From positions 7,812,001-7,876,000 of the forward strand of contig NZ_CP045178.1 of NCBI RefSeq assembly GCF_009296025.1: DNA of 64,000 bases, written 5' to 3'. The notes beneath the pieces were generated by a model that saw nothing but the letters and a program-made list of their open reading frames with translations, was not told the origin of the DNA and searched no databases. A program made the position numbers and the translations under genes. Origin of the DNA: Streptomyces tsukubensis. GTDB taxonomy: Bacteria; Actinomycetota; Actinomycetes; Streptomycetales; Streptomycetaceae. Shown here one piece after another: positions 1 through 64,000 of the stretch (positions within the stretch are counted from its first letter, which is position 1; each line of letters opens with the position of its first letter).

Positions 1-1345
1 GTCCGGGCCAGGGAACTCGGCCGCGACCTGCTCGCGACGGTGCGGACCTCGCTCGCAGAACCGGGCCTTGCGGCGTGCCGGATCGTCGTGGTCACCCGGA
101 CCGGCGATCCCGCGCAGGAAGCACTCGGCGGCCTCGTGAGGACGGCGGGGACGGAGAACCCCGGCCGCGTCGGCCTGATCGAAGCGGACGAGATCACGCC
201 CGCCACTGTCGCGGCCGGGCTCGCCACCGGAGACGAGCCGCACGTCCGGGTCGTCGAAGGCACGGTTCGCGCGGCCCGTCTGCGCCGCGTCGCCGCCTTC
301 AAGGGAACCTCCCCGCTGTCCGCCGGGGCGTCCACGCAGTCCGCCGGGGCCTCCCCGCTGTCCGGCGGGACGGTCCTCGTCACCGGCGGCACCGGCGGGC
401 TGGGGCGGCTCCTCGTGGATCACCTGCTCACCGCACACGAGGCCGCCGAGATAGTCGTGGCGTCCCGCCACGGCCGCCCAGAAGGAGCACAGGACGACGA
501 CCGCGTGCGGTACGTGGCCGCCGACGTCACCGACACGGACCAGCTGGCCACCCTCGTCGATGGTGTAGCCGACCGGCTGCGCGCCGTCGTCCACATGGCG
601 GGGATCGTGGACGACGCCGTCGTGGCGACCATGCGGCCACAGCAGTGGGACGCCGTGCTGCGGGTCAAGGCGGACGTCGCCTGGCAGCTCCACGAGCTGA
701 CGCGCGGCCTCGAACTCGCCGCGTTCGTGCTGTACTCGTCCATCTCCGCGACGTTCGGCGGGGCGGGACAGGCGAACTACGCGACAGGAAACGCCTTCCT
801 CGACGCCCTCGCCCACCACAGGCGGGACCAGGGACTGCCCGCTGTCTCGCTCGCGTGGGGGCTGTGGGACGAGGCCGACGGCATGGGCGGACGGCTGACC
901 GCCACCGACCTGACCCGCGTCGCCCGAGGCGGCATGATCCCGATGACGGCCGCGCAGGGACTCGCGTTGTTCGACGCGGCCCTGCACACCGACCGCGCCG
1001 CCCTCGTGCCGATCAGGCTCGACCTCGCCGCCGTCGCCGCGTCGGGCCAGGTCCCGGCGATCCTGCGCGACCTCGTACCGGCCGTCGGGCGCACGCCCAC
1101 CCCCGCCGCCACGCGCGACACGCTCGAACTGGTCAGGGTGAGCGCCGCCGCGGTGCTCGGCCACCGTGACGCCCACGCCGTCGAACCGGCGCGCGCGTTC
1201 AAGGAGGTGGGCTTCGACTCGCTGACCGGCGTCGAGCTGCGTAACAGGCTGGCCGCCGCGACGGGGCTGACGCTGCCCGCCACGCTCGTCTTCGACCACC
1301 CCACGGCGCAGGCACTCGCCACTCACCTGGACGAGCTGACCGGCG
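1..1345 (+). other. FkbB module 2, C-terminal KR and ACP
   Basis: The KR Rossmann start (VTGGTGGLG) lies near 376 and the Ser/Tyr active site (YSSISA, then QANYATGN) near 735-790. VDD at the LDD position suggests a B-type ketoreductase. The ACP phosphopantetheine serine is in GFDSL at 1219-1221. In FK506 this KR makes the C26 hydroxyl that is later acylated by pipecolate (family knowledge). Confidence 0.85.
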
Positions 1346-4300
1346 CGCGGGCCGCCACTCAGCGGCGTACGCCGACCCGGGCCCGTAGGCACGAGGAACC
1401 GCTGGCGATCGTGGGCATGGGCTGCCGCCTGCCCGGTGGTGTCGCCTCGCCCGGTGATCTGTGGCGGTTGCTGGAGTCCGGTGGTGACGGCATCACGGGG
1501 TTCCCGGGTGACCGGGGTTGGGATGTGGAAGCGCTCTATGATCCCGATCCGGAACATCCGGGTACGTCGACGGTCAGGCACGGTGGGTTCCTCAGTGGGG
1601 CGGGTGATTTCGACGCCGGGTTCTTCGGTATCAGTCCGCGTGAGGCCGTCGCGATGGACCCGCAGCAGCGTGTCGTCCTTGAGACGTCCTGGGAAGCGCT
1701 CGAACACGCGGGCATCGACCCGCACACACTGCGGGGCAGCGACACCGGCGTGTTCATGGGCGGCTACTTCTACGGGTACGGGGCCGGAGCGGACCGGGGC
1801 GGTTTCGGCGCCACCAGTACCCAGACCAGTGTGCTCTCCGGGCGTCTCTCGTACTTCTACGGTCTTGAGGGCCCCGCGGTCACCGTCGACACGGCGTGTT
1901 CGTCGTCGCTGGTCGCCCTGCACCAGGCCGGCCAGTCACTGCGTACCGGCGAATGCTCCCTCGCCCTGGTCGGGGGCGTGACGGTGATGGCGTCGCCCTC
2001 CGGATTCGTGGACTTCTCCGAGCAGCGCGGTCTCGCTCCCGACGGCCGGTGCAAGGCGTTCGCCGAGGCGGCGGACGGTACGGGATTCGCCGAGGGCTCG
2101 GGCGTCCTGGTGGTGGAGCGGCTCTCCGACGCGGAGCGCCGGGGCCACCGTGTCCTGGCCGTGGTCCGGGGCAGCGCGGTCAATCAGGACGGCGCCTCCA
2201 ACGGGCTCTCCGCACCCAACGGCCCCTCCCAGGAACGCGTCATCCGCCAGGCCCTCGCCCACGCGGGTCTCCAGCCGTCGGACGTGGACGCGGTCGAGGC
2301 GCACGGCACAGGCACCCGCCTCGGCGACCCCATCGAGGCGGCGGCGCTGCTCGCGACGTACGGACAGGACCGGGCGACACCGCTCCTGTTGGGGTCGCTG
2401 AAGTCCAACATCGGCCACACGCAGGCCGCCGCAGGGGTCGCGGGCGTCATCAAGATGGTCCTGGCGATGCGGCAGGGAGCGCTGCCGCGCACCCTGCACG
2501 TGGACACGCCGTCCTCGCACGTCGACTGGTCGGCCGGCACCGTCGAACTCCTCACGGACACCAGGCCCTGGCCCGAGACGGACCGGCCCCGGCGGGCCGG
2601 CGTCTCCTCCTTCGGGGTCAGCGGCACCAACGCCCACGTCATCCTCGAAAGCCACCCCCACCCGGCCCCCACCACCGTCCCCACGGCCACCCGACCGACC
2701 CCCCACCCCACACCCCTGCTTCTCTCCGCCCGCACCCCCCGAGCACTCCGCGCACACACCACCCGCGTACGCGCGTTCCTCGACGAGGGGGGCGCGGACG
2801 AGCGCACGGTGGCCTCGGCCCTGCTCACCCGTTCGTCCTTCACGCACAGGGCCGCGCTGATCGGCACGGAGCTGATCACCGGCACGGCGGAACAGGGCCG
2901 CCACCTGGTGTGGCTCTTCTCCGGGCAGGGTTCGCAGCGCCCCGGCATGGGTGACGAACTGGCCTCCTCCTACGACGTGTTCGCCCGCACCCGCCGCGAG
3001 GTGCTCGACGCCCTCCACGTGCCCACCGGCCTCGACATCCACGACACCGGGTACGCCCAGCCCGCGGTGTTCGCCCTCCAGGTCGCACTCAGCGCCCAAC
3101 TCGACGCGTGGGGCGTACGCCCTGATGTGCTCGTGGGTCACTCGATCGGTGAGCTGGCCGCCGCGTACGTCGCAGGTGTCTGGTCACTCGGCGACGCGTG
3201 CGAGCTGGTGTCGGCGCGGGCCCGGCTGATGCAGGCGCTGCCGCGCGGCGGGGCGATGGCCGCGGTGATCGCGTCGGAGCGGGACGCGCTGCCGCTGCTG
3301 CGCGAAGGGGTGGAGATAGCGGCGGTCAACGGACCCGCGTCGATCGTGCTCTCCGGTGACGAGGACGCCGTACTCGACGTCGCGGCCGGGCTCGGCCGCT
3401 TCACCCGCCTGCGGACCAGCCACGCGTTCCACTCGGCGCGGATGGAACCGATGCTCGCCGAATTCAGGGAGGTCGCGGAGAGCCTGACCTACCACGAGCC
3501 GAAGCTGCCGATGGCCGCGGGCGCGCAGTGCGCGACACCGGAGTACTGGGTACGGCAGGTCCGCGACACCGTCAGGTTCGGGGAGCAGGTCGCCGCGTAC
3601 GACGGGGCGGCGCTCCTGGAGATCGGCCCGGACCGGAACCTGTCCCGTCTCGTCGACGGCATCCCGATGCTGCACGGCGACGACGAACCACGGTCCGCGA
3701 TGACCGCGCTCGCCCGGCTGCACACCGGCGGCGTCCCCGTCGACTGGCCGAAGGTCATCGGCGCCGCGCCGACGCACCTGCCCCACCTGCCGACGTACCC
3801 GTTCGAGCATACCCGCTACTGGCTCGGCGCCCGGCCCTCGGGCGACGCGGCCTCCGCCGGGCAACTGCCGCTCGAACACCCGGTGTTGACGGCGGTCGTC
3901 GCGGTTCCCGGCACCGGAGACCTGGTGCTCACAGGGCGGCTCGACGCCGCCGACCCGCTGGCGCACTCCGTGCACGGCATCCCGGTGCTGCCCGCCTCGG
4001 TCCTCCTCGATCTGGCGCTCACGGCGGGCGAAGAAGCCGGCTGCGGCGCCCTGGAGACGTTCACCGTGGGCACCCCGCTCACTCTGCCGCGCTCCGGTGG
4101 GCTCGCGCTCTCCGTCACGGTGACGGCGCCGGGGGAGGACGACCGTCGCACGGTCACCGTGCACGCACGGCAGGGAACGGGGGAGTGGACCGGGCACGCG
4201 ACCGGCATCCTCGCCCGCGACTCCCGGGTGCCGGCGGCCGCGACCCAACCGTCTTCGCCGTGGCCGCCGACCACGGCACGGCCGATCGACGTCGGTGAGC

Positions 4301-7300
4301 AGGCCGACCGGCTGGCCAGGGCCGGGCACACCGACGGGGCCGCGTCGGCCGCGCCGCGTGCCGTTTGGGCCGACGACGCAACGGTCTACGCCGAAGTGGC
4401 CCTCGCCGAAGAGCAGCACGCGGAAACCGAGCGGTACGGCCTGCACCCGGCCCTGCTCGGCGCCGCGCTCGCCCTCACCAGGGAAGGCACCGACCTCCCG
4501 TACGCGTTCGACGACGTCCGTGTCCACACCGCGGGCGCCACAGCCGTACGGGTCGCCGTCACCGCCACAGGTGTACACATCACGGACGGGTCCGGAACCC
4601 CCGTCGCCACCGTCGGGGCCGTGCGCAGGCGCCCCCTGACCGTCGCGGGAGCCGTTCCCGGCCTGCTGCGGCCCGTGCGGACCGAGCTCCCGGAACCTCC
4701 CCCCAACACCGCGACGACCGGTCGACTCGAAGACCCGGCCGTCCCCGACGTCGTGATCCTCCCCGCGTACGGCACCGGCGGCGCCCCACTCGGCGAGACC
4801 CGCGCACTCGGGGCCACCGTCCTGGCCGCGCTGCGACGCTTCCTCACCGACGACCGGTACGCCGACGCGGTCATGGCCGTCCACACCGGCCCCGGCCTCG
4901 CCGCGGCCGCCGTCGCGGGTCTCGTCAGGACCGCGCAGGCCGAACACCCGGGGCGGATCGTCCTGGTCGACGCCGAGCCGGACACCACCGCCCCGCTGCT
5001 GGCGGGCGCCGCGGGACTCGGCGAGCCACAGGTGGTGCTGCGCGACGGCCGGGCGTACGCCCCACGCCTGACCTCCACGGTCCCGACCGGTGACGCTCCG
5101 GCACTCGACCCTGACGGCACCGTCCTCATCACCGGCGGGTCGGGAACACTGGCCGGCCTCGTCGCCCGTCACCTCGCCGACCACTACGGAGTACGCCGTC
5201 TGCTGATGCTGTCGCGCCGCGGCACGGCGAGCGATGTCCCCGGCGCCGAGGTCACGGCGGTGGCCTGCGACCTCGCCAACCGGGACGAACTGGCCTCCGC
5301 GCTGGCGGGGATCGACCCCGCGCACCCCCTCACGGCAGTCGTGCACTGTGCGGCCGTCATCGACGACGGCGTCCTGACCGGACTCACCCCGGAACGGCTC
5401 GACACCGTGCTGCGCCCGAAGGCCGACGGAGCCTGGCACCTGCACGAGCTCACCAAGGACCGGGACCTCGCCGCCTTCGTGCTCTACTCCTCGGCGGCCG
5501 GGGTGCTCGGCAGCCCAGGACAGGGCAACTACGCGGCCGCCAACGCGTTCCTCGACGCGCTGGCCGAACAGCGGAGGGCCGCAGGACTGCCCGCGCTCTC
5601 CGTGGCCTGGGGCCTCTGGGAGCAGGAGAGCGGATTGACGGCAGGGGCCGGAGAGCACGTGCGCGGGGAGGGCGGCACGGCGCTGACCACAGAACGCGGG
5701 CTGACGCTGTTCGACGCGGCGCTACGCTCCCCGGACGCGGCCCTGGTCGCAGCGGAACCGGCGGGGCTCGGCGGTTCGGCGCTGTTCAGGGCGCCACACC
5801 GGGGCCCGCGGCGCCGTACGGCCGGTGTCACCGCTCTCGCCGACCGGATCGCGGGGCTCTCGGCGGCCGACGCCGAGAAGGCGGCCCTCGCTGTCGTCAG
5901 GGAGTGCACGGCGGCCGTGCTCGGTCACGACGGCGGCACGCGGATCGAGGCGAAGGCGACGTTCAAGGAACTCGGCGTCGACTCCCTCACCGCGGTCCGC
6001 CTGCGCAACGCGTTCACCGAGGCGACGGGGGTACGGCTCCCCGCCACCACGGTCTTCGACTTCCCGACACCACAGGCCGTCGCGGCGAAACTGACCGCCA
6101 CACTCTCCGGCCGGACGGCGGCGGCCACGGCCCGCGCCGAGACCTCGCCAGGCGGGCACGACGAACCGCTGGCGATCGTGGGCATGGCGTGCCGCTTCCC
6201 CGGTGGTGTCGCCTCGCCCGGTGATCTGTGGAGGTTGCTGGAGTCCGGTGGTGACGGCATCACGGGGTTCCCGGGTGACCGGGGTTGGGATGTGGAAGCG
6301 CTCTATGATCCCGATCCGGAACATCCGGGTACGTCGACGGTCAGGCACGGTGGGTTCCTCAGTGGGGCGGGTGATTTCGACGCCGGGTTCTTCGGTATCA
6401 GTCCGCGTGAGGCCGTCGCGATGGACCCGCAGCAGCGTGTGGTCCTTGAGACGTCCTGGGAAGCGCTCGAACAGGCGGGCATACTGCCCGGCACGCTCCG
6501 GGGGAGCGACACCGGCGTGTTCATGGGCGCGTTCTCCGACGGGTACGGCCTCGGCACCGACCTCGGCGGTTTCGGCGCCACCGGCACGCAGACGAGCGTG
6601 CTCTCCGGGCGTCTCTCGTACTTCTACGGTCTTGAGGGCCCCGCGGTCACCGTCGACACGGCGTGTTCGTCGTCGCTGGTCGCCCTGCACCAGGCCGGCC
6701 AGTCACTGCGTACCGGCGAATGCTCCCTCGCCCTGGTCGGCGGCGTGACGGTGATGGCGTCGCCCGGCGGATTCGTCGAGTTCTCCCAGCAGCGGGGGCT
6801 CGCTCCCGACGCGCGCTGCAAGGCGTTCGCCGAGGCGGCGGACGGCACCGCCTTCGCCGAGGGCTCGGGCGTCCTGGTCGTGGAGCGACTGTCCGACGCG
6901 GAGCGCCGGGGCCACCGTGTCCTGGCCGTGGTCCGGGGCAGCGCGGTCAATCAGGACGGCGCCTCCAACGGGCTCTCCGCACCCAACGGCCCCTCCCAGG
7001 AACGCGTCATCCGCCAGGCCCTCGCCCACGCGGGTCTCCAGCCGTCGGACGTGGACGCGGTCGAGGCGCACGGCACGGGCACCCGCCTCGGCGACCCCAT
7101 CGAGGCGACCGCGCTGCTCGCGGCCTACGGGCAGCAGCGCACCACACCCCTCTTCCTCGGCTCCCTCAAATCCAATATCGGCCACACCCAGGCCGCCGCG
7201 GGCGTCGCGGGCGTCATCAAAATGATCCTCGCCATGCACCACGGCACCCTGCCGCCCACCCTCCACGTCGACACGCCCTCCTCACACGTCGACTGGACGG

Positions 7301-10300
7301 CGGGCGCTGTCGAACTCCTCACCGACGCCAGGCCCTGGCCCGAGACGGACCGGCCCCGGCGGGCCGGCGTCTCCTCCTTCGGGGTCAGCGGCACCAACGC
7401 CCACGTACTCCTCGAAGCCCCAGCGGCCGTGGAACCACGGGCGGTGGAACCACCGGCCTCGGACACACAGGTCGCGGACGCACCGGCCCTGGATACCTCG
7501 GCTTCGGACACACCGGCTTCGGACGCACCGGTCACGGAACCCGGCGAGCCGCTGGGCGCGGAACCCGGCGAGCCGCTGTTCGCCACGACGCTCACACCGC
7601 TGCCCGTCTCCGCACGGACCCCCGAGGCCGTCGACGGGCAGGTCCAACGGCTCCGCGAACACCTCGCCGCCCACCCCGGCGACGACCCACGTGCCGTCGC
7701 GGCGCTGCTGCTCGCCACCCGTACGGAGTTCCCGCACCGCGCCGTACTGCTCGGCGACGACATCGTCACCGGCACGGCGCCCACCGCGCCACGTACCGTC
7801 TTCGTCTTCCCAGGACAGGGCTCGCAGTGGCTCGGCATGGGACGCGAACTGATGGGCGAGTCCCCGGTGTTCGCGGCCAGGATGCGCCAATGCGCGGACG
7901 CGTTGGCCGCACACACCGGCCGGGACCTGACCGACATGCTCGAAGACCCGGCCGTGAAGAGCCGCGTGGACGTCGTGCACCCGGTGTGCTGGGCGGTCAT
8001 GGTGTCGCTTGCCGCCGTGTGGGAGGCCGCCGGTGTACGTCCTGACGCCGTCATCGGGCACTCCCAGGGGGAGATCGCCGCGGCCTGCGTCGCCGGGGCG
8101 ATCTCGCTGGAGGACGGCGCCCGCCTCGTCGCACTGCGCAGCGCCCTGCTGGTACGCGAGTTGGCGGGGTGTGGCGCGATGGGCTCGATCGCGTTCCCCG
8201 CCGCCGAGGTCGAGGCCGCCGCAGCACAGATCGACGGCGTATGGGTCGCGGGCCGCAACGGCACCGCCACCACCATCGTGTCCGGGCGGCCGGACGCGGT
8301 CGAGACGCTGATCGCCGGTTACGAGGCCCGCGGTGTCTGGGTGACCCGCCTCGTCGTCGACTGCCCGACCCATACCCCGTTCGTCGACCCGCTGTACGAA
8401 GAGCTCCAGCGGATCGTCGCGGACACCACCTCGCGCGCCCCGGAGATCCCGTGGTTCTCCACCGCCGACGAACGCTGGATCGACGCGCCGCTGGACGACG
8501 AGTACTGGTTCCGCAACATGCGCAACCCCGTCGGTTTCGCCTCGGCCGTGGCCGCCGTACGCGAACCGGGCGACACCGTGTTCATCGAGGTCAGCGCGCA
8601 CCCGGTGCTGCTGCCCGCGATCAACGGCACGACCGTGGGCACGCTGCGGCGCGGCGGGGGAGCGAACCGGATGCTCAACTCGCTGGCCCAGGCGCACACC
8701 AAGGGTGTGGCCATCGACTGGTCCACGGTCATCGCGGGGGCGAGCACCGCACGCGGCACCGTGGCGGCACATGGCATTGTGGCCGGGACGGCGCTCGACG
8801 CCGTACCCGGGACGGCGCACGACCTGCCCACGTACGCGTTCCACCACGAGCGCTACTGGATCGAGCCCTCATCCGCCACTGACGCCTCCGGCCTCGGTCT
8901 TGACGCCGTGGACCACCCGCTGCTCGCCGCGTGCGTGGCACTGCCCGACTCCGACACGGTGCTGCTCACCGGACGGATCTCGCTCACCACCCACCCGTGG
9001 CTCGCCGGGCACACCGTCGACGGCGAAGTGCTGCTGCCGGGGCCCGTGTTCGTGGAGCTGGCCGGGCGCGGCGCCGACGAGGCGGGCTGCGACCTGCTCG
9101 ACGAGCTGGTCATCGAGACACCGCTCGCTCTGCCGTCGACCGGCGCCGTCCAGGTACGCGTGACCGTCGCCGAGACCGACGACGCCGGACGCCGCGCCAT
9201 GCGTATCCACGCCAGGACGGACAGCGCGGGAACATGGACCCGCCACGCTTCGGGGTACGCGGGCATCGCCACGACCGAGCCGGCCACCGCCGAAGGGCCG
9301 TGGCCACCCACGCACGCGGAACAGATCGACATCGCGGAGTTCCACCGGCGACTCGACGACGGCGGATACGAGTTCGGCCCCGAGTTCCGCGGCCTTTCCG
9401 CCGCGTGGAGCCACGGTGACACGGTCTTCGCCGAGGCGGCCCTCGACTCCACCCTCGCCAAGGACGCCGCCCGCTACACGCTGCACCCGGCGCTGCTCGT
9501 CACCGCGCTCCAGGCGGGCAGCGTCTCCGCGGACTCCGAGAACGCGGGAGTACGGCTGCCTTTCGCGTTCACCGGCGTCCGCGTCCACTCAAGCGGCGCG
9601 ACAAAGGTGCGGGTCACGTTCACAGCGAGCGACGGCGGCGCCCGCGTCCACCTCGCCGACGAACTGGGACAGCCGGTCGCGGAGATCGCGTCGCTCGTCA
9701 CCCGGCCCCTCGTCGCGGCCGATCCCGGCGGGGACGTCCGCCTGTACCGGCGTACGTGGACGGGCGTACGGGCCCAAGCGGCCCCCGGCACCACCGCCGT
9801 CCGGTACGCCGACCTGGGCGACGGTACGACTCCCGGCGGAGCCGCGTCGACATTCGGCGGTAGTGCGTCAGCCTCCGACGGTAGTGCGTCGGCCTCCGAC
9901 GGTAGTGCGTCGGCCTCCGATGGCACGGCGTCCCCCAGCACCTCGCCCGACGTCATTCTCATGAGGGCGTCCGACCCCGCCGAGGTCCGCGGCGCGCTGG
10001 ACGACCCGAGGACCGCCGCCGCCACGCTGGTCGTGTCCGCGGAGTCAGGATCGGTCTCCGGTGCCGTCGCCACGCTGCTCGACGCCGTCGAACCGGGTCG
10101 GCTCGTGCTGGTCGAGACCGCCGACACGGTCACGCCCCGCCGGGCCGCCGCACTGGCCCGCCTCGACGAGCCGCATCTGCGACTGACCGGAGGACGCCTC
10201 GAAGCTCCTCGCCTTGTCCCGGCTTCCGCCACCGCGAGCGTGACCACCCCGGTCGCTGCCATCCCGGTCGCCGCCACCCCGGTCGCCGCCATCCCGGTCG

Positions 10301-11247
10301 CCTCCGCTACGGCCACGACCGCCACGGATCAGGCCCGCGCGGCTCGGGACAGCAAAGCTCAGGCTCCGGCCCCCTACGGCGATGTCGTACTCCTCGACGG
10401 CGGCTCCGCGGGGCTCGCACGGCATCTGAGCGAGCAGGGAGCAGAGGTGATCCAGCACAAGCCGGGCAAGCTGCCGAAGACCCCGGTGACCTCGGTCGTC
10501 CACGCGGCCGGAGCAGCCGAGTCGGCCTGGGAGTTGCACCGGCTGACCCGTGACCTCCAGCTGGCCGCGTTCGTGGTCCTGGTCCCGCCGGGAGAGGCGG
10601 CGGGACCGTCGGAAGCCCTGGCCGAACTGCGCCGGGCGGAGGGACTGCCCGCACTGGCGTTCACCGCGGCGGAGCACCGGCAGACCGAACTGCTCGACGC
10701 GGCCCGCGCCACCGGGGAAGCCGTGGTCGTGGCGACCGCCCCACCCAGGCCCGGCGACGCGTCGCCGCTGTGGCGACCTATCCGGCGTCCCGGCCGCCGG
10801 CCCGCCTCGGACAGCGGCTCCCTGCTGGAACGCCTGCCGGAGCTGCCGCCCAAGGAGCAGCAGCAGATCCTGCTCGGCGTTGTCCGCGACGCCGCGGCCA
10901 CACTGCTCGGCCACACCGACGCACGGGCGGTCACGGCCACCACGGCGTTCAAGGATCTCGGAGTCGACTCGCTCACCGCGCTCGGCCTGCGCGACCGGCT
11001 CTCCGAGGCCCTCGGTGTCCCCCTGCCCGCCACGCTCGTCTTCGACTATCCGGCGGCAGGAGCCCTCAGCAGGCACCTGCTGACACTCCTGACCCCGGAC
11101 GGCGGCGGGACCCCGAGTAGCGGTGAGCCCCCGGCGAGTGAACCCGCGAACGCTCCGGTGACCGAGCCCGACAACGCGCCGCCCGACGACGAATCGATCG
11201 ATGACATGGATGCCGAAGCGCTCATCGCGCACGTGCTGAAGGGATGA
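1..11247 (+). CDS. fkbB: FkbB, FK506 polyketide synthase (3' part: end of module 2, modules 3 and 4)
   Basis: The reading frame is open from base 1, so the gene starts left of the window; about 3748 residues are visible. Domains in order are KR-ACP (end of module 2), KS-AT-DH-KR-ACP (module 3), KS-AT-DH-KR-ACP (module 4) and a short acidic C-terminal docking tail. Both KS domains have the DTACSSS cysteine. AT3 has GHSIG and HAFH, the malonyl signature; AT4 has GHSQG and CPTH in place of YASH/HAFH. DH3 and DH4 have lost the second catalytic Asp and KR4 is degenerate. This pattern, followed directly by fkbC and fkbL, matches FkbB of FK506, where module 3 adds malonate and module 4 adds the allylmalonyl unit and leaves the C22 ketone. 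Its stop overlaps the fkbC start (ATGA). FK520 FkbB is the close alternative, but the allA-K-R-D genes nearby argue for FK506. Confidence 0.95.
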   Translation, partial: VRARELGRDLLATVRTSLAEPGLAACRIVVVTRTGDPAQEALGGLVRTAGTENPGRVGLIEADEITPATVAAGLATGDEPHVRVVEGTVRAARLRRVAAFKGTSPLSAGASTQSAGASPLSGGTVLVTGGTGGLGRLLVDHLLTAHEAAEIVVASRHGRPEGAQDDDRVRYVAADVTDTDQLATLVDGVADRLRAVVHMAGIVDDAVVATMRPQQWDAVLRVKADVAWQLHELTRGLELAAFVLYSSISATFGGAGQANYATGNAFLDALAHHRRDQGLPAVSLAWGLWDEADGMGGRLTATDLTRVARGGMIPMTAAQGLALFDAALHTDRAALVPIRLDLAAVAASGQVPAILRDLVPAVGRTPTPAATRDTLELVRVSAAAVLGHRDAHAVEPARAFKEVGFDSLTGVELRNRLAAATGLTLPATLVFDHPTAQALATHLDELTGARAATQRRTPTRARRHEEPLAIVGMGCRLPGGVASPGDLWRLLESGGDGITGFPGDRGWDVEALYDPDPEHPGTSTVRHGGFLSGAGDFDAGFFGISPREAVAMDPQQRVVLETSWEALEHAGIDPHTLRGSDTGVFMGGYFYGYGAGADRGGFGATSTQTSVLSGRLSYFYGLEGPAVTVDTACSSSLVALHQAGQSLRTGECSLALVGGVTVMASPSGFVDFSEQRGLAPDGRCKAFAEAADGTGFAEGSGVLVVERLSDAERRGHRVLAVVRGSAVNQDGASNGLSAPNGPSQERVIRQALAHAGLQPSDVDAVEAHGTGTRLGDPIEAAALLATYGQDRATPLLLGSLKSNIGHTQAAAGVAGVIKMVLAMRQGALPRTLHVDTPSSHVDWSAGTVELLTDTRPWPETDRPRRAGVSSFGVSGTNAHVILESHPHPAPTTVPTATRPTPHPTPLLLSARTPRALRAHTTRVRAFLDEGGADERTVASALLTRSSFTHRAALIGTELITGTAEQGRHLVWLFSGQGSQRPGMGDELASSYDVFARTRREVLDALHVPTGLDIHDTGYAQPAVFALQVALSAQLDAWGVRPDVLVGHSIGELAAAYVAGVWSLGDACELVSARARLMQALPRGGAMAAVIASERDALPLLREGVEIAAVNGPASIVLSGDEDAVLDVAAGLGRFTRLRTSHAFHSARMEPMLAEFREVAESLTYHEPKLPMAAGAQCATPEYWVRQVRDTVRFGEQVAAYDGAALLEIGPDRNLSRLVDGIPMLHGDDEPRSAMTALARLHTGGVPVDWPKVIGAAPTHLPHLPTYPFEHTRYWLGARPSGDAASAGQLPLEHPVLTAVVAVPGTGDLVLTGRLDAADPLAHSVHGIPVLPASVLLDLALTAGEEAGCGALETFTVGTPLTLPRSGGLALSVTVTAPGEDDRRTVTVHARQGTGEWTGHATGILARDSRVPAAATQPSSPWPPTTARPIDVGEQADRLARAGHTDGAASAAPRAVWADDATVYAEVALAEEQHAETERYGLHPALLGAALALTREGTDLPYAFDDVRVHTAGATAVRVAVTATGVHITDGSGTPVATVGAVRRRPLTVAGAVPGLLRPVRTELPEPPPNTATTGRLEDPAVPDVVILPAYGTGGAPLGETRALGATVLAALRRFLTDDRYADAVMAVHTGPGLAAAAVAGLVRTAQAEHPGRIVLVDAEPDTTAPLLAGAAGLGEPQVVLRDGRAYAPRLTSTVPTGDAPALDPDGTVLITGGSGTLAGLVARHLADHYGVRRLLMLSRRGTASDVPGAEVTAVACDLANRDELASALAGIDPAHPLTAVVHCAAVIDDGVLTGLTPERLDTVLRPKADGAWHLHELTKDRDLAAFVLYSSAAGVLGSPGQGNYAAANAFLDALAEQRRAAGLPALSVAWGLWEQESGLTAGAGEHVRGEGGTALTTERGLTLFDAALRSPDAALVAAEPAGLGGSALFRAPHRGPRRRTAGVTALADRIAGLSAADAEKAALAVVRECTAAVLGHDGGTRIEAKATFKELGVDSLTAVRLRNAFTEATGVRLPATTVFDFPTPQAVAAKLTATLSGRTAAATARAETSPGGHDEPLAIVGMACRFPGGVASPGDLWRLLESGGDGITGFPGDRGWDVEALYDPDPEHPGTSTVRHGGFLSGAGDFDAGFFGISPREAVAMDPQQRVVLETSWEALEQAGILPGTLRGSDTGVFMGAFSDGYGLGTDLGGFGATGTQTSVLSGRLSYFYGLEGPAVTVDTACSSSLVALHQAGQSLRTGECSLALVGGVTVMASPGGFVEFSQQRGLAPDARCKAFAEAADGTAFAEGSGVLVVERLSDAERRGHRVLAVVRGSAVNQDGASNGLSAPNGPSQERVIRQALAHAGLQPSDVDAVEAHGTGTRLGDPIEATALLAAYGQQRTTPLFLGSLKSNIGHTQAAAGVAGVIKMILAMHHGTLPPTLHVDTPSSHVDWTAGAVELLTDARPWPETDRPRRAGVSSFGVSGTNAHVLLEAPAAVEPRAVEPPASDTQVADAPALDTSASDTPASDAPVTEPGEPLGAEPGEPLFATTLTPLPVSARTPEAVDGQVQRLREHLAAHPGDDPRAVAALLLATRTEFPHRAVLLGDDIVTGTAPTAPRTVFVFPGQGSQWLGMGRELMGESPVFAARMRQCADALAAHTGRDLTDMLEDPAVKSRVDVVHPVCWAVMVSLAAVWEAAGVRPDAVIGHSQGEIAAACVAGAISLEDGARLVALRSALLVRELAGCGAMGSIAFPAAEVEAAAAQIDGVWVAGRNGTATTIVSGRPDAVETLIAGYEARGVWVTRLVVDCPTHTPFVDPLYEELQRIVADTTSRAPEIPWFSTADERWIDAPLDDEYWFRNMRNPVGFASAVAAVREPGDTVFIEVSAHPVLLPAINGTTVGTLRRGGGANRMLNSLAQAHTKGVAIDWSTVIAGASTARGTVAAHGIVAGTALDAVPGTAHDLPTYAFHHERYWIEPSSATDASGLGLDAVDHPLLAACVALPDSDTVLLTGRISLTTHPWLAGHTVDGEVLLPGPVFVELAGRGADEAGCDLLDELVIETPLALPSTGAVQVRVTVAETDDAGRRAMRIHARTDSAGTWTRHASGYAGIATTEPATAEGPWPPTHAEQIDIAEFHRRLDDGGYEFGPEFRGLSAAWSHGDTVFAEAALDSTLAKDAARYTLHPALLVTALQAGSVSADSENAGVRLPFAFTGVRVHSSGATKVRVTFTASDGGARVHLADELGQPVAEIASLVTRPLVAADPGGDVRLYRRTWTGVRAQAAPGTTAVRYADLGDGTTPGGAASTFGGSASASDGSASASDGSASASDGTASPSTSPDVILMRASDPAEVRGALDDPRTAAATLVVSAESGSVSGAVATLLDAVEPGRLVLVETADTVTPRRAAALARLDEPHLRLTGGRLEAPRLVPASATASVTTPVAAIPVAATPVAAIPVASATATTATDQARAARDSKAQAPAPYGDVVLLDGGSAGLARHLSEQGAEVIQHKPGKLPKTPVTSVVHAAGAAESAWELHRLTRDLQLAAFVVLVPPGEAAGPSEALAELRRAEGLPALAFTAAEHRQTELLDAARATGEAVVVATAPPRPGDASPLWRPIRRPGRRPASDSGSLLERLPELPPKEQQQILLGVVRDAAATLLGHTDARAVTATTAFKDLGVDSLTALGLRDRLSEALGVPLPATLVFDYPAAGALSRHLLTLLTPDGGGTPSSGEPPASEPANAPVTEPDNAPPDDESIDDMDAEALIAHVLKG
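1390..6110 (+). other. FkbB module 3: KS-AT(malonyl)-DH(dead)-KR-ACP
   Basis: KS spans about 1390-2650 with its Cys codon at 1897-1899. AT spans about 2890-3830 with Ser at 3142-3144 and HAFH at 3421-3432, indicating malonyl-CoA. DH spans about 3870-4640: HxxxGxxxxP is intact at 3964-3993, but the second motif reads HPALLG, with Gly at 4459-4461 replacing the catalytic Asp, so dehydration is not expected. KR spans about 5100-5770 with SAAG and GNYAAAN. The ACP serine is at 5983-5985. Net output is a beta-hydroxyl, as required for C24 of FK506. Confidence 0.88.
9859..9921 (+). repeat. Three tandem 21-bp repeats in the fkbB module 4 DH-KR linker
   Basis: Three in-frame copies at 9859-9879, 9880-9900 and 9901-9921 encode SASASDG-type repeats. 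They lie in an interdomain linker and probably arose by slippage. Confidence 0.9.
10246..10305 (+). repeat. Four tandem 15-bp repeats in the module 4 linker before the degenerate KR
   Basis: Four in-frame 15-bp units (10246-10260, 10261-10275, 10276-10290, 10291-10305) encode alternating TPVAA and IPVAA. They lengthen the flexible segment before the dead KR. Confidence 0.9.
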
Positions 11248-14200
11248 GGGCCATGGCCGAAAACGACCTGATCGACGCGTTACGGGCATCGGTCAAGGAC
11301 AACGCGAAACTGCGCAGGGAGAACACCGCGCTGCGCGCCGCCACCAACGAGCCGCTCGCCGTCGTCGGCATGGCGTGCCGCCTGCCCGGCGGCATCACGT
11401 CGCCTGAGGAGCTGTGGGAACTCGTCGCGGACGGCGGTGACGCGATCGGCGACTTCCCCACCGACCGCGGCTGGGACGTGGCCGCACTGCACGCCGCCGC
11501 CGAGTCTGCGACATCACGGGCCGGCGCGCTCATGGGCGCGGCCGACTTCGACGCCGCGTTCTTCGGCATCAGCCCGCGCGAGGCCACCGCGCTCGACCCG
11601 CAACAGCGGATACTTCTCGAAATCGCCTGGGAGGCGATCGAACGCGCCGGTATCAAGGCGGACATGCTGCGCGGCACAGACACGGGAGTGTTCGTCGGCG
11701 GCTTCTACTACGGCTACGGCGCCGGCGCCGACCTGGGCGGATTCGGCGCCTACAGCACCCAGCCCGCGGTACTCGCCGGACGCCTCTCGTACTTCTTCGG
11801 ACTCGAAGGCCCGGCCGTCACGGTCGACACGGCGTGTTCGTCGTCGCTGGTCGCGCTGCACCAGGCAGGACAAGCGCTGCGCTCGGGGGAGTGCTCGCTC
11901 GCACTGGTCGGCGGGGTCACGGTGATGGCGTCACCACAGAGTTTCGTTGAGTTCTCCCGGCAGGGCGGCGTGGCCCCGGACGGACGGTGCAAGGCGTTCG
12001 CCGACTCGGCGGACGGCATCGGGCTCGCCGAGGGCGCCGGTGTCCTGGTGGTCGAGCGGCTCTCCGACGCGGAGCGTAAGGGGCACAGGGTTCTCGCGGT
12101 GGTGCGTGGTTCGGCGGTGAATCAGGATGGTGCGTCGAATGGTCTGTCGGCGCCGAATGGTCCGGCGCAGCAGCGGGTGATTCGGCAGGCGTTGGCGAAC
12201 GCGGGGCTCGGTGTGGCGGATGTGGATGTGGTGGAGGCGCATGGGACGGGGACGGTCCTGGGTGATCCGATTGAGGCGCAGGCGGTTTTGGCGACGTACG
12301 GGCAGGATCGTGAAGTCCCGTTGTTGTTGGGTTCGTTGAAGTCGAATATTGGTCATGCGCAGGCTGCGGCGGGTGTGGCTGGTGTGATCAAGATGGTGAT
12401 GGCGATGCGGTACGGGGTGGTGCCGCGGACGTTGCATGTGGATGAGCCGTCGTCGCATGTGGACTGGTCGGCGGGGGCGGTTGAGCTGTTGACGGAGGCG
12501 AGGCCGTGGCCGGGGTCGGGGCGTTCGCGCCGGGCGGGGGTGTCGTCGTTCGGGGTGAGCGGCACCAATGCGCATGTGATTTTGGAGGGGGTGCCTGAGC
12601 TGCCTCCGGGTGGGCGGACCTCGCCGGATGAAGGTGCGGTGTCGGGGTTGGTGCCGTTGCCGGTGTCTGCTCGTACGGAATCGAGTCTGGCGTCGCTGGT
12701 GGAGCGGCTGGATGTGTATGTGCGGGGCGGGTCGTCCGTGGGTGGGGGCCTCGGTGGGGTGGCGGATGGTCTGGTGCGGGGGCGTGCGGTGTTCGGTCAT
12801 CGTGCGGTACTGCTCGGGGAGAGCCGTGTCACCGGGGTGGCGGTGGACGGGTTGCGGACGGTGTTCGTGTTTCCGGGGCAGGGTTCGCAGTGGGTGGGTA
12901 TGGGTGTGGCGTTGATGGCCGCCTCGGAGGTGTTCGCGGCCCGGATGGCCGAGTGTGCGGCGGCTTTGGAGCCGTTCACGGGCTGGGATGTGCGGGAGAT
13001 GCTGGCGGACTCGGCCGTGTTGGAGCGGGTGGAGGTGTTGCAGCCGGCGTCGTGGGCGGTGGCGGTGAGTCTGGCCGCGCTGTGGCGGGCGCACGGGGTG
13101 GTGCCGGATGCGGTGGTGGGGCATTCGCAGGGGGAGATCGCCGCCGCGTGCGTGGCGGGGGCCCTCACCCTGGAGGACGGGGCACGGATCGTGGCCCGCC
13201 GCAGCCGGAGCATCGCCGCCCGTCTCGCCGGTCACGGCGCGATGGCGTCCATCGCCGTGCCCGCCGCCGAGGTGGAGACGGTGGAGGGGGTGTGGATCGC
13301 GGCCCGTAACGGGCCCGCCTCCACCGTGATCGCGGGGGATCCGGAGGCGGTGGAGCAGGTTCTGGCCCGGTACGAGCATGACGGGGTGCGGGTGCGGCGG
13401 ATCGCGGTGGACTATGCCTCGCACACTCCGCACGTGGAGGCGATCGAGGACGAACTCGCCGAGGCCCTGGAGGGGGTGAGCGCCCAGGCCCCGACGATCC
13501 CGTGGTGGTCGACCCTCGACAGCGGCTGGATCAGTGAACCCGTCGAGGACGGTTACTGGTATCGCAATCTGCGTCGGCCGGTGGCGATGGACACCGCCGT
13601 CAGGGAACTGGACGGTTCCCTGTTTCTCGAATGCAGTGCCCACCCGGTCCTGCTGCCCGCCCTCGACCAGCCGCACACCGTCGCGTCCCTGCGTACCGGG
13701 GACGGCGGCCATCCCCGCTTCGTCACCGCCCTGGCCGAGGCCTGGACCCAGGGCGCACCCGTCGACTGGACCACCCTCATCGCCCCCGTCACCCCCACGG
13801 CCCGGCTGCTGGACCTGCCCACCTACCCCTTCGACCACAAGCGTTACTGGATCGAGGCCACCACCACCCCCGGCCTCACCGACACCGCCCACCCCATGCT
13901 GGCCGCCACCACCGCACTGCCCACCACCGACGGCACCGTCCTCACCGGCCGCATCTCCCTACGCACCCACCCCTGGCTCGCCGACCACACCATCCAGGAC
14001 ACCGTCCTGCTCCCCGGCACCGCCTTCCTCGAACTCGCCGTACGCGCCGGAGACGAAACCGGCTGCGACACCATCGACGAACTCGTCATCGAAACCCCCC
14101 TCACCCTCCCCGCCACCACCGCCGTCGACCTCACCCTCACCATCGACCCACCCGACACCACAGGACACCACCCCCTCACCATCCACGCACGCCCCGAAGG

Positions 14201-17200
14201 AACCCACACCTGGACCCGCCACGCCACCGGCACCCTCAGCCGTGCCGGAAACGGAGACGGAGACATCGCAGCGGGCTACCCGTCCGCGTGGCCGCCGCCG
14301 GAGGCGCAACCTGTCGATGTCACCGGGTTCTACGAGCGGCTCGCCGAGATCGGCTACATCTACGGCCCGGCATTCCGCGGCCTGCGCGCCGCTTGGCGCA
14401 GCGGCGAAACCCTGTACGCCGAGGTGGAGATCACCGGGGAAGAGGCGGAACAGACGGAACAGGCGGGCGACGCGTCCAGCTACGGCGTACACCCGGCCCT
14501 GCTCGATGCGGCGCTGCACGTCACCTGCCTGCCGCTGCTCACCGGGCGGGGATCGGAGCAGGAGCCGGAGTCCAGGTCGGAGTCGGAACCGGAGTCTGCC
14601 TCCGAGCCGGAGGTGAAGCTGCCGTTCTCGTGGAGCGGTGTCCGGTTCCACACGACCGGCGCCACCACGTTGCGTGTGGCGATCACCCAGGGCCCGAATG
14701 GCGTGGCCGTGCACGCGGCGGACCCGGCAGGCCACCCTGTGGTGACGGTCTCCGAGTTGGCCGCGCGACCGGTGAACGTCCGCACCGACGCCTACACCGA
14801 CGCCACCGTCCGCGACTCCCTGTACCACCTCTCCTGGACCGAGCTGCCCACTCCGGCAGCCGCCACAGTCGGTCCTGGCCCCACAGCCGACCCAGCCCCC
14901 ACAGTCGACCCAGCCCCCTCAGCGGGTCCTGGCTCCACAGCCGGTCCCGGCCACGCGGATGAGGTCCAAGTCGTCTCAGCGATCCCGGAGCCGGACGCGG
15001 ACGTGCTCGACGAGACGTACCGGCTCACCGCGCTCGTACTCGGTGAGCTGCACCGGGTGGTCGCCGACGACAGCCTCGCGGCGACCACTCTCGTCGTCCG
15101 TATCGACGCGGGGCCGACCGGGGGAGCGGTCGCCGGCCTTGTCAGGTCCGCGCAGGCCGAACACCCCGGCCGGTTCGTCCTCGTGGAGACCGGCGGCGAC
15201 ACCCCCTTCGAGACACTGGCCGCGGCCACGACACTGGCGGAACCGTACGTTCGCGTCACCGACGGCCGGTACGAGGCCCCCCGGCTCCGCCGGACGGCCG
15301 CCACACGGACGCACGAGCCGTTGCTCGACCCGGAAGGCACGGTGGTCATCACTGGAGGCTCGGGTGTGCTGGCCGGTCTCCTCGCTCGGCGCCTGGTCGC
15401 CGAGCACGGCGCCCGCCACCTGTTGCTGCTTTCGCGCAGCGAACCGCCGGTGGACACGCCCGGTGTCCACATCCGCTGCGACGTCTCCGACAAGGACCAA
15501 CTCGCCGCCGCGCTCGCCGCAGCGGACCGGCCCCTCACGGCGGTCTTCCACACGGCAGCGGTGCTCGACGACGGCGTGATCGCGGCACTCACGCCGGAGC
15601 GGCTCGCCACCACGCTGCGGCCCAAGGCAGACGGAGCCTGGCATCTGCACGAACTGACCCGAGGCGCGGACCTGCGCGCGTTCGTCCTCTACTCGTCGGT
15701 CGCGGGCATCCTGGGCGGTCGCGGCCAGGCCAACTACTCGGCGGCGAACGGGTTCCTCGACGGTCTCGCCGCGTCGCGCCGCGCCGAGGGGCTGCCCGCA
15801 CTGTCACTGGCCTGGGGTCTGTGGGCCGACGACAGCGGACTCACCGGCACTATGAGCGGCACGAACAGGACCCGCGTACGGCGCGGCGGTTTCCGCCCCA
15901 TGCGAGCAGGACTGGCCCTCCGCCTGTTGGAAACCGCCGCAGGTACCGGCGCCGCGTTCGCCGTGGCGGCCACGATGGATCCGAACGCGCAGGCGTCCCC
16001 TCTCTTCATGGGGCTGCGCCGTTCCGTGCCGCGAAGGGCGGCCGCCACGACTGTTCCGCTCGCCGAGCGGCTCGGCGCCATGACCGGTGCCGACCGGGAT
16101 GCCGCGCTGCTCGCGCTCGTCCGCGACTGCGCGGCGGCGGTACTCGGCCACGTGGACGCGACGGCCGTGCCGGCGGACGCGGCGTTCAAGGACCTCGGTG
16201 TCGACTCGCTGACCGCTGTCGAACTGCGGAACCGGCTCGCCACGGCCACCGGTGTCCGGCTGCCCGCCACGCTGGCCTTCGACCATCCAACACCACGGGC
16301 CATCGCGTCGCGGCTGGACGAGACGATGGCGGGGAGCACCGTTCCGGCAGCCGTCCCGGCAGCGGCCTCGGTAACCGCCGCGACCCGCGACGATCCGCTC
16401 GCGATCGTCGGCATGGCGTGCCGCCTGCCAGGCGGAGTCGCCTCGCCGGACGACCTGTGGCGGATGCTGGACAACGGTGGCGACGCGGTCACCGGCTTCC
16501 CGGCCGACCGTGGCTGGGACCCGTCAGGCCTCACCGGCGGACCGGACGCGGACCGTGGCGGCTTCCTCTCCGACGCCGCCGACTTCGACGCCGCCTTCTT
16601 CGGGATCAGCCCCCGCGAGGCGCTGGCGATGGACCCGCAACAGCGGATCATGCTGGAGACGACCTGGGAGGCGTTCGAGAGCGCGGGCATCGTGCCGGCC
16701 ACGCTCCGCGGGAGCGACACCGGCGTGTTCATTGGGGCTTTCTCGTACGGGTACGGCGTCGGCGCCGACATGGGCGGGTTCGGCTCGATCGGCGTGCAGC
16801 CCAGCGTCCTCACCGGCCGGATCTCGTACTTCTACGGTCTGCAAGGACCGGCCTTCACCGTCGACACGGCGTGCTCGTCGTCGCTGGTCGCACTGCACCA
16901 GGCGGGGTACGCCCTGCGCCACGGCGAGTGCTCACTCGCCCTGGTCGGCGGCGTCACGGTGATGGCGACCCCAACCGGATTCGTCGAATTCCAGCAGCAG
17001 GGCGGGCTCTCTCCGGACGGCCGCTGCCGCGCGTTCGCCGACACAGCGAACGGCACGGGTTGGGCGGAGGGTGCGGGTGTTCTCGTCGTGGAACGGCTCT
17101 CCGACGCGGAGCGTAAGGGGCACAGGGTTCTCGCGGTGGTGCGTGGTTCGGCGGTGAATCAGGATGGTGCGTCGAATGGTCTGTCGGCGCCGAATGGTCC

Positions 17201-20200
17201 GGCGCAGCAGCGGGTGATTCGGCAGGCCCTGGCGAACGCCGGACTGAGCGGCGGCGACGTGGATGTGGTGGAGGCGCATGGGACGGGGACGGTCCTGGGT
17301 GATCCGATCGAGGCGCAGGCGGTTTTGGCGACGTACGGGCAGGGGCGTGAGGTCCCGTTGTTGTTGGGTTCGTTGAAGTCGAATATTGGTCATGCGCAGG
17401 CTGCGGCGGGTGTGGCTGGTGTGATCAAGATGGTGATGGCGATGCGGTACGGGGTGGTGCCGCGGACGTTGCATGTGGATGAGCCGTCGTCGCATGTGGA
17501 CTGGTCGGTGGGGGCGGTTGAGCTGTTGACGGAGGCGAGGCCGTGGCCGGGGTCGGGGCGTTCGCGCCGGGCGGGGGTGTCGTCGTTCGGGGTGAGCGGC
17601 ACCAATGCGCATGTGATTTTGGAGGGGGTGCCTGAGCTGCCTCCGGGTGGGCGGACCGCGCCGGATGAGGGTGCGGTGTCGGGGTTGGTGCCGTTGCCGG
17701 TGTCTGCTCGTACGGAATCGAGTCTGGCGTCGCTGGTGGAGCGGCTGGATGTGTATGTGCGGGGCGGGTTGTCCGTGGGTGGGGGCCTCGGTGGGGTGGC
17801 GGATGGTCTGGTGCGGGGGCGTGCGGTGTTCGGTCATCGTGCGGTGCTGCTGGGGGAGAGTCGTGTCGCCGGGGTGGCGGTGGACGGGTTGCGGACGGTG
17901 TTCGTGTTTCCGGGGCAGGGTTCGCAGTGGGTGGGTATGGGTGTGGCGTTGATGGCCGCCTCGGAGGTGTTCGCGGCCCGGATGGCCGAGTGTGCGGCGG
18001 CTTTGGAGCCGTTCTCGGGCTGGGATGTGCGGGACATGCTGTCCGGGCCCGAAGTGTTGGAGCGGGTGGAGGTGTTGCAGCCGGCGTCGTGGGCGGTGGC
18101 GGTGAGCCTGGCCGCGCTGTGGCGGGCGCACGGGGTGGTGCCGGATGCGGTGGTGGGGCATTCGCAGGGAGAGATCGCCGCCGCCTGCGTGGCCGGGGCC
18201 CTCACCCTGGAGGACGGGGCACGGATCGTGGCCCGCCGCAGCCGGACCATCGCCGCCCGTCTCGCCGGTCACGGCGCGATGGCGTCCATCGCCCTCAGCG
18301 CCTCGGAGGTGGAGACGGTGGAGGGGGTGTGGATCGCGGCCCGTAACGGGCCCGCCTCCACCGTGATCGCGGGGGATCCGGAGGCGGTGGAGCAGGTTCT
18401 GGCCCGGTACGAGCATGACGGGGTGCGGGTGCGGCGGATCGCGGTGGACTATGCCTCGCACACTCCGCACGTGGAGGCGATCGAGGACGAACTCGCCGAG
18501 GCCCTGGAGGGGATCACCAGTCGGGCCCCGACAATCCCGTGGTGGTCGACCCTCGACAGCGGCTGGATCAGTGAACCCGTCGAGGACGGTTACTGGTATC
18601 GCAATCTGCGCTGGCCGGTGGCGATGGACACCGCCGTCAGGGAACTGGACGGTTCCCTGTTCCTCGAATGCAGCGCCCACCCGGTCCTGCTGCCCGCCCT
18701 CGACCAGCCGCACACCGTCGCGTCCCTGCGTACCGGGGACGGCGGCCATCCCCGCTTCGTCACCGCCCTGGCCGAGGCCTGGACCCAGGGCGCACCCGTC
18801 GACTGGACCACCCTCATCGCCCCCGTCACCCCCACGGCCCGGCTGTTGGACCTGCCCACCTACCCCTTCGACCACAAGCGTTTCTGGCTGCGTCCCGTCC
18901 TGCCGGGGGGTGAGGGGATCGGTCATCCGCTGTTGTCGAGTGCGGTGGTGTTGCCGGGCAGTGATGGGGTCGTGCTGACGGGTCGGCTGTCGTTGGCGAC
19001 TCATTCCTGGCTGGCCGATCACAGGGTGTGGGACACGGTGCTGTTGCCGGGTACGGCCTTTCTGGAACTCGTGGTGCGGGCGGGTGATGAGGTCGGTTGC
19101 GACGCGATCGACGAGTTGGTCATCGAGACCCCGCTCGTGGTGCCGGTGACCGGTGCCGTGGATCTCACTGTCACCGTCGACCGGGCCGATGATGCCACCG
19201 GTCACCGCCCGGTGACCGTCCACGCACGGCCCGAAGGTTCCGACGCCTGGACCCGCCACGCCACCGGCACCCTCACCACCACAACCACAACCACAACCAC
19301 AACCACAGCCACCGCCCCCCACACCCCAGACACTCCCGACCTGTTCCTTCAGTGGCCCCCCGCCAACGCGCACCCCGTCGACCTCACCGCTTTCTACGAC
19401 GAACTCGCCGCCGCCGGTTACGGCTACGGCTCCGCGTTCCAGGGACTGCGCGCCGCATGGCGGGCGGGTGACACGACCTACGCGGAAGTCACCCTCTCCG
19501 ACGAGCCGGCCGCCGAGGCGCCCCGCTATGGCGTGCACCCCGCCCTGCTCGACGCGGCCCTGCAAGCCGTGTCCCTCACCGTGCCGGACGGTAGCTCCCC
19601 CGGCCTGCCGTTCGCGTGGACCGGGGTCCGGTTGGTCACCGTGGGCCCGGCAACGCTCCGCGTCATGCTCACCCGGGACGGGGACACGCTGAGCCTGCGT
19701 GCCGCCGACTCCACCGGCCGGCTGGTCGCCGAGATCCGGACGATCCGGACCCGCCCGCTGTCCCCGCCCATGGGCGCCGGCCTGCTGCGTCTGGCCTGGA
19801 CCGAGGTCCCCGTACCCGTGGACATACCCACGGGCGACGTGGACGTCATCACCCTGCTCACCGGCACCGACGACGACCCGACGGCCAAGACGCGTACGCT
19901 GACAGCCCACTTGCTTGAGGCCCTGACCAGCGCCGACAAGCCCCTGCTCGTGCATACGACACGCCCGCACACCACCGGGGGCCTCGCCACCACCGATCCC
20001 CTCGCCACCGCCGCGGCTGCCGGGCTCCTTCGCGCCGCCCAGGCCGAGCAGCCCGGCCGGTTCGTCCACGTCGAGACCGAGCCCGGCGTCACCCTCGACC
20101 GCGAGCAGCGGCGAATCGCCTTCGCACTGGGCGAGCCACGCCTCCGCCTGCGCCGAGGGCGTTTCGAGGCGGCCCGTCTCACTCGCGTGCCGGAGCCGCT

Positions 20201-22307
20201 CATCGTGCCGCAGAGTGACACGTGGCTGGTCCGACCGTCACAGACGGGCACGCTCGACGGCCTCACCGCGGTCGATTCGGCGGAGCCGTGGCGCCCCTTG
20301 GCCCCGACCGAGGTCCGGGTCGGTGTACGTGCGGCGGGTCTCAACTTCCGTGATGTGCTGATCGCGCTCGGCACCTACCCCGGTAAGGGCGTACTCGGCG
20401 GCGAGGCGGCGGGCGTCGTCCTGGAGATCGGATCCGGCGTGCACGACCTGGCGCCCGGCGACCGCGTCTTCGGCCTCGTGGGGACCGGCTTCGGCCCCAC
20501 GGTCATCGCCGACTGGCGGATGCTGGGCCGGATGCCCGACGGGTGGACGTATCCGCAGGCGGCGTCGGTGGTGACCGTGTTCGCGACCGCCTGGTACGGC
20601 CTGGTGGACCTGGCGAAGCTGCGCCCCGGCGAGAAGATCCTGATCCACGCGGCGGCGACCGGGGTCGGCGCGGCGGCCGTACAGATCGCCCGCCACCTCG
20701 GCGCCGACATCTACGCCACCGCCGGCGCACCCAAGCAGCACCTCGTGGACCTGGACGACGCCACCCACCTCGCCGACTCCCGCACCCCCGAGATGACCGC
20801 CACCTTCCCCCCGGTCGACGTCGTACTCAACTCCCTCACCGGCGATCTCCTCGACGCCTCCGTCGCCCTCCTCGCCACCGGCGGCCGGTTCATCGAACTG
20901 GGCAAGACCGACCTCCGCCACACCGTCCAACAACCCTTTGACCTGATGGACGCGGGCCCCGACCGGCTCCAGCAGATCATCACCGAACTCCTCGGCCTCT
21001 TCGCCGACAACACCCTCCACCCGCTACCGGTCACGGTTCACGACATGCGGCAGGCCCGCGACGCGCTGGCGGTCATGAGCCGGGGCGCTCACGTCGGCAA
21101 GTCGGTGCTGACGGTTCCCCGGCCCCTCGACCCCGAGGGCGCCGTCCTCATCACCGGCGGCTCCGGCACCCTCGCCGGCATCCTCGCCCGCCACCTCGAC
21201 CACCCCCACACCTACCTCCTCTCCCGCACCCCGCCACCGGACACCACCCCCGGCACGCACATCCCCTGCGACGTCAGCGACCCCACCCAACTCACCACCG
21301 CCCTGCACCACATACCCCAACCCCTCACCGGCATCTTCCACACCGCCGGCACCCTCGACGACGCCCTCCTCGACCACCTCACCCCCCACCGCATCGACAC
21401 CGTCCTTAAACCCAAAGCCGACGCCGCCTGGCACCTCCACCACCTCACCCAACACACCGACCTCGCCGCATTCGTCCTCTACTCGTCCGCGGCAGGTGTG
21501 CTGGGCACGCCGGGGCAGGGCAACTATGTGGCGGCGAACGCTTTCCTCGACGCGCTCGCGGAACACCGCCGTACGCAGGGGCTGCCAGGGCTGTCGATAG
21601 CGTGGGGGCTGTGGGACGAGGCGAGCGGTCTGACCGGCGAGCTGACCGACGCCGACCGGCGCCGTATGCGGGAGGGCGGGGCGAGAGCGCTCACCGCCGA
21701 GCAGGGCATGCGCGTGTATGACGCCGCCGTACACGCCGGAACGGGTAGTGTCGTCGCCGTGGCAGGTGAACTCCCCGCAGGATTACCGCTGTTGCGTGGC
21801 CGTGCCAAACAGGTGGTTCGTCGGAGCTCCCGCGACGAGGTCGGGCCTCACACGGACCTCCTCACGCTCGTACGACAGAAGGCGGCCGTCCTGCTGGGGC
21901 ATTCGGGACCGGACGACATCCCGGAGGACGCGGCGTTCCGGGAGCTCGGCGTCGACTCGCTCATCGCGGTGCAACTGCGCAACGGCCTCAACGAAGCGAC
22001 CGGTCTGCGGCTCTCCGCCACGCTCGTCTTCGACTACCCCACGCCGCGCGCGCTCGCCGGCCGTATCGGCCAACTCCTGTCCCCCGACGACCCGGCGGCT
22101 GTGGTGTCCACGCAACTCGACCGCCTTGAGGCACTGCTCGCCGGCATCGACCCCGGCGACCGCGGGACCGACTCGATCGGGACCCGTCTGGGCGCCCTCC
22201 TCGACCGCTGGCAGCGTGCGGGCCGCCCCGCCGAACCGGCCGGTGTGCTGTCCGAGGAGGCGACAGCGGACGAGATCTTCGACCTCATCGACCGGGAGTT
22301 GCGATGA
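11244..22307 (+). CDS. fkbC: FkbC, FK506 polyketide synthase modules 5 and 6
   Basis: A 3687-residue two-module PKS. It begins with a short N-terminal coiled-coil docking segment (residues 1-36), followed by KS-AT-DH-KR-ACP (module 5), KS-AT-DH-ER-KR-ACP (module 6) and a C-terminal docking tail that should meet FkbA. Both ATs carry YASH, the methylmalonyl signature. This set gives a trisubstituted alkene (C19=C20) and then a fully reduced unit, as in FK506. The ATG at 11244 overlaps the fkbB stop (ATGA); ATG at 11253 is an alternative, and neither has a well-spaced Shine-Dalgarno, which suggests translational coupling. Codon 13 is TTA (11280-11282) and codon 3514 is TTA (21783-21785), both rare in Streptomyces. 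The two modules share a near-identical 1.8-kb segment. Confidence 0.95.
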   Translation: MRAMAENDLIDALRASVKDNAKLRRENTALRAATNEPLAVVGMACRLPGGITSPEELWELVADGGDAIGDFPTDRGWDVAALHAAAESATSRAGALMGAADFDAAFFGISPREATALDPQQRILLEIAWEAIERAGIKADMLRGTDTGVFVGGFYYGYGAGADLGGFGAYSTQPAVLAGRLSYFFGLEGPAVTVDTACSSSLVALHQAGQALRSGECSLALVGGVTVMASPQSFVEFSRQGGVAPDGRCKAFADSADGIGLAEGAGVLVVERLSDAERKGHRVLAVVRGSAVNQDGASNGLSAPNGPAQQRVIRQALANAGLGVADVDVVEAHGTGTVLGDPIEAQAVLATYGQDREVPLLLGSLKSNIGHAQAAAGVAGVIKMVMAMRYGVVPRTLHVDEPSSHVDWSAGAVELLTEARPWPGSGRSRRAGVSSFGVSGTNAHVILEGVPELPPGGRTSPDEGAVSGLVPLPVSARTESSLASLVERLDVYVRGGSSVGGGLGGVADGLVRGRAVFGHRAVLLGESRVTGVAVDGLRTVFVFPGQGSQWVGMGVALMAASEVFAARMAECAAALEPFTGWDVREMLADSAVLERVEVLQPASWAVAVSLAALWRAHGVVPDAVVGHSQGEIAAACVAGALTLEDGARIVARRSRSIAARLAGHGAMASIAVPAAEVETVEGVWIAARNGPASTVIAGDPEAVEQVLARYEHDGVRVRRIAVDYASHTPHVEAIEDELAEALEGVSAQAPTIPWWSTLDSGWISEPVEDGYWYRNLRRPVAMDTAVRELDGSLFLECSAHPVLLPALDQPHTVASLRTGDGGHPRFVTALAEAWTQGAPVDWTTLIAPVTPTARLLDLPTYPFDHKRYWIEATTTPGLTDTAHPMLAATTALPTTDGTVLTGRISLRTHPWLADHTIQDTVLLPGTAFLELAVRAGDETGCDTIDELVIETPLTLPATTAVDLTLTIDPPDTTGHHPLTIHARPEGTHTWTRHATGTLSRAGNGDGDIAAGYPSAWPPPEAQPVDVTGFYERLAEIGYIYGPAFRGLRAAWRSGETLYAEVEITGEEAEQTEQAGDASSYGVHPALLDAALHVTCLPLLTGRGSEQEPESRSESEPESASEPEVKLPFSWSGVRFHTTGATTLRVAITQGPNGVAVHAADPAGHPVVTVSELAARPVNVRTDAYTDATVRDSLYHLSWTELPTPAAATVGPGPTADPAPTVDPAPSAGPGSTAGPGHADEVQVVSAIPEPDADVLDETYRLTALVLGELHRVVADDSLAATTLVVRIDAGPTGGAVAGLVRSAQAEHPGRFVLVETGGDTPFETLAAATTLAEPYVRVTDGRYEAPRLRRTAATRTHEPLLDPEGTVVITGGSGVLAGLLARRLVAEHGARHLLLLSRSEPPVDTPGVHIRCDVSDKDQLAAALAAADRPLTAVFHTAAVLDDGVIAALTPERLATTLRPKADGAWHLHELTRGADLRAFVLYSSVAGILGGRGQANYSAANGFLDGLAASRRAEGLPALSLAWGLWADDSGLTGTMSGTNRTRVRRGGFRPMRAGLALRLLETAAGTGAAFAVAATMDPNAQASPLFMGLRRSVPRRAAATTVPLAERLGAMTGADRDAALLALVRDCAAAVLGHVDATAVPADAAFKDLGVDSLTAVELRNRLATATGVRLPATLAFDHPTPRAIASRLDETMAGSTVPAAVPAAASVTAATRDDPLAIVGMACRLPGGVASPDDLWRMLDNGGDAVTGFPADRGWDPSGLTGGPDADRGGFLSDAADFDAAFFGISPREALAMDPQQRIMLETTWEAFESAGIVPATLRGSDTGVFIGAFSYGYGVGADMGGFGSIGVQPSVLTGRISYFYGLQGPAFTVDTACSSSLVALHQAGYALRHGECSLALVGGVTVMATPTGFVEFQQQGGLSPDGRCRAFADTANGTGWAEGAGVLVVERLSDAERKGHRVLAVVRGSAVNQDGASNGLSAPNGPAQQRVIRQALANAGLSGGDVDVVEAHGTGTVLGDPIEAQAVLATYGQGREVPLLLGSLKSNIGHAQAAAGVAGVIKMVMAMRYGVVPRTLHVDEPSSHVDWSVGAVELLTEARPWPGSGRSRRAGVSSFGVSGTNAHVILEGVPELPPGGRTAPDEGAVSGLVPLPVSARTESSLASLVERLDVYVRGGLSVGGGLGGVADGLVRGRAVFGHRAVLLGESRVAGVAVDGLRTVFVFPGQGSQWVGMGVALMAASEVFAARMAECAAALEPFSGWDVRDMLSGPEVLERVEVLQPASWAVAVSLAALWRAHGVVPDAVVGHSQGEIAAACVAGALTLEDGARIVARRSRTIAARLAGHGAMASIALSASEVETVEGVWIAARNGPASTVIAGDPEAVEQVLARYEHDGVRVRRIAVDYASHTPHVEAIEDELAEALEGITSRAPTIPWWSTLDSGWISEPVEDGYWYRNLRWPVAMDTAVRELDGSLFLECSAHPVLLPALDQPHTVASLRTGDGGHPRFVTALAEAWTQGAPVDWTTLIAPVTPTARLLDLPTYPFDHKRFWLRPVLPGGEGIGHPLLSSAVVLPGSDGVVLTGRLSLATHSWLADHRVWDTVLLPGTAFLELVVRAGDEVGCDAIDELVIETPLVVPVTGAVDLTVTVDRADDATGHRPVTVHARPEGSDAWTRHATGTLTTTTTTTTTTTATAPHTPDTPDLFLQWPPANAHPVDLTAFYDELAAAGYGYGSAFQGLRAAWRAGDTTYAEVTLSDEPAAEAPRYGVHPALLDAALQAVSLTVPDGSSPGLPFAWTGVRLVTVGPATLRVMLTRDGDTLSLRAADSTGRLVAEIRTIRTRPLSPPMGAGLLRLAWTEVPVPVDIPTGDVDVITLLTGTDDDPTAKTRTLTAHLLEALTSADKPLLVHTTRPHTTGGLATTDPLATAAAAGLLRAAQAEQPGRFVHVETEPGVTLDREQRRIAFALGEPRLRLRRGRFEAARLTRVPEPLIVPQSDTWLVRPSQTGTLDGLTAVDSAEPWRPLAPTEVRVGVRAAGLNFRDVLIALGTYPGKGVLGGEAAGVVLEIGSGVHDLAPGDRVFGLVGTGFGPTVIADWRMLGRMPDGWTYPQAASVVTVFATAWYGLVDLAKLRPGEKILIHAAATGVGAAAVQIARHLGADIYATAGAPKQHLVDLDDATHLADSRTPEMTATFPPVDVVLNSLTGDLLDASVALLATGGRFIELGKTDLRHTVQQPFDLMDAGPDRLQQIITELLGLFADNTLHPLPVTVHDMRQARDALAVMSRGAHVGKSVLTVPRPLDPEGAVLITGGSGTLAGILARHLDHPHTYLLSRTPPPDTTPGTHIPCDVSDPTQLTTALHHIPQPLTGIFHTAGTLDDALLDHLTPHRIDTVLKPKADAAWHLHHLTQHTDLAAFVLYSSAAGVLGTPGQGNYVAANAFLDALAEHRRTQGLPGLSIAWGLWDEASGLTGELTDADRRRMREGGARALTAEQGMRVYDAAVHAGTGSVVAVAGELPAGLPLLRGRAKQVVRRSSRDEVGPHTDLLTLVRQKAAVLLGHSGPDDIPEDAAFRELGVDSLIAVQLRNGLNEATGLRLSATLVFDYPTPRALAGRIGQLLSPDDPAAVVSTQLDRLEALLAGIDPGDRGTDSIGTRLGALLDRWQRAGRPAEPAGVLSEEATADEIFDLIDRELR
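11350..16320 (+). other. FkbC module 5: KS-AT(methylmalonyl)-DH-KR-ACP
   Basis: KS has its Cys at 11835-11837. AT (about 12850-13800) has YASH at 13413-13424. DH (about 13880-14790) reads HxxxDxxxxP instead of HxxxGxxxxP but keeps Asp in HPALLDAAL. KR (about 15320-15990) has LDD and the SSVAG/NYSAAN active site. The ACP serine is at 16206-16208. Predicted product is an alpha-methyl enoyl unit. Confidence 0.87.
12058..13850 (+). repeat. Near-identical KS-AT segment, module 5 copy
   Basis: From the end of the KS through the AT this stretch matches 17098-18888 (offset 5037) almost base for base, apart from short divergent patches. Its codon use (many GTG, GCG, GGG, TTG) differs from the C-ending codons around it. 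Confidence 0.85.
17098..18888 (+). repeat. Near-identical KS-AT segment, module 6 copy
   Basis: Partner of 12058-13850. The match ends sharply at the post-AT linker (CGTTACTGG versus CGTTTCTGG), after which DH5 and DH6 diverge. Confidence 0.85.
19278..19309 (+). repeat. ACAACC hexanucleotide repeat encoding poly-threonine in DH6
   Basis: An in-frame ACC/ACA tract gives a run of about eleven threonines within a variable loop of the module 6 DH. It is a likely slippage site. Confidence 0.85.
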
Positions 22308-22406
22308 GTCAGGGAGCCACACCGGAACCGTACCGAACGGCACCACTGCGACTGTCCCGTACACGAGCACCCGCGGGCCCGGCCGGACGCACGAAAGCCC
22401 CGACCA

Positions 22407-22461
22407 ACAAAGCAGCATCGACAAAGCAGCGTCAAGAAAGCAAGACCAAGAAAGCAAGACC
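22407..22461 (+). repeat. 14-bp tandem repeats in the fkbC-fkbL gap
   Basis: The 172-bp gap between fkbC (stop 22307) and fkbL (start 22480) holds two pairs of 14-bp direct repeats: 22407-22420/22421-22434 (imperfect) and 22434-22447/22448-22461 (perfect). The stretch is unusually A-rich on the + strand. It ends just before the fkbL Shine-Dalgarno (GGGAGG, 22468-22473). Function unknown; I see no convincing terminator or promoter here. Confidence 0.8.
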
Positions 22462-22479
22462 GAGAAAGGGAGGTGACAC

Positions 22480-23517
22480 ATGCAGACCAAAATCCTGCGT
22501 CAGCGTGACATCAAGCAGATTCTCTCCGTGGTCGGCCGCGACGCGATCATGGACCGGCTGATCGAAGAGCTGCACAAAGGCTTCGCCGCACTCGGCAGCG
22601 GAGAGTTCGACGAGGCGCCGCCACGCAGTGGGTTCGCCCGCAGCGCTGAAGTGCCCGGCGTCATCGAGTTCATGCCGTACCGGGTGCCCGGTGTCGGCGT
22701 GACCATGAAGACGATCTCGTACAGTCCGCACAACTATCAACGATTCCGGCTGCCGACGGTCGTCGGCACGGTGTCGCGCCTCGACGACGACAGCGGCAGC
22801 CTGATCGCGTTCGCCGACGCGGCAGTGATCACCGCGATGCGTACCGGCGCGGTCTCCGCGGTCGCGAGCCGGCTGCTGGCCAGGCCCGACAGTTCCACGC
22901 TCGCGCTGATCGGCGCGGGTGCCCAGGCGGTGACCCAGGCGCACGCGCTCAGCAGGGTCCTGCCGATGGAGCGGATCCTGGTCAGCGACATCGACCAGGG
23001 CCACGCGGAGTCCTTCGCGGGCCGCGTCGCGTTCCTCGGGCTGACGGTCGAAGTCACGGATCCGGAGGCGGCGGTCGCCGCGGCGGATGTCCTGACCACC
23101 GTCACCTCGGTGCCCGCGGGCCGGGGCCCGGTCGTGCCTCCCGAGCCGCGACTGCCGCACCTGCACGTCAACGCGGTGGGCGCCGACGAACCCGGCAAGA
23201 CCGAGTTGCCCAGGGTCCTGCTGGAGTCCGCGTTCATCTGTGTCGACCACCCCGGGCAGGCCCGCACGGAAGGCGAATTCCAGCAGTTCCCCGACCGTGA
23301 GCTGGGCCCGTCGCTGGCGAGCCTGTGCGCGGCGCCGAGCACCGCGGCGGCCCACATCGACAGCCTGAGCGTCCTCGACTCGACCGGCAGCGCCTTCGCC
23401 GACCACATCGCGTTCGACGTGCTGCTCGGCTTCGCGGACGAACTCGGTCTCGGCCGCAAGGCCGCGATCGGGGCGACGCCTGAGGACGTGCTCGACCCGT
23501 ACTCGCTGCCGTGGTGA
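22480..23517 (+). CDS. fkbL: FkbL, L-lysine cyclodeaminase
   Basis: A 345-residue member of the ornithine cyclodeaminase/mu-crystallin family. The known FkbL/RapL enzymes convert L-lysine to L-pipecolate with bound NAD, supplying the amino acid that closes the FK506 macrocycle. The dinucleotide-binding segment ALIGAGAQA lies at about residues 144-152, and the family segment ITAMRTGAVSAVAS about 30 residues upstream. The length fits the family. The start has a strong SD (GGGAGG about 7 nt before ATG). It follows fkbC on the same strand, and its stop overlaps the open frame leading into fkbK. Ornithine cyclodeaminase is the generic alternative; position next to fkbC decides for lysine. Confidence 0.95.
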   Translation: MQTKILRQRDIKQILSVVGRDAIMDRLIEELHKGFAALGSGEFDEAPPRSGFARSAEVPGVIEFMPYRVPGVGVTMKTISYSPHNYQRFRLPTVVGTVSRLDDDSGSLIAFADAAVITAMRTGAVSAVASRLLARPDSSTLALIGAGAQAVTQAHALSRVLPMERILVSDIDQGHAESFAGRVAFLGLTVEVTDPEAAVAAADVLTTVTSVPAGRGPVVPPEPRLPHLHVNAVGADEPGKTELPRVLLESAFICVDHPGQARTEGEFQQFPDRELGPSLASLCAAPSTAAAHIDSLSVLDSTGSAFADHIAFDVLLGFADELGLGRKAAIGATPEDVLDPYSLPW

Positions 23518-23537
23518 CACCGGAAGGAGGAGGAGGC

Positions 23538-24386
23538 GTGGGACACCGGATTCTCGTGATCGGCGCGGGGGTGATGGGCACCGGCATCACCACACTCGCG
23601 CTGCGCCACGGCGTCAGCGTGACGCTCGTGGACACGTCAGAGGCGATCCTCGCGGCGGCGCGGACCCGGATCGCCGCCGAGCTGCGGATGGCACAACTCG
23701 TGGCCGGGCCCGCGGAGACCGACCCCGGCGTGCTCGATACGGCGACATCCGCGCTGCCCGCGATCGGCGGGGCCGATGCGGTGATCGAAGCCGTTGTCGA
23801 GGACGCCTCGGTCAAGGCGGACGTACTCGCCACGGTCTCGGCCGCCGCGCCGGGCACCCCGATCATCACCAACACCTCGTCGATCCCGGTCGACGAGCTG
23901 GCCGACGCGGTGAAACGGCCGGAGGACCTGCTCGGCACGCACTTCATGAATCCGTCGTACGTGATCCCGACGGTCGAGGTGATCCGTGGGCCCAGGAGCG
24001 GCGAGGCCGCCATGGCCGCCGTCGCGGAGCTGCTCGCGGTACTCGGCCGCAAGCCGATCGTCGTCAAGGACGCGCCCGGCTTCGTCACGAGCAGGCTGCT
24101 CCACCCGATGATCAACGACGCGGCTCGGATCGTACGGGAGGGCACCGCGTCCGCCGAGGACGTCGACGCGCTCATGACGGGCTGCCTCGGCCACCCGACA
24201 GGTCCGCTGCGCACCGCGGACCTGATCGGCATCGACAACCTCGTCGACGCGCTGTCGGTACTGCACAAGCGCACGGGGGACGAGCGCAGCCGCCCCTGTG
24301 ACCTGCTGCTCGGCATGGTCCGCGACGGGCACCACGGCCGGAAGACCGGGCGTGGCTTCTACGACTACGAAGAGGTGTTCCGGTGA
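23538..24386 (+). CDS. fkbK: FkbK, 3-hydroxyacyl-ACP dehydrogenase of methoxymalonyl-ACP synthesis
   Basis: About 282 residues, resembling 3-hydroxyacyl-CoA dehydrogenases. An N-terminal NAD-binding Rossmann motif (VIGAGVMGTG) is followed by NTSSIPVDELA and GTHFMNPSYV, which are typical of the family. In methoxymalonyl-ACP synthesis FkbK oxidises the glyceryl-ACP hydroxyl. I chose GTG at 23538 because GGAAGGAGGAGG lies just before it (23522-23533); an in-frame upstream ATG at 23511 overlaps fkbL and would place the SD inside the gene. The stop overlaps the fkbJ start (GTGA). Confidence 0.93.
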   Translation: MGHRILVIGAGVMGTGITTLALRHGVSVTLVDTSEAILAAARTRIAAELRMAQLVAGPAETDPGVLDTATSALPAIGGADAVIEAVVEDASVKADVLATVSAAAPGTPIITNTSSIPVDELADAVKRPEDLLGTHFMNPSYVIPTVEVIRGPRSGEAAMAAVAELLAVLGRKPIVVKDAPGFVTSRLLHPMINDAARIVREGTASAEDVDALMTGCLGHPTGPLRTADLIGIDNLVDALSVLHKRTGDERSRPCDLLLGMVRDGHHGRKTGRGFYDYEEVFR

Positions 24387-24643
24387 CAGTCCCCGTCAAG
24401 GACGACCCTGTGGCGCGTGAGCTGGTCGCGTTCCTTGAGAACAAGACCAGGGCGCCCTGGTCGGTGGAGCGTGACCTGTTCGCGGAGGGCGGCCTCTCGT
24501 CGCTCTTCGCGCTGGAGCTGGTGGTCTTCCTGGAGAAGACGTTCGACGTCAGCATCGGCGGCTCCGACCTCCAGCTGGTGAACTTCCGCACCGTCGTGTC
24601 CATGGTCGAGCTCGTCCACCGGCTGAAGGACGGTAATGGCTGA
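24383..24643 (+). CDS. fkbJ: FkbJ, stand-alone acyl carrier protein for methoxymalonyl-ACP
   Basis: An 86-residue ACP. The phosphopantetheine site is within EGGLSSLFALEL (Ser40), with Ser rather than the usual Asp before the modified serine. FkbJ carries the C3 unit while FkbH, FkbK, FkbI and FkbG turn it into methoxymalonyl-ACP for modules 7 and 8 of FK506. The GTG start overlaps the fkbK stop by four bases, and its end overlaps the fkbI ATG by eight, consistent with coupled translation. Confidence 0.94.
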   Translation: MTVPVKDDPVARELVAFLENKTRAPWSVERDLFAEGGLSSLFALELVVFLEKTFDVSIGGSDLQLVNFRTVVSMVELVHRLKDGNG

Positions 24644-25736
24644 CCGTGAGACGCTGCTGACCGGCCTCGTCGGTGACCGGGCCGCCGAGTGGGACACGTC
24701 CGGCGAACTGCCGCGTGACCTGCTCGTCAGGCTCGGCGCCGACGGCCTGCTGTGCGCCGAGGTCGCGGCCGAGCACGGCGGTCTCGGCCTCGGAAGCCGT
24801 GAGAACGGCGAGTTCACCGCGCACGTCGGCAGCCTCTGCGGCTCGCTGCGCAGCGTCATGACGTCGCAGGGGATGGCCGCGTGGACCGTGGCGCGGCTCG
24901 GCGACACCGGTCAGCGGGCCACGTACCTGAAGGAGCTGACCAGCGGGAAGCTCGCGGCGGTCGGCTTCAGCGAGCGGCAGGCGGGCAGCGATCTTTCGGC
25001 GATGCGGACGCGCGTGCGGATCGAGGGAGACACCGCCGTCGTCCACGGTCACAAGGTCTGGACGACCGCGGCCGGATACGCGGACCACTTGGTCGTCTTC
25101 GGCCTCCAGGAGGACGGTTCCGGCGCGGCGGTGGTCGTACCCGCCGACGCCGACGGCGTACATGTCGAGCGTGTCCAGAAACCGTCGGGTTGCCGCGCCG
25201 CCGGCCACGCCGACCTGCGTCTCGACGGCGTGCGCGTGCCGGCCGGCGCGGTTCTGGCAGGCTCAGGAGCGTCGCTGCCGATGCTCGTCGCGGCGTCGCT
25301 CGCCTACGGACGCAAGTCGGTCGCCTGGGGCTGCGTCGGGATTCTGCGCGCCTGCCGAACCGCCGCGACGGCCCATGCCAGGACCAGGGAGCAATTCGGC
25401 CGGCCGCTCGCCGACCATCAACTCGTCGCCGGGCACCTCGCCGATCTGTGGACGGCCGAGCAGGTCGCGACGCGTGTCTGCGAGTACGCGAGCGACCGCT
25501 GGGACGAGGGTTCGCCCGAGGTGGTGACCGCCACGGTCCTCGCCAAACACGTCGCCGCCGAACGAGCCGCAGCGGGTGCCGCGACCGCCGCGCAGGTCCT
25601 CGCCTCCGCGGGCGCGACCGAGGGGCACGTCGTCGAGCGGGCGTACCGCGACGCGAAACTCATGGAGATCATCGAGGGCAGCAGCGAGATGTGCCGGATG
25701 ATACTGGCGCGGCACGCGCTGGCGCTCCCGGCCTGA
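24636..25736 (+). CDS. fkbI: FkbI, acyl-ACP dehydrogenase of methoxymalonyl-ACP synthesis
   Basis: A 366-residue flavoprotein of the acyl-CoA dehydrogenase family. Features seen include SGKLAAVGFSERQAGSD (substrate/FAD region), HKVWTTAAGYADHLVVFG and a C-terminal KLMEIIEGSSEMCRMILAR segment. In the pathway it oxidises the ACP-bound three-carbon unit together with FkbK, generating hydroxymalonyl-ACP. It lies directly between fkbJ and fkbH on the same strand. Confidence 0.93.
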   Translation: MADRETLLTGLVGDRAAEWDTSGELPRDLLVRLGADGLLCAEVAAEHGGLGLGSRENGEFTAHVGSLCGSLRSVMTSQGMAAWTVARLGDTGQRATYLKELTSGKLAAVGFSERQAGSDLSAMRTRVRIEGDTAVVHGHKVWTTAAGYADHLVVFGLQEDGSGAAVVVPADADGVHVERVQKPSGCRAAGHADLRLDGVRVPAGAVLAGSGASLPMLVAASLAYGRKSVAWGCVGILRACRTAATAHARTREQFGRPLADHQLVAGHLADLWTAEQVATRVCEYASDRWDEGSPEVVTATVLAKHVAAERAAAGAATAAQVLASAGATEGHVVERAYRDAKLMEIIEGSSEMCRMILARHALALPA

Positions 25737-25746
25737 GAGGACGGTC

Positions 25747-26835
25747 ATGACCGACACGACCATCGTCAAGTGCCTGGTCTGGGACTTGGACAACACATTG
25801 TGGCGGGGCACCGTGCTGGAGGACGACGAAGTGGTGCTCACCGACGAGGTCCGCGAGGTGATCAGGACGCTCGACGGCCGGGGCATCCTCCAGGCGGTGG
25901 CGAGCAAGAACGACCACGACCTGGCGTGGCGGCACCTGGAACGGCTCGGCGTGGCGGAGTACTTCGTATTGCCGCACATCGGGTGGGGGCCCAAGTCGCA
26001 GTCCGTCAGGAAGATCGCCGAAGGGCTCAACTTCGCGCCGACCACGCTCGCGTTCGTCGACGACCAGCCCGCCGAGCGCGCCGAGGTCGCGTTCCACCTG
26101 CCAGAGGTGCGGTGCTATCCGGCCGAGCGAGTGACCGCGCTCCCGGCGCTGCCGGAGTTCAGCCCGTCGGCCTCCACGGTCGACTCGCGGCGCCGCCGCC
26201 TCATGTACCAGGCCGGCTTCGCGCGCGATCAGGCCAGGGAGACGTACGCAGGCCCCGACGACGACTTCCTGCGCTCCCTCGACCTGCGCATGACGATCGC
26301 ACCCGCGGGCCACGAGGAACTCACCCGTGTCGAGGAGTTGACGCTGCGGACCAGCCAGATGAACGCGACAGGCGTGCACTACTCCGACGCCGCACTGCGC
26401 ACGCTGCTCGCCGACCCCGCACACGAGGTCCTCGTCGTCACCATGGGCGACCGTTTCGGCCCGCACGGCGCCGTCGGCATCGTCCTGCTGGAGAAGAAGC
26501 CGTCGGTGTGGCACCTGAAGCTGCTCGCGACGTCCTGCCGGGTCGTGTCGTTCGGCGCCGGTGCGACGATCCTCAACTGGCTCACGGACCGGGCCGCACG
26601 CGCCGGGACCCACCTGGTGGCGGACTTCCGGCGCACGGAACGCAACCGCGTGATGGAGATCGCCTACCGGTTCGCCGGCTTCGCGGAGAGCGACTGCGTG
26701 TGCGGGTCGGCGCTGGGTGACCCGGCAGGGCGCATCGAACGCCTGCACCTGGAGCCCTCGCCGCGTCCCACACCCAGCACGCTGACGCTGACCGCCGCGG
26801 CCGGCATTCCGTTCACCGCTTCCGCAGCAAGGTGA
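25747..26835 (+). CDS. fkbH: FkbH, glyceryl-ACP-forming HAD-family enzyme
   Basis: 362 residues. The N-terminal HAD motif [11 protein letters not shown] (about residues 11-21) is the signature of FkbH-like enzymes, which take 1,3-bisphosphoglycerate, dephosphorylate it and load the glyceryl unit onto the ACP. The C-terminal half has the acyltransferase-like part of the family, with a Cys in [14 protein letters not shown] at 25747 has GAGAGGACGG before it. Its 3' end overlaps the 3' end of the convergent fkbG by 23 bp (26813-26835), so there is no space for a separate terminator. Confidence 0.95.
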
Positions 26836-27240
26836 TGCCGTCGGCCGTCGTGAGCATCGCCAGGTCCACCCGGTCGTCGTCGCGCAGCGCCGCGTTGAGC
26901 GCGCGGACCGCGACCGTGTCAGGGTCCTGCACCGTGTCGTCGGCCACCCGCCCGAAGAACAGGGTGTTGTCGACGATGATCAGGCCGCCGCCGCGCACCA
27001 GCGGCAGCGCCGCCTCGTAGTACGCCGGATAGCCCGCCTTGTCCGCGTCGATGAACACGACGTCGAACGAACCGGGGCCCGCGCCCGCCTCGTCGATCAG
27101 CCCGGCGAGCACGTCCCCACACCGCCACCCGGCAGCCCGGCCGACTCCGCTCGCAGCCGGCTCAGCGCCTCGTCGTCGCGGAGGGACACCTCCCTGACGT
27201 AAGCGAGGAGTGCGTCGGACGTCGTCACCTGATTCGCCAT
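26813..27240 (-). pseudogene. fkbG: FkbG, methoxymalonyl O-methyltransferase, internally deleted and frameshifted
   Basis: The start ([18 protein letters not shown]) and the C-terminal half (from [11 protein letters not shown], with [17 protein letters not shown] and [12 protein letters not shown]) both match the caffeoyl-CoA-type O-methyltransferase family to which FkbG belongs. They are in different frames, joined around 27106-27135, and only about 140 residues remain of a protein that is normally near 220. The missing part is where the SAM-binding motif I should be. As sequenced, the first frame stops after [11 protein letters not shown] and no functional methyltransferase can be made. FkbG should methylate hydroxymalonyl-ACP. 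Either the strain carries a real deletion or this is an assembly/cloning defect. The best SD (AGGAGAGGAG) is rather far upstream of the ATG at 27240. Confidence 0.85.
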
Positions 27241-27264
27241 GTGCGAAATGCTCGGCGGATTTCC

Positions 27265-27317
27265 CCGCTCCTCTCCTGGTGCGGACCTCAAGTCAGGGGG
27301 GTCCAGGGGGAGAGCGG
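27265..27317 (-). terminator. Imperfect hairpin between allD and fkbG
   Basis: The 90-bp gap between allD and fkbG can fold into a long imperfect stem: CCGCTC/GAGCGG outer arms, CCTGG/CCAGG, and an inner GGACC/GGTCC. It could weaken transcription from the allylmalonyl genes into fkbG. There is no clear T tract. Confidence 0.35.
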
Positions 27318-27330
27318 TATACGGGCCGGG

Positions 27331-28491
27331 CTACGTGCGTTTCGCGGTGGGTACGACGAAACGCTGGAAGACCAGATCACGCAGGACGTCGTCGCCGCCT
27401 TCGATGATCGAGGCATGCCGCACGTCCCGCAGCAGCTTCCCTATCGGCATCTCGTGCGTGTACCCGAGGCCGCCGAACATCTCCGACGCGGCGGAGGCGA
27501 TCTGCCAGGCCGTCTGCCCGCAGAACATCTTCGCGGCCAGTGCCGACTTCTGAGCACCCTGCCGCAGCAGCGTCCTGGCGGCGTCCGGCCTCGCGGCCGT
27601 CGCGTCATAGGTGCGCGCCGCCGCGAGACACTGGGTGGCCATCACCTCGATCTGCATCTCGAACTGGCCGAGCCGTCCGACGAACACCGCGTCCTTCACG
27701 AGCGGCGCGCCCCTGAGCGACTTCGTCCTCGCGTACTCCATGCACAGGTCGCGGATCCTGCGCGCGACACCCAGCGCGGTGGCGGCGATCAGGATCCGGC
27801 TGGCGTTGAGCCCGATCTCCAGCAGACGCAGCCCGTTGCCGTTCAGCGCGTGGTCCGAGGGGACGCGGCAGTCGACGAACGACACTTGATACGTCGCAGA
27901 GGCCCGCAGGCCGATGACGTCCCAGCGTTTGTCGACCCGCAGCCCTGGCGTGTCCCGAGGGACAGTGACCGCCAGGTACTGGCCCGGGTCGTCCGCAGAG
28001 CGGGTGATGACGACGAGGAACTGGGCGAAGTCGGTGCTGGTGGAGAAGGCCTTGGTGCCGTCGAGCACGAGGCTTTCGCCGTCCCTGCGCACCATGGTGG
28101 AGATCTTGGCCAGCTCGCTGCCGGCCTCGTGCTCGCTGCCGAGCGTGGCGCAGAAGCCCCGCTGGGCCACGAGACGGCCGAGGTATTTCTCCTTGAGCTC
28201 CGTACCGCCGTACCAGCTGACCATGCTGGTCGTCAGGATGGGCAGGAACAGGGTGAAAGCCACCCCGGCGTCCCCGTAGGCGAGTTCGGAGACGATACGC
28301 ACACTGTCTTCGAGACCGAGCCCGAGGCCACCGTGTTCCTCGGGAACCCACCAGTTCATCAGGCCCGTCCCGGCGAAGCGCTCGTACAGCGCCAGAGGTG
28401 CGTCCGCGAGCGAGTCGAGGTGGGTTTCCCGACCCAGGATCTCCTGGGAGACGAACTTCCGCACAGTGTCCAGGTGTTCGGGGTCACTCAC
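27331..28491 (-). CDS. allD: AllD (TcsD), acyl-CoA/ACP dehydrogenase of allylmalonyl-CoA synthesis
   Basis: 386 residues of the acyl-CoA dehydrogenase family. N-terminal [35 protein letters not shown] and C-terminal [19 protein letters not shown] are family segments. In FK506 producers AllD desaturates the terminal end of the five-carbon chain, giving the allyl rather than the propyl side chain. GTG at 28491 is chosen because AAGGACGG lies just upstream, and it starts 3 bp after the allR stop. It is last in the allA-K-R-D operon. Confidence 0.92.
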
Positions 28492-28493
28492 CG

Positions 28494-29825
28494 CTACCGT
28501 CCTTTCTGGAACAGGTTGATCCGGTCGAGTTTGCGGGCCCTGAGGGCGTGGTCGCGCACCCCCATGCCGGGTCGGTCGGCGAGGCAGAGCACCCCGACCT
28601 TGCCGTGGTGGCTGTTGCCGGCCACGGCCCGGGTGGCCTCCCCGACGGCGTCGAGGGGAAAGGACTGCGAGAGCACCGGGTGGATGCTGCCCCGTACGAC
28701 GAGGTCGTTGGCGGCCCAGGCCTCCCGGTAGTTGGCCATGTGCGACCCGATGATGCGTTTGACGTGCATCCACAGATGGCGGTTGTCGTAGCTGTGCTGA
28801 TAGCCGGTGGTCGAGGCGCAGGTGACCACGGACCCGCCTCGCGCGGTGATCATGACGCTGATGCCGAAGGTCTCCCGGCCCGGGTGCTCGACGACGATGC
28901 TCGGGTCGTCCCCCGCCAGGTTGCGGACGGCGCTGCGGAACCGGCTCCACTCACTGAGGCGCGGCCGGTCCTGCTCGTCCCAGAAGGTGAAGTTCTCGGC
29001 CGCGCGGTCGATGACGAGCTCCGCCCCCATCCGGCGGCACAGGTCGGCCTTGGCCTGCGACGACACGACGCAGACAGGGACGGCGCCGCCGTTGAGGGCC
29101 AGTTGGGTCGCGTACGCGCCGACGCCGCCGGCCGCTCCCCAGATCAGGACACGCTCGCCCTGCTTCATGTCCGCCCCGTGGTGGGAGACCAGCTGACGGT
29201 AGGCGGTGGAGAGCGCCACCCCCAGCGAGGCGGCCTCCTCCCACGTGAGGTGCGCGGGTTTCGGCATCAGCTGGTTGGCCTTGACCAGGGAGATTTCGGC
29301 GAGGCCGCCGAAATTCGTCTCGTACCCCCAGACCCGCTGCCCGGGGTCAAGCAGAGTGTCGTCGTGTCCACCGGGGGTCTGGAGGTCCGGCTGTAGACAG
29401 TGCGCGACGACCTCGTCGCCGGGCTTCCATTCGCGTACGCCGGGTCCGGTACGCAGCACCACCCCGGAGAGGTCGGAGCCGAGTACGTGGTAGGGCAGGT
29501 CGTGCCGGGCCGCCTCCGGTGAGGTCCTGCCGAACGTGCGCAGGAAGCGGAAGGTGGGCACGGGCTCGAACAGCGCCGACCACACGGTGTTGTAGTTGAT
29601 GGAGCTGGCCATGGTGGCGACGAGGACCTCGCCGTGGCCCAACTGCGGGGTGGCGACCTCCCGCACATGGACCGTCCTACGGGGGTCCCTGTCCCCGACG
29701 GGCGTCGCGGTGACGGCCTGCTGATCCGCCGCGAGGACGACGGCGGCGCGGTACCCGGCGGGGACGTCGCAGGCGGCGACGGCCTGCGGGTCGTCCGTGG
29801 CCGCTGCGTCGCGAAGGTGACTCAT
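28494..29825 (-). CDS. allR: AllR (TcsC), crotonyl-CoA carboxylase/reductase homologue
   Basis: 443 residues, full length for a crotonyl-CoA carboxylase/reductase. These medium-chain dehydrogenase-fold enzymes reduce and carboxylate 2-enoyl-CoA to alkylmalonyl-CoA using NADPH and CO2. The NADPH motif is in [17 protein letters not shown]; the N-terminal [18 protein letters not shown] segment is typical. In the FK506 pathway it carboxylates the 2-pentenyl-type substrate to make the allyl- (or propyl-) malonyl extender for module 4. Its ATG overlaps the allK stop by four bases. A general ethylmalonyl-CoA role cannot be excluded, but the allA/allK/allD neighbours decide. Confidence 0.94.
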
Positions 29826-32212
29826 CGGCTGGTCCTTGTCTGCCTGCGGGGCGAGCCGTGGGCGGTGGGGGAGAGGGTGACGACCGGCCCCGGCACACCA
29901 CTGGCGGGGCCCACGGCGACGTCGGGCGCGTCGATGTGCAGGGCGCGGATCACGGCGAGGACGCCGTCCGCACCGAGGAAGGTCTGCCCCGCACCGGCCG
30001 CTCCGCAGGTGAGGCGCACCGGGGGACGAGGCGTGCCGCCCCAGGCCGTACGGAGGCCGGCGAGCGGCCTCAGCCCGTGGGCGCGGGCCACCGACGCGCG
30101 TCCCAGGGCGAGGAGGAAGGCGCCTTCCGCGACGCGCTCGGGGTCGACGCCCATGAAGCGGGCGAACTCAGGACGGGCCGTGGCACTGACACCGAGAACA
30201 AGGGCGAGGTTGAGCTCGCCACGGGCCAGATACCGCGCCGCGGTGTGCACGGCGGTGAGCCCGCTGGTGGCACCGGTGTCCACCAGCATGGTGGGGCCGC
30301 CGAGATCGTGGCGGTTGGCGACGCGTGCCGGGACGATGCCCGGCAGGATGCCCGGCAGGGTGTCCTTGGTGGTCGGCGGAGTCGTGGCGCGGAGTTCGCC
30401 GAGCCAGTCGGTGAAGGCCGCGCGGTCGGGGCCGTCGAGGAGGCCGTCCAACTCGGCGGCGTGGCAGCGCACCAGGTGGTCCATGGCGGACGGCGGCGGA
30501 CCGAGGGAAGCGGCGAAGACCCCGGTGGTGGCGCGCACCGGATCCCACAGCTCACCGTGCTCGGCGCTGAAAAGGGACGCCACGCGCAAGGCCATGAGCT
30601 GGCCCGCGTCGGTGGATCGCACGGTGGCCGGCGGCAGGCGGACGTCCTGGAACGGCGGCGCCGGATAGTGGGGCCCGAACGTCCGCGGCCCCGGCACGTG
30701 GCCGTCACGCACCAGCCGTGCCACCTCCGCGGGGCCCGGGTCCCCGGGCAGGTGGGCGGTCCAGGCGAGGAGGACCACAGGGTCGCTCTCCGGGGGCCGG
30801 ACATCGCGGATCCGTCGCGCGGGGGTGCGGTCGGCGACCAGCAGATGGGCGTTGGCGCCGCCGAACCCAAAGGCGGAGACACCGGCGACGCGGGGACGCC
30901 GGCCGTCCTCGCGCCACGGGACGTCCTCGACGGGGACACGTACCCTGTCGCCGGTCTCCTCGGTGAGGCCGGGCGCGGTGAAGCGGCGCTGCGCGGGTAC
31001 CACGCCCTCCCGCAGGGCCGTCAGCGCGTGGATGACCGAGACCACTCCGGAACTCCAACCGGTGTGACCCAGCAGTGACTTGTTGGAACCGCACCAGAGG
31101 CCGCCGGGGCCAGCGGTCTCGGCCAGCGTTTTCAGTTCCACGGCGTCGCCGACCGCCGTGCCCGTGCCGTGCGCGATCACCCAGTCGACGTCGTCGGCGG
31201 CGAGTCCCGCATTCCGCCGGGCGCGGTCGAGGCACCGGCGCTGCCCCTTCGGATTGGGGGCGTAGATCGCCGTGCCCCTGCCGTCCGAGGAGCCGCCGAA
31301 CCCCACGAGGAGTCCGAGCACGGCGTCGCCGTCCTCGACGGCCCGGTCCAGGCGCTTGAGCGCGACGATGCCCGCGCCGTCGGAGAAGAGGGTTCCGTCC
31401 GCGTCTCGGTCGAAGGCACGTACGTCCCCGCCGGGGCTCAGCCCGCGCAGTTTGGAGAAGGTGACGTTGTAGCGCGGTGTCACGCCCGACACCCCGCCGC
31501 AGTAGGCGATGTCGCACTCGCCGGCCAGCAGACTCGCGATGCCGAGGCCGATCGCGTAGAGCGAGGACGAGCAGGCGGCGTCCACCACGGAGAACTCGCA
31601 GTCGTCCGGGAGCAGCCCGGTGGCCGCGGCCCGCGCGACCCGGTGGGGCAGCGTGTCCACCGGCCGCCCCGGGCCGTGCCCGTGGTGGCGCCGCAAGAGG
31701 GCGCGCAGCCGGTTCTCGGCCTCGGCGCGCCGGGCGGGGTCCGCCCCGTGCAGACGCTCGGCGAGGTGCGGGGCGACGGACTCGGCCAGGGCCGCCTCGT
31801 CGGTGCGCTGCCCCACGAGGCTGCTGCTGCCGACGTAGTACGCGTAGCGGTCTGTGGCGCGGGCGGTGACGGTGTCCCGGGCCCGCAGGAGGCAGTGCCG
31901 CAGCCAGACCGGGTTCTGGTCGGCGGCCGAGAAGGTGCCCGCGGCGATCTCCTCCGCGAGGTCGGGGTGCGGCCGGAAGTCGTGCAGGAAGCCCGACGTG
32001 CGGACGTAGCCCCGGTCCTCGGCGGCGTGGTCCCGGGACCAGAAGGAGCCGAGCGGATAGCGGTCCCCCGGCTCCTCGAACACGGGCCGGTCCCCGCTCA
32101 GTACCTTCCACAGCTCGTCCGTGTCGCAGGCCCCAGGAACAGCGATGCCCATCCCCACCACGGCGACGGCGTCCGCGCGTGTGCCCGCGTCGTCCGGGCC
32201 ACTGGAGGTCAC
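29822..32212 (-). CDS. allK: AllK (TcsB), fused KS-CLF-like ketosynthase of allylmalonyl-CoA synthesis
   Basis: A 796-residue two-part ketosynthase. The N-terminal half is a complete KS with the Cys in DAACSSSLYA, HGTGTAVGD and GSNKSLLGHT. The C-terminal half is a second, degenerate KS-like half reading TGATSG where the Cys region should be, so it resembles a chain-length-factor partner fused in cis. In FK506 producers AllK condenses the precursor units on the AllA ACP to give the C5 chain. It is followed by allR with a four-base overlap. Confidence 0.93.
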   Translation of the reverse strand: MTSSGPDDAGTRADAVAVVGMGIAVPGACDTDELWKVLSGDRPVFEEPGDRYPLGSFWSRDHAAEDRGYVRTSGFLHDFRPHPDLAEEIAAGTFSAADQNPVWLRHCLLRARDTVTARATDRYAYYVGSSSLVGQRTDEAALAESVAPHLAERLHGADPARRAEAENRLRALLRRHHGHGPGRPVDTLPHRVARAAATGLLPDDCEFSVVDAACSSSLYAIGLGIASLLAGECDIAYCGGVSGVTPRYNVTFSKLRGLSPGGDVRAFDRDADGTLFSDGAGIVALKRLDRAVEDGDAVLGLLVGFGGSSDGRGTAIYAPNPKGQRRCLDRARRNAGLAADDVDWVIAHGTGTAVGDAVELKTLAETAGPGGLWCGSNKSLLGHTGWSSGVVSVIHALTALREGVVPAQRRFTAPGLTEETGDRVRVPVEDVPWREDGRRPRVAGVSAFGFGGANAHLLVADRTPARRIRDVRPPESDPVVLLAWTAHLPGDPGPAEVARLVRDGHVPGPRTFGPHYPAPPFQDVRLPPATVRSTDAGQLMALRVASLFSAEHGELWDPVRATTGVFAASLGPPPSAMDHLVRCHAAELDGLLDGPDRAAFTDWLGELRATTPPTTKDTLPGILPGIVPARVANRHDLGGPTMLVDTGATSGLTAVHTAARYLARGELNLALVLGVSATARPEFARFMGVDPERVAEGAFLLALGRASVARAHGLRPLAGLRTAWGGTPRPPVRLTCGAAGAGQTFLGADGVLAVIRALHIDAPDVAVGPASGVPGPVVTLSPTAHGSPRRQTRTSR

Positions 32213-32219
32213 GACCGGC

Positions 32220-33509
32220 TCACCGCTGTTCGGCGGCGGGGGTGGCGCCCTCGCGCAGCAGCCCGGTGATGTACGTGGCGAGGCCGGAGACGGTGGCGTA
32301 CGTACCGGCGTTGGCGTCGTTGAGCCTGTCCGCCAGGCCGAACCGGCGCAGTGCGCGTTCCTGTAGCTCGGTCATCGCCAGCGAGTCGACCCCGAGATCG
32401 GCCTGGAAGTCGGCGTCGTCGGTGACCACCTCAAGCGGATACTCCAGGATCTCGGCGCACACCGCGCGTACTCCCTCCAGCACCTCCGCGTCGGCCCCGG
32501 CAGCGGGCTCGGCGGCCCCGGGAGCGTCGGCCACGGCCGACGGCCGCGCCGACCGCAGCTGGCCGGACAGATCGGGGACGGTCATGGCCTCGGAGAGCGG
32601 TGCGAGAGTCACCGCGTGGGGCAGCGTCCCGGAGACGATCCTGGTGAGGACGTCCAGCGCACCGCACTCCACGAAGGTCGTGACACCCTCGGCGTTCATC
32701 GCGCGCACCGCTTCGTGGAAACGGACCGGCCGGGTCATGTCGGCCACCATCAGATCGACCACGTCGTCGTGCGCGGTCAGGAAGCGGCCCAGGCCGTGGG
32801 AGTAGAAGAAACCCTCGCGGGGCGCGGACATCCGCACGGTCCGCATCGTCGTCGCGTAGAGAGCACTCGCGTCCGCCAACTGCGGTACGTGGAAGGGGCC
32901 GGGGACATGGAGCCTGGACGTGCGGATCCCCGCCTCCTTGGCCAGCCGCCGCACCTCCACCAGATCCGCTTCCGTGCCGCTGACCACCGTCTGGCTCGGG
33001 GCGTTCCGCGCCGATACGGCCGAGGCCTCGGCCCGCGCCGAAGCGATCAGCTCCTCGGCACGGGCGGTGTCCGCGTTCACCGCGAGCATCCCGCCCTCGG
33101 GCGGCGGCGCCTTGCGCAGGGTGGCGTGGCGCTCGCAGACCGCCCTGGCGGCCTCGCCCGGGGTGAACACCCCCGCCACGGCCAGGGCGGCGAACTCCCC
33201 GAGACTGTGCCCGACCACATGATCGGGAGTCACCTCGTAACGGGAGTCCAAAAGCTCCGCCAGGGCGATGGAGGTCGCCAGGATGGCCACATCGAGACGC
33301 TCGTGATCGGACGCGAGCAACTGTGCCAGTGTGGGAGCGTCCGGTGAGAACAACAGCGGCCGCACCGGAGCCAAATGAAACTCGGCCAGGACCGCGTCGA
33401 TCTCCTCGACACGTGCCGATATCCGATCGGCGTCCGCGCCGATACCGGCGAAGACGCCGGGCACGTACGACCCCTGGCCGGGGAAGAGGAACGCCACCCC
33501 ACTGGTCAT
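32220..33509 (-). CDS. allA: AllA (TcsA), acyltransferase-ACP didomain protein
   Basis: 429 residues. The N-terminal malonyltransferase-like AT has FLFPGQGSYVPGV, GHSLGEFAALA and a downstream PGPFHVPQL. The C-terminal ACP has the serine in DLGVDSLAMTEL (around residue 385). It supplies and holds the substrate for AllK. I chose ATG at 33509, preceded by AAGGACGATGAC; the open frame continues upstream to 33740, but without family similarity. First gene of the allA-K-R-D operon; a candidate promoter lies about 230 bp upstream. Confidence 0.93.
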   Translation of the reverse strand: MTSGVAFLFPGQGSYVPGVFAGIGADADRISARVEEIDAVLAEFHLAPVRPLLFSPDAPTLAQLLASDHERLDVAILATSIALAELLDSRYEVTPDHVVGHSLGEFAALAVAGVFTPGEAARAVCERHATLRKAPPPEGGMLAVNADTARAEELIASARAEASAVSARNAPSQTVVSGTEADLVEVRRLAKEAGIRTSRLHVPGPFHVPQLADASALYATTMRTVRMSAPREGFFYSHGLGRFLTAHDDVVDLMVADMTRPVRFHEAVRAMNAEGVTTFVECGALDVLTRIVSGTLPHAVTLAPLSEAMTVPDLSGQLRSARPSAVADAPGAAEPAAGADAEVLEGVRAVCAEILEYPLEVVTDDADFQADLGVDSLAMTELQERALRRFGLADRLNDANAGTYATVSGLATYITGLLREGATPAAEQR

Positions 33510-33735
33510 GTCATCGTCCTTTCGTATGAATGGCCCGAGCTGGTGGCACCCGGACAGCTCGGGCCGGCACTTCTCCTGCCGGACAGGGGGAACCGAGGAA
33601 CACGACTCCGGACACGCTCGGCCGGACGTGACGGGCACGATGGGACGGCGGGCGCCGCACCACACCTTCCGCGCCTGTCGCGACCAGCACGGAACCCGGC
33701 ACGACAAGCGGGACTCTCCGTACGGGAATGGCTTG

Positions 33736-33765
33736 AGCATAAGGAGCGGGTCATTGACCCGTCAG
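33736..33765 (-). promoter_or_regulatory. Candidate allA promoter with a palindromic operator in the spacer
   Basis: Reading the - strand, CTGACG (33765-33760) and TATGCT (33741-33736) are 18 nt apart, resembling -35/-10 elements. The spacer holds GGGTCATTGACCC (33748-33760), a palindrome with 6-bp arms around one central base. This layout suits a repressor or activator site. It is about 230 bp upstream of the allA ATG. A guess from pattern only. Confidence 0.3.
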
Positions 33766-33904
33766 CCCCCTACGGAGACGGAGCGCACCCCTAAAAGCCC
33801 GTACGGCGGGTCTCTAGGGGGTCCTTTGAGGAGACGCGGTGCCGCTCACCAGCGGCGAGCAGGTCCTCGGACCCCGCGCGCACGCGGCGGTCCTGCCTGC
33901 CAGG

Positions 33905-33922
33905 ACGGCCCGCGCGGGCCGT
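33905..33922. promoter_or_regulatory. 18-bp perfect palindrome
   Basis: ACGGCCCGCGCGGGCCGT reads identically on both strands. It may be a dimeric protein-binding site, but in such GC-rich DNA chance is a fair alternative. Confidence 0.3.
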
Positions 33923-34289
33923 GGACGCGACAAGGAGGGGATGGGCGGACGGGCGAGAGGTCGCGTGCAGAACGAGGAGGAGTACGAGCCGGACGAGCGG
34001 TTCGGTACCCGGCGCCATCCGCGTCGGAGCGCCACTACACAGAGCTGAGCCACGTCGGTACGTCACGCCGGGGCCGAACCGCGACAGCGCAGCCAGGCCC
34101 CGACGTCGTGTCACCAGCGGTACGAGCCAGGGCGGCTGGGCAGTAGTGCGAGGGGTATTCCACCTGACCTCGCCCACGTCCTCGCGGTCACGGTCCGCTC
34201 TCGCGCGGGCAGAGCGGACGGTACTCCGACCTGCCCGCGTCGAGGGCATACCGGCCGAGGGGCAGCCGGATCTGAGTGGCGGACCGGGC

Positions 34290-34320
34290 GGGGCGGTGGA
34301 CACGACAGGTCCACCGCCCC
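34290..34320 (-). terminator. Strong hairpin terminator after the last gene of the right cluster
   Basis: A perfect 12-bp stem (GGGGCGGTGGAC, 34290-34301, against GTCCACCGCCCC, 34309-34320) with a 7-nt loop lies 45 bp past the stop of the methyltransferase gene. There is no T tract, as is common in Streptomyces terminators. It marks the downstream end of the right-hand cluster. Confidence 0.75.
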
Positions 34321-34365
34321 GGCCGGGCGCGGCGGACAGCGTCAGGGGGCGTGTTCCAGGTGTGG

Positions 34366-35208
34366 TCAGCCCGGTTTGGACGCGACGATGATGGCAAAAC
34401 CGATCTCCGGTGTGGCGATGAACTGGTCCATCCCCGCGCCCATTTGCGAGGCCAGTTCCCCGGGTGCGAGCGACTCGGTGTGCCCGACGGCTCGGGCGGC
34501 GTGTGTCCGGCCGATGGCCTCGAATGTCGGGCCCGTGGTGTCCTCCGAGATGTCCGCCAGCTCGGTGAGGACGAGACCGCTGTCGCTGAGGAGCTTCGGG
34601 TAGTCCTCCAGAGGGAGCAGCGCGGCAACGTTGCCGACCTTCCAGTACTCCTCAAGGGCGGCGTTCTGCTCCTCGGTGAGCGGCACCCGCTGCACCAGGT
34701 TGGCGATGGCCACACGTCCTCCCGGGCGGAGCACGCGTGCGATCTCCTCCAGAACCCGGGACTGGTCCGGCATGTGGAACATCGACTCGAACAGCCAGGC
34801 CGCGTCGAGGGTGTCCGCTTCGAACGGGAGGCTCATCACGTCGGCGAGCTGGAAGGAGAGCTTGTCCTCCATGCCTTCTGTCCTGGCGAGCCCTGTCGCC
34901 AGCTCGATCTGCCGCGGGCTGATGTCCACGCCGACGACGGAGGCGCCGGTGGCCCGTGACAGGTCCGCGGCGGGCCGGCCGGCGCCGCAGCCGACGTCCA
35001 GGACCCGTTGCCCCGGACCGACGGACAGCTTGCTGATCATGAGTTCGGTCATCTGCCGGGAGGCGTCCTGCATGGAGCTGTTCTCCGGCAGGCCGTGCCA
35101 GTAGCCGAAATGGAGGCTGCCACCCAGATCCGCACTGATCAGTTCGGTGGCTTGGTTGTAGTACTCCGCCACAGTGGCGGCGGTCACGGCGTGGTCTCCA
35201 CGGAGCAA
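34366..35208 (-). CDS. Class I SAM-dependent methyltransferase (tailoring)
   Basis: 280 residues with the class I SAM fold: motif I VLDVGCGAGRPAADL, followed by VVGVDISPRQIELA, LADVMSLPFEADTLD and VLRPGGRVAIANL. N-terminal FGYWHG and the MTELMISKL helix relate it to small-molecule O/N/C-methyltransferases, and to the second methyltransferase of this cluster (44251-45078), of which it looks like a paralogue. The start is TTG at 35208, supported by GGAGG 6 nt upstream (GGAGGAACCCC then TTG). It is the last gene of the cluster, followed by the hairpin at 34290-34320. Substrate unknown. Confidence 0.85.
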   Translation of the reverse strand: MLRGDHAVTAATVAEYYNQATELISADLGGSLHFGYWHGLPENSSMQDASRQMTELMISKLSVGPGQRVLDVGCGAGRPAADLSRATGASVVGVDISPRQIELATGLARTEGMEDKLSFQLADVMSLPFEADTLDAAWLFESMFHMPDQSRVLEEIARVLRPGGRVAIANLVQRVPLTEEQNAALEEYWKVGNVAALLPLEDYPKLLSDSGLVLTELADISEDTTGPTFEAIGRTHAARAVGHTESLAPGELASQMGAGMDQFIATPEIGFAIIVASKPG

Positions 35209-35290
35209 GGGGTTCCTCCAGTAATTCCGAGTCAGTGTCAGAGGGCAGGGCAGGCCGGGCGGTGCAGTCGCGACAGTGAAGGCCGGTCGG

Positions 35291-36568
35291 TCAGATGGGA
35301 GCCGGCGCGCTCTCCAAAGTCCTGAGGCCCGAACTCGGGCTGGTGGGACGGAAAAGCACGGGCAGCGACCTGGTGCTGCGGGTCACACCGGGCGGGTGGA
35401 CGGCCACGCCGTCGGGATCCAGTCGCAGTTCAGGCAATCGCGCCACCATCTCGGTGGTGGCCACCTTCAACATGGCCTTGGCGAAGTTGGCGCCCATGCA
35501 CCGGTGCGGGCCGGCCCCGAACGCCAGGTGCGCGTTGGGTCTGCGATGAATGTCGAACCGCGCGGGTTCCTGAAACACCTCGGGGTCGCGGTTGCCGGAA
35601 GCCCACAGGAGGAATACCCGCTCCCCGGCCGGGATGACCTGCCCGCCGACCTCGACATCGCATGTGGTGACGCGGGTCAGGCCGAAGGAGATCGAGCCAT
35701 GGCGCAGAAGTTCCTCGATGGCCGTCTCGACGGGGGCCTCTGGGCCATGGAAGTAGTGGCGCAGCGAGGGATCCTCGATGAGATGCAGGGCGATAGCGCT
35801 GATGCTGCTTGAGGTGGTCTCCATGCCCGCCAGCACGAGGAGGATGAGGGTGTTGACCTTCTCCTGGAGACTCAGGGGCTTGCCGGACACCTCCCCGTGC
35901 AGCAACGCGTCGGTGACGTCGTTGACGCGGGGGCGTTCCTGCCGCCACTGGAGGAAGCCGCGGGCCCACTCGTTCAGATCGGCGAAGGCCTTGTTCTGCT
36001 GCTCAAGCAGGCTCTCCCCCCGCGCGCCCGTCTGCTCGTCCAGGTCCTCGAACGACACCACCCTGTGCACCAGTCGCCTGGTGCGTTCCACCTGGTCCAC
36101 CGGCACCCCGAGGAGTACCTGGAACAGGGAGGCGGGGACGAACTGCCAGGCGAAGTCTGTGGCGAGGTCGCACTCCCCTCGCTCGACGAACTGATCCATC
36201 AGCTCCACCGCGATGCTGCGTATGGCGGGTTCATGCCTGGCCATGGCCGCGGGAGACATCGAAGGGTTGAGCATGCGGCGCCACTCGCGGTGCACGGGAG
36301 GATCGACCTCGATCGGTGCGAGTTTCGGCACGTCGGGGTTGCTGGGAATGGTCACTCCCTGGGCGGATGTGTAGGTCTCCCAGTCCTTGTTGGCCCGTAG
36401 CACCTCGTCATGGCCGGTGATGATCCAGAATCCTCCCTGGGCGGTGCTGCGCAGCACCGGGCCCTTCTGCCGCATACGCTCCACGACAGCCCAGAACAGT
36501 TCGGAGTCGCCGGCCAGACGTATGTCCCAGGGGTCGAAGTTCTCGGCCAGTTCGTCGATATCCACCAT
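35291..36568 (-). CDS. Cytochrome P450 (tailoring)
   Basis: About 425 residues, soluble bacterial P450 (CYP105/107-like size). Seen: helix I AGMETTSSS, the ExxR motif in EELLRHG, and heme-binding FGAGPHRCMG. The acid-alcohol pair is changed: the usual A/G-G-x-D/E-T-T reads A-G-M-E-T-T, which is normal for Glu variants. I chose ATG at 36568 (GAGGCGAGG before it); a longer frame from 36622 overlaps the upstream gene and adds 18 residues with no P450 similarity. No ferredoxin gene is adjacent, unlike two of the other P450s. Substrate unknown. Confidence 0.88.
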   Translation of the reverse strand: MVDIDELAENFDPWDIRLAGDSELFWAVVERMRQKGPVLRSTAQGGFWIITGHDEVLRANKDWETYTSAQGVTIPSNPDVPKLAPIEVDPPVHREWRRMLNPSMSPAAMARHEPAIRSIAVELMDQFVERGECDLATDFAWQFVPASLFQVLLGVPVDQVERTRRLVHRVVSFEDLDEQTGARGESLLEQQNKAFADLNEWARGFLQWRQERPRVNDVTDALLHGEVSGKPLSLQEKVNTLILLVLAGMETTSSSISAIALHLIEDPSLRHYFHGPEAPVETAIEELLRHGSISFGLTRVTTCDVEVGGQVIPAGERVFLLWASGNRDPEVFQEPARFDIHRRPNAHLAFGAGPHRCMGANFAKAMLKVATTEMVARLPELRLDPDGVAVHPPGVTRSTRSLPVLFRPTSPSSGLRTLESAPAPI

Positions 36569-36609
36569 GCGTGCCTCGCCTCTGTCGGATCCGGTGGGGG
36601 GAAGGGAGT

Positions 36610-37443
36610 TCAGGGCCGCCATGTCGGGCTGTCGCGCGCCGACTCGTGGCGGTTGTAGTCACGGTGGTCGAAACGGTGGTACTCGAAGATCTGGTCAGCC
36701 CAGGCCGGGTCGAAGGGGAGATGGCTTCGCAAGGCGTTCACCCTGCCGATGTACCCGTGCTTGTCCTCGCCGTTGAAATCCGCGATGGCGGCGAGTTCCC
36801 CGGTCCTGTCCAGGATGGTGATGATGTCGTCGAAGTAGCTGGTGATACGGGGCAGCAGCTGTTCGTCCCGTGCGCTGCGAAATATCTCGAAGGCGGAGGC
36901 GGTGGAGGAGTAGTAGTCCAGGTCGAAGGAGATGAACCCGAGCGGGTTCCTTGCCAGGTGCTCGCTGTGGGTGCGCAGGAACCCCGGCACGGTCTCGGCC
37001 ACGTCGCCGAGGACGAGTTCGGCGGATCCCCGGAGCTGGTCGCGCAGGTCCGCGCTGTCCATGGGGTACTGGCCCTTGTTCCATACGTAGAGGAGGTCCC
37101 GGTAGTCGGTGGACTCGGGCAGTCCGGATCCCGAGTCGAAGCCGACAACGTGCACATTGAGGCCACTGCTGCGGGAATAGTGCCGGGCGTGCCGGCTCAG
37201 AGCCTGGAGGCCGCCACCGGATCCGACGCCGAACTCCAAGAGCGTCACCCCGCTGTAGCCCGCCGAGGCGGCCAGCTCGACGGCCTTGCGGGCACCGTAG
37301 GCATACATGGGACGGTCCACGAGCCCGAAGGAGTAGCGAAGAGTGTCGGGGACGGCGGGGACGCGCTCTGCGGTCCGGATCATCGACTGCAACCGGAGCC
37401 CCGACATGGACCAGTCGCGCAGGGTGTGGAGGAAGTCGGGCAT
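36610..37443 (-). CDS. SAM-dependent methyltransferase-like protein (possibly TylF/MycF-like)
   Basis: About 277 residues. LLEFGVGSGGGLQAL resembles SAM motif I, followed by VVGFDSGSGLP and a FISFDLDYYSST segment comparable to the acidic motif of metal-dependent TylF/MycF sugar O-methyltransferases. The family assignment is tentative, and no sugar or glycosyltransferase genes are visible here. ATG at 37443 starts 3 bp after the regulator's stop; ATG at 37455 is an alternative that overlaps that stop. Probably translated together with the TetR gene upstream. Confidence 0.6.
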   Translation of the reverse strand: MPDFLHTLRDWSMSGLRLQSMIRTAERVPAVPDTLRYSFGLVDRPMYAYGARKAVELAASAGYSGVTLLEFGVGSGGGLQALSRHARHYSRSSGLNVHVVGFDSGSGLPESTDYRDLLYVWNKGQYPMDSADLRDQLRGSAELVLGDVAETVPGFLRTHSEHLARNPLGFISFDLDYYSSTASAFEIFRSARDEQLLPRITSYFDDIITILDRTGELAAIADFNGEDKHGYIGRVNALRSHLPFDPAWADQIFEYHRFDHRDYNRHESARDSPTWRP

Positions 37444-37445
37444 CG

Positions 37446-38132
37446 TCAGTCCCATTTCTCTGGTGTTCTGGTCAGCGGAGTGTCCGGGAGCCAGTCGCTG
37501 GTCAGTGCCGTGGACAACTGGTCCAGGTGCACGAGGGTGAGGGCCCGCAGCGCCCACAGGTCCTCCGGGTGCTGCCGGCTCCAGACGCGGTTGACCACAT
37601 GCATCGCGCCGAAGACGGCCGCCACGAGGATCCGGGGGCGTAGATCGAGGTCCGGGTCGACACCTTCCCTGCGGGCGATCTCAAGTGCCAGTTCTTCTTC
37701 AAGGGCGATGGCCCTGCGTAAATGGGCTCCGAGCAGCCCGGGCGAGGAATCGACCAGACGGGGCATGCCCACGCACAGCTCATAGGAGGCGACCTCCTCG
37801 AAGAGGCGCTCAAGGTTCCCCCAGGTGACCAGCGAGGCTTGGCGCAACGCCGTCAAAGGAGGCTCCTCGGCCGGGCGCGCACGCAAGGCCTGGATCAACT
37901 GCTGTTCCAGAGCCTCCTGAAAGCTGAGCGCGACATCCTCCTTGCTGTCGAAATAGCGGAAGAAGGTGCGCTGCGACACAGCGGCGACAGCGGAGATCTC
38001 CTCGACCGTGGTCTCGTCGTAGCCGTGCCGCAGGAAGAGGTCGAGAGCCGCGTGGACCAGTGTGTCGCGTGTCCGCTTTCTGTTGAGCGCACGCGTCCCG
38101 GGCGAAGGCCCGGCAGAGGCAGGCAGGTTCAT
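37446..38132 (-). CDS. TetR-family transcriptional regulator
   Basis: 228 residues. The N-terminal TetR helix-turn-helix is clear: ALDLFLRHGYDETTVEEISA then VSQRTFFRYFDSKEDVALSF (about residues 29-70), followed by a helical ligand-binding part. It sits inside the tailoring block, behind a strong hairpin (38190-38235), and is coupled to the methyltransferase-like gene downstream. It contains a TTA leucine codon (37721-37719, in GAHLRRA), so its translation should depend on the bldA leucyl-tRNA. Its target is unknown; pathway self-regulation or control of export are possible. Confidence 0.88.
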   Translation of the reverse strand: MNLPASAGPSPGTRALNRKRTRDTLVHAALDLFLRHGYDETTVEEISAVAAVSQRTFFRYFDSKEDVALSFQEALEQQLIQALRARPAEEPPLTALRQASLVTWGNLERLFEEVASYELCVGMPRLVDSSPGLLGAHLRRAIALEEELALEIARREGVDPDLDLRPRILVAAVFGAMHVVNRVWSRQHPEDLWALRALTLVHLDQLSTALTSDWLPDTPLTRTPEKWD

Positions 38133-38189
38133 GTCCGGTGCTCAGCCCGTCTGGATTCAGGGAGGTGGAAGTGTCAGGAGGGACAGGGG

Positions 38190-38235
38190 GCAGCCCGGGA
38201 CGCCCACCACCGTGGTGCTCGGGATTCCGGGCTGC
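38190..38235 (-). terminator. Nested hairpin between ferredoxin and TetR genes
   Basis: Perfect 9-bp outer arms (GCAGCCCGG 38190-38198, CCGGGCTGC 38227-38235) enclose a second perfect stem CACCAC/GTGGTG (38205-38217). It lies 7 bp past the ferredoxin stop, in the 109-bp gap before the regulator. A good terminator candidate that would split the block into two transcripts. Confidence 0.65.
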
Positions 38236-38241
38236 GGCCGT

Positions 38242-38469
38242 TCACAGATCGGGTGCGATCTTCCGTCCGGTGCCGTCGTGCACGGAGATGGCCTCGACCG
38301 GGCAGTTGTCCGCCGCGTCCCTGACCAGTTCGTCCTCGTCGACGCGTTCCTCGATCGGCTGGGAACGCCCGTCGACCAGCTGGAAGTGGTCAGGAGCGAT
38401 CCCCACACAGACACCCGAGCCGATGCACACCTCGGTGTCGACCGAGATACGCCAGCAGTCCTTCGCCAT
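38242..38469 (-). CDS. [3Fe-4S] ferredoxin, partner of the adjacent P450
   Basis: 75 residues with the cluster ligands CIGSGVC and a third Cys in NCPVEA, the pattern of Streptomyces single-cluster ferredoxins that feed P450s. ATG at 38469 lies 8 bp after the P450 stop (38478). A GTG four codons upstream is possible. Its immediate P450 neighbour is the likely redox partner. No ferredoxin reductase is in the window. Confidence 0.92.
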   Translation of the reverse strand: MAKDCWRISVDTEVCIGSGVCVGIAPDHFQLVDGRSQPIEERVDEDELVRDAADNCPVEAISVHDGTGRKIAPDL

Positions 38470-38477
38470 GTCGTGAC

Positions 38478-39683
38478 TCACCACCCGACCATGAGCTGTT
38501 CGGGGCCACGCAGCAGCCCCCCGGTCTTCCACGGGATGTCGTCCGGATCCGCTGCCAGATGGAGGTCGGGGAACCGGGCGATGAGGGACCCCAGCGCCTC
38601 CTGCAGCTCCACGCGGCCCAGCTGCGCACCCAGGCAGTGGTGCACACCGTGCCCGAAGCCGATGTGCTGGTTGCGCAGGCGGCCCAGGTCCAGCCGGTCC
38701 GGGTCCGTGAACACGGATTCGTCACGGTTGGCCGCGAGCAGCGCGGGGAGCACCGCCTCACCGGCGCGTACGGTGACCTCCCCCAGTTCGACGTCCTCCG
38801 TGGCGATGCGTGCGAAGCTCGCCGAGTCCAAGGGCACGTACCGCACGAGTTCCTCGACCGCGGTGGTGATGAGGGAAGGATCGGCCTTGAGGCGGGCCAT
38901 CTGCTCGGGGTGGGTCAGCAGGACGTAGGTGAAGGTGGCGATGCGGTTGGCGGTCGTCTCATGGCCGCCGATCATGATGTCCTCGGCCATGCGGATCAGC
39001 TCGCTCTCGCTGAGCCGCTCCTCCTCGTCCTTGGCCCGGACCATCATGGAGATGAGGTCGTCGGCGGGCTCGCGCCGGCGTTTCTCTATCAGTTCGGAGA
39101 AGTAGGCGCGCAGTTCCTGGCGGGCCTGGGTGATCTCCTCGGCCGACCGCTTGGTCGTGGACAGGGTGGCGTCGGCCCATTCGCGGAACTTGGGGCGTGC
39201 CTCGGCAGGTACGCCGAGGAGTTCACTGACCACGGTCGAGATGGGGATGGGCAGGGCGAATTCCTGCACCAGGTCCAGCGGGCCGCCACGCTGCTCCATC
39301 TCGTCCAGAAGCCGGTCGGTGATGGTCCTGATACCCGGACGCAGCCGCTCGGCGTGCCGTTGTGTGAAGATCCGGGCGACGATACGGCGCAGACGGGTGT
39401 GGGCAGGAGGGTCCGTGTCGAGGATCCCGCCCTCTTCCGCGAGGTTGTTGGGCTGGATACGCGGAACATCCTCGCCGACCACCGCGGCTCGGCTGAAACG
39501 GGCGTCGGCCAGGACCTTCTTCGTCTGCTCGTGTCCTGTGACCAGCCAGGCGTCGCCGCCGTAGGGGAGTCGCACCCGGCTGACGGGGCAGGCACGGCGC
39601 AGTTCGCCGTACTCCTTCTCCACTCCGGGGCCGCGCAGTGGGGGGAAGGGGAAGTCGACAGGGTCCGGAGGTGAGGTCGTCAT
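38478..39683 (-). CDS. Cytochrome P450 (tailoring), paired with ferredoxin
   Basis: 401 residues. Helix I GGHETTANR, ExxR in EELVRYV, heme loop GFGHGVHHCLG. N-terminal FPFPPLRGPGVEKEY and RACPVSRVRLPYGGDAW are typical of CYP105-type enzymes. ATG at 39683 has AGAGG about 10 nt upstream; the open frame extends further but without similarity. Followed directly by its ferredoxin. It probably hydroxylates or epoxidises the polyketide. Confidence 0.9.
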   Translation of the reverse strand: MTTSPPDPVDFPFPPLRGPGVEKEYGELRRACPVSRVRLPYGGDAWLVTGHEQTKKVLADARFSRAAVVGEDVPRIQPNNLAEEGGILDTDPPAHTRLRRIVARIFTQRHAERLRPGIRTITDRLLDEMEQRGGPLDLVQEFALPIPISTVVSELLGVPAEARPKFREWADATLSTTKRSAEEITQARQELRAYFSELIEKRRREPADDLISMMVRAKDEEERLSESELIRMAEDIMIGGHETTANRIATFTYVLLTHPEQMARLKADPSLITTAVEELVRYVPLDSASFARIATEDVELGEVTVRAGEAVLPALLAANRDESVFTDPDRLDLGRLRNQHIGFGHGVHHCLGAQLGRVELQEALGSLIARFPDLHLAADPDDIPWKTGGLLRGPEQLMVGW

Positions 39684-39735
39684 CTGTGGTGTGCCTCTCA
39701 CAGTGTGGGGAACGGGACCAGGAAGGTTCCTCTGC

Positions 39736-40476
39736 TCAACGGCCCAGGTGCGTACCCCCGTTGACATGGATGGTCTGACCCGTGGTCTGTGCGGCGGCGG
39801 GAGTGGTGAGGAAAGCGACCATGGCGGCTACGTCGTCCACCTCGGTGGCCCGCTTGGTCGCGCCGGATTCGATCAGCGGGCTGGCGTCTCCGCTGGCCAC
39901 GAAGTCACGTGCGCGGTCGTTGCTCACGGTGAAACCCGGCGACACGACGTTGACGCTGATACCCCGCGCGCCCAGTTCGTGGGCGAGATCGGTCGCCCAG
40001 GGCTCCAGGGCGGCCTTCGCCGGCCCGTATCCGTAACCGCTCGCTCCGAAGCCGCGCGCGGCGATCGAGCCGATCACGACGATGCTGCCCCCGTCGGGAA
40101 TGCGGGGCTCAAGTGCGGAGGTCATCAGGACGGCGGTCATCAGGTTCGCGTCGATGTTGCGCAGCCATGCCTCGCGCAACTCCTTGAGCTGCTCCCTCGG
40201 GGGCATCGCGTGATCGTACTCAGTGGCGCCACCGGCGTTGTTGACCAGGACGTCGACGCGGTCGGGGAGTTGTGGGAGCGCTGCCTCGACGGCGGCGGGG
40301 TCGGAGGCGTCGAATGCCAGCGGTGTGACGAGCGGCCCCAGTTCGGCCGCGGTCCGTTCGAGGATCTCGGCGCGGCGGCCGGTGATCACCACCTCCATGT
40401 CCTGGGCGAGGAGATGTTCGGCGACGGCACGGCCTATTCCGTATCCGCCTCCGGTGACGATAGCTGTGCGCCGCAT
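39736..40476 (-). CDS. Short-chain dehydrogenase/reductase
   Basis: 246 residues, classical SDR. Cofactor motif TGGGYGIGRA at the N-terminus, NNAGG, catalytic Ser in GSIAARG, and YxxxK in YGYGPAKAAL. The C-terminal GQTIHVNGGTHLGR is typical. It may oxidise or reduce a hydroxyl/ketone placed by one of the oxygenases. Upstream on the same strand are two flavin monooxygenase genes. Confidence 0.92.
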   Translation of the reverse strand: MRRTAIVTGGGYGIGRAVAEHLLAQDMEVVITGRRAEILERTAAELGPLVTPLAFDASDPAAVEAALPQLPDRVDVLVNNAGGATEYDHAMPPREQLKELREAWLRNIDANLMTAVLMTSALEPRIPDGGSIVVIGSIAARGFGASGYGYGPAKAALEPWATDLAHELGARGISVNVVSPGFTVSNDRARDFVASGDASPLIESGATKRATEVDDVAAMVAFLTTPAAAQTTGQTIHVNGGTHLGR

Positions 40477-40530
40477 AGCGGTCCTCCATGTGGTGCGGGC
40501 CGTGGTGACCCGTTCGGGGTGGTCGGTCGG

Positions 40531-41586
40531 TCAGGCTGTCGGGTGCAGACCGGCGGGGCGGGGCAGCCCGAGCCGGGCGCGCAGGGTGCCGTCGACCGGA
40601 GGAGCCGGGTGGGGACCGCGGCGGCGCAGAGCTGAAGCGAGGTCCACCAGCGCGCTGTGCGCGGCGTCCTCCGGCCTCTCGGGCGCCAGCAGGACGAAAC
40701 CGTCGGCGGCTCGGGACGCGAAGAGCTCCCGCAGGTGCGCCGCGGCGGCTTCGGTGTCGCCGTCCCGTACCCGGTGTTCCACGACGACCAGGATGTCGTC
40801 CTCCTCGCGCCCTGCCTCTCGGGCATGGCCTCGCACCGTGTCGCGTATGGTGCGGGCGGCGCCCTCCTGGTTCTCCTCACTCGCGGGCACGACCGCGATG
40901 TCGGCGCTGCGGCCGATGGGGGCCAGGTCTTCGGGGTCGCGCACCCGCCGCAGCAGGACGGGGTGCCCCTGCGGAGGACGGGAGATGTTCAGCGGCCCCG
41001 CCACGTCGAAGTGAGCCCCCCGGTGGTCGAGCTGGTGCAGTCGGTCCGGCACGAAGTAGACGCCGGAGTTCCGGTCGCGCAGGAAGGCATCGTCCTGAAA
41101 GCTGTCCCACAGCCCCCGCACCACGTCGATGAACTCCGCCGCCCGGTCCCGCCGGAGGTCGGCTGAGGCGATGTCCCGCTCTGGCGTGTGTGCCGGCGCA
41201 CCGTAGTTGGTCCGTTCGGCTGCCGCGGCCTCGTCGTCCAGCGCGGCGGCCTCCCAGCCCGACCTGCCGGAACTGAGGTAGTCGACGGTGGCCAGAGCAC
41301 GGGCCACGTGGTACGGCGCGAGCTGCGCGGTGCTGACGGCGCTGATCAGCCCGATGTGCTCGGTGGCCACGGCCAGGGCGGCCGCGAGTGTGCCTGCCTC
41401 AAAATCCGGGAGGCGTCGCGCGTGCCCCGCGGCGGATTGCTGGTCGTGGAGCAACAGTGCGTCCACCTCGGCCTGCTCACAGGCGAGGGCGCGTCGCCGC
41501 GCACGCGTGAAGGCCTCCACGCCCGAGGGGCCGCCCGCGGTGACGAGGGGGGCGAGGAGGACCGGCCGTCCGGTGCGTACGCTCAT
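40531..41586 (-). CDS. Luciferase-like flavin-dependent monooxygenase, shorter subunit-like protein
   Basis: 351 residues related to bacterial-luciferase-fold NtaA/SnaA/DszA monooxygenases: ATEHIGLISAVSTAQLAPYHVAR and LATVDYLSSGRSGWEAA correspond to the neighbour's ATEHIGLAATATTTYNSPYDLAR segments, and both end with a GTLR..LGL motif. It is shorter and lacks the WNVVTS stretch of the neighbour, so it may be a non-catalytic or altered partner, like LuxB beside LuxA. Its ATG overlaps the neighbour's stop (ATGA). Substrate unknown. Confidence 0.75.
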   Translation of the reverse strand: MSVRTGRPVLLAPLVTAGGPSGVEAFTRARRRALACEQAEVDALLLHDQQSAAGHARRLPDFEAGTLAAALAVATEHIGLISAVSTAQLAPYHVARALATVDYLSSGRSGWEAAALDDEAAAAERTNYGAPAHTPERDIASADLRRDRAAEFIDVVRGLWDSFQDDAFLRDRNSGVYFVPDRLHQLDHRGAHFDVAGPLNISRPPQGHPVLLRRVRDPEDLAPIGRSADIAVVPASEENQEGAARTIRDTVRGHAREAGREEDDILVVVEHRVRDGDTEAAAAHLRELFASRAADGFVLLAPERPEDAAHSALVDLASALRRRGPHPAPPVDGTLRARLGLPRPAGLHPTA

Positions 41587-42893
41587 GCCGCACCTGCCCC
41601 GGCTGCGGCGAGCGGCGCTTTCAGGCCCAGGTTGTCGCGCAGTGTGCCCTCCGTGTACGCGGTACGCACGAGGTCGCGTCGGCGCAGTTCCGGGACCACC
41701 TGGTCCACGAAGTCGTCGAGTGCCCCGGGCAGATAGGGGAAGTCGACGATGAAGCCGTCAGCTGCTCCCCGGGTGAACATCGACTCCATGTGGTCCGCCA
41801 GTTGTTCGGGAGTACCCGCGATGATGTCGCCGGTCTGCCGCATCGCCAGTTGGCGCAGCGTGAGATTGTCCCGGCGGGCGAGGGAGATCCAGCGTTCGGA
41901 CGTACTGTGCGAGTGGTTCGATGTGGGGATCTCGGGGACGGGCCCGTCCAGCGGGTAGCCCGTCAGATCGAGGTCCCCGAGCTGGTCCTGAAGGGCCCGC
42001 AGGGCGACGATGTCGGGCACGAGTTCCTGAAGCTCCCGCAGGCGCTCCTTGGCCTCGGCCTCGGTGCTGCCGATGATGGGTTGCAGTCCGGGCCAGATCT
42101 GGATGCCGTCGCGCTGTCGACCGTGTCTGACCGCGCGGTCCTTGAGGTCGGCGTAGAAGTCCTGCGCGTCCGAGAGCCGGGTATGCCTGGTGAAGATCAC
42201 TTCGCCGTGCCGGGAAGCGAACTCGCGGCCCACCGGTGAGGCACCGGCCTGGAAGATGACGGGCGACCCCTGCGGCGTGGGCGGCAGGTTCAGCGGGCCG
42301 CGGACGCTGAAGAACTCGCCCTCGTGGTCGATCGGCGGTCGGCGGGTGCCGTCGCCGGTGTTTCCCTCCGTCCACGGCTGGCCCGACCACAGTTGTCGGG
42401 CCACGGCAAGGAACTCCTCGGCCCGTGCATAGCGCAGGTCGTGTTCCATGTGCTCGGGGAAACCGAAGTTGCGCGACTCCCACGGGGCCGCCGAGGTGAC
42501 TACGTTCCAGCCGGCCCGGCCGCCGCTGATGTGGTCCAGTGACGCGAACTTACGGGCGAGATCGTAGGGGGAGTTGTAGGTGGTGGTCGCCGTCGCGGCG
42601 AGTCCTATGTGCTCGGTCGCCGCGGCGTACGCGGCGAGGAGACTGAGCGGTTCGAGGTGCTCGTTGCGTGCCGTGCGGCTCAGGTGCTCGACGTCCGTGC
42701 CCCAGACCGCCACGACATCGGGGACGAAAAGACAGTCGAACACACCTCGTTCGAGTGTCCGGGCGTTGCGCCGGTGGAACGCGAAGTCGAGCTGGGAGTC
42801 GGCCGGGGCCATGGGGTGCCGCCAGGCGGCGACGTGGCCGCCCGGCCCGTCGATGATGGCTCCGAGCCGCAGCACTCTTCCCTCATGCGCCAT
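41583..42893 (-). CDS. NtaA/SnaA/DszA-type FMN-dependent monooxygenase
   Basis: 436 residues, full-length member of the nitrilotriacetate monooxygenase component A family. Seen: RRNARTLERGVFDCLFVPD, TATTTYNSPYDLARKFASLD, SGGRAGWNVVTSA and a C-terminal RGAADGFIVDFPYLPG. Such enzymes use reduced FMN supplied by a separate reductase and do N- or C-oxidations or Baeyer-Villiger-type reactions. ATG at 42893 has AAGGA upstream. Paired with the shorter homologue downstream. No flavin reductase gene is in the window. Confidence 0.88.
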   Translation of the reverse strand: MAHEGRVLRLGAIIDGPGGHVAAWRHPMAPADSQLDFAFHRRNARTLERGVFDCLFVPDVVAVWGTDVEHLSRTARNEHLEPLSLLAAYAAATEHIGLAATATTTYNSPYDLARKFASLDHISGGRAGWNVVTSAAPWESRNFGFPEHMEHDLRYARAEEFLAVARQLWSGQPWTEGNTGDGTRRPPIDHEGEFFSVRGPLNLPPTPQGSPVIFQAGASPVGREFASRHGEVIFTRHTRLSDAQDFYADLKDRAVRHGRQRDGIQIWPGLQPIIGSTEAEAKERLRELQELVPDIVALRALQDQLGDLDLTGYPLDGPVPEIPTSNHSHSTSERWISLARRDNLTLRQLAMRQTGDIIAGTPEQLADHMESMFTRGAADGFIVDFPYLPGALDDFVDQVVPELRRRDLVRTAYTEGTLRDNLGLKAPLAAAGAGAA

Positions 42894-42934
42894 GGGTGGT
42901 CCTTCGCTGATGTGGGTGTGTTGGCGGGGCCGCT

Positions 42935-44254
42935 TCAGACCGGCAGGGCGCGCAGCTCTGCCGCGCTGGACACGGCGGGGCCCCGGCGTGGTCCTGGGGT
43001 GAAGCGGGCGGGCATCCGCACGAAGCCGTTGACCTGGCCCACCGTCGGATACCGCTGTGCGGCGCCCTCGACGAGCCGGTAGTCGGGCAGGCGGGAGAGC
43101 ACCTCCTCGACCATGACCTCGAAGTCCATCCGGGCGATGTGCCGGCCGATGCACCGGTGCGCGCCGATCCCGAAGGCCGCCTGGCGCCGTGCGTCGCGGT
43201 CCAGGTCGATGGTGTCGGGACGGGGGAAGACCTTCGCGTCGAGATTGGCGGCCGCCCAGGAGACCAGGACACGCTCCCCCTGCTTGACGGGGCAGCCGCC
43301 GACGCTGTCGTCCCGCATGGCGGTGCGTCCCGCGCCGACCACCGGTGTGAAGTAGCGAAGAAACTCGTCGCAGGTGCCGGGGATCGTCTCCGGGGCGTCG
43401 ATCAGACGCTGTCGGTCCCCGCTGCTGCGGTCGAGGAACTCGAAGGTGTTGGAGAGCAGCGCCGTGGTGGTGTCGACACCGCCGGGGATGACGGCGTTGC
43501 AGACGGCGACGATGTCCTCGTCGGGGATCTTCGTCCCGTCGATTTCGAGCTGGGTGAGGAAACTGATCAGGTCCTCGCCCGGGTCCGCCCGCCGCTTGGG
43601 TATCAACTCCCGCACTGTCTGGATCAGTTGGGCGAACCCCGCCTCGACCCGGTCGAATTCGTCGGTCCCCGGGTGCGTGTAGGCCAACGCGTGCACCACG
43701 TCGGCGTAAAGGCGCCAGTCGTCGAGCGGCAGGCCCACGAGGTCCAGGGTGATCAGTGCGGGTACGGGATTGGACAGGTCGAGTACGAGGTCGATCTCGC
43801 CGCTCTCGATGTGCTGGTCCACACACCAGCGCGCGTACTGGGCGATACGCGGCCGCAGCCGTTTGGCGGCCGCCGGTGAGAAGAACTCGTTCATGGCGCG
43901 GCGCCACTGCAGATACTCCGGCGGGTCGATCTCCAGCGGCAGCCCCCGGAAGGACGAGGCCGGAACCACGGTGCCCTGCGGGCGCCCCGGCGTGTTGGGC
44001 ACCTCGTGCGCCGAGGAGAACACCTCGGGGCGCCGGGCCACGTCGGTCACCTCGTCGAAGCCCGTGACGATGTAGAAACCGCCGTGGTGGCTGCTGTAGG
44101 CCACCGGGCAGTGGGTGTTCATCGCGATGTTCGCGGCCCACGGGTCACGACCGTACTCAGCGGAATGGTGGTCGAAGTCGGTTCGCGGCGCTTCACCGGC
44201 CACAGGGGTCTCCCTTCGGGTGATGGGCGGGGGCTCGGGGACACCTTCGGTCAT
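42935..44254 (-). CDS. Cytochrome P450 (tailoring)
   Basis: 439 residues. Helix I PGGVDTTTALL, ExxR in CDEFLRYF, and heme loop FGIGAHRCIG. N-terminal DPWAANIAMNTHCPVAYSSHHGG fits. It is somewhat longer than usual owing to a C-terminal tail (GPRRGPAVSSAAELRALPV). The ATG overlaps the stop of the upstream methyltransferase by four bases. No ferredoxin is directly attached, though one lies two genes upstream. Confidence 0.9.
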   Translation of the reverse strand: MTEGVPEPPPITRRETPVAGEAPRTDFDHHSAEYGRDPWAANIAMNTHCPVAYSSHHGGFYIVTGFDEVTDVARRPEVFSSAHEVPNTPGRPQGTVVPASSFRGLPLEIDPPEYLQWRRAMNEFFSPAAAKRLRPRIAQYARWCVDQHIESGEIDLVLDLSNPVPALITLDLVGLPLDDWRLYADVVHALAYTHPGTDEFDRVEAGFAQLIQTVRELIPKRRADPGEDLISFLTQLEIDGTKIPDEDIVAVCNAVIPGGVDTTTALLSNTFEFLDRSSGDRQRLIDAPETIPGTCDEFLRYFTPVVGAGRTAMRDDSVGGCPVKQGERVLVSWAAANLDAKVFPRPDTIDLDRDARRQAAFGIGAHRCIGRHIARMDFEVMVEEVLSRLPDYRLVEGAAQRYPTVGQVNGFVRMPARFTPGPRRGPAVSSAAELRALPV

Positions 44255-45078
44255 GCGCGGACCGCGGTCAGGAAGAGGTAGCCGTTCTCCGGAGTGGCCG
44301 CCGCGCGGCGCATGAAGTCGATGAGCGAGGTGACTGCTCTCACGGCCTGCGCGACGAGCTTGTCGCGGACGGTCTCCACTACATCGGCGAGGATGGCGCC
44401 GGTACGGGAGACGTTGTCGCTGATGTCGCGGATCTCCACGTCGACGAAGCCGTTGGCGGAGAGCGTCTCGCGGTATTCGTCCATGGTGCCGAGGGAACGC
44501 ACCTTGTAGGTCTCGCAGATGTGGTCAAGGACCACACGGCCCTCGGGGCTGACCGGTCCGCGTTCGATGATGTCGGCGATGGCGAGGCGGCCGCCGGGGC
44601 GAATGACCCGGGCTGCCTCAGCGAGCACCTTGCCGCGATCCGGCATGTGCAGCATCGACTCCAGTGCCCAGGCCCCGTCGAACGAGGCGTCGGGGAAGGG
44701 CATGTCCATGGCGTCCGCGAACTGGAAGGTCGCCCGGTCGGAGAGCCCCGCCTGGGCCGCGCGCTCCTCGGCCTGCGCCACCTGGACATGGCTGACGGTG
44801 ATCCCCACCACGTTCACGTCGCGGGCGCCGACGAGCCGCAGCGCGGGGTTGCCGATGCCACAGCCGATGTCCAGGACCCGCCCTCCGGCCCGGGGCGCGA
44901 GACCCGAGATCATCAGGTCGGTGAGGCGGTGGGTGGCCTCCTCGATGGAAGTGTCGTCCGCGTCGTTCTCCCAGTAGCCGTAGTGGAGGTTGGGGCCCCA
45001 CACGGTGTTGAGGACCTGACCGATCCCGTCGTAGAAGCCGGCGACGTCATTGGGTGCGGGAGCCTGGCCGAGAGACAT
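44251..45078 (-). CDS. Class I SAM-dependent methyltransferase (tailoring)
   Basis: 275 residues. Motif I VLDIGCGIGNPALRL, VVGITVSHVQVAQAEERAA, FADAMDMPFPDASFDGAWA, and VIRPGGRLAIADI. N-terminal VAGFYDGIGQVLNTVW and LHYGYWEN resemble small-molecule methyltransferases acting on natural products. Similar in layout to the methyltransferase at 34366-35208 (shared TDLMISGL/TELMISKL helix). ATG at 45078 has GGAG upstream; the open frame further upstream covers the ferredoxin region and is not coding in this frame. Confidence 0.88.
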   Translation of the reverse strand: MSLGQAPAPNDVAGFYDGIGQVLNTVWGPNLHYGYWENDADDTSIEEATHRLTDLMISGLAPRAGGRVLDIGCGIGNPALRLVGARDVNVVGITVSHVQVAQAEERAAQAGLSDRATFQFADAMDMPFPDASFDGAWALESMLHMPDRGKVLAEAARVIRPGGRLAIADIIERGPVSPEGRVVLDHICETYKVRSLGTMDEYRETLSANGFVDVEIRDISDNVSRTGAILADVVETVRDKLVAQAVRAVTSLIDFMRRAAATPENGYLFLTAVRA

Positions 45079-45124
45079 GGGGAACTCCGTATCTGGGGGG
45101 ATGGTGGTGGGGCGGCGCGGTCGC

Positions 45125-45316
45125 TCACCGCAGGGTGAGCGCGCTCTCAGGGCAGTTGGAGACGCAACGCGACACCCGTTCAACGGCCTCCGCGGGGACC
45201 GGACCGCTGAGGACGACGACGCCGTAGCCGAGGTCGTCGCAGTCGAAGATGTCGGGAGCGATGTCCATGCAGCGCAGATGGCCTTGGCATTTCTCGGTGT
45301 CAAGCCGGACTTCCAT
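45125..45316 (-). CDS. [3Fe-4S] ferredoxin, partner of the adjacent P450
   Basis: 63 residues: CQGHLRC plus a downstream Cys in NCPESAL, the single [3Fe-4S] cluster pattern. Its start lies inside the 3' end of the P450 gene (17-bp overlap), which ties the two functionally. Shorter than the other ferredoxin of the cluster but with the same ligands. Confidence 0.9.
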   Translation of the reverse strand: MEVRLDTEKCQGHLRCMDIAPDIFDCDDLGYGVVVLSGPVPAEAVERVSRCVSNCPESALTLR

Positions 45317-46496
45317 GCCTGCCTCCGAATTCGACGTCGAGCCGGCGTGGTCCCCAGACATGACCGGTGGACCAGGTCACCGGATCGTCTCCGGCCAAGG
45401 AGAAGTCCGGAATGGCCCGCAGCCACTCTTCGAGGGCCACGCGCATCTCAAGACGCGCGACAGTGGAGCCGATGCAGCGGTGAATACCGACGCCGAAGGC
45501 GAGATGCCGGTTCGTCGCGCGGTCGATCACCACCCGGTCAGAATCAGGGAACTCTACGGCATCGCGGTTGGCGGACGGAATCCCCATGAGGATGGAATCG
45601 CCCTTGTTCAGCCGGGCCCCGTGAAAGTCGGTGTCGCGCGTGACGACCCGGGCTATCTGAACCGGAGAATAGGATCTGAGAAACTCTTCCACGGCGGACG
45701 GGATCAATTCGGGTGAGGCGGAGAGACGGGCCCGGTCTTCAGGAGTGCGAGCCAAATGCCACAGGCTGCTGCCAATAGCACTCCACGTGGTGTCGATACC
45801 CGCAGTAATGATCAGAACAAGCGCACCGAGCAACTCTTCGGCATTCAACTTGATTCCGTCGATCTCGGTCGAGAGTATCAGCCCGACCAGGTCGTCCTGC
45901 GGATTCTTCGTTCGATCTTCGATCAACTCCTGGAGAAATTCCTGGGTCTCCGACATGGCGTTCTGGATCTCGTCCATGTCGTTGGAGTCCAGAATGGCGC
46001 GCATGCGTTCACCGAAGGCCTCTTGCTGCTCCGGCGGGCATCCCATCATCCGAGCCATGAACCGCAGCGGGATCTTCTTCGCATACTCCGCCGCTGCATC
46101 GCAGTGGCCCCGCGGCTCGATCTCCGCCAGCAGTTCCCGGGCGTGCTCGCGGACCAACGGCTCCATACGACGGATCTGCCGAGGGCCGAAGGCGGGCAGC
46201 AACAGCTTACGGAAAGGCCCGTGCCGAGGCGGGTCCAAGGTGATCGGTGGCCGCTCGGCCAACTCGTCACCGAAGGCGTCCTTGGGCACGCTGATGGAGG
46301 ACGAGGAGAACAGATCGGGGTTCTTGGCGACATCCTCGACGACCTGGTGCCGAGTGGCGATCCAGTAGCCGCCGAGCCGCTCGCTGCGGGCCACGGGGCA
46401 CCGCCCGCGCATGCCGTCGTACACGGCGAAGGGGTTCTCCCCGGAAGGCGGGGAAAATATGTCGAATTCGGTGTCGTCTTCCTGATTTTGAGACAC
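45300..46496 (-). CDS. Cytochrome P450 (tailoring), paired with ferredoxin
   Basis: 398 residues. Helix I TAGIDTTWSAIG, ExxR in EEFLRSY, heme loop FGVGIHRCIG. GTG at 46496 is chosen because AAAGGGGAAGAC precedes it; the first residues SQNQEDDTEFDIFSPPSG are normal for this P450 group. Codon use here is less GC-biased than in most neighbours. It overlaps its ferredoxin. Confidence 0.9.
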   Translation of the reverse strand: MSQNQEDDTEFDIFSPPSGENPFAVYDGMRGRCPVARSERLGGYWIATRHQVVEDVAKNPDLFSSSSISVPKDAFGDELAERPPITLDPPRHGPFRKLLLPAFGPRQIRRMEPLVREHARELLAEIEPRGHCDAAAEYAKKIPLRFMARMMGCPPEQQEAFGERMRAILDSNDMDEIQNAMSETQEFLQELIEDRTKNPQDDLVGLILSTEIDGIKLNAEELLGALVLIITAGIDTTWSAIGSSLWHLARTPEDRARLSASPELIPSAVEEFLRSYSPVQIARVVTRDTDFHGARLNKGDSILMGIPSANRDAVEFPDSDRVVIDRATNRHLAFGVGIHRCIGSTVARLEMRVALEEWLRAIPDFSLAGDDPVTWSTGHVWGPRRLDVEFGGRHGSPA

Positions 46497-46589
46497 GTCT
46501 TCCCCTTTGGGTGGCAGAATCCGGCCAGCGTTTTGGTGCGATGGTCGAATGCAGAGACTGTGCTCGGAAAGGAAAATGGCCGGAGTGGC

Positions 46590-46623
46590 CGGCGCAGCGG
46601 GCTGGACACGGCTCGCTGCGCCG
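46590..46623 (-). terminator. Hairpin between the SnoaL-like gene and the P450
   Basis: A 10-bp stem (CGGCGCAGCG 46590-46599, CGCTGCGCCG 46614-46623) with a 14-nt loop lies 13 bp past the SnoaL-like stop. The - strand downstream is T-rich (CATTTTCCTTTCC). Probably at least a partial terminator in the 139-bp gap. Confidence 0.5.
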
Positions 46624-46635
46624 ACACGTTCCGAT

Positions 46636-47097
46636 TCAGAGGTAGCGACGTTCCCCGTCACCGCTGATCGGTGACCACCACTGGTCGTAATTGCTCGCCC
46701 CGGCGCCGAATATTCCGCCGAATCCCTCAACGACCCTACCGTCACGCCAATTTAGCATCTGCACTCCTGAGATGTCCAGGACGTCGTACGGGGACTTGCT
46801 GTCCTTCGGTGCTCCTTTTCGGACTGCGTGGATTTTGTTGACGTCGATCGAGTAGCCGTCGTCGTTATTGATGAGGAGCGTGACGGGCTCCATGCTCCAG
46901 GAGCCCCCGGAAGCCTCCAGCATTCCCTGCACGTATGCCAGGAAATCGTCGATTCCGACCCTCCAGCCGGCGTGGTGATGGCTGCCGGGAGCCAGGAAAC
47001 GCAGATCCTCCGACCAGTACTGGGCGGTCTTCTCGCGATCCCCGGAACTCACTGCCTCGTAAGCCGCGGCGACCAACTCGGGGGTGATCTCAGTCAT
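46636..47097 (-). CDS. SnoaL-like (NTF2-fold) protein
   Basis: 153 residues. ELVAAAYEAVSSGDREKTAQYWSED and the WRVGIDDFLAYVQGMLEA segment are typical of the SnoaL/NTF2-like superfamily, which includes polyketide cyclases, epoxide hydrolase-like enzymes and proteins with no catalytic role. ATG at 47097 has AAGGAG upstream. It lies 65 bp downstream of the thioesterase-ended PKS gene, so it may act on the released chain or an oxidised intermediate. The reaction cannot be assigned from sequence. Confidence 0.8.
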   Translation of the reverse strand: MTEITPELVAAAYEAVSSGDREKTAQYWSEDLRFLAPGSHHHAGWRVGIDDFLAYVQGMLEASGGSWSMEPVTLLINNDDGYSIDVNKIHAVRKGAPKDSKSPYDVLDISGVQMLNWRDGRVVEGFGGIFGAGASNYDQWWSPISGDGERRYL

Positions 47098-47162
47098 GTG
47101 CGATCTCCTTGTGGGTGGAACGATCCGGGCAGGCCTGCCCGGATGTCTGAGGGGAGGGAAGG

Positions 47163-50100
47163 TCACGCCCCGGTACCGGAGCCCGGGGCGTCGAGGCCGA
47201 TGAACCACTCGTCGACGGCTCGCGCCGTACTGTCCGCGTGTTCCTCCATGACGGTGAAGTGGTCGCCCGGTGTCTTGAGGGACGCGTCGACAGGCGACCA
47301 CGTCGGGCCCCAGTCCGCGTCCGCCAAGGGGCTGCCGTCGGAGTCGGGCAACGCGTTGGCGGCACGGACGAACAGGGTGGGAGTGGACAGCGGACGAGGT
47401 TCCCAGGCGCCGAACACCTCGAAATAGCCGGCCATGGCCGTCAGTGACACGTGGTCCATGGACACGAACTGCTCACGCCGGGCGAACAGGCCCTGGGTGA
47501 AGGCCTTTTGGAGGCGAGGGGTCATCTCGTGCGCCAGATAGGTGTCCACCATGACGGCGGCGCGCGCCGGATGCCCCATCTTCTCAAGACGGTCGGCGAC
47601 CGCGTGCGCGATCCACCCTCCGGAGGAGTAGCCGAGGACGGCGAACGGCGCGCCGTCCGCGTACTCAAGTGCGGCTCGGGCCTGCATGTCCACCAGTGCT
47701 TCGATGCTGCCCGGAAGCAACTCGCCGTCAAGGAAGCCGGGCTGCGGCAGGACGACGGTGTCGCGCGAGTCACGCAGCGCCGCCGCGAAGCGCGCGTACT
47801 GATGGGCCCCCGACATCGCCACCACAGCGGGAAAGCAGATCAGCAGTGGATCGCGCGTCCCGCGCGCCAGCGGAACCGGATGGGGACGCTGTTCGAGCTG
47901 GGCCAGTGCCTCGAACGTGGTTCGGAAGTGCGAGGCGAGTCGGACCAGTTCCATGCCCTCCTCGATCCGGTCCGCCGAGCAGGCCTGACGGAACATCTCC
48001 CCGAGCGTGTCGAGCCCGCCTACCGTGGAGTCCTTCGACGCGAAGCCGTCATCCGTGGCCGGGGAGCCGGAAGCGTCCTCCTCCTCGTGCGCGGCGTGGA
48101 GGCGATCGAGCGCACTGTGCAGGAAGCTGGTGAGCGCAGGCGGTGTCGGCTGGTCGAAGACCACCGTGGCGGACAACTTCAGGCCGGTGGCCCGCTCAAG
48201 TCTGTTCCTCAGCTCGACCGCGGTCAGCGAGTCGAATCCGAGTTCCGTGAACGCCCGGTCGCCACCGACAGCTTCGAGCGAGACATGGCCGAGTACCGAC
48301 GCGACCTCCCCGCGCACCAGATCGAGAAGAGCCTTCTCCCGATCGTCGGAGCCCAGACTTGACCACCGGGTCCTGAGGTCGGACTCGGAGCTGCCGTTGG
48401 CCGCCGAGGAGCGACGCGGCCTGACCCTCGGACGGACGAGGGCATGCCACAGAGAAGGCAGGGGCGCACGCGAGGACAGGGCACGCAACGCATCCGTGTC
48501 GACGCGGGCGGACACGAGCAGCGGCTCGGCACGACGCTCCAGCTCCTCGGCGAGGGCCGCGTCGAAGAGCGCCAGGCCCTCTTCGACGGAGAGCGGCAGC
48601 AGCCCGCCCCGCTCCAGCCGGTTCCTGTCCTCCGCGCCGAGTTCCCCCGCCATACCGCTCTCGGTGTCCCAAGGGCCCCAGGCCAAGGACACCCCTGGGA
48701 GACCGGAAACCCTGCGGTGCGCGGCCAGCGCGTCCAAGAAGGTATTGCCCGCCGCGTAGTTGGCCTGACCCGCGGAGCCGAGTACGCCGGCCGCCGACGA
48801 GAAGAGAACGAAGGCGGAGAGGTCGAGATCGCGCGTCAACTCGTGCAGATGCCATGAGGCGTCCACCTTGGGGCGCAGCACCCGGGTGACCCGCTCGGGA
48901 GACAGCAGGTCCAGGACACCGTCGTCGAGTACACCGGCGGTGTGCACCACGGCTGTCAGCCGCTGGTCCGGGGGTAGGGAACCGAGGAGCCTCACCACGT
49001 CGGAGCGCTCGGCCAGATCACAGGAAGCGACCGTGATACGCGCCTCAGCACCGGCCAGGTGTTCCAGTTCCTCCCGCAGGGCCACCATTTCGGGGGCCCG
49101 CTCGCCACGGCGGCCGGCGAGGAGCAAGTGGCTGACCCCGTGGGCGGAGACCAGATGACGTGCCACCGCGCTGCCGAGCGCCCCAGCGGCGCCGGTCACG
49201 AGCACGGTCCCTCGCGGGTCGAGCCCGGACGGCTCGGCCGCCGGGTGGGCAGGGTGGGACACCAGCCTCGGGACACGGACGGATCCGGCGCGTACAGCGG
49301 CTTGCGGCTCACCCGACGTGAGCACCTCGCTGAGCGAGCGCCACGGCACGTCAGCGGTGTCGGCTTCGAGGTCGACGATGCTCACCCGCCCCGGATGCTC
49401 CGATTGAGCGGCACGCACCATGCCCCAGACGGCGGCCATCACGGGGTCGATCTCGGACGCCCCGTCCGTCGCCACGGCGGCACAGGTGATCACCACCAGG
49501 TGCGAGTCGCGGAAACGGTCATCACGCAGCCAGTCCTGCAACAGACCAAGAGTGTCCAGGGCGAGGTCCGATGCCGCTTCGGGCACGGTGGTGGCGCCCG
49601 GTGGCGCTTGCAGCCGCATCATGACGGTGTCCGGCGCCGAGCCCGTGTCGGCTACCACGGTCGCGAGCTCCGAGAACTCGCGGTAGGCGTCCACATGAAC
49701 GCCGCTGCCACGGAGCGACTCGGGAGTCCGGTGCGGCCGCCGTTCGGAAACGTCCAACAACGCCCACCAGCCGGGCGCCACCGTGCCGAGGTGCCCCGGC
49801 ACCCGCTGCCAGTCGACACGTAGGAAGGACGGCCGGGGCCCGTCGTCGGAGTCCGCCGCGCCGCCGACGGGGAGAGACCTGAGCGTCAGCTCCTCAACGC
49901 CGCCCATCGGCGCCCCGCCCTCGTCGAACAGCCGCAACGCCACCGTGTCCTTGCCGACGGCCGACAGTCGGACACGCAGAGTGTCCGCTCCCGCCACGTC
50001 GATCCGCACACGACGCCAGGCGAACGGCAGACTCGGCCCCTCCGTGCTCGCGTCGACGAAGTCCCCGAGCCCCACGGCGTGCAGTACGGAATCCAACAGC

Positions 50101-53100
50101 GCCGGATGGACGACGTACTGATCCGCGACGTCACCGGCCGCTTCCGGGAGGGAAACCTCCGCGAACACTTCGCGCTCGGACCGCCAGACCGCGCGAAGCC
50201 CCTGAAAGGCCGTACCGTAGTGCAGCCCCCTGTCGCCCAACGCGTCGTAGACACCGTCCATCTCGACCGGCACGGCATCCGTGGGCGGCCACGTATCCAT
50301 GCTGTCCGACGGCTGAGAGCCGTGCCTGAGGGAGGCTGTGCCCGCCCCGTCCTTGACCAAGGTCGCGCTCGCGTGACGTGCCCAACCGTCGGACCGACGC
50401 GCGTGCACGTAGACGCCGCACCTTCCTTCCGCGTCGGCGGGTGCGACGGTGACGCGGATGTCGACCATCCCCTGCTCGGGGATCGGGAGCGGTGCCTCCA
50501 GCGTGAGATCGTCGAGGACGTCGTAGCCGCACACCTCCCCGGTGTGGAGGGCGAGTTCCACGAAGGCCGTTCCGGGGAACAGGACCGTCTCGCCCACCAC
50601 GTGATCGGCGAGCCACGGATGACTGGCGAGAGAGATCCGGCCCGTGAAGATCGCCCCGCCCGATTCAGGGTCCGTGACGACCGTGGAGAGCAGAGGATGG
50701 TGCGCGGTCTCCAACCCCAGCTCCGCCGGTGAGCTTTCACGCGGTGTGTCGGGCTGGTTGAGCCAGTAGGTGTGGTGTTGGAAGGGGTATGTGGGGAGGG
50801 GGGTGTGGTGGTTTGTGGGGTGGTTGTAGTAGGTGGTCCAGTTGGGGGTGTGTCCGTGGGTGTGGAGGTGGGCGAGGGTGGTGGTGAGGGTGTGGGGTTC
50901 GGGTTGGTTGGTGCGGTGGGTGGGGTGTGCGGGTGTGGGGAGGTGGGGGGTGAGGGTGCCTGCGGGTCCGATTTCGAGGGTGGTGTGGTGGGTGAGGTGT
51001 TGGGTGGCTTGGTGGAGTTGGACGGTGTGGCGGGCGTGGGTGGTCCAGTAGTGGGGGTCGGTCATGGTGTGGGGGGTGATGGGTTGGCCGGTGACGGTGG
51101 AGATGATGGGGATGGTGGGTGGGTGGTAGGTGAGTTGGGTTGCTGTGGTGTGGAGTTCGTTGAGGATGGGGTCCATGAGGGGGGAGTGGAAGGCGTGGGA
51201 GACGTTGAGGTGTTTGACGCGGATGCCTTGGTTTTTGAGGGTGTCGGTGATGGTTCGTAGTGTGTTCTTTTCTCCGGAGAGGACGAGGGATTCGGGTCCG
51301 TTGATGGCGGCGATGCCGATGGTGTTGTGGTGTTCTTCGAGGAGGGGGCGTATGGCGTCTTGGGTGGTGTTGATGGCGGCCATGGTGCCGTTGGTGGGGA
51401 GGTTTTGCATGAGGCGGCCGCGGGTGGTGATGAGGGTGGCGGCGTCGGTGAGGGTGAGGATGCCGGCGGTGTGGGCGGCGGTGATTTCGCCGATGGAGTG
51501 TCCGGCGAGGGTGTGGGGGTGGATGTTCCAGTGTTGGAGGAGGTGGTAGAGGGCGGTTTGGAAGGCGAAGAGGGCGGGTTGGGTGTAGATGGTTTGGTGG
51601 ATGAGGTGGGGGTTGGGTCCGTAGAGGATGGTGTGGGGGGGGTGTCGAGGTGGGGGTCGAGTGCGGTGCAGGTGGTGTCGAGGGCGTCGGCGAAGGCGGG
51701 GTAGGTGTCGTAGAGTTCGCGGCCCATGTTGTGGTGTTGGGAGCCTTGGCCGGAGAAGAGCATGGCGAGGTGGTTGTCGGGGTTGGTGTGTCCGGTGATG
51801 GTGTGGGGGTGGGTGGTGCCGCGAGCGAGGTGCGTGAGGGCCTGGTGGCGTTCTTCGGGGGTGCCGTGGGTGATGACGGCGCGTTCTTCGTGGTGGGTGC
51901 GGGTGGCGAGTGCGTGGGCGACCTCAAGTGTTGACGTCTCCGCCGTGATGTGTTCGGCCAGGCGCCCCGCTTGGGCGCGCAGCGCAGCCGTGTTCCGCGC
52001 GGACAGAAGCCACGGAATGGCGGCCCCCGGAGGGTGAGTCTCTGTCGGCTCGCGGAGTCCTCGGTCCGGGACATGCTCGATGATCGTGTGCGCGTTGGTG
52101 CCGCTGATGCCGAAGGAGGAGACGGCGGCGCGTCGGGGTCGGCTCTCCGCGTCGAGCCATCGCTGTTCCTGTGTCAGGAGCTGTACGGCGCCGGTGGTCC
52201 AGTCGACTTCGGTGGTCGGTTGGTCGGCGTGGAGGGTCGGGGGGAGGGTGCCGTGGTGCATGGCCATGACCATTTTGATGATGCCGGCGACTCCGGCGGC
52301 GGCTTGGGTGTGGCCGATGTTGGATTTGACGGAGCCGAGCCACAGGGGTCGGTCGGTGTCGCGGGTTTGGCCGTAGGTGGCCAGCAGGGCCTGGGCCTCG
52401 ATGGGGTCGCCGAGGCGGGTGCCGGTGCCGTGGGCTTCGACGGCGTCCACGTCGCCGGGTTGGAGTCCGGCGTTGGCGAGTGCTTGGCGGATGACTCGTT
52501 GTTGGGAGGGTCCGTTGGGGGCGGTGAGGCCGTTGGAGGCGCCGTCCTGGTTGACGGCTGAGCCGCGTACGAGGGCGAGGACGGGGTGCCCGTTGCGTTG
52601 GGCGTCGGAGAGACGTTCGATCAGGAGCATGCCGACACCTTCGCCCCAGCCGGTGCCGTCGGCGTCGGCGGAGAAGGCCTTGCAGCGCCCGTCGGCGGCC
52701 AGTCCGCGCTGGCGGCTGAATTCGATGAAGGTGGTGGGGGTGGACATGACGGTGACGCCCCCGGCCAGGGCCATGGTGCATTCCCCGTTGCGCAGGGCCT
52801 GGGCCGCCATGTGCAGGGCGACCAGTGACGACGAGCACGCGGTGTCGATCGTCACCGCGGGGCCTTCGAGTCCGAAGGTGTAGGAGATGCGGCCCGAGGC
52901 GATGCTGCCCGCGCTGCCGTTGCCGAGGTAGCCCTCGACTTCTTGGGGCGCTTGGGTGAAGCGCGCGGCGTAGTCGTTGTACATGACGCCGGCGAAGACT
53001 CCGGTGCGGCTGCCGCGCAGAGTGGTGGGATCGATGCCGGCGCGTTCGAAGGCTTCCCAGGAGGTCTCCAGCAGGAGCCGCTGCTGCGGGTCCATGGCCA

Positions 53101-53350
53101 GGGCCTCGCGCGGCGAGATCCCGAAGAAGTCGGCGTCGAAGTCGGCCGCGTCGTGCAGAAACCCACCCTCACGTGAGTAGGACGTGCCGGAGCTGTCCAT
53201 GTCGGGGTCGTAGACGCGTTCCACGTCCCACCCCCGGTTGTCCGGGAACCCGGAGATGGCATCCGTGCCGGTCCGCAGCAAATCCCAGAGCTGTTCCGGA
53301 GAGGTGACCCCGCCCGGGTAGCGACAGGACATCGCGACGATGGCGATGGG
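47163..53350 (-). other. Last module: KS-AT(malonyl)-DH-KR-ACP-TE
   Basis: KS starts DPIAIVAMSCRYPGG, with its Cys at 52837-52835. AT has HAFH at 51197-51186. DH reads HVVGETVLFP (Glu at the usual Gly position) but keeps [12 protein letters not shown] differs from the repeated KR copies and has LDD. ACP serine at 48230-48228. TE at about 47900-47190 releases the chain, as acid or lactone. Confidence 0.85.
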
Positions 53351-56300
53351 GTCATCAGCGGTCGACGTGGACCGGGCGGCCGGTTCCTCTGTCTCGGGCT
53401 CGACCGCTCCGAGCAATTGCGTGCGAAGGAGGGTGACCAGGGCGCCGGGGGTCGGGTGGTCGAAGACCACGGTTGCCGAGAGGCGGAGGCCGGTCGCCGC
53501 GTTCAGTCCGTTGCGGAACTCCACTGACGTGAGGGAGTCGAACCCCAGGTCCCGGAAGGCGCGCTCCGTGCCGATGTCCTGCGGGGTGGTGTGCCCCAGC
53601 ACCGCTGCGATCTGTGCGCGTACGAGTTCCGTGAGCGCGGCCTCTTGCTCGGCTCGGGGGATCCCCCGCAAGCGGTCTGTGAGATCCGAGCCACCTCGAC
53701 GGCCCGCCGCAGCTCGGCGCAGAGCGGGCGGCACCAGGTCGCGCAGCAGTGCCGGGGCGGAGCGGACCGCACCGCCTTCCGCACCCGGTGCGTGTGCCGA
53801 GAGCGCCCGAGGGTCCAGATGCATGGGAACGACGACGCTCCTGCCCGTTGCCAGAGCGGCGTCGAAGAGGCGTAGCCCCTCCTCCTCGCCGACGGGGGCC
53901 ATCCCTGTCGCCCTCGTGCGCTTGGCGGCGGAAACAGCCTCGGTGGCCGCCATGCCGTCCTGGACTTTCCAGAGGCCCCAGGCGAGGCTGGTGGTGGGTT
54001 GGTTGTGGGTGTGGCGGTGGTGGGCGAGGGCGTCGAGGTAGGCGTTGGCGGCTGCGTAGTTGGCTTGGCCGGGGGAGCCGAGGGTGGCTGCGGCGGAGGA
54101 GAAGAGGATGAAGTGGGGGTTGTGTTGTTGGGTGTGGTGGTGGAGGTGCCAGGCTGCGGTGGCTTTGGGGGTGAAGGTGTGGGTGAGGTGGTGGGGGGTT
54201 TGGTTGGTGAGGGTGGCGTCGTTGGTGGTGCCGGCGCAGTGGATGACGGTGGTGAGGGGGTGTTGGTGGGGGATGGTGTTGAGGGTTTGGGTGAGTTGTT
54301 GGGGGTCGGTGAGGTCGCAGGGGGTGTGGGTGATGTGGGCGCCGTGTTGGGTGAGTTGGTTGTGGAGGTTCTGGAGTTGGGGGGTGGGTTTGTTGCGGCT
54401 GATGAGGTGGAGGTGGCGGGCGCCGTGGGTGTGTACGAGGTGTTGGGTGATGAGGGTGCCGAGGGCTCCGGTGGCGCCGGTGATGAGGATGGTGCCGTTG
54501 GTCCAGTCAGGGGTGGGTGCGGGGGTGTCGTCGGGTTGGGGTGTGGTGGGGGTGAGGCGGGGGATGTGGGCGAGACCGTGACGGATCGCCACCTGCGACT
54601 CCCCGGCAGCCAACGCCTCGGCGATCGTCCCCGTGAGCGCGGTGGCCGCAGTGCTCGGATCGTCTATGTCGAGCAAGGTGAACCGGTCTGGATTCTCTGT
54701 CTGCGCGGAGCGCACCAGCCCCCAAACGGCGGAGTGGGCCAGTCCTGCCGCGGCATCGACCGGCGCGTCCTCGTCGAGGAGGATCGCACCTCGGGTCACC
54801 AGCACAAGATGAGACGCGGAGAACTGCTCATCCGAGAGCCAGTCCTGTAGCAGGCCGAGGACATCGGCCAGCGCCCGCTCCGCGACGTCCGGAGCCTCTG
54901 CTTCGCAGGTCGAAGAGGTCTGTGGGACAGCGGTGACGACCACATCCGGCGCAGAGACCTCGTCTGACGCCAGGGAGGCCGACAGAGCTTCCAAACCGTC
55001 GAATTCAGCAGCCTGTGCGCCAAAAGCGGCCCGCACATCCGAGTCGAGCGCGACCAACGCCACACGATCAGCGGACGGCTGCTCCCCTCGTACCTGAAGC
55101 GGCTTCCACGTCACCTGAAACAGGGAACGGGAGACAGACGGGCCGACGCCCGTGCCGACGACGTCGTCCGGGGCGGGCCGGAAGCGCAGCCGGGCGGCGG
55201 ACAGCACGGGCCCGCCGGTCTCATCGGCGAGGAGCAGGGACACCGTGTCGTCGCCTACGGGGGAAATCCGCACCCGAAGGCTCCGGGCACTGACAGCGTG
55301 GAGGGACACGCCGCCCCACGCGAACGGAACATACGGGCGGTCGGCTTCAGCGAGGAACGCGCCGAGGCCCACGGCGTGCAGCGCCGAATCCATGAGCGCG
55401 GGGTGCAGAGAGAAACGTTCGGCGTCCGCATGCTGCTCATCGGCGAGTGCGGTCTCAGCGAAGATGTCGCCGTCGCGTTTCCACGCACTACGCAGCCCCT
55501 GGAAGACGGGACCGTAGTGCAGCCCTTCGCCGCGGCTCGCAGCCTCGTAGAAGGAGTCGACGTCGACGCGTACGGCACCGGCGGGCGGCCACTGGGACAA
55601 GTCGCCGGAAGGCTCAGGAGCTGAGCGGGTCAGCAGGCCCTCCGCGTGCTTGGTCCACGGCTCGTCGTCGTCGGCGTCCTCCTGGCGGGAGAAGACCGTG
55701 ACCTGCTGCCCGTCTGTCCCGTCCGCCGCGGCACCGAGCTGCACCTGAAGGCGCGTCACGCTGTCCTCGGCCAGCACGAGGGGAGCGTAGAGAGTGAGTT
55801 CGGCAAGGTGAGGGAGACCCGCCTGCTGACCCGCGTGCAAGGCGAGTTCCGCGAAGGCGGTCCCCGGAAGCAAGACGTTCCCCATGACGGTGTGGTCGGC
55901 CAGCCAGGGGTGGGAGTCCAGCGAAAGGCGGCCAGTGAGCAACGAACGGTCATCGTCCGCCAGCCCTACGGCAGCGCCCAGAAGCGGGTGGTCCGAACTC
56001 GTGAGCCCGGCAGACGAAACATCGACCAGCGAGGTGCCTGCTGATTTGAGCCAGTAGGTGTGGTGTTGGAAGGGGTAGGTGGGGAGGGGGGTGTGGTGGT
56101 TTGTGGGGTGGTTGTAGTAGGTGGTCCAGTTGGGGGTGTGTCCGTGGGTGTGGAGGTGGGCGAGGGTGGTGGTGAGGGTGTGGGGTTCGGGTTGGTTGGT
56201 GCGGTGGGTGGGGTGTGCGGGTGTGGGGAGGTGGGGGGTGAGGGTGCCTGCGGGTCCGATTTCGAGGGTGGTGTGGTGGGTGAGGTGTTGGGTGGCTTGG

Positions 56301-58780
56301 TGGAGTTGGACGGTGTGGCGGGCGTGGGTGGTCCAGTAGTGGGGGTCGGTCATGGTGTGGGGGGTGATGGGTTGGCCGGTGACGGTGGAGATGATGGGGA
56401 TGGTGGGTGGGTGGTAGGTGAGTTGGGTTGCTGTGGTGTGGAGTTCGTTGAGGATGGGGTCCATGAGGGGGGAGTGGAAGGCGTGGGAGACGTTGAGGTG
56501 TTTGACGCGGATGCCTTGGCTTTTGAGGGTGTCGGTGATGGTTCGTAGTGCGTTCTTTTCTCCGGAGAGGACGAGTGATTCGGGTCCGTTGATGGCGGCG
56601 ATGCCGATGGTGTTCTGGTGTTCTTCGAGGTAGGGCTGGATGGTTTCTTGGGTGGTGTTGATGGCGGCCATGGTGCCGTTGGTGGGGAGGTTTTGCATGA
56701 GGCGGCCGCGGGTGGTGATGAGGGTGGCGGCGTCGGTGAGGGTGAGGATGCCGGCGGTGTGGGCGGCGGTGATTTCGCCGATGGAGTGTCCGGCGAGGGT
56801 GTGGGGGTGGATGTTCCAGTGTTGGAGGAGGTGGTAGAGGGCGGTTTGGAAGGCGAAGAGGGCGGGTTGGGTGTAGATGGTTTGGTGGATGAGGTGGGGG
56901 TTGGGTCCGTAGAGGATGGTGTGGAGGGGGGTGTCGAGGTGGGGGTCGAGTGCGGTGCAGGTGGTGTCGAGGGCGTCGGCGAAGGCGGGGTAGGTGTCGT
57001 AGAGTTCGCGGCCCATGTTGTGGTGTTGGGAGCCTTGGCCGGAGAAGAGCATGGCGAGGTGGTTGTCGGGGTTGGTGTGTCCGGTGATGGTGTGGGGGTG
57101 GGTGGTGCCGCGAGCGAGGTGCGTGAGGGCCTGGTGGCGTTCTTCGGGGGTGCCGTGGGTGATGACGGCGCGTTCTTCGTGGTGGGTGCGGTGGGTGGCG
57201 AGTGTGTGGGCGATGTGGGTGGTGGGGGTGTCGGGGTGGGTTTCGAGGTGGTGGGCGAGGCGTGCGGCGACCTGTTGCAGGGCTTGGGGGGTGCGGGCGG
57301 ACAGCACCCACGGCGTCGGCACGGCGCCAGGCTCCGTACCGGTACCGGTATCCGTACCGTTGCTGGCGGCGGTATCTGCTCCCTCGACCGTTTCACCAGG
57401 TGCTTCTTCAAGAATCACGTGCGCGTTCGTCCCGCTGAAGCCGAACGAGGAGACTCCTGCCCGTCGTACGGAGTCCTCGACGCGCGGCCACGGCACAGCA
57501 TCGGTCAGCAGATCCACATGCCCCTTGGCCCAGTCGACCTGTGAGGTTGGCTCATCTACGTGGAGGGTCGGGGGGAGGGTGCCGTGGTGCATGGCCATGA
57601 CCATTTTGATGATGCCGGCGGCTCCGGCGGCGGCTTGGGTGTGGCCGATGTTGGATTTGACGGAGCCGAGCCACAAGGGCCGGTCGGTGTCGCGGTTCTG
57701 GCCGTAGGTGGCCAGCAGGGCCTGGGCCTCGATGGGGTCGCCGAGACGAGTACCCGTCCCGTGGGCCTCCACCACGTCGATCTGTCCGGGACGCAGCCCG
57801 GCGTCGTTGAGGGCTTCACGTATGACGCGACGCTGGGAAGGACCGTTGGGGGCGGTGAGACCGTTGGAGGCGCCGTCCTGGTTGACGGCGGAGCCGCGTA
57901 CGACGGCCAACACCGGGTGCCCGTTGCGCCGGGCATCGGAGAGGCGCTCGACGAGAAGCACTCCCGCGCCCTCGGCCCAACCGGTGCCGTCGGCCGCGGA
58001 GGCGAAGGCCTTGCACCGCCCGTCAGAGGCCAGACCCTGTTGGCGGCTGAAGTCCAGAAACGGTGCGGGGCTGGACATGACCGTCGCACCGCCGACCAGC
58101 GCCAGCGAGCACTCGGAACGGCGCAGGGACTGGCTGGCGAGGTGCAGGGCGACCAGTGACGACGAGCACGCCGTATCGATCGTCACCGCTGGGCCTTCCA
58201 GACCCAAGGCGTATGCGAGCCGTCCTGAAGCGATACTGCCCGAGTTGCCGGTTCCCAGGTAACCCTCGATGGTGTCCGGTATTTCAGGGAGCCGGGAGGC
58301 GTAGTCGTGATACATGATGCCAACGAAAACGCCGGTACGGCTGCCCCGCAACGCATCCGCAGATATTCCGGAACGTTCCACGGCCTCCCACGAGGTTTCC
58401 AGGAGAAGCCGCTGCTGCGGGTCCATCGCGAGCGCTTCGCGCGGAGAGATCCCAAAGAACTCCGCGTCGAAATCTGCCGCGTCGTACAGGAACCCGCCCT
58501 GGAACGTGTCGCTGCTGCCGGCCTCGCCTGGATGCGCGGAAATCAGTTCGTCAATATCCCAGTCCCGGTTCTCCGGAAAACCGCTGATGGCATCCTGGGA
58601 AGATGAGACGAGGTTCCACAGGTCTTCGGGCGACGTGACCCCGCCGGGGTAACGGCAGGACATCCCCACGATCGCGATCGGCTCGCGGCTCTTCTCCTCG
58701 ACGGCGCGGAGCTGTTGCTTGGTATCGCGGAGTTCATTGGTCAGCCGCTTGAGGTACTGGAGGGTCTTTTCCTCGTTCAT
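47163..58780 (-). CDS. Two-module type I polyketide synthase with terminal thioesterase (one apparent frameshift)
   Basis: About 3870 residues if one base is restored. Domains: N-terminal coiled-coil docking segment (NEEKTLQYLKRLTNELRDTK), then KS-AT-DH-KR-ACP, KS-AT-DH-KR-ACP and TE. Both ATs have GHSIG and HAFH, so malonyl. DHs keep Asp in HPAL(M/L)DS; KRs have [19 protein letters not shown] and SSAAGVLGSAGQANYAAGN. The TE has GYSSGG and a GDHFTV histidine. The frame breaks in the second AT at a G8 run (51635-51642), where the two sister copies have GGAGGGGGG (one base longer). I treat this as a probable sequencing error because coding continues intact for about 1400 residues. ATG at 58780 (GGGAG upstream) is the start; the open frame upstream of it is not PKS-like. 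Last enzyme of the assembly line. Confidence 0.9.
50759..51913 (-). repeat. AT repeat copy A (contains the G8 frameshift)
   Basis: About 1.15 kb of AT domain, almost base-identical to copies B and C. The coding strand is nearly devoid of G (His/Thr/Pro/Leu/Ile codons ending in C), making the + strand extremely G+T rich. Confidence 0.9.
53952..54603 (-). repeat. KR repeat copy 1
   Basis: About 650 bp of KR domain (ITGATGALG to the NYAAAN/AWGLW region), nearly identical to 59645-60303 and with the same A+C-rich coding strand as the AT repeats. Confidence 0.9.
56046..57372 (-). repeat. AT repeat copy B
   Basis: Near-identical to copies A and C. With copy C the match continues beyond the AT, through the KS-AT linker to about 57372. 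Confidence 0.9.
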
Positions 58781-58826
58781 GTCCGCCACTCCCGTTGAGT
58801 ATTCGAAATCTTCGACGCTTCGTTGG

Positions 58827-61800
58827 TCAGGACAGATCGAATTCGTCGTCGATGATGCCGAATACCTCCTCCAGTGACGCGGATTCCAGATCGGCTCCGT
58901 GGTCTGCTGCGCCGCCCCTTTCACCCGTGGTGACGAGGCCGGTGCCGCCCCAGGCGCCGAGCAGGGCGTTCAACCGCGCCCGCACCTGCTCGCGCCGGGA
59001 ATCTTCCGCGCCCATCTGCGTGATGCTGGATTCCAGTCGGTCCAGTTCGACGAAGATCGCGTCGGGATCGACGGCACCGCCCTCGGGAAGCAGTTCGGCC
59101 TGTAGATATCCGAGCAGTGCCGCCGGGGTCGGGTGGTCGAAGACGACGGTGGCAGGCAGCCGGAGCCCGGTGGCCGAGCCCAGGGCGCCGCGGAATTCGA
59201 CCGCCATCAACGAGTCGAAGCCCAGATCCGTGAAGGGGCGCTCCATCACGATGGAATCGCCGGACTCGTGCCCCAGGATCGCGGCAGCTTGGTCGCGCAC
59301 GAGCTGAGTCAGCCGTTCCTGTGCTTGGGCGGCGGGGAGTTCCCGCAGGGCGTCGGCGAGAGTGCTGGCCCCGCCGTTCGCGGCGTGCCCCGTCGTGCTG
59401 CCGTTCGCGTACGGCGAGAGCCGCGACACCGGACGTGAGCCCATCAGCTGATGCAGTACGGAGGGCACCCGCTCAGGGTCCGACGCCCGTCGGCGCAAGG
59501 CCGCCCTGTTCACCTGGAGAGGGACGAGATGTGGGCTGCCCGAGGCCACAGCGGCGTCGAAGAGCGCGAGGCCGTCCACGTGGTCGATGGGGGTGATACC
59601 CGTACGGGCCATCCGCAGTAGATCGGCCTCACTGAGCGCACCCGCCATGCCGTCCTGGACGTTCCAGAGGCCCCAGGCGAGGCTGGTGGTGGGTTGGTTG
59701 TGGGTGTGGCGGTGGTGGGCGAGGGCGTCGAGGTAGGCGTTGGCGGCTGCGTAGTTGGCTTGGCCGGGGGAGCCGAGGGTGGCTGCGGCGGAGGAGAAGA
59801 GGATGAAGTGGGGGTTGTGTTGTTGGGTGTGGTGGTGGAGGTGCCAGGCTGCGGTGGCTTTGGGGGTGAAGGTGTGGGTGAGGTGGTGGGGGGTTTGGTT
59901 GGTGAGGGTGGCGTCGTTGGTGGTGCCGGCGCAGTGGATGACGGTGGTGAGGGGGTGTTGGTGGGGGATGGTGTTGAGGGTTTGGGTGAGTTGTTGGGGG
60001 TCGGTGAGGTCGCAGGGGGTGTGGGTGATGTGGGCGCCGTGTTGGGTGAGTTGGTTGTGGAGGTTTTGGAGTTGGGGGGTGGGTTTGTTGCGGCTGATGA
60101 GGTGGAGGTGGCGGGCGCCGTGGGTGTGTACGAGGTGTTGGGTGATGAGGGTGCCGAGGGCTCCGGTGGCGCCGGTGATGAGGATGGTGCCGTTGGTCCA
60201 GTCAGGGGTGGGTGCGGGGGTGTCGTCGGGTTGGGGTGTGGTGGGGGTGAGGCGGGGGATGTGGGCGAGACCGTGACGGACCGCCACCTGCGACTCCCCG
60301 GAGAGCACGACGTCCGGCAGCGCTGCCCACGACGCCTCGTCACCGTCGATGTCGACCAGTACCACGCGCCCCGGATACTCCGACTGGGCCGAGCGGACCA
60401 GGCCCCATACGGTCGCTCCCGGCGCGTTGATCTCCGGATCGTCACCGAAGGAGACGGCATACCGGGTCACCACCACCAGAGTCTGTTCCTCGGCACGATC
60501 CGCAGCAGAAGCAGCCCAACCCCGCAAGTGCTCAAGCGTTCCAGCGGCTACCGAGAGCGCCTCGTCGGGCTCCATCGTCGTGTCCGTCACCACGTACGGT
60601 GCGGCGCCGAGAGCCTTTGACAGAAGCAGCGCGTGCGTTGCCGCACCGTGCTCCCCTGTCGCGCCCTCCCACAGCGCCTCCGGAGCGTCGCCCTCGCCGA
60701 TTACGGAGTATGACCAGGAGGAACCGGCTCCCGGGGTGACCTGTAGCGCTGACCAGGAGACCTGGAACAAGGACCGTTTCACGACGCTGTCTTCCGCCGG
60801 CACCAATTGGTCCGGTGAGAGCTTGCGCATCGCCAGACGCTCCACGTGCAGGACCGGACGCCCCTCGCTGTCCGCGATGGACAGACGGACACTGTTCTCT
60901 CCCGCCGGGCTCAACCGTGCCCGCAGGACAGGAGCGCCGGTGGAGTGAAGCGTGACCCCCGACCACGAGAACGGCAGCCGGGCCTGCTCGTCCTCGCCGA
61001 ACATCTTCCCCACGCCGACACCGTGCAGGACGGAGTCCAGCAGAGCGGGATGCACTCCGATCGCGCCGCGTGCTCGGTCTCCTCGTCGGACAGCGCGACC
61101 TCGACGAACACATCATCGCGCTACGCCAAGCCGACCGCAGCCCCTGGAATACCGGGCCGTAGTCCATTCCTGCCGCGCCGAACTCGGCGTAGGTCTCCGA
61201 GGAGGAGAGAAGACGTGCCCCCGTCGGCGCCCAGACGGCAAAACCGCCTTCCTCACCGCGTAGGCCGCCATGTGCGTGCTCGCGCGAGTCTTCGCCGCTC
61301 AAGGTTCCGACCGCGTGGCGCTGCCACGTGACCTCGTCGGAGTCGCCGGTGCCGCCGCGGTGAGGCCTGGAGTGAATCGTCAGAGTGCGGAGTCCGTCAC
61401 CATCCGGTTCCGATACGGCCAGTTGGAGGAAGACGCCGCCCGTCTCCGGCAGGACCAGAGGCTGCTCCAACGTCAGTTCCCCAACGGCTTTCATGCCCGT
61501 CGCACGTGCCGCGTGCAGCGCCAGTTCAAGGAATGCGGTACCCGGCAACAGAACATTGCCCATAACGGTGTGATCGGCAAGCCACGCATGTGAGTCCAGC
61601 GAGATACGGCCGGTGAAGAGCGCGCCGTCGCTGTGTGCCAGATCCACAGTGGTGGTGAGCAGAGGATGTTCAGCGCCCAGGAAGCCGGCCGACCTCAAGT
61701 CCGCAGGAGCTGTCGAGCTCATGCGTGGCCAGTAGGTGTGGTGTTGGAAGGGGTAGGTGGGGAGGGGGGTGTGGTGGTTTGTGGGGTGGTTGTAGTAGGT

Positions 61801-64000
61801 GGTCCAGTTGGGGGTGTGTCCGTGGGTGTGGAGGTGGGCGAGGGTGGTGGTGAGGGTGTGGGGTTCGGGTTGGTTGGTGCGGTGGGTGGGGTGTGCGGGT
61901 GTGGGGAGGTGGGGGGTGAGGGTGCCTGCGGGTCCGATTTCGAGGGTGGTGTGGTGGGTGAGGTGTTGGGTGGCTTGGTGGAGTTGGACGGTGTGGCGGG
62001 CGTGGGTGGTCCAGTAGTGGGGGTCGGTCATGGTGTGGGGGGTGATGGGTTGGCCGGTGACGGTGGAGATGATGGGGATGGTGGGTGGGTGGTAGGTGAG
62101 TTGGGTTGCTGTGGTGTGGAGTTCGTTGAGGATGGGGTCCATGAGGGGGGAGTGGAAGGCGTGGGAGACGTTGAGGTGTTTGACGCGGATGCCTTGGTTT
62201 TTGAGGGTGTCGGTGATGGTTCGTAGTGTGTTCTTTTCTCCGGAGAGGACGAGGGATTCGGGTCCGTTGATGGCGGCGATGCCGATGGTGTTGTGGTGTT
62301 CTTCGAGGTAGGGCTGGATGGTTTCTTGGGTGGTGTTGATGGCGGCCATGGTGCCGTTGGTGGGGAGGTTTTGCATGAGGCGGCCGCGGGTGGTGATGAG
62401 GGTGGCGGCGTCGGTGAGGGTGAGGATGCCGGCGGTGTGGGCGGCGGTGATTTCGCCGATGGAGTGTCCGGCGAGGGTGTGGGGGTGGATGTTCCAGTGT
62501 TGGAGGAGGTGGTAGAGGGCGGTTTGGAAGGCGAAGAGGGCGGGTTGGGTGTAGATGGTTTGGTGGATGAGGTGGGGGTTGGGTCCGTAGAGGATGGTGT
62601 GGAGGGGGGTGTCGAGGTGGGGGTCGAGTGCGGTGCAGGTGGTGTCGAGGGCGTCGGCGAAGGCGGGGTAGGTGTCGTAGAGTTCGCGGCCCATGTTGTG
62701 GTGTTGGGAGCCTTGGCCGGAGAAGAGCATGGCGAGGTGGTTGTCGGGGTTGGTGTGTCCGGTGATGGTGTGGGGGTGGGTGGTGCCTTGGGCGAGGTGG
62801 GTGAGGGCTTGGTGGCGTTGTTGGGGGGTGCCGTGGGTGATGACGGCGCGTTCTTCGTGGTGGGTGCGGTGGGTGGCGAGTGTGTGGGCGATGTGGGTGG
62901 TGGGGGTGTTGGGGTGGGTTTCGAGGTGGTGGGCGAGGCGTGCGGCGACCTGTTGCAGGGCTTGGGGGGTGCGGGCGGACAGCACCCACGGCGTCGGCAC
63001 GGCGGCAGGCTCCGTACCGGTACCGGTATCCGTACCGTTGCTGGCGGCCGTATCTGATACTGCGTCAGCCTCAGCAGGTGCCTGTTCCAGGACGACGTGG
63101 GCGTTGGTGCCGCTGACGCCGAAGGCCGAGATGGCGGCTCGGCGGGGGTGTTGGGTGTCGGGCCAGGTGGTTGTCTCGGTGAGGAGTTGTACGGCGCCGG
63201 TGGTCCAGTCGACTTCCGGGGTGGGTTGGTCGGCGTGGAGGGTCGGGGGGAGGGTGCCGTGGTGCATGGCCATGACCATTTTGATGATGCCGGCGGCTCC
63301 TGCGGCGGCTTGGGTGTGGCCGATGTTGGATTTGATGGAGCCGAGCCACAGGGGTTGGTCGGTGTCGCGGTTTTGGCCGTAGGTGGCCAGGAGTGCTTGG
63401 GCTTCGATGGGGTCGCCGAGGCGGGTGCCGGTGCCGTGGGCTTCGACGGCGTCCACGTCGCCGGGTTGGAGTCCGGCGTTGGCGAGTGCTTGGCGGATGA
63501 CTCGTTGTTGGGAGGGTCCGTTGGGGGCGGTGAGGCCGTTGGAGGCGCCGTCCTGGTTGACGGCGGTGCCGCGTACCACGGCCAGCACCGGGTGTTCGTT
63601 GCGTTGGGCGTCGGAGAGACGCTCGATCAGGAGCATGCCGACGCCTTCGCCCCAGCCGGTGCCGTCGGCGTCGGCGGAGAAGGCCTTGCAGCGTCCGTCG
63701 GCGGCCAGTCCGCGCTGGCGGCTGAACTCGACGAAGGTGGTGGGGGTGGACATGACGGTGACGCCGCCGGCCAGGGCCATGGTGCATTCCCCGTTGCGCA
63801 GGGCCTGGGCCGCCATGTGCAGGGCGACGAGTGATGAGGAGCAGGCGGTGTCGATCGTCACCGCGGGACCCTCAAGCCCGAAGGAGTAGGCGACCCGACC
63901 CGAAGCCACACTGGTCGTATTGCCGGTCAGGAGATAACCCTCGGTGCCTTGCGAGTTGTCCTTGAGGAGGGAGACGTAGTCCTGGCCGTTCCCGCCGACG
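58827..64000 (-). CDS. Type I polyketide synthase, partial: last module KS-AT(malonyl)-DH-KR-ACP (two apparent frameshifts)
   Basis: The reading frame is open to the window edge (starting [14 protein letters not shown]), so the gene begins to the right. KS (Cys at 63843-63841), AT with HAFH (62163-62152), DH with [15 protein letters not shown] (serine 59213-59211) and a C-terminal docking tail ending [11 protein letters not shown]. The DH is split over three frames: AWRS is followed one frame over by [18 protein letters not shown], then another frame over by [11 protein letters not shown]. This implies single missing bases near 61118 and 61063, and these are probably sequencing errors. Its docking tail should meet the coiled coil of the next gene, 46 bp downstream. 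Confidence 0.88.
59645..60303 (-). repeat. KR repeat copy 2
   Basis: Partner of 53952-54603; only a few base differences are visible. Confidence 0.9.
61729..63050 (-). repeat. AT repeat copy C
   Basis: Near-identical to copy B over about 1.3 kb, including the KS-AT linker. It differs from B in a short patch near 62785-62830. Confidence 0.9.

Follow-up and report, generated by a model that had tools for sequence, protein, structure and literature searches.

The question raised by this locus is whether a Streptomyces tsukubensis strain carrying an FK506 gene cluster has lost the methyltransferase gene fkbG, and what such a loss would mean for the methoxy groups at C13 and C15 of its product. 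In the window, i.e. the whole stretch of 64,000 nucleotides that was analyzed, the fkbG locus adjoins fkbH-I-J-K and runs on the minus strand from 27240 to 26813, where two gene pieces match the two ends of FkbG. A preliminary description of this DNA had proposed that about 39 N-terminal and about 100 C-terminal residues survive in different frames, with about 80 residues, including SAM motif I, missing between them. As a yardstick we used the nearest relative found, NPDC044780 (hereafter G419; genome of 10.04 Mb), which came from a search of 392 Streptomyces genomes with 2754 bp of window DNA.

Structure of the fkbG locus and its gene neighborhood

The DNA of G419 is 87% identical to window positions 25749-27113 and, beyond a gap, 80% identical to another 147 bp (27119-27265); its own fkbG is open over 225 codons (222 from an internal ATG). 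Base-by-base DNA alignment with this intact ortholog, which the preliminary description had suggested as a means of defining the deletion ends, reveals a single 241-bp gap between the two parts of a gene that is otherwise gap-free. As 241 is 1 mod 3, the two remnants are in different frames. The locus can be divided as follows:

27097..27240, minus strand: fkbG 5' remnant, with its ATG at 27240 in the open reading frame list; the first 40 codons are FkbG-like (27121-27240), followed by an out-of-frame run to a stop at 27097-27099
27112..27121, minus strand: fkbG deletion junction, where 241 bp of the intact ortholog are absent according to the DNA alignment and the blastn pieces, the exact base being ambiguous by a few bases
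26813..27112, minus strand: fkbG 3' remnant, a 99-codon open frame that begins at an internal GTG and ends at the native stop, corresponding to the C-terminal part of PF01596 and lacking SAM motif I

The proposed residue counts were right to within a residue or two. As assembled, one internal deletion would have removed residues 41-121 or thereabouts, together with the SAM-binding loop, and shifted the frame; the absent residues include VLEIGTYTGYS, which we take to be SAM motif I and which falls within the missing 241 bp. The remaining parts are well matched to G419 FkbG, with 89 of 99 residues identical in the C-terminal part and 32 of 40 in the N-terminal part (35 of 39 when the latter is compared with the S. 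kanamyceticus protein, P0052), and judged by their sequences these matches are not due to chance. Seven intact FkbG orthologs (P0050-P0056, from G419/NPDC044780, S. cucumeris, S. kanamyceticus (partial), NPDC094448, S. tsukubensis, S. qinzhouensis and MJM7001) are 67-90% identical to the window's fkbG in the N-terminal part and 84-92% in the C-terminal part, and all seven read through the SAM motif, whereas the window copy is without about 81 residues. The S. kanamyceticus protein, encoded on a 5914-bp contig, ends in GIPFTASA and not in the usual TLLRKR; GIPFTASA is a match to the C terminus of FkbH in the window, and the end of that contig looks as if it were chimeric.

When the fkbH-fkbG region of G419 was compared by DNA search with 394 genomes of the family, 59 matched at E 1e-100 or better, and among the matches listed only G419 itself showed high-identity cover of both fkbH and fkbG. 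A contig scan with the 99-residue frame as the reference for the deletion ends was set aside, its relatives being at most 71% identical among the best 80 of 165 matches, a set that may omit records very near the window's genome.

In a profile search the 99-residue frame covers only positions 118-203 of the 204 of PF01596 (Methyltransf_3) and the N-terminal part matched none of the profile models; the full domain is not present in the window's fkbG. Nearly the whole model is matched by FkbG of G419 and by FkbG2, a second homolog in the window's genome that is described below. In the methyltransferase fold of FkbG the SAM-binding loop sits in the part that is missing here, and solved O-methyltransferase structures related to FkbG were found by sequence. 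From this fold family we strongly infer that the remnant pieces have no activity, and neither fragment would be able to methylate hydroxymalonyl-ACP. A truncated but active FkbG is ruled out by the complete absence of the central residues. No working FkbG is readable from the locus in the window, which agrees with the earlier proposal that the SAM-binding core has been lost and, with it, FkbG function. A search of the window's genome for the missing stretch at ortholog level did not find it; the best of three matches (63%) lies within fkbG2.

The surrounding genes are these:

1..11247, plus strand: 3' part of fkbB, open; the gene starts left of the window
11244..22307, plus strand: fkbC, a two-module polyketide synthase (PKS) gene, open, 3687 codons
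22480..23517, plus strand: fkbL, matching PF02423
23511..24386, plus strand: fkbK, 3-hydroxyacyl-CoA dehydrogenase type, open
24383..24643, plus strand: fkbJ, acyl carrier protein, open, with matches to acyl carrier protein models
24636..25736, plus strand: fkbI, acyl-CoA dehydrogenase type, open
25747..26835, plus strand: fkbH, intact, with a 3' end that overlaps the fkbG stop; TIGR01686 FkbH domain, 407 bits, profile 1-323 of 323
27331..28491, minus strand: allD, acyl-CoA dehydrogenase, open, with a start codon assigned by visual inspection of the sequence
28494..29825, minus strand: allR, zinc-type dehydrogenase/reductase domains, open; placed as in the gene order given in the available part of PMC6022917
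29822..32212, minus strand: allK, ketosynthase, open
32220..33740, minus strand: allA, acyltransferase-ACP, open

We take fkbH to encode a glyceryl transferase/phosphatase, fkbL (by its name) a lysine cyclodeaminase, and allR, partly from its place in the gene order, presumably an enzyme of the crotonyl-CoA carboxylase/reductase type. The remaining genes for methoxymalonyl-ACP had been described as intact, and this holds for fkbH, fkbI, fkbJ and fkbK, all of which have open frames and domain matches; for fkbI and fkbK the matches are to dehydrogenase models, extend across most of their length and score under the curated cut-offs of the specific families concerned. With 60 kb read to the left of the window, the overall order is fkbQ-N-M-D-A-P-O-B-C-L-K-J-I-H-G-allD-R-K-A, the same as in the published short-type FK506 cluster, where fkbN is assigned by its AAA_16 domain and position only, allR by its dehydrogenase domains and position, and fkbO by position only. 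To the right of allA, seven genes (34366-41586) carry, in turn, methyltransferase, P450, no, TetR, P450, short-chain dehydrogenase and luciferase-type domains, and none of these seven is an AsnC-type allN. Farther along, on the minus strand from 47163 to the end of the window at 64000 and beyond it to about 83940, another modular PKS shows overlapping frames, with frameshift-like switches near 51636, 58829, 61042, 61110 and 74411 called by a detector that has a high false-call floor.

Recent loss or sequence error

The age of the lesion can be approached through its C-terminal remnant, whose amino-acid identity to G419 is 0.891 across 101 codons; of the codon differences, 18 are synonymous and 11 non-synonymous (counted in the C-terminal part only, the short N-terminal part being misaligned and therefore excluded). 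The corresponding identities of the neighbors are 0.907 for fkbI, 0.844 for fkbH and 0.724 for fkbJ. This codon comparison with G419 gave no sign of long neutral drift in the remnant, and because the remnant shows no decay, the lesion should be either recent or artifactual.

We consider it possible, if rather doubtful, that the deletion is an error of assembly or consensus and that the strain has a normal fkbG. The reason for taking this seriously lies in fkbA of the same assembly, which starts 18 kb left of the window and extends over window-relative positions -18348 to -37680 (contig C2 about 7774321-7793652). A complete in-frame fkbA was not found: relative to fkbA of G419 there are ten lasting frame changes, nine of them within 1146 bp (cds 1248-2393; the end of KS7 and AT7), several of these being single-base changes beside C or G runs, and one more at cds 14869 (about -33217). 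Two additional excursions, of 12 and 7 aligned bases, return to frame at once and were counted as alignment wobble. In spite of this density of frame changes, the AT7 stretch has an amino-acid identity of 0.82 (ungapped codons) versus 0.836 in the next 2.6 kb. As natural decay lasting long enough for nine indels should also have raised substitutions, the AT7 indels in fkbA are most likely sequence errors, dense indels without substitution decay resembling a local fault of that kind. Repeats are ruled out as their cause, since only 2.8% of the 31-mers of the AT7 stretch are repeated within the 144 kb examined; repeats do fit the site at -33217, where the figure is 86%. The nine frame changes in 1.15 kb and the one downstream make the assembly quality in the FK506 cluster doubtful, so that some doubt extends to fkbG and counts against the explanation that we favor.

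Against an error at fkbG itself stands the nature of the defect, a clean loss of 241 bp with no small indel nearby, which is of a different kind from the fkbA indels, and fkbG has no repeated 31-mers within the same 144 kb. The genome as a whole also argues against it. Frameshift-like switches numbered 46 in twenty 20-kb stretches of the window's genome (400 kb) versus 35 in twelve stretches of the control G419, i.e. 11.5 and 14.6 per 100 kb, both figures probably being mostly detector noise. A first detector had proved too insensitive, with 2 calls in the fkb region, and the retuned version used for these counts recovered 41 of 64 simulated deletions (in 8 of the 12 control stretches) at the price of a high floor of calls. 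With respect to frameshifts, the window's genome thus shows no gross excess overall.

A further argument comes from public records. In the protein collection, two contigs contain the 99-residue fkbG fragment, and the longer of them, at 8,615,214 bp, belongs to the window's genome. For the strain's FkbM (259-residue query), a match with 100% identity is recorded on a 58,617-bp contig; the window's genome has two contigs, and this is a different one, which implies one or more additional records of the lineage. If such a record carried an intact fkbG, a protein closely resembling the fragments would be expected among the top matches to FkbG. A search with full-length FkbG gave, among the best 120 of 3120 matches, only seven that exceed 71% identity to the G419 query, and none of these seven is an intact fkbG of the window's own strain, the closest being 90% (N-terminal part) and 92% (C-terminal part) identical. 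A second public record may therefore carry the same 99-residue fragment, which favors a real deletion, with the caveat that an intact gene might sit at the end of its contig, or that both contigs could stem from a single assembly.

The damage to fkbA also bears on the idea that the whole FK506 cluster is dead or dying, with fkbA truly frameshifted and fkbG lost once selection had ended. FkbA as assembled cannot be made, its start and end being in different frames, but amino-acid change is not in excess in either AT7 or the C-terminal remnant of fkbG, and the genes fkbB, fkbC, fkbP, fkbH-L, allA, allK, allR and allD are open. The concentration of nine of the ten fkbA frame changes in 6% of the gene is likewise unlike random decay, and we regard this idea as improbable. 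The earlier suggestion that the pathway may be blocked is true of the assembly as written, in which fkbA breaks it as well as fkbG, and the damage seen in fkbA resembles sequence error more than decay. Taken together, the lesion is most likely a real and recent loss of fkbG, one that is probably covered by a second cassette.

A second methoxymalonyl-ACP cassette and the FK506 product

Besides fkbG, the window's genome has four other matches to PF01596. One of these, fkbG2 (C2:8563137-8563799), encodes a complete 220-residue FkbG homolog that is 61.7% identical to G419 FkbG and contains a SAM motif of its own, VLEVGTFTGYST. The opposite strand next to it carries homologs of FkbH (65.1% identity), FkbI (63.9%), FkbJ (55.1%) and FkbK (60.2%), all in open frames, so that intact fkbG2, H2, I2, J2 and K2 stand together as a cassette at C2:8563137-8567917, about 0.72 Mb from fkbG. 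Farther along are a 492-codon gene, a KSIII-like protein and a PKS of 2162 residues (region C2:8563137-8578209). The latter has an N-terminal short-chain dehydrogenase, a KS and a KR, as well as a dehydratase match that is weak and below its cut-off; its Pfam table contains no acyltransferase domain. G419 also has a second full methoxymalonyl-ACP cassette, at C1:8500916-8505182, in the order G-K-J-I-H.

The preliminary description had allowed that another methyltransferase may substitute for FkbG, and with fkbG2 in its full cassette this general suggestion now has a named candidate, which would offer another possible route to methoxymalonyl-ACP. Because the same genome holds a complete second gene set, the loss of fkbG may be harmless. 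The explanation that we favor, although tentatively and with slightly less than even confidence, is that fkbG is a recent pseudogene formed by one 241-bp deletion, and that any FK506 made by the strain most likely owes its C13 and C15 methoxy groups to the second, complete methoxymalonyl-ACP cassette on the same chromosome. Two routes can be envisaged: FkbG2 could methylate hydroxymalonyl-FkbJ in trans, or the whole second cassette could deliver methoxymalonyl-FkbJ2 to AT7 and AT8. Counting against either FkbG2 or FkbJ2 working with the FK506 machinery, FkbJ and FkbJ2 are only 55% identical. The wider claim, that a natural FK506 producer no longer has a methoxymalonyl-ACP methyltransferase of its own and has come to depend on the cassette of an unrelated PKS 0.72 Mb away, with two clusters sharing one extender-unit supply, appears to us possible and rather unlikely.

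The loss of fkbG could in principle alter the product, and it had been proposed that the C13/C15 substituents are changed, the assembly line running without methoxymalonyl-ACP and making FK506 with hydroxy, hydrogen or methyl groups at these positions. Intact fkbH-K could still supply hydroxymalonyl-ACP, and a natural hydroxymalonyl-ACP pathway without a nearby O-methyltransferase is described for butyrolactol A in the accessible text of PMC5355916, which makes the idea chemically reasonable. It finds no support in the acyltransferases and, with a second methyltransferase (fkbG2) available in the genome, we give it only a small chance. According to the FK520 literature, AT7 and AT8 would take methoxymalonyl-ACP. 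AT8 of the window's strain has an identity of 0.85 to AT8 of G419 and 0.66 to AT7 of G419, with the next best AT of that genome at 0.51, so its class appears unchanged; AT7 is broken into frames in this assembly, and its pieces align with G419 AT7. AT8 thus seems to keep the sequence type of the relative, and nothing in it suggests a shift to malonyl or methylmalonyl units or an adaptation to altered C13/C15 groups.

Whether the lesion is real or not, by itself it predicts no new FK506 analog. A real deletion would make the strain a natural test of extender-unit enzyme sharing between biosynthetic clusters, and a sequence error would make product predictions from the PKS genes of this assembly unsafe, above all those from fkbA.

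Other strains with related clusters

A frameshift in fkbG has been reported for S. tacrolimicus (formerly ATCC 55098) in PMC3551636, citing Mo et al. 2011. According to the available portion of that source, S. tacrolimicus is a low producer of FK506 and not a non-producer, the absence of fkbR and the fkbG frameshift being given as possible reasons. A short cluster is listed for S. tacrolimicus and for S. kanamyceticus KCTC 9225 in the accessible part of PMC6022917. As far as these excerpts go, S. tacrolimicus resembles the window in combining a defective gene for the hydroxymalonyl-ACP methyltransferase with an FK506 cluster of the short type (published as without fkbR and without allMNPOS), and its published lesion, termed just a frameshift, may or may not be the 241-bp deletion seen here. 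Judged by titles and abstract openings, none of the fkbG literature matches listed deals with what an fkbG mutant produces. As PMC3551636 already records a defective fkbG within an FK506 cluster, novelty in this respect is low, and what can be tested is whether two clusters share an extender-unit cassette.

The FK506 producer S. tsukubaensis F601 (PMC5477335) has a genome of about 8.5 Mb with 70.45% G+C and 64 tRNA genes, and its cluster partly resembles the clusters of S. kanamyceticus and S. tsukubaensis 18488; fkbG is not mentioned in that paper. Should the window come from F601 or from S. tacrolimicus, either of which would be a guess, FK506 would be produced by a strain on record with this lesion, and the second cassette would become the foremost explanation. 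The window's genome measures 8.63 Mb, with 70.6% G+C in a 400-kb sample and 65 tRNA matches.
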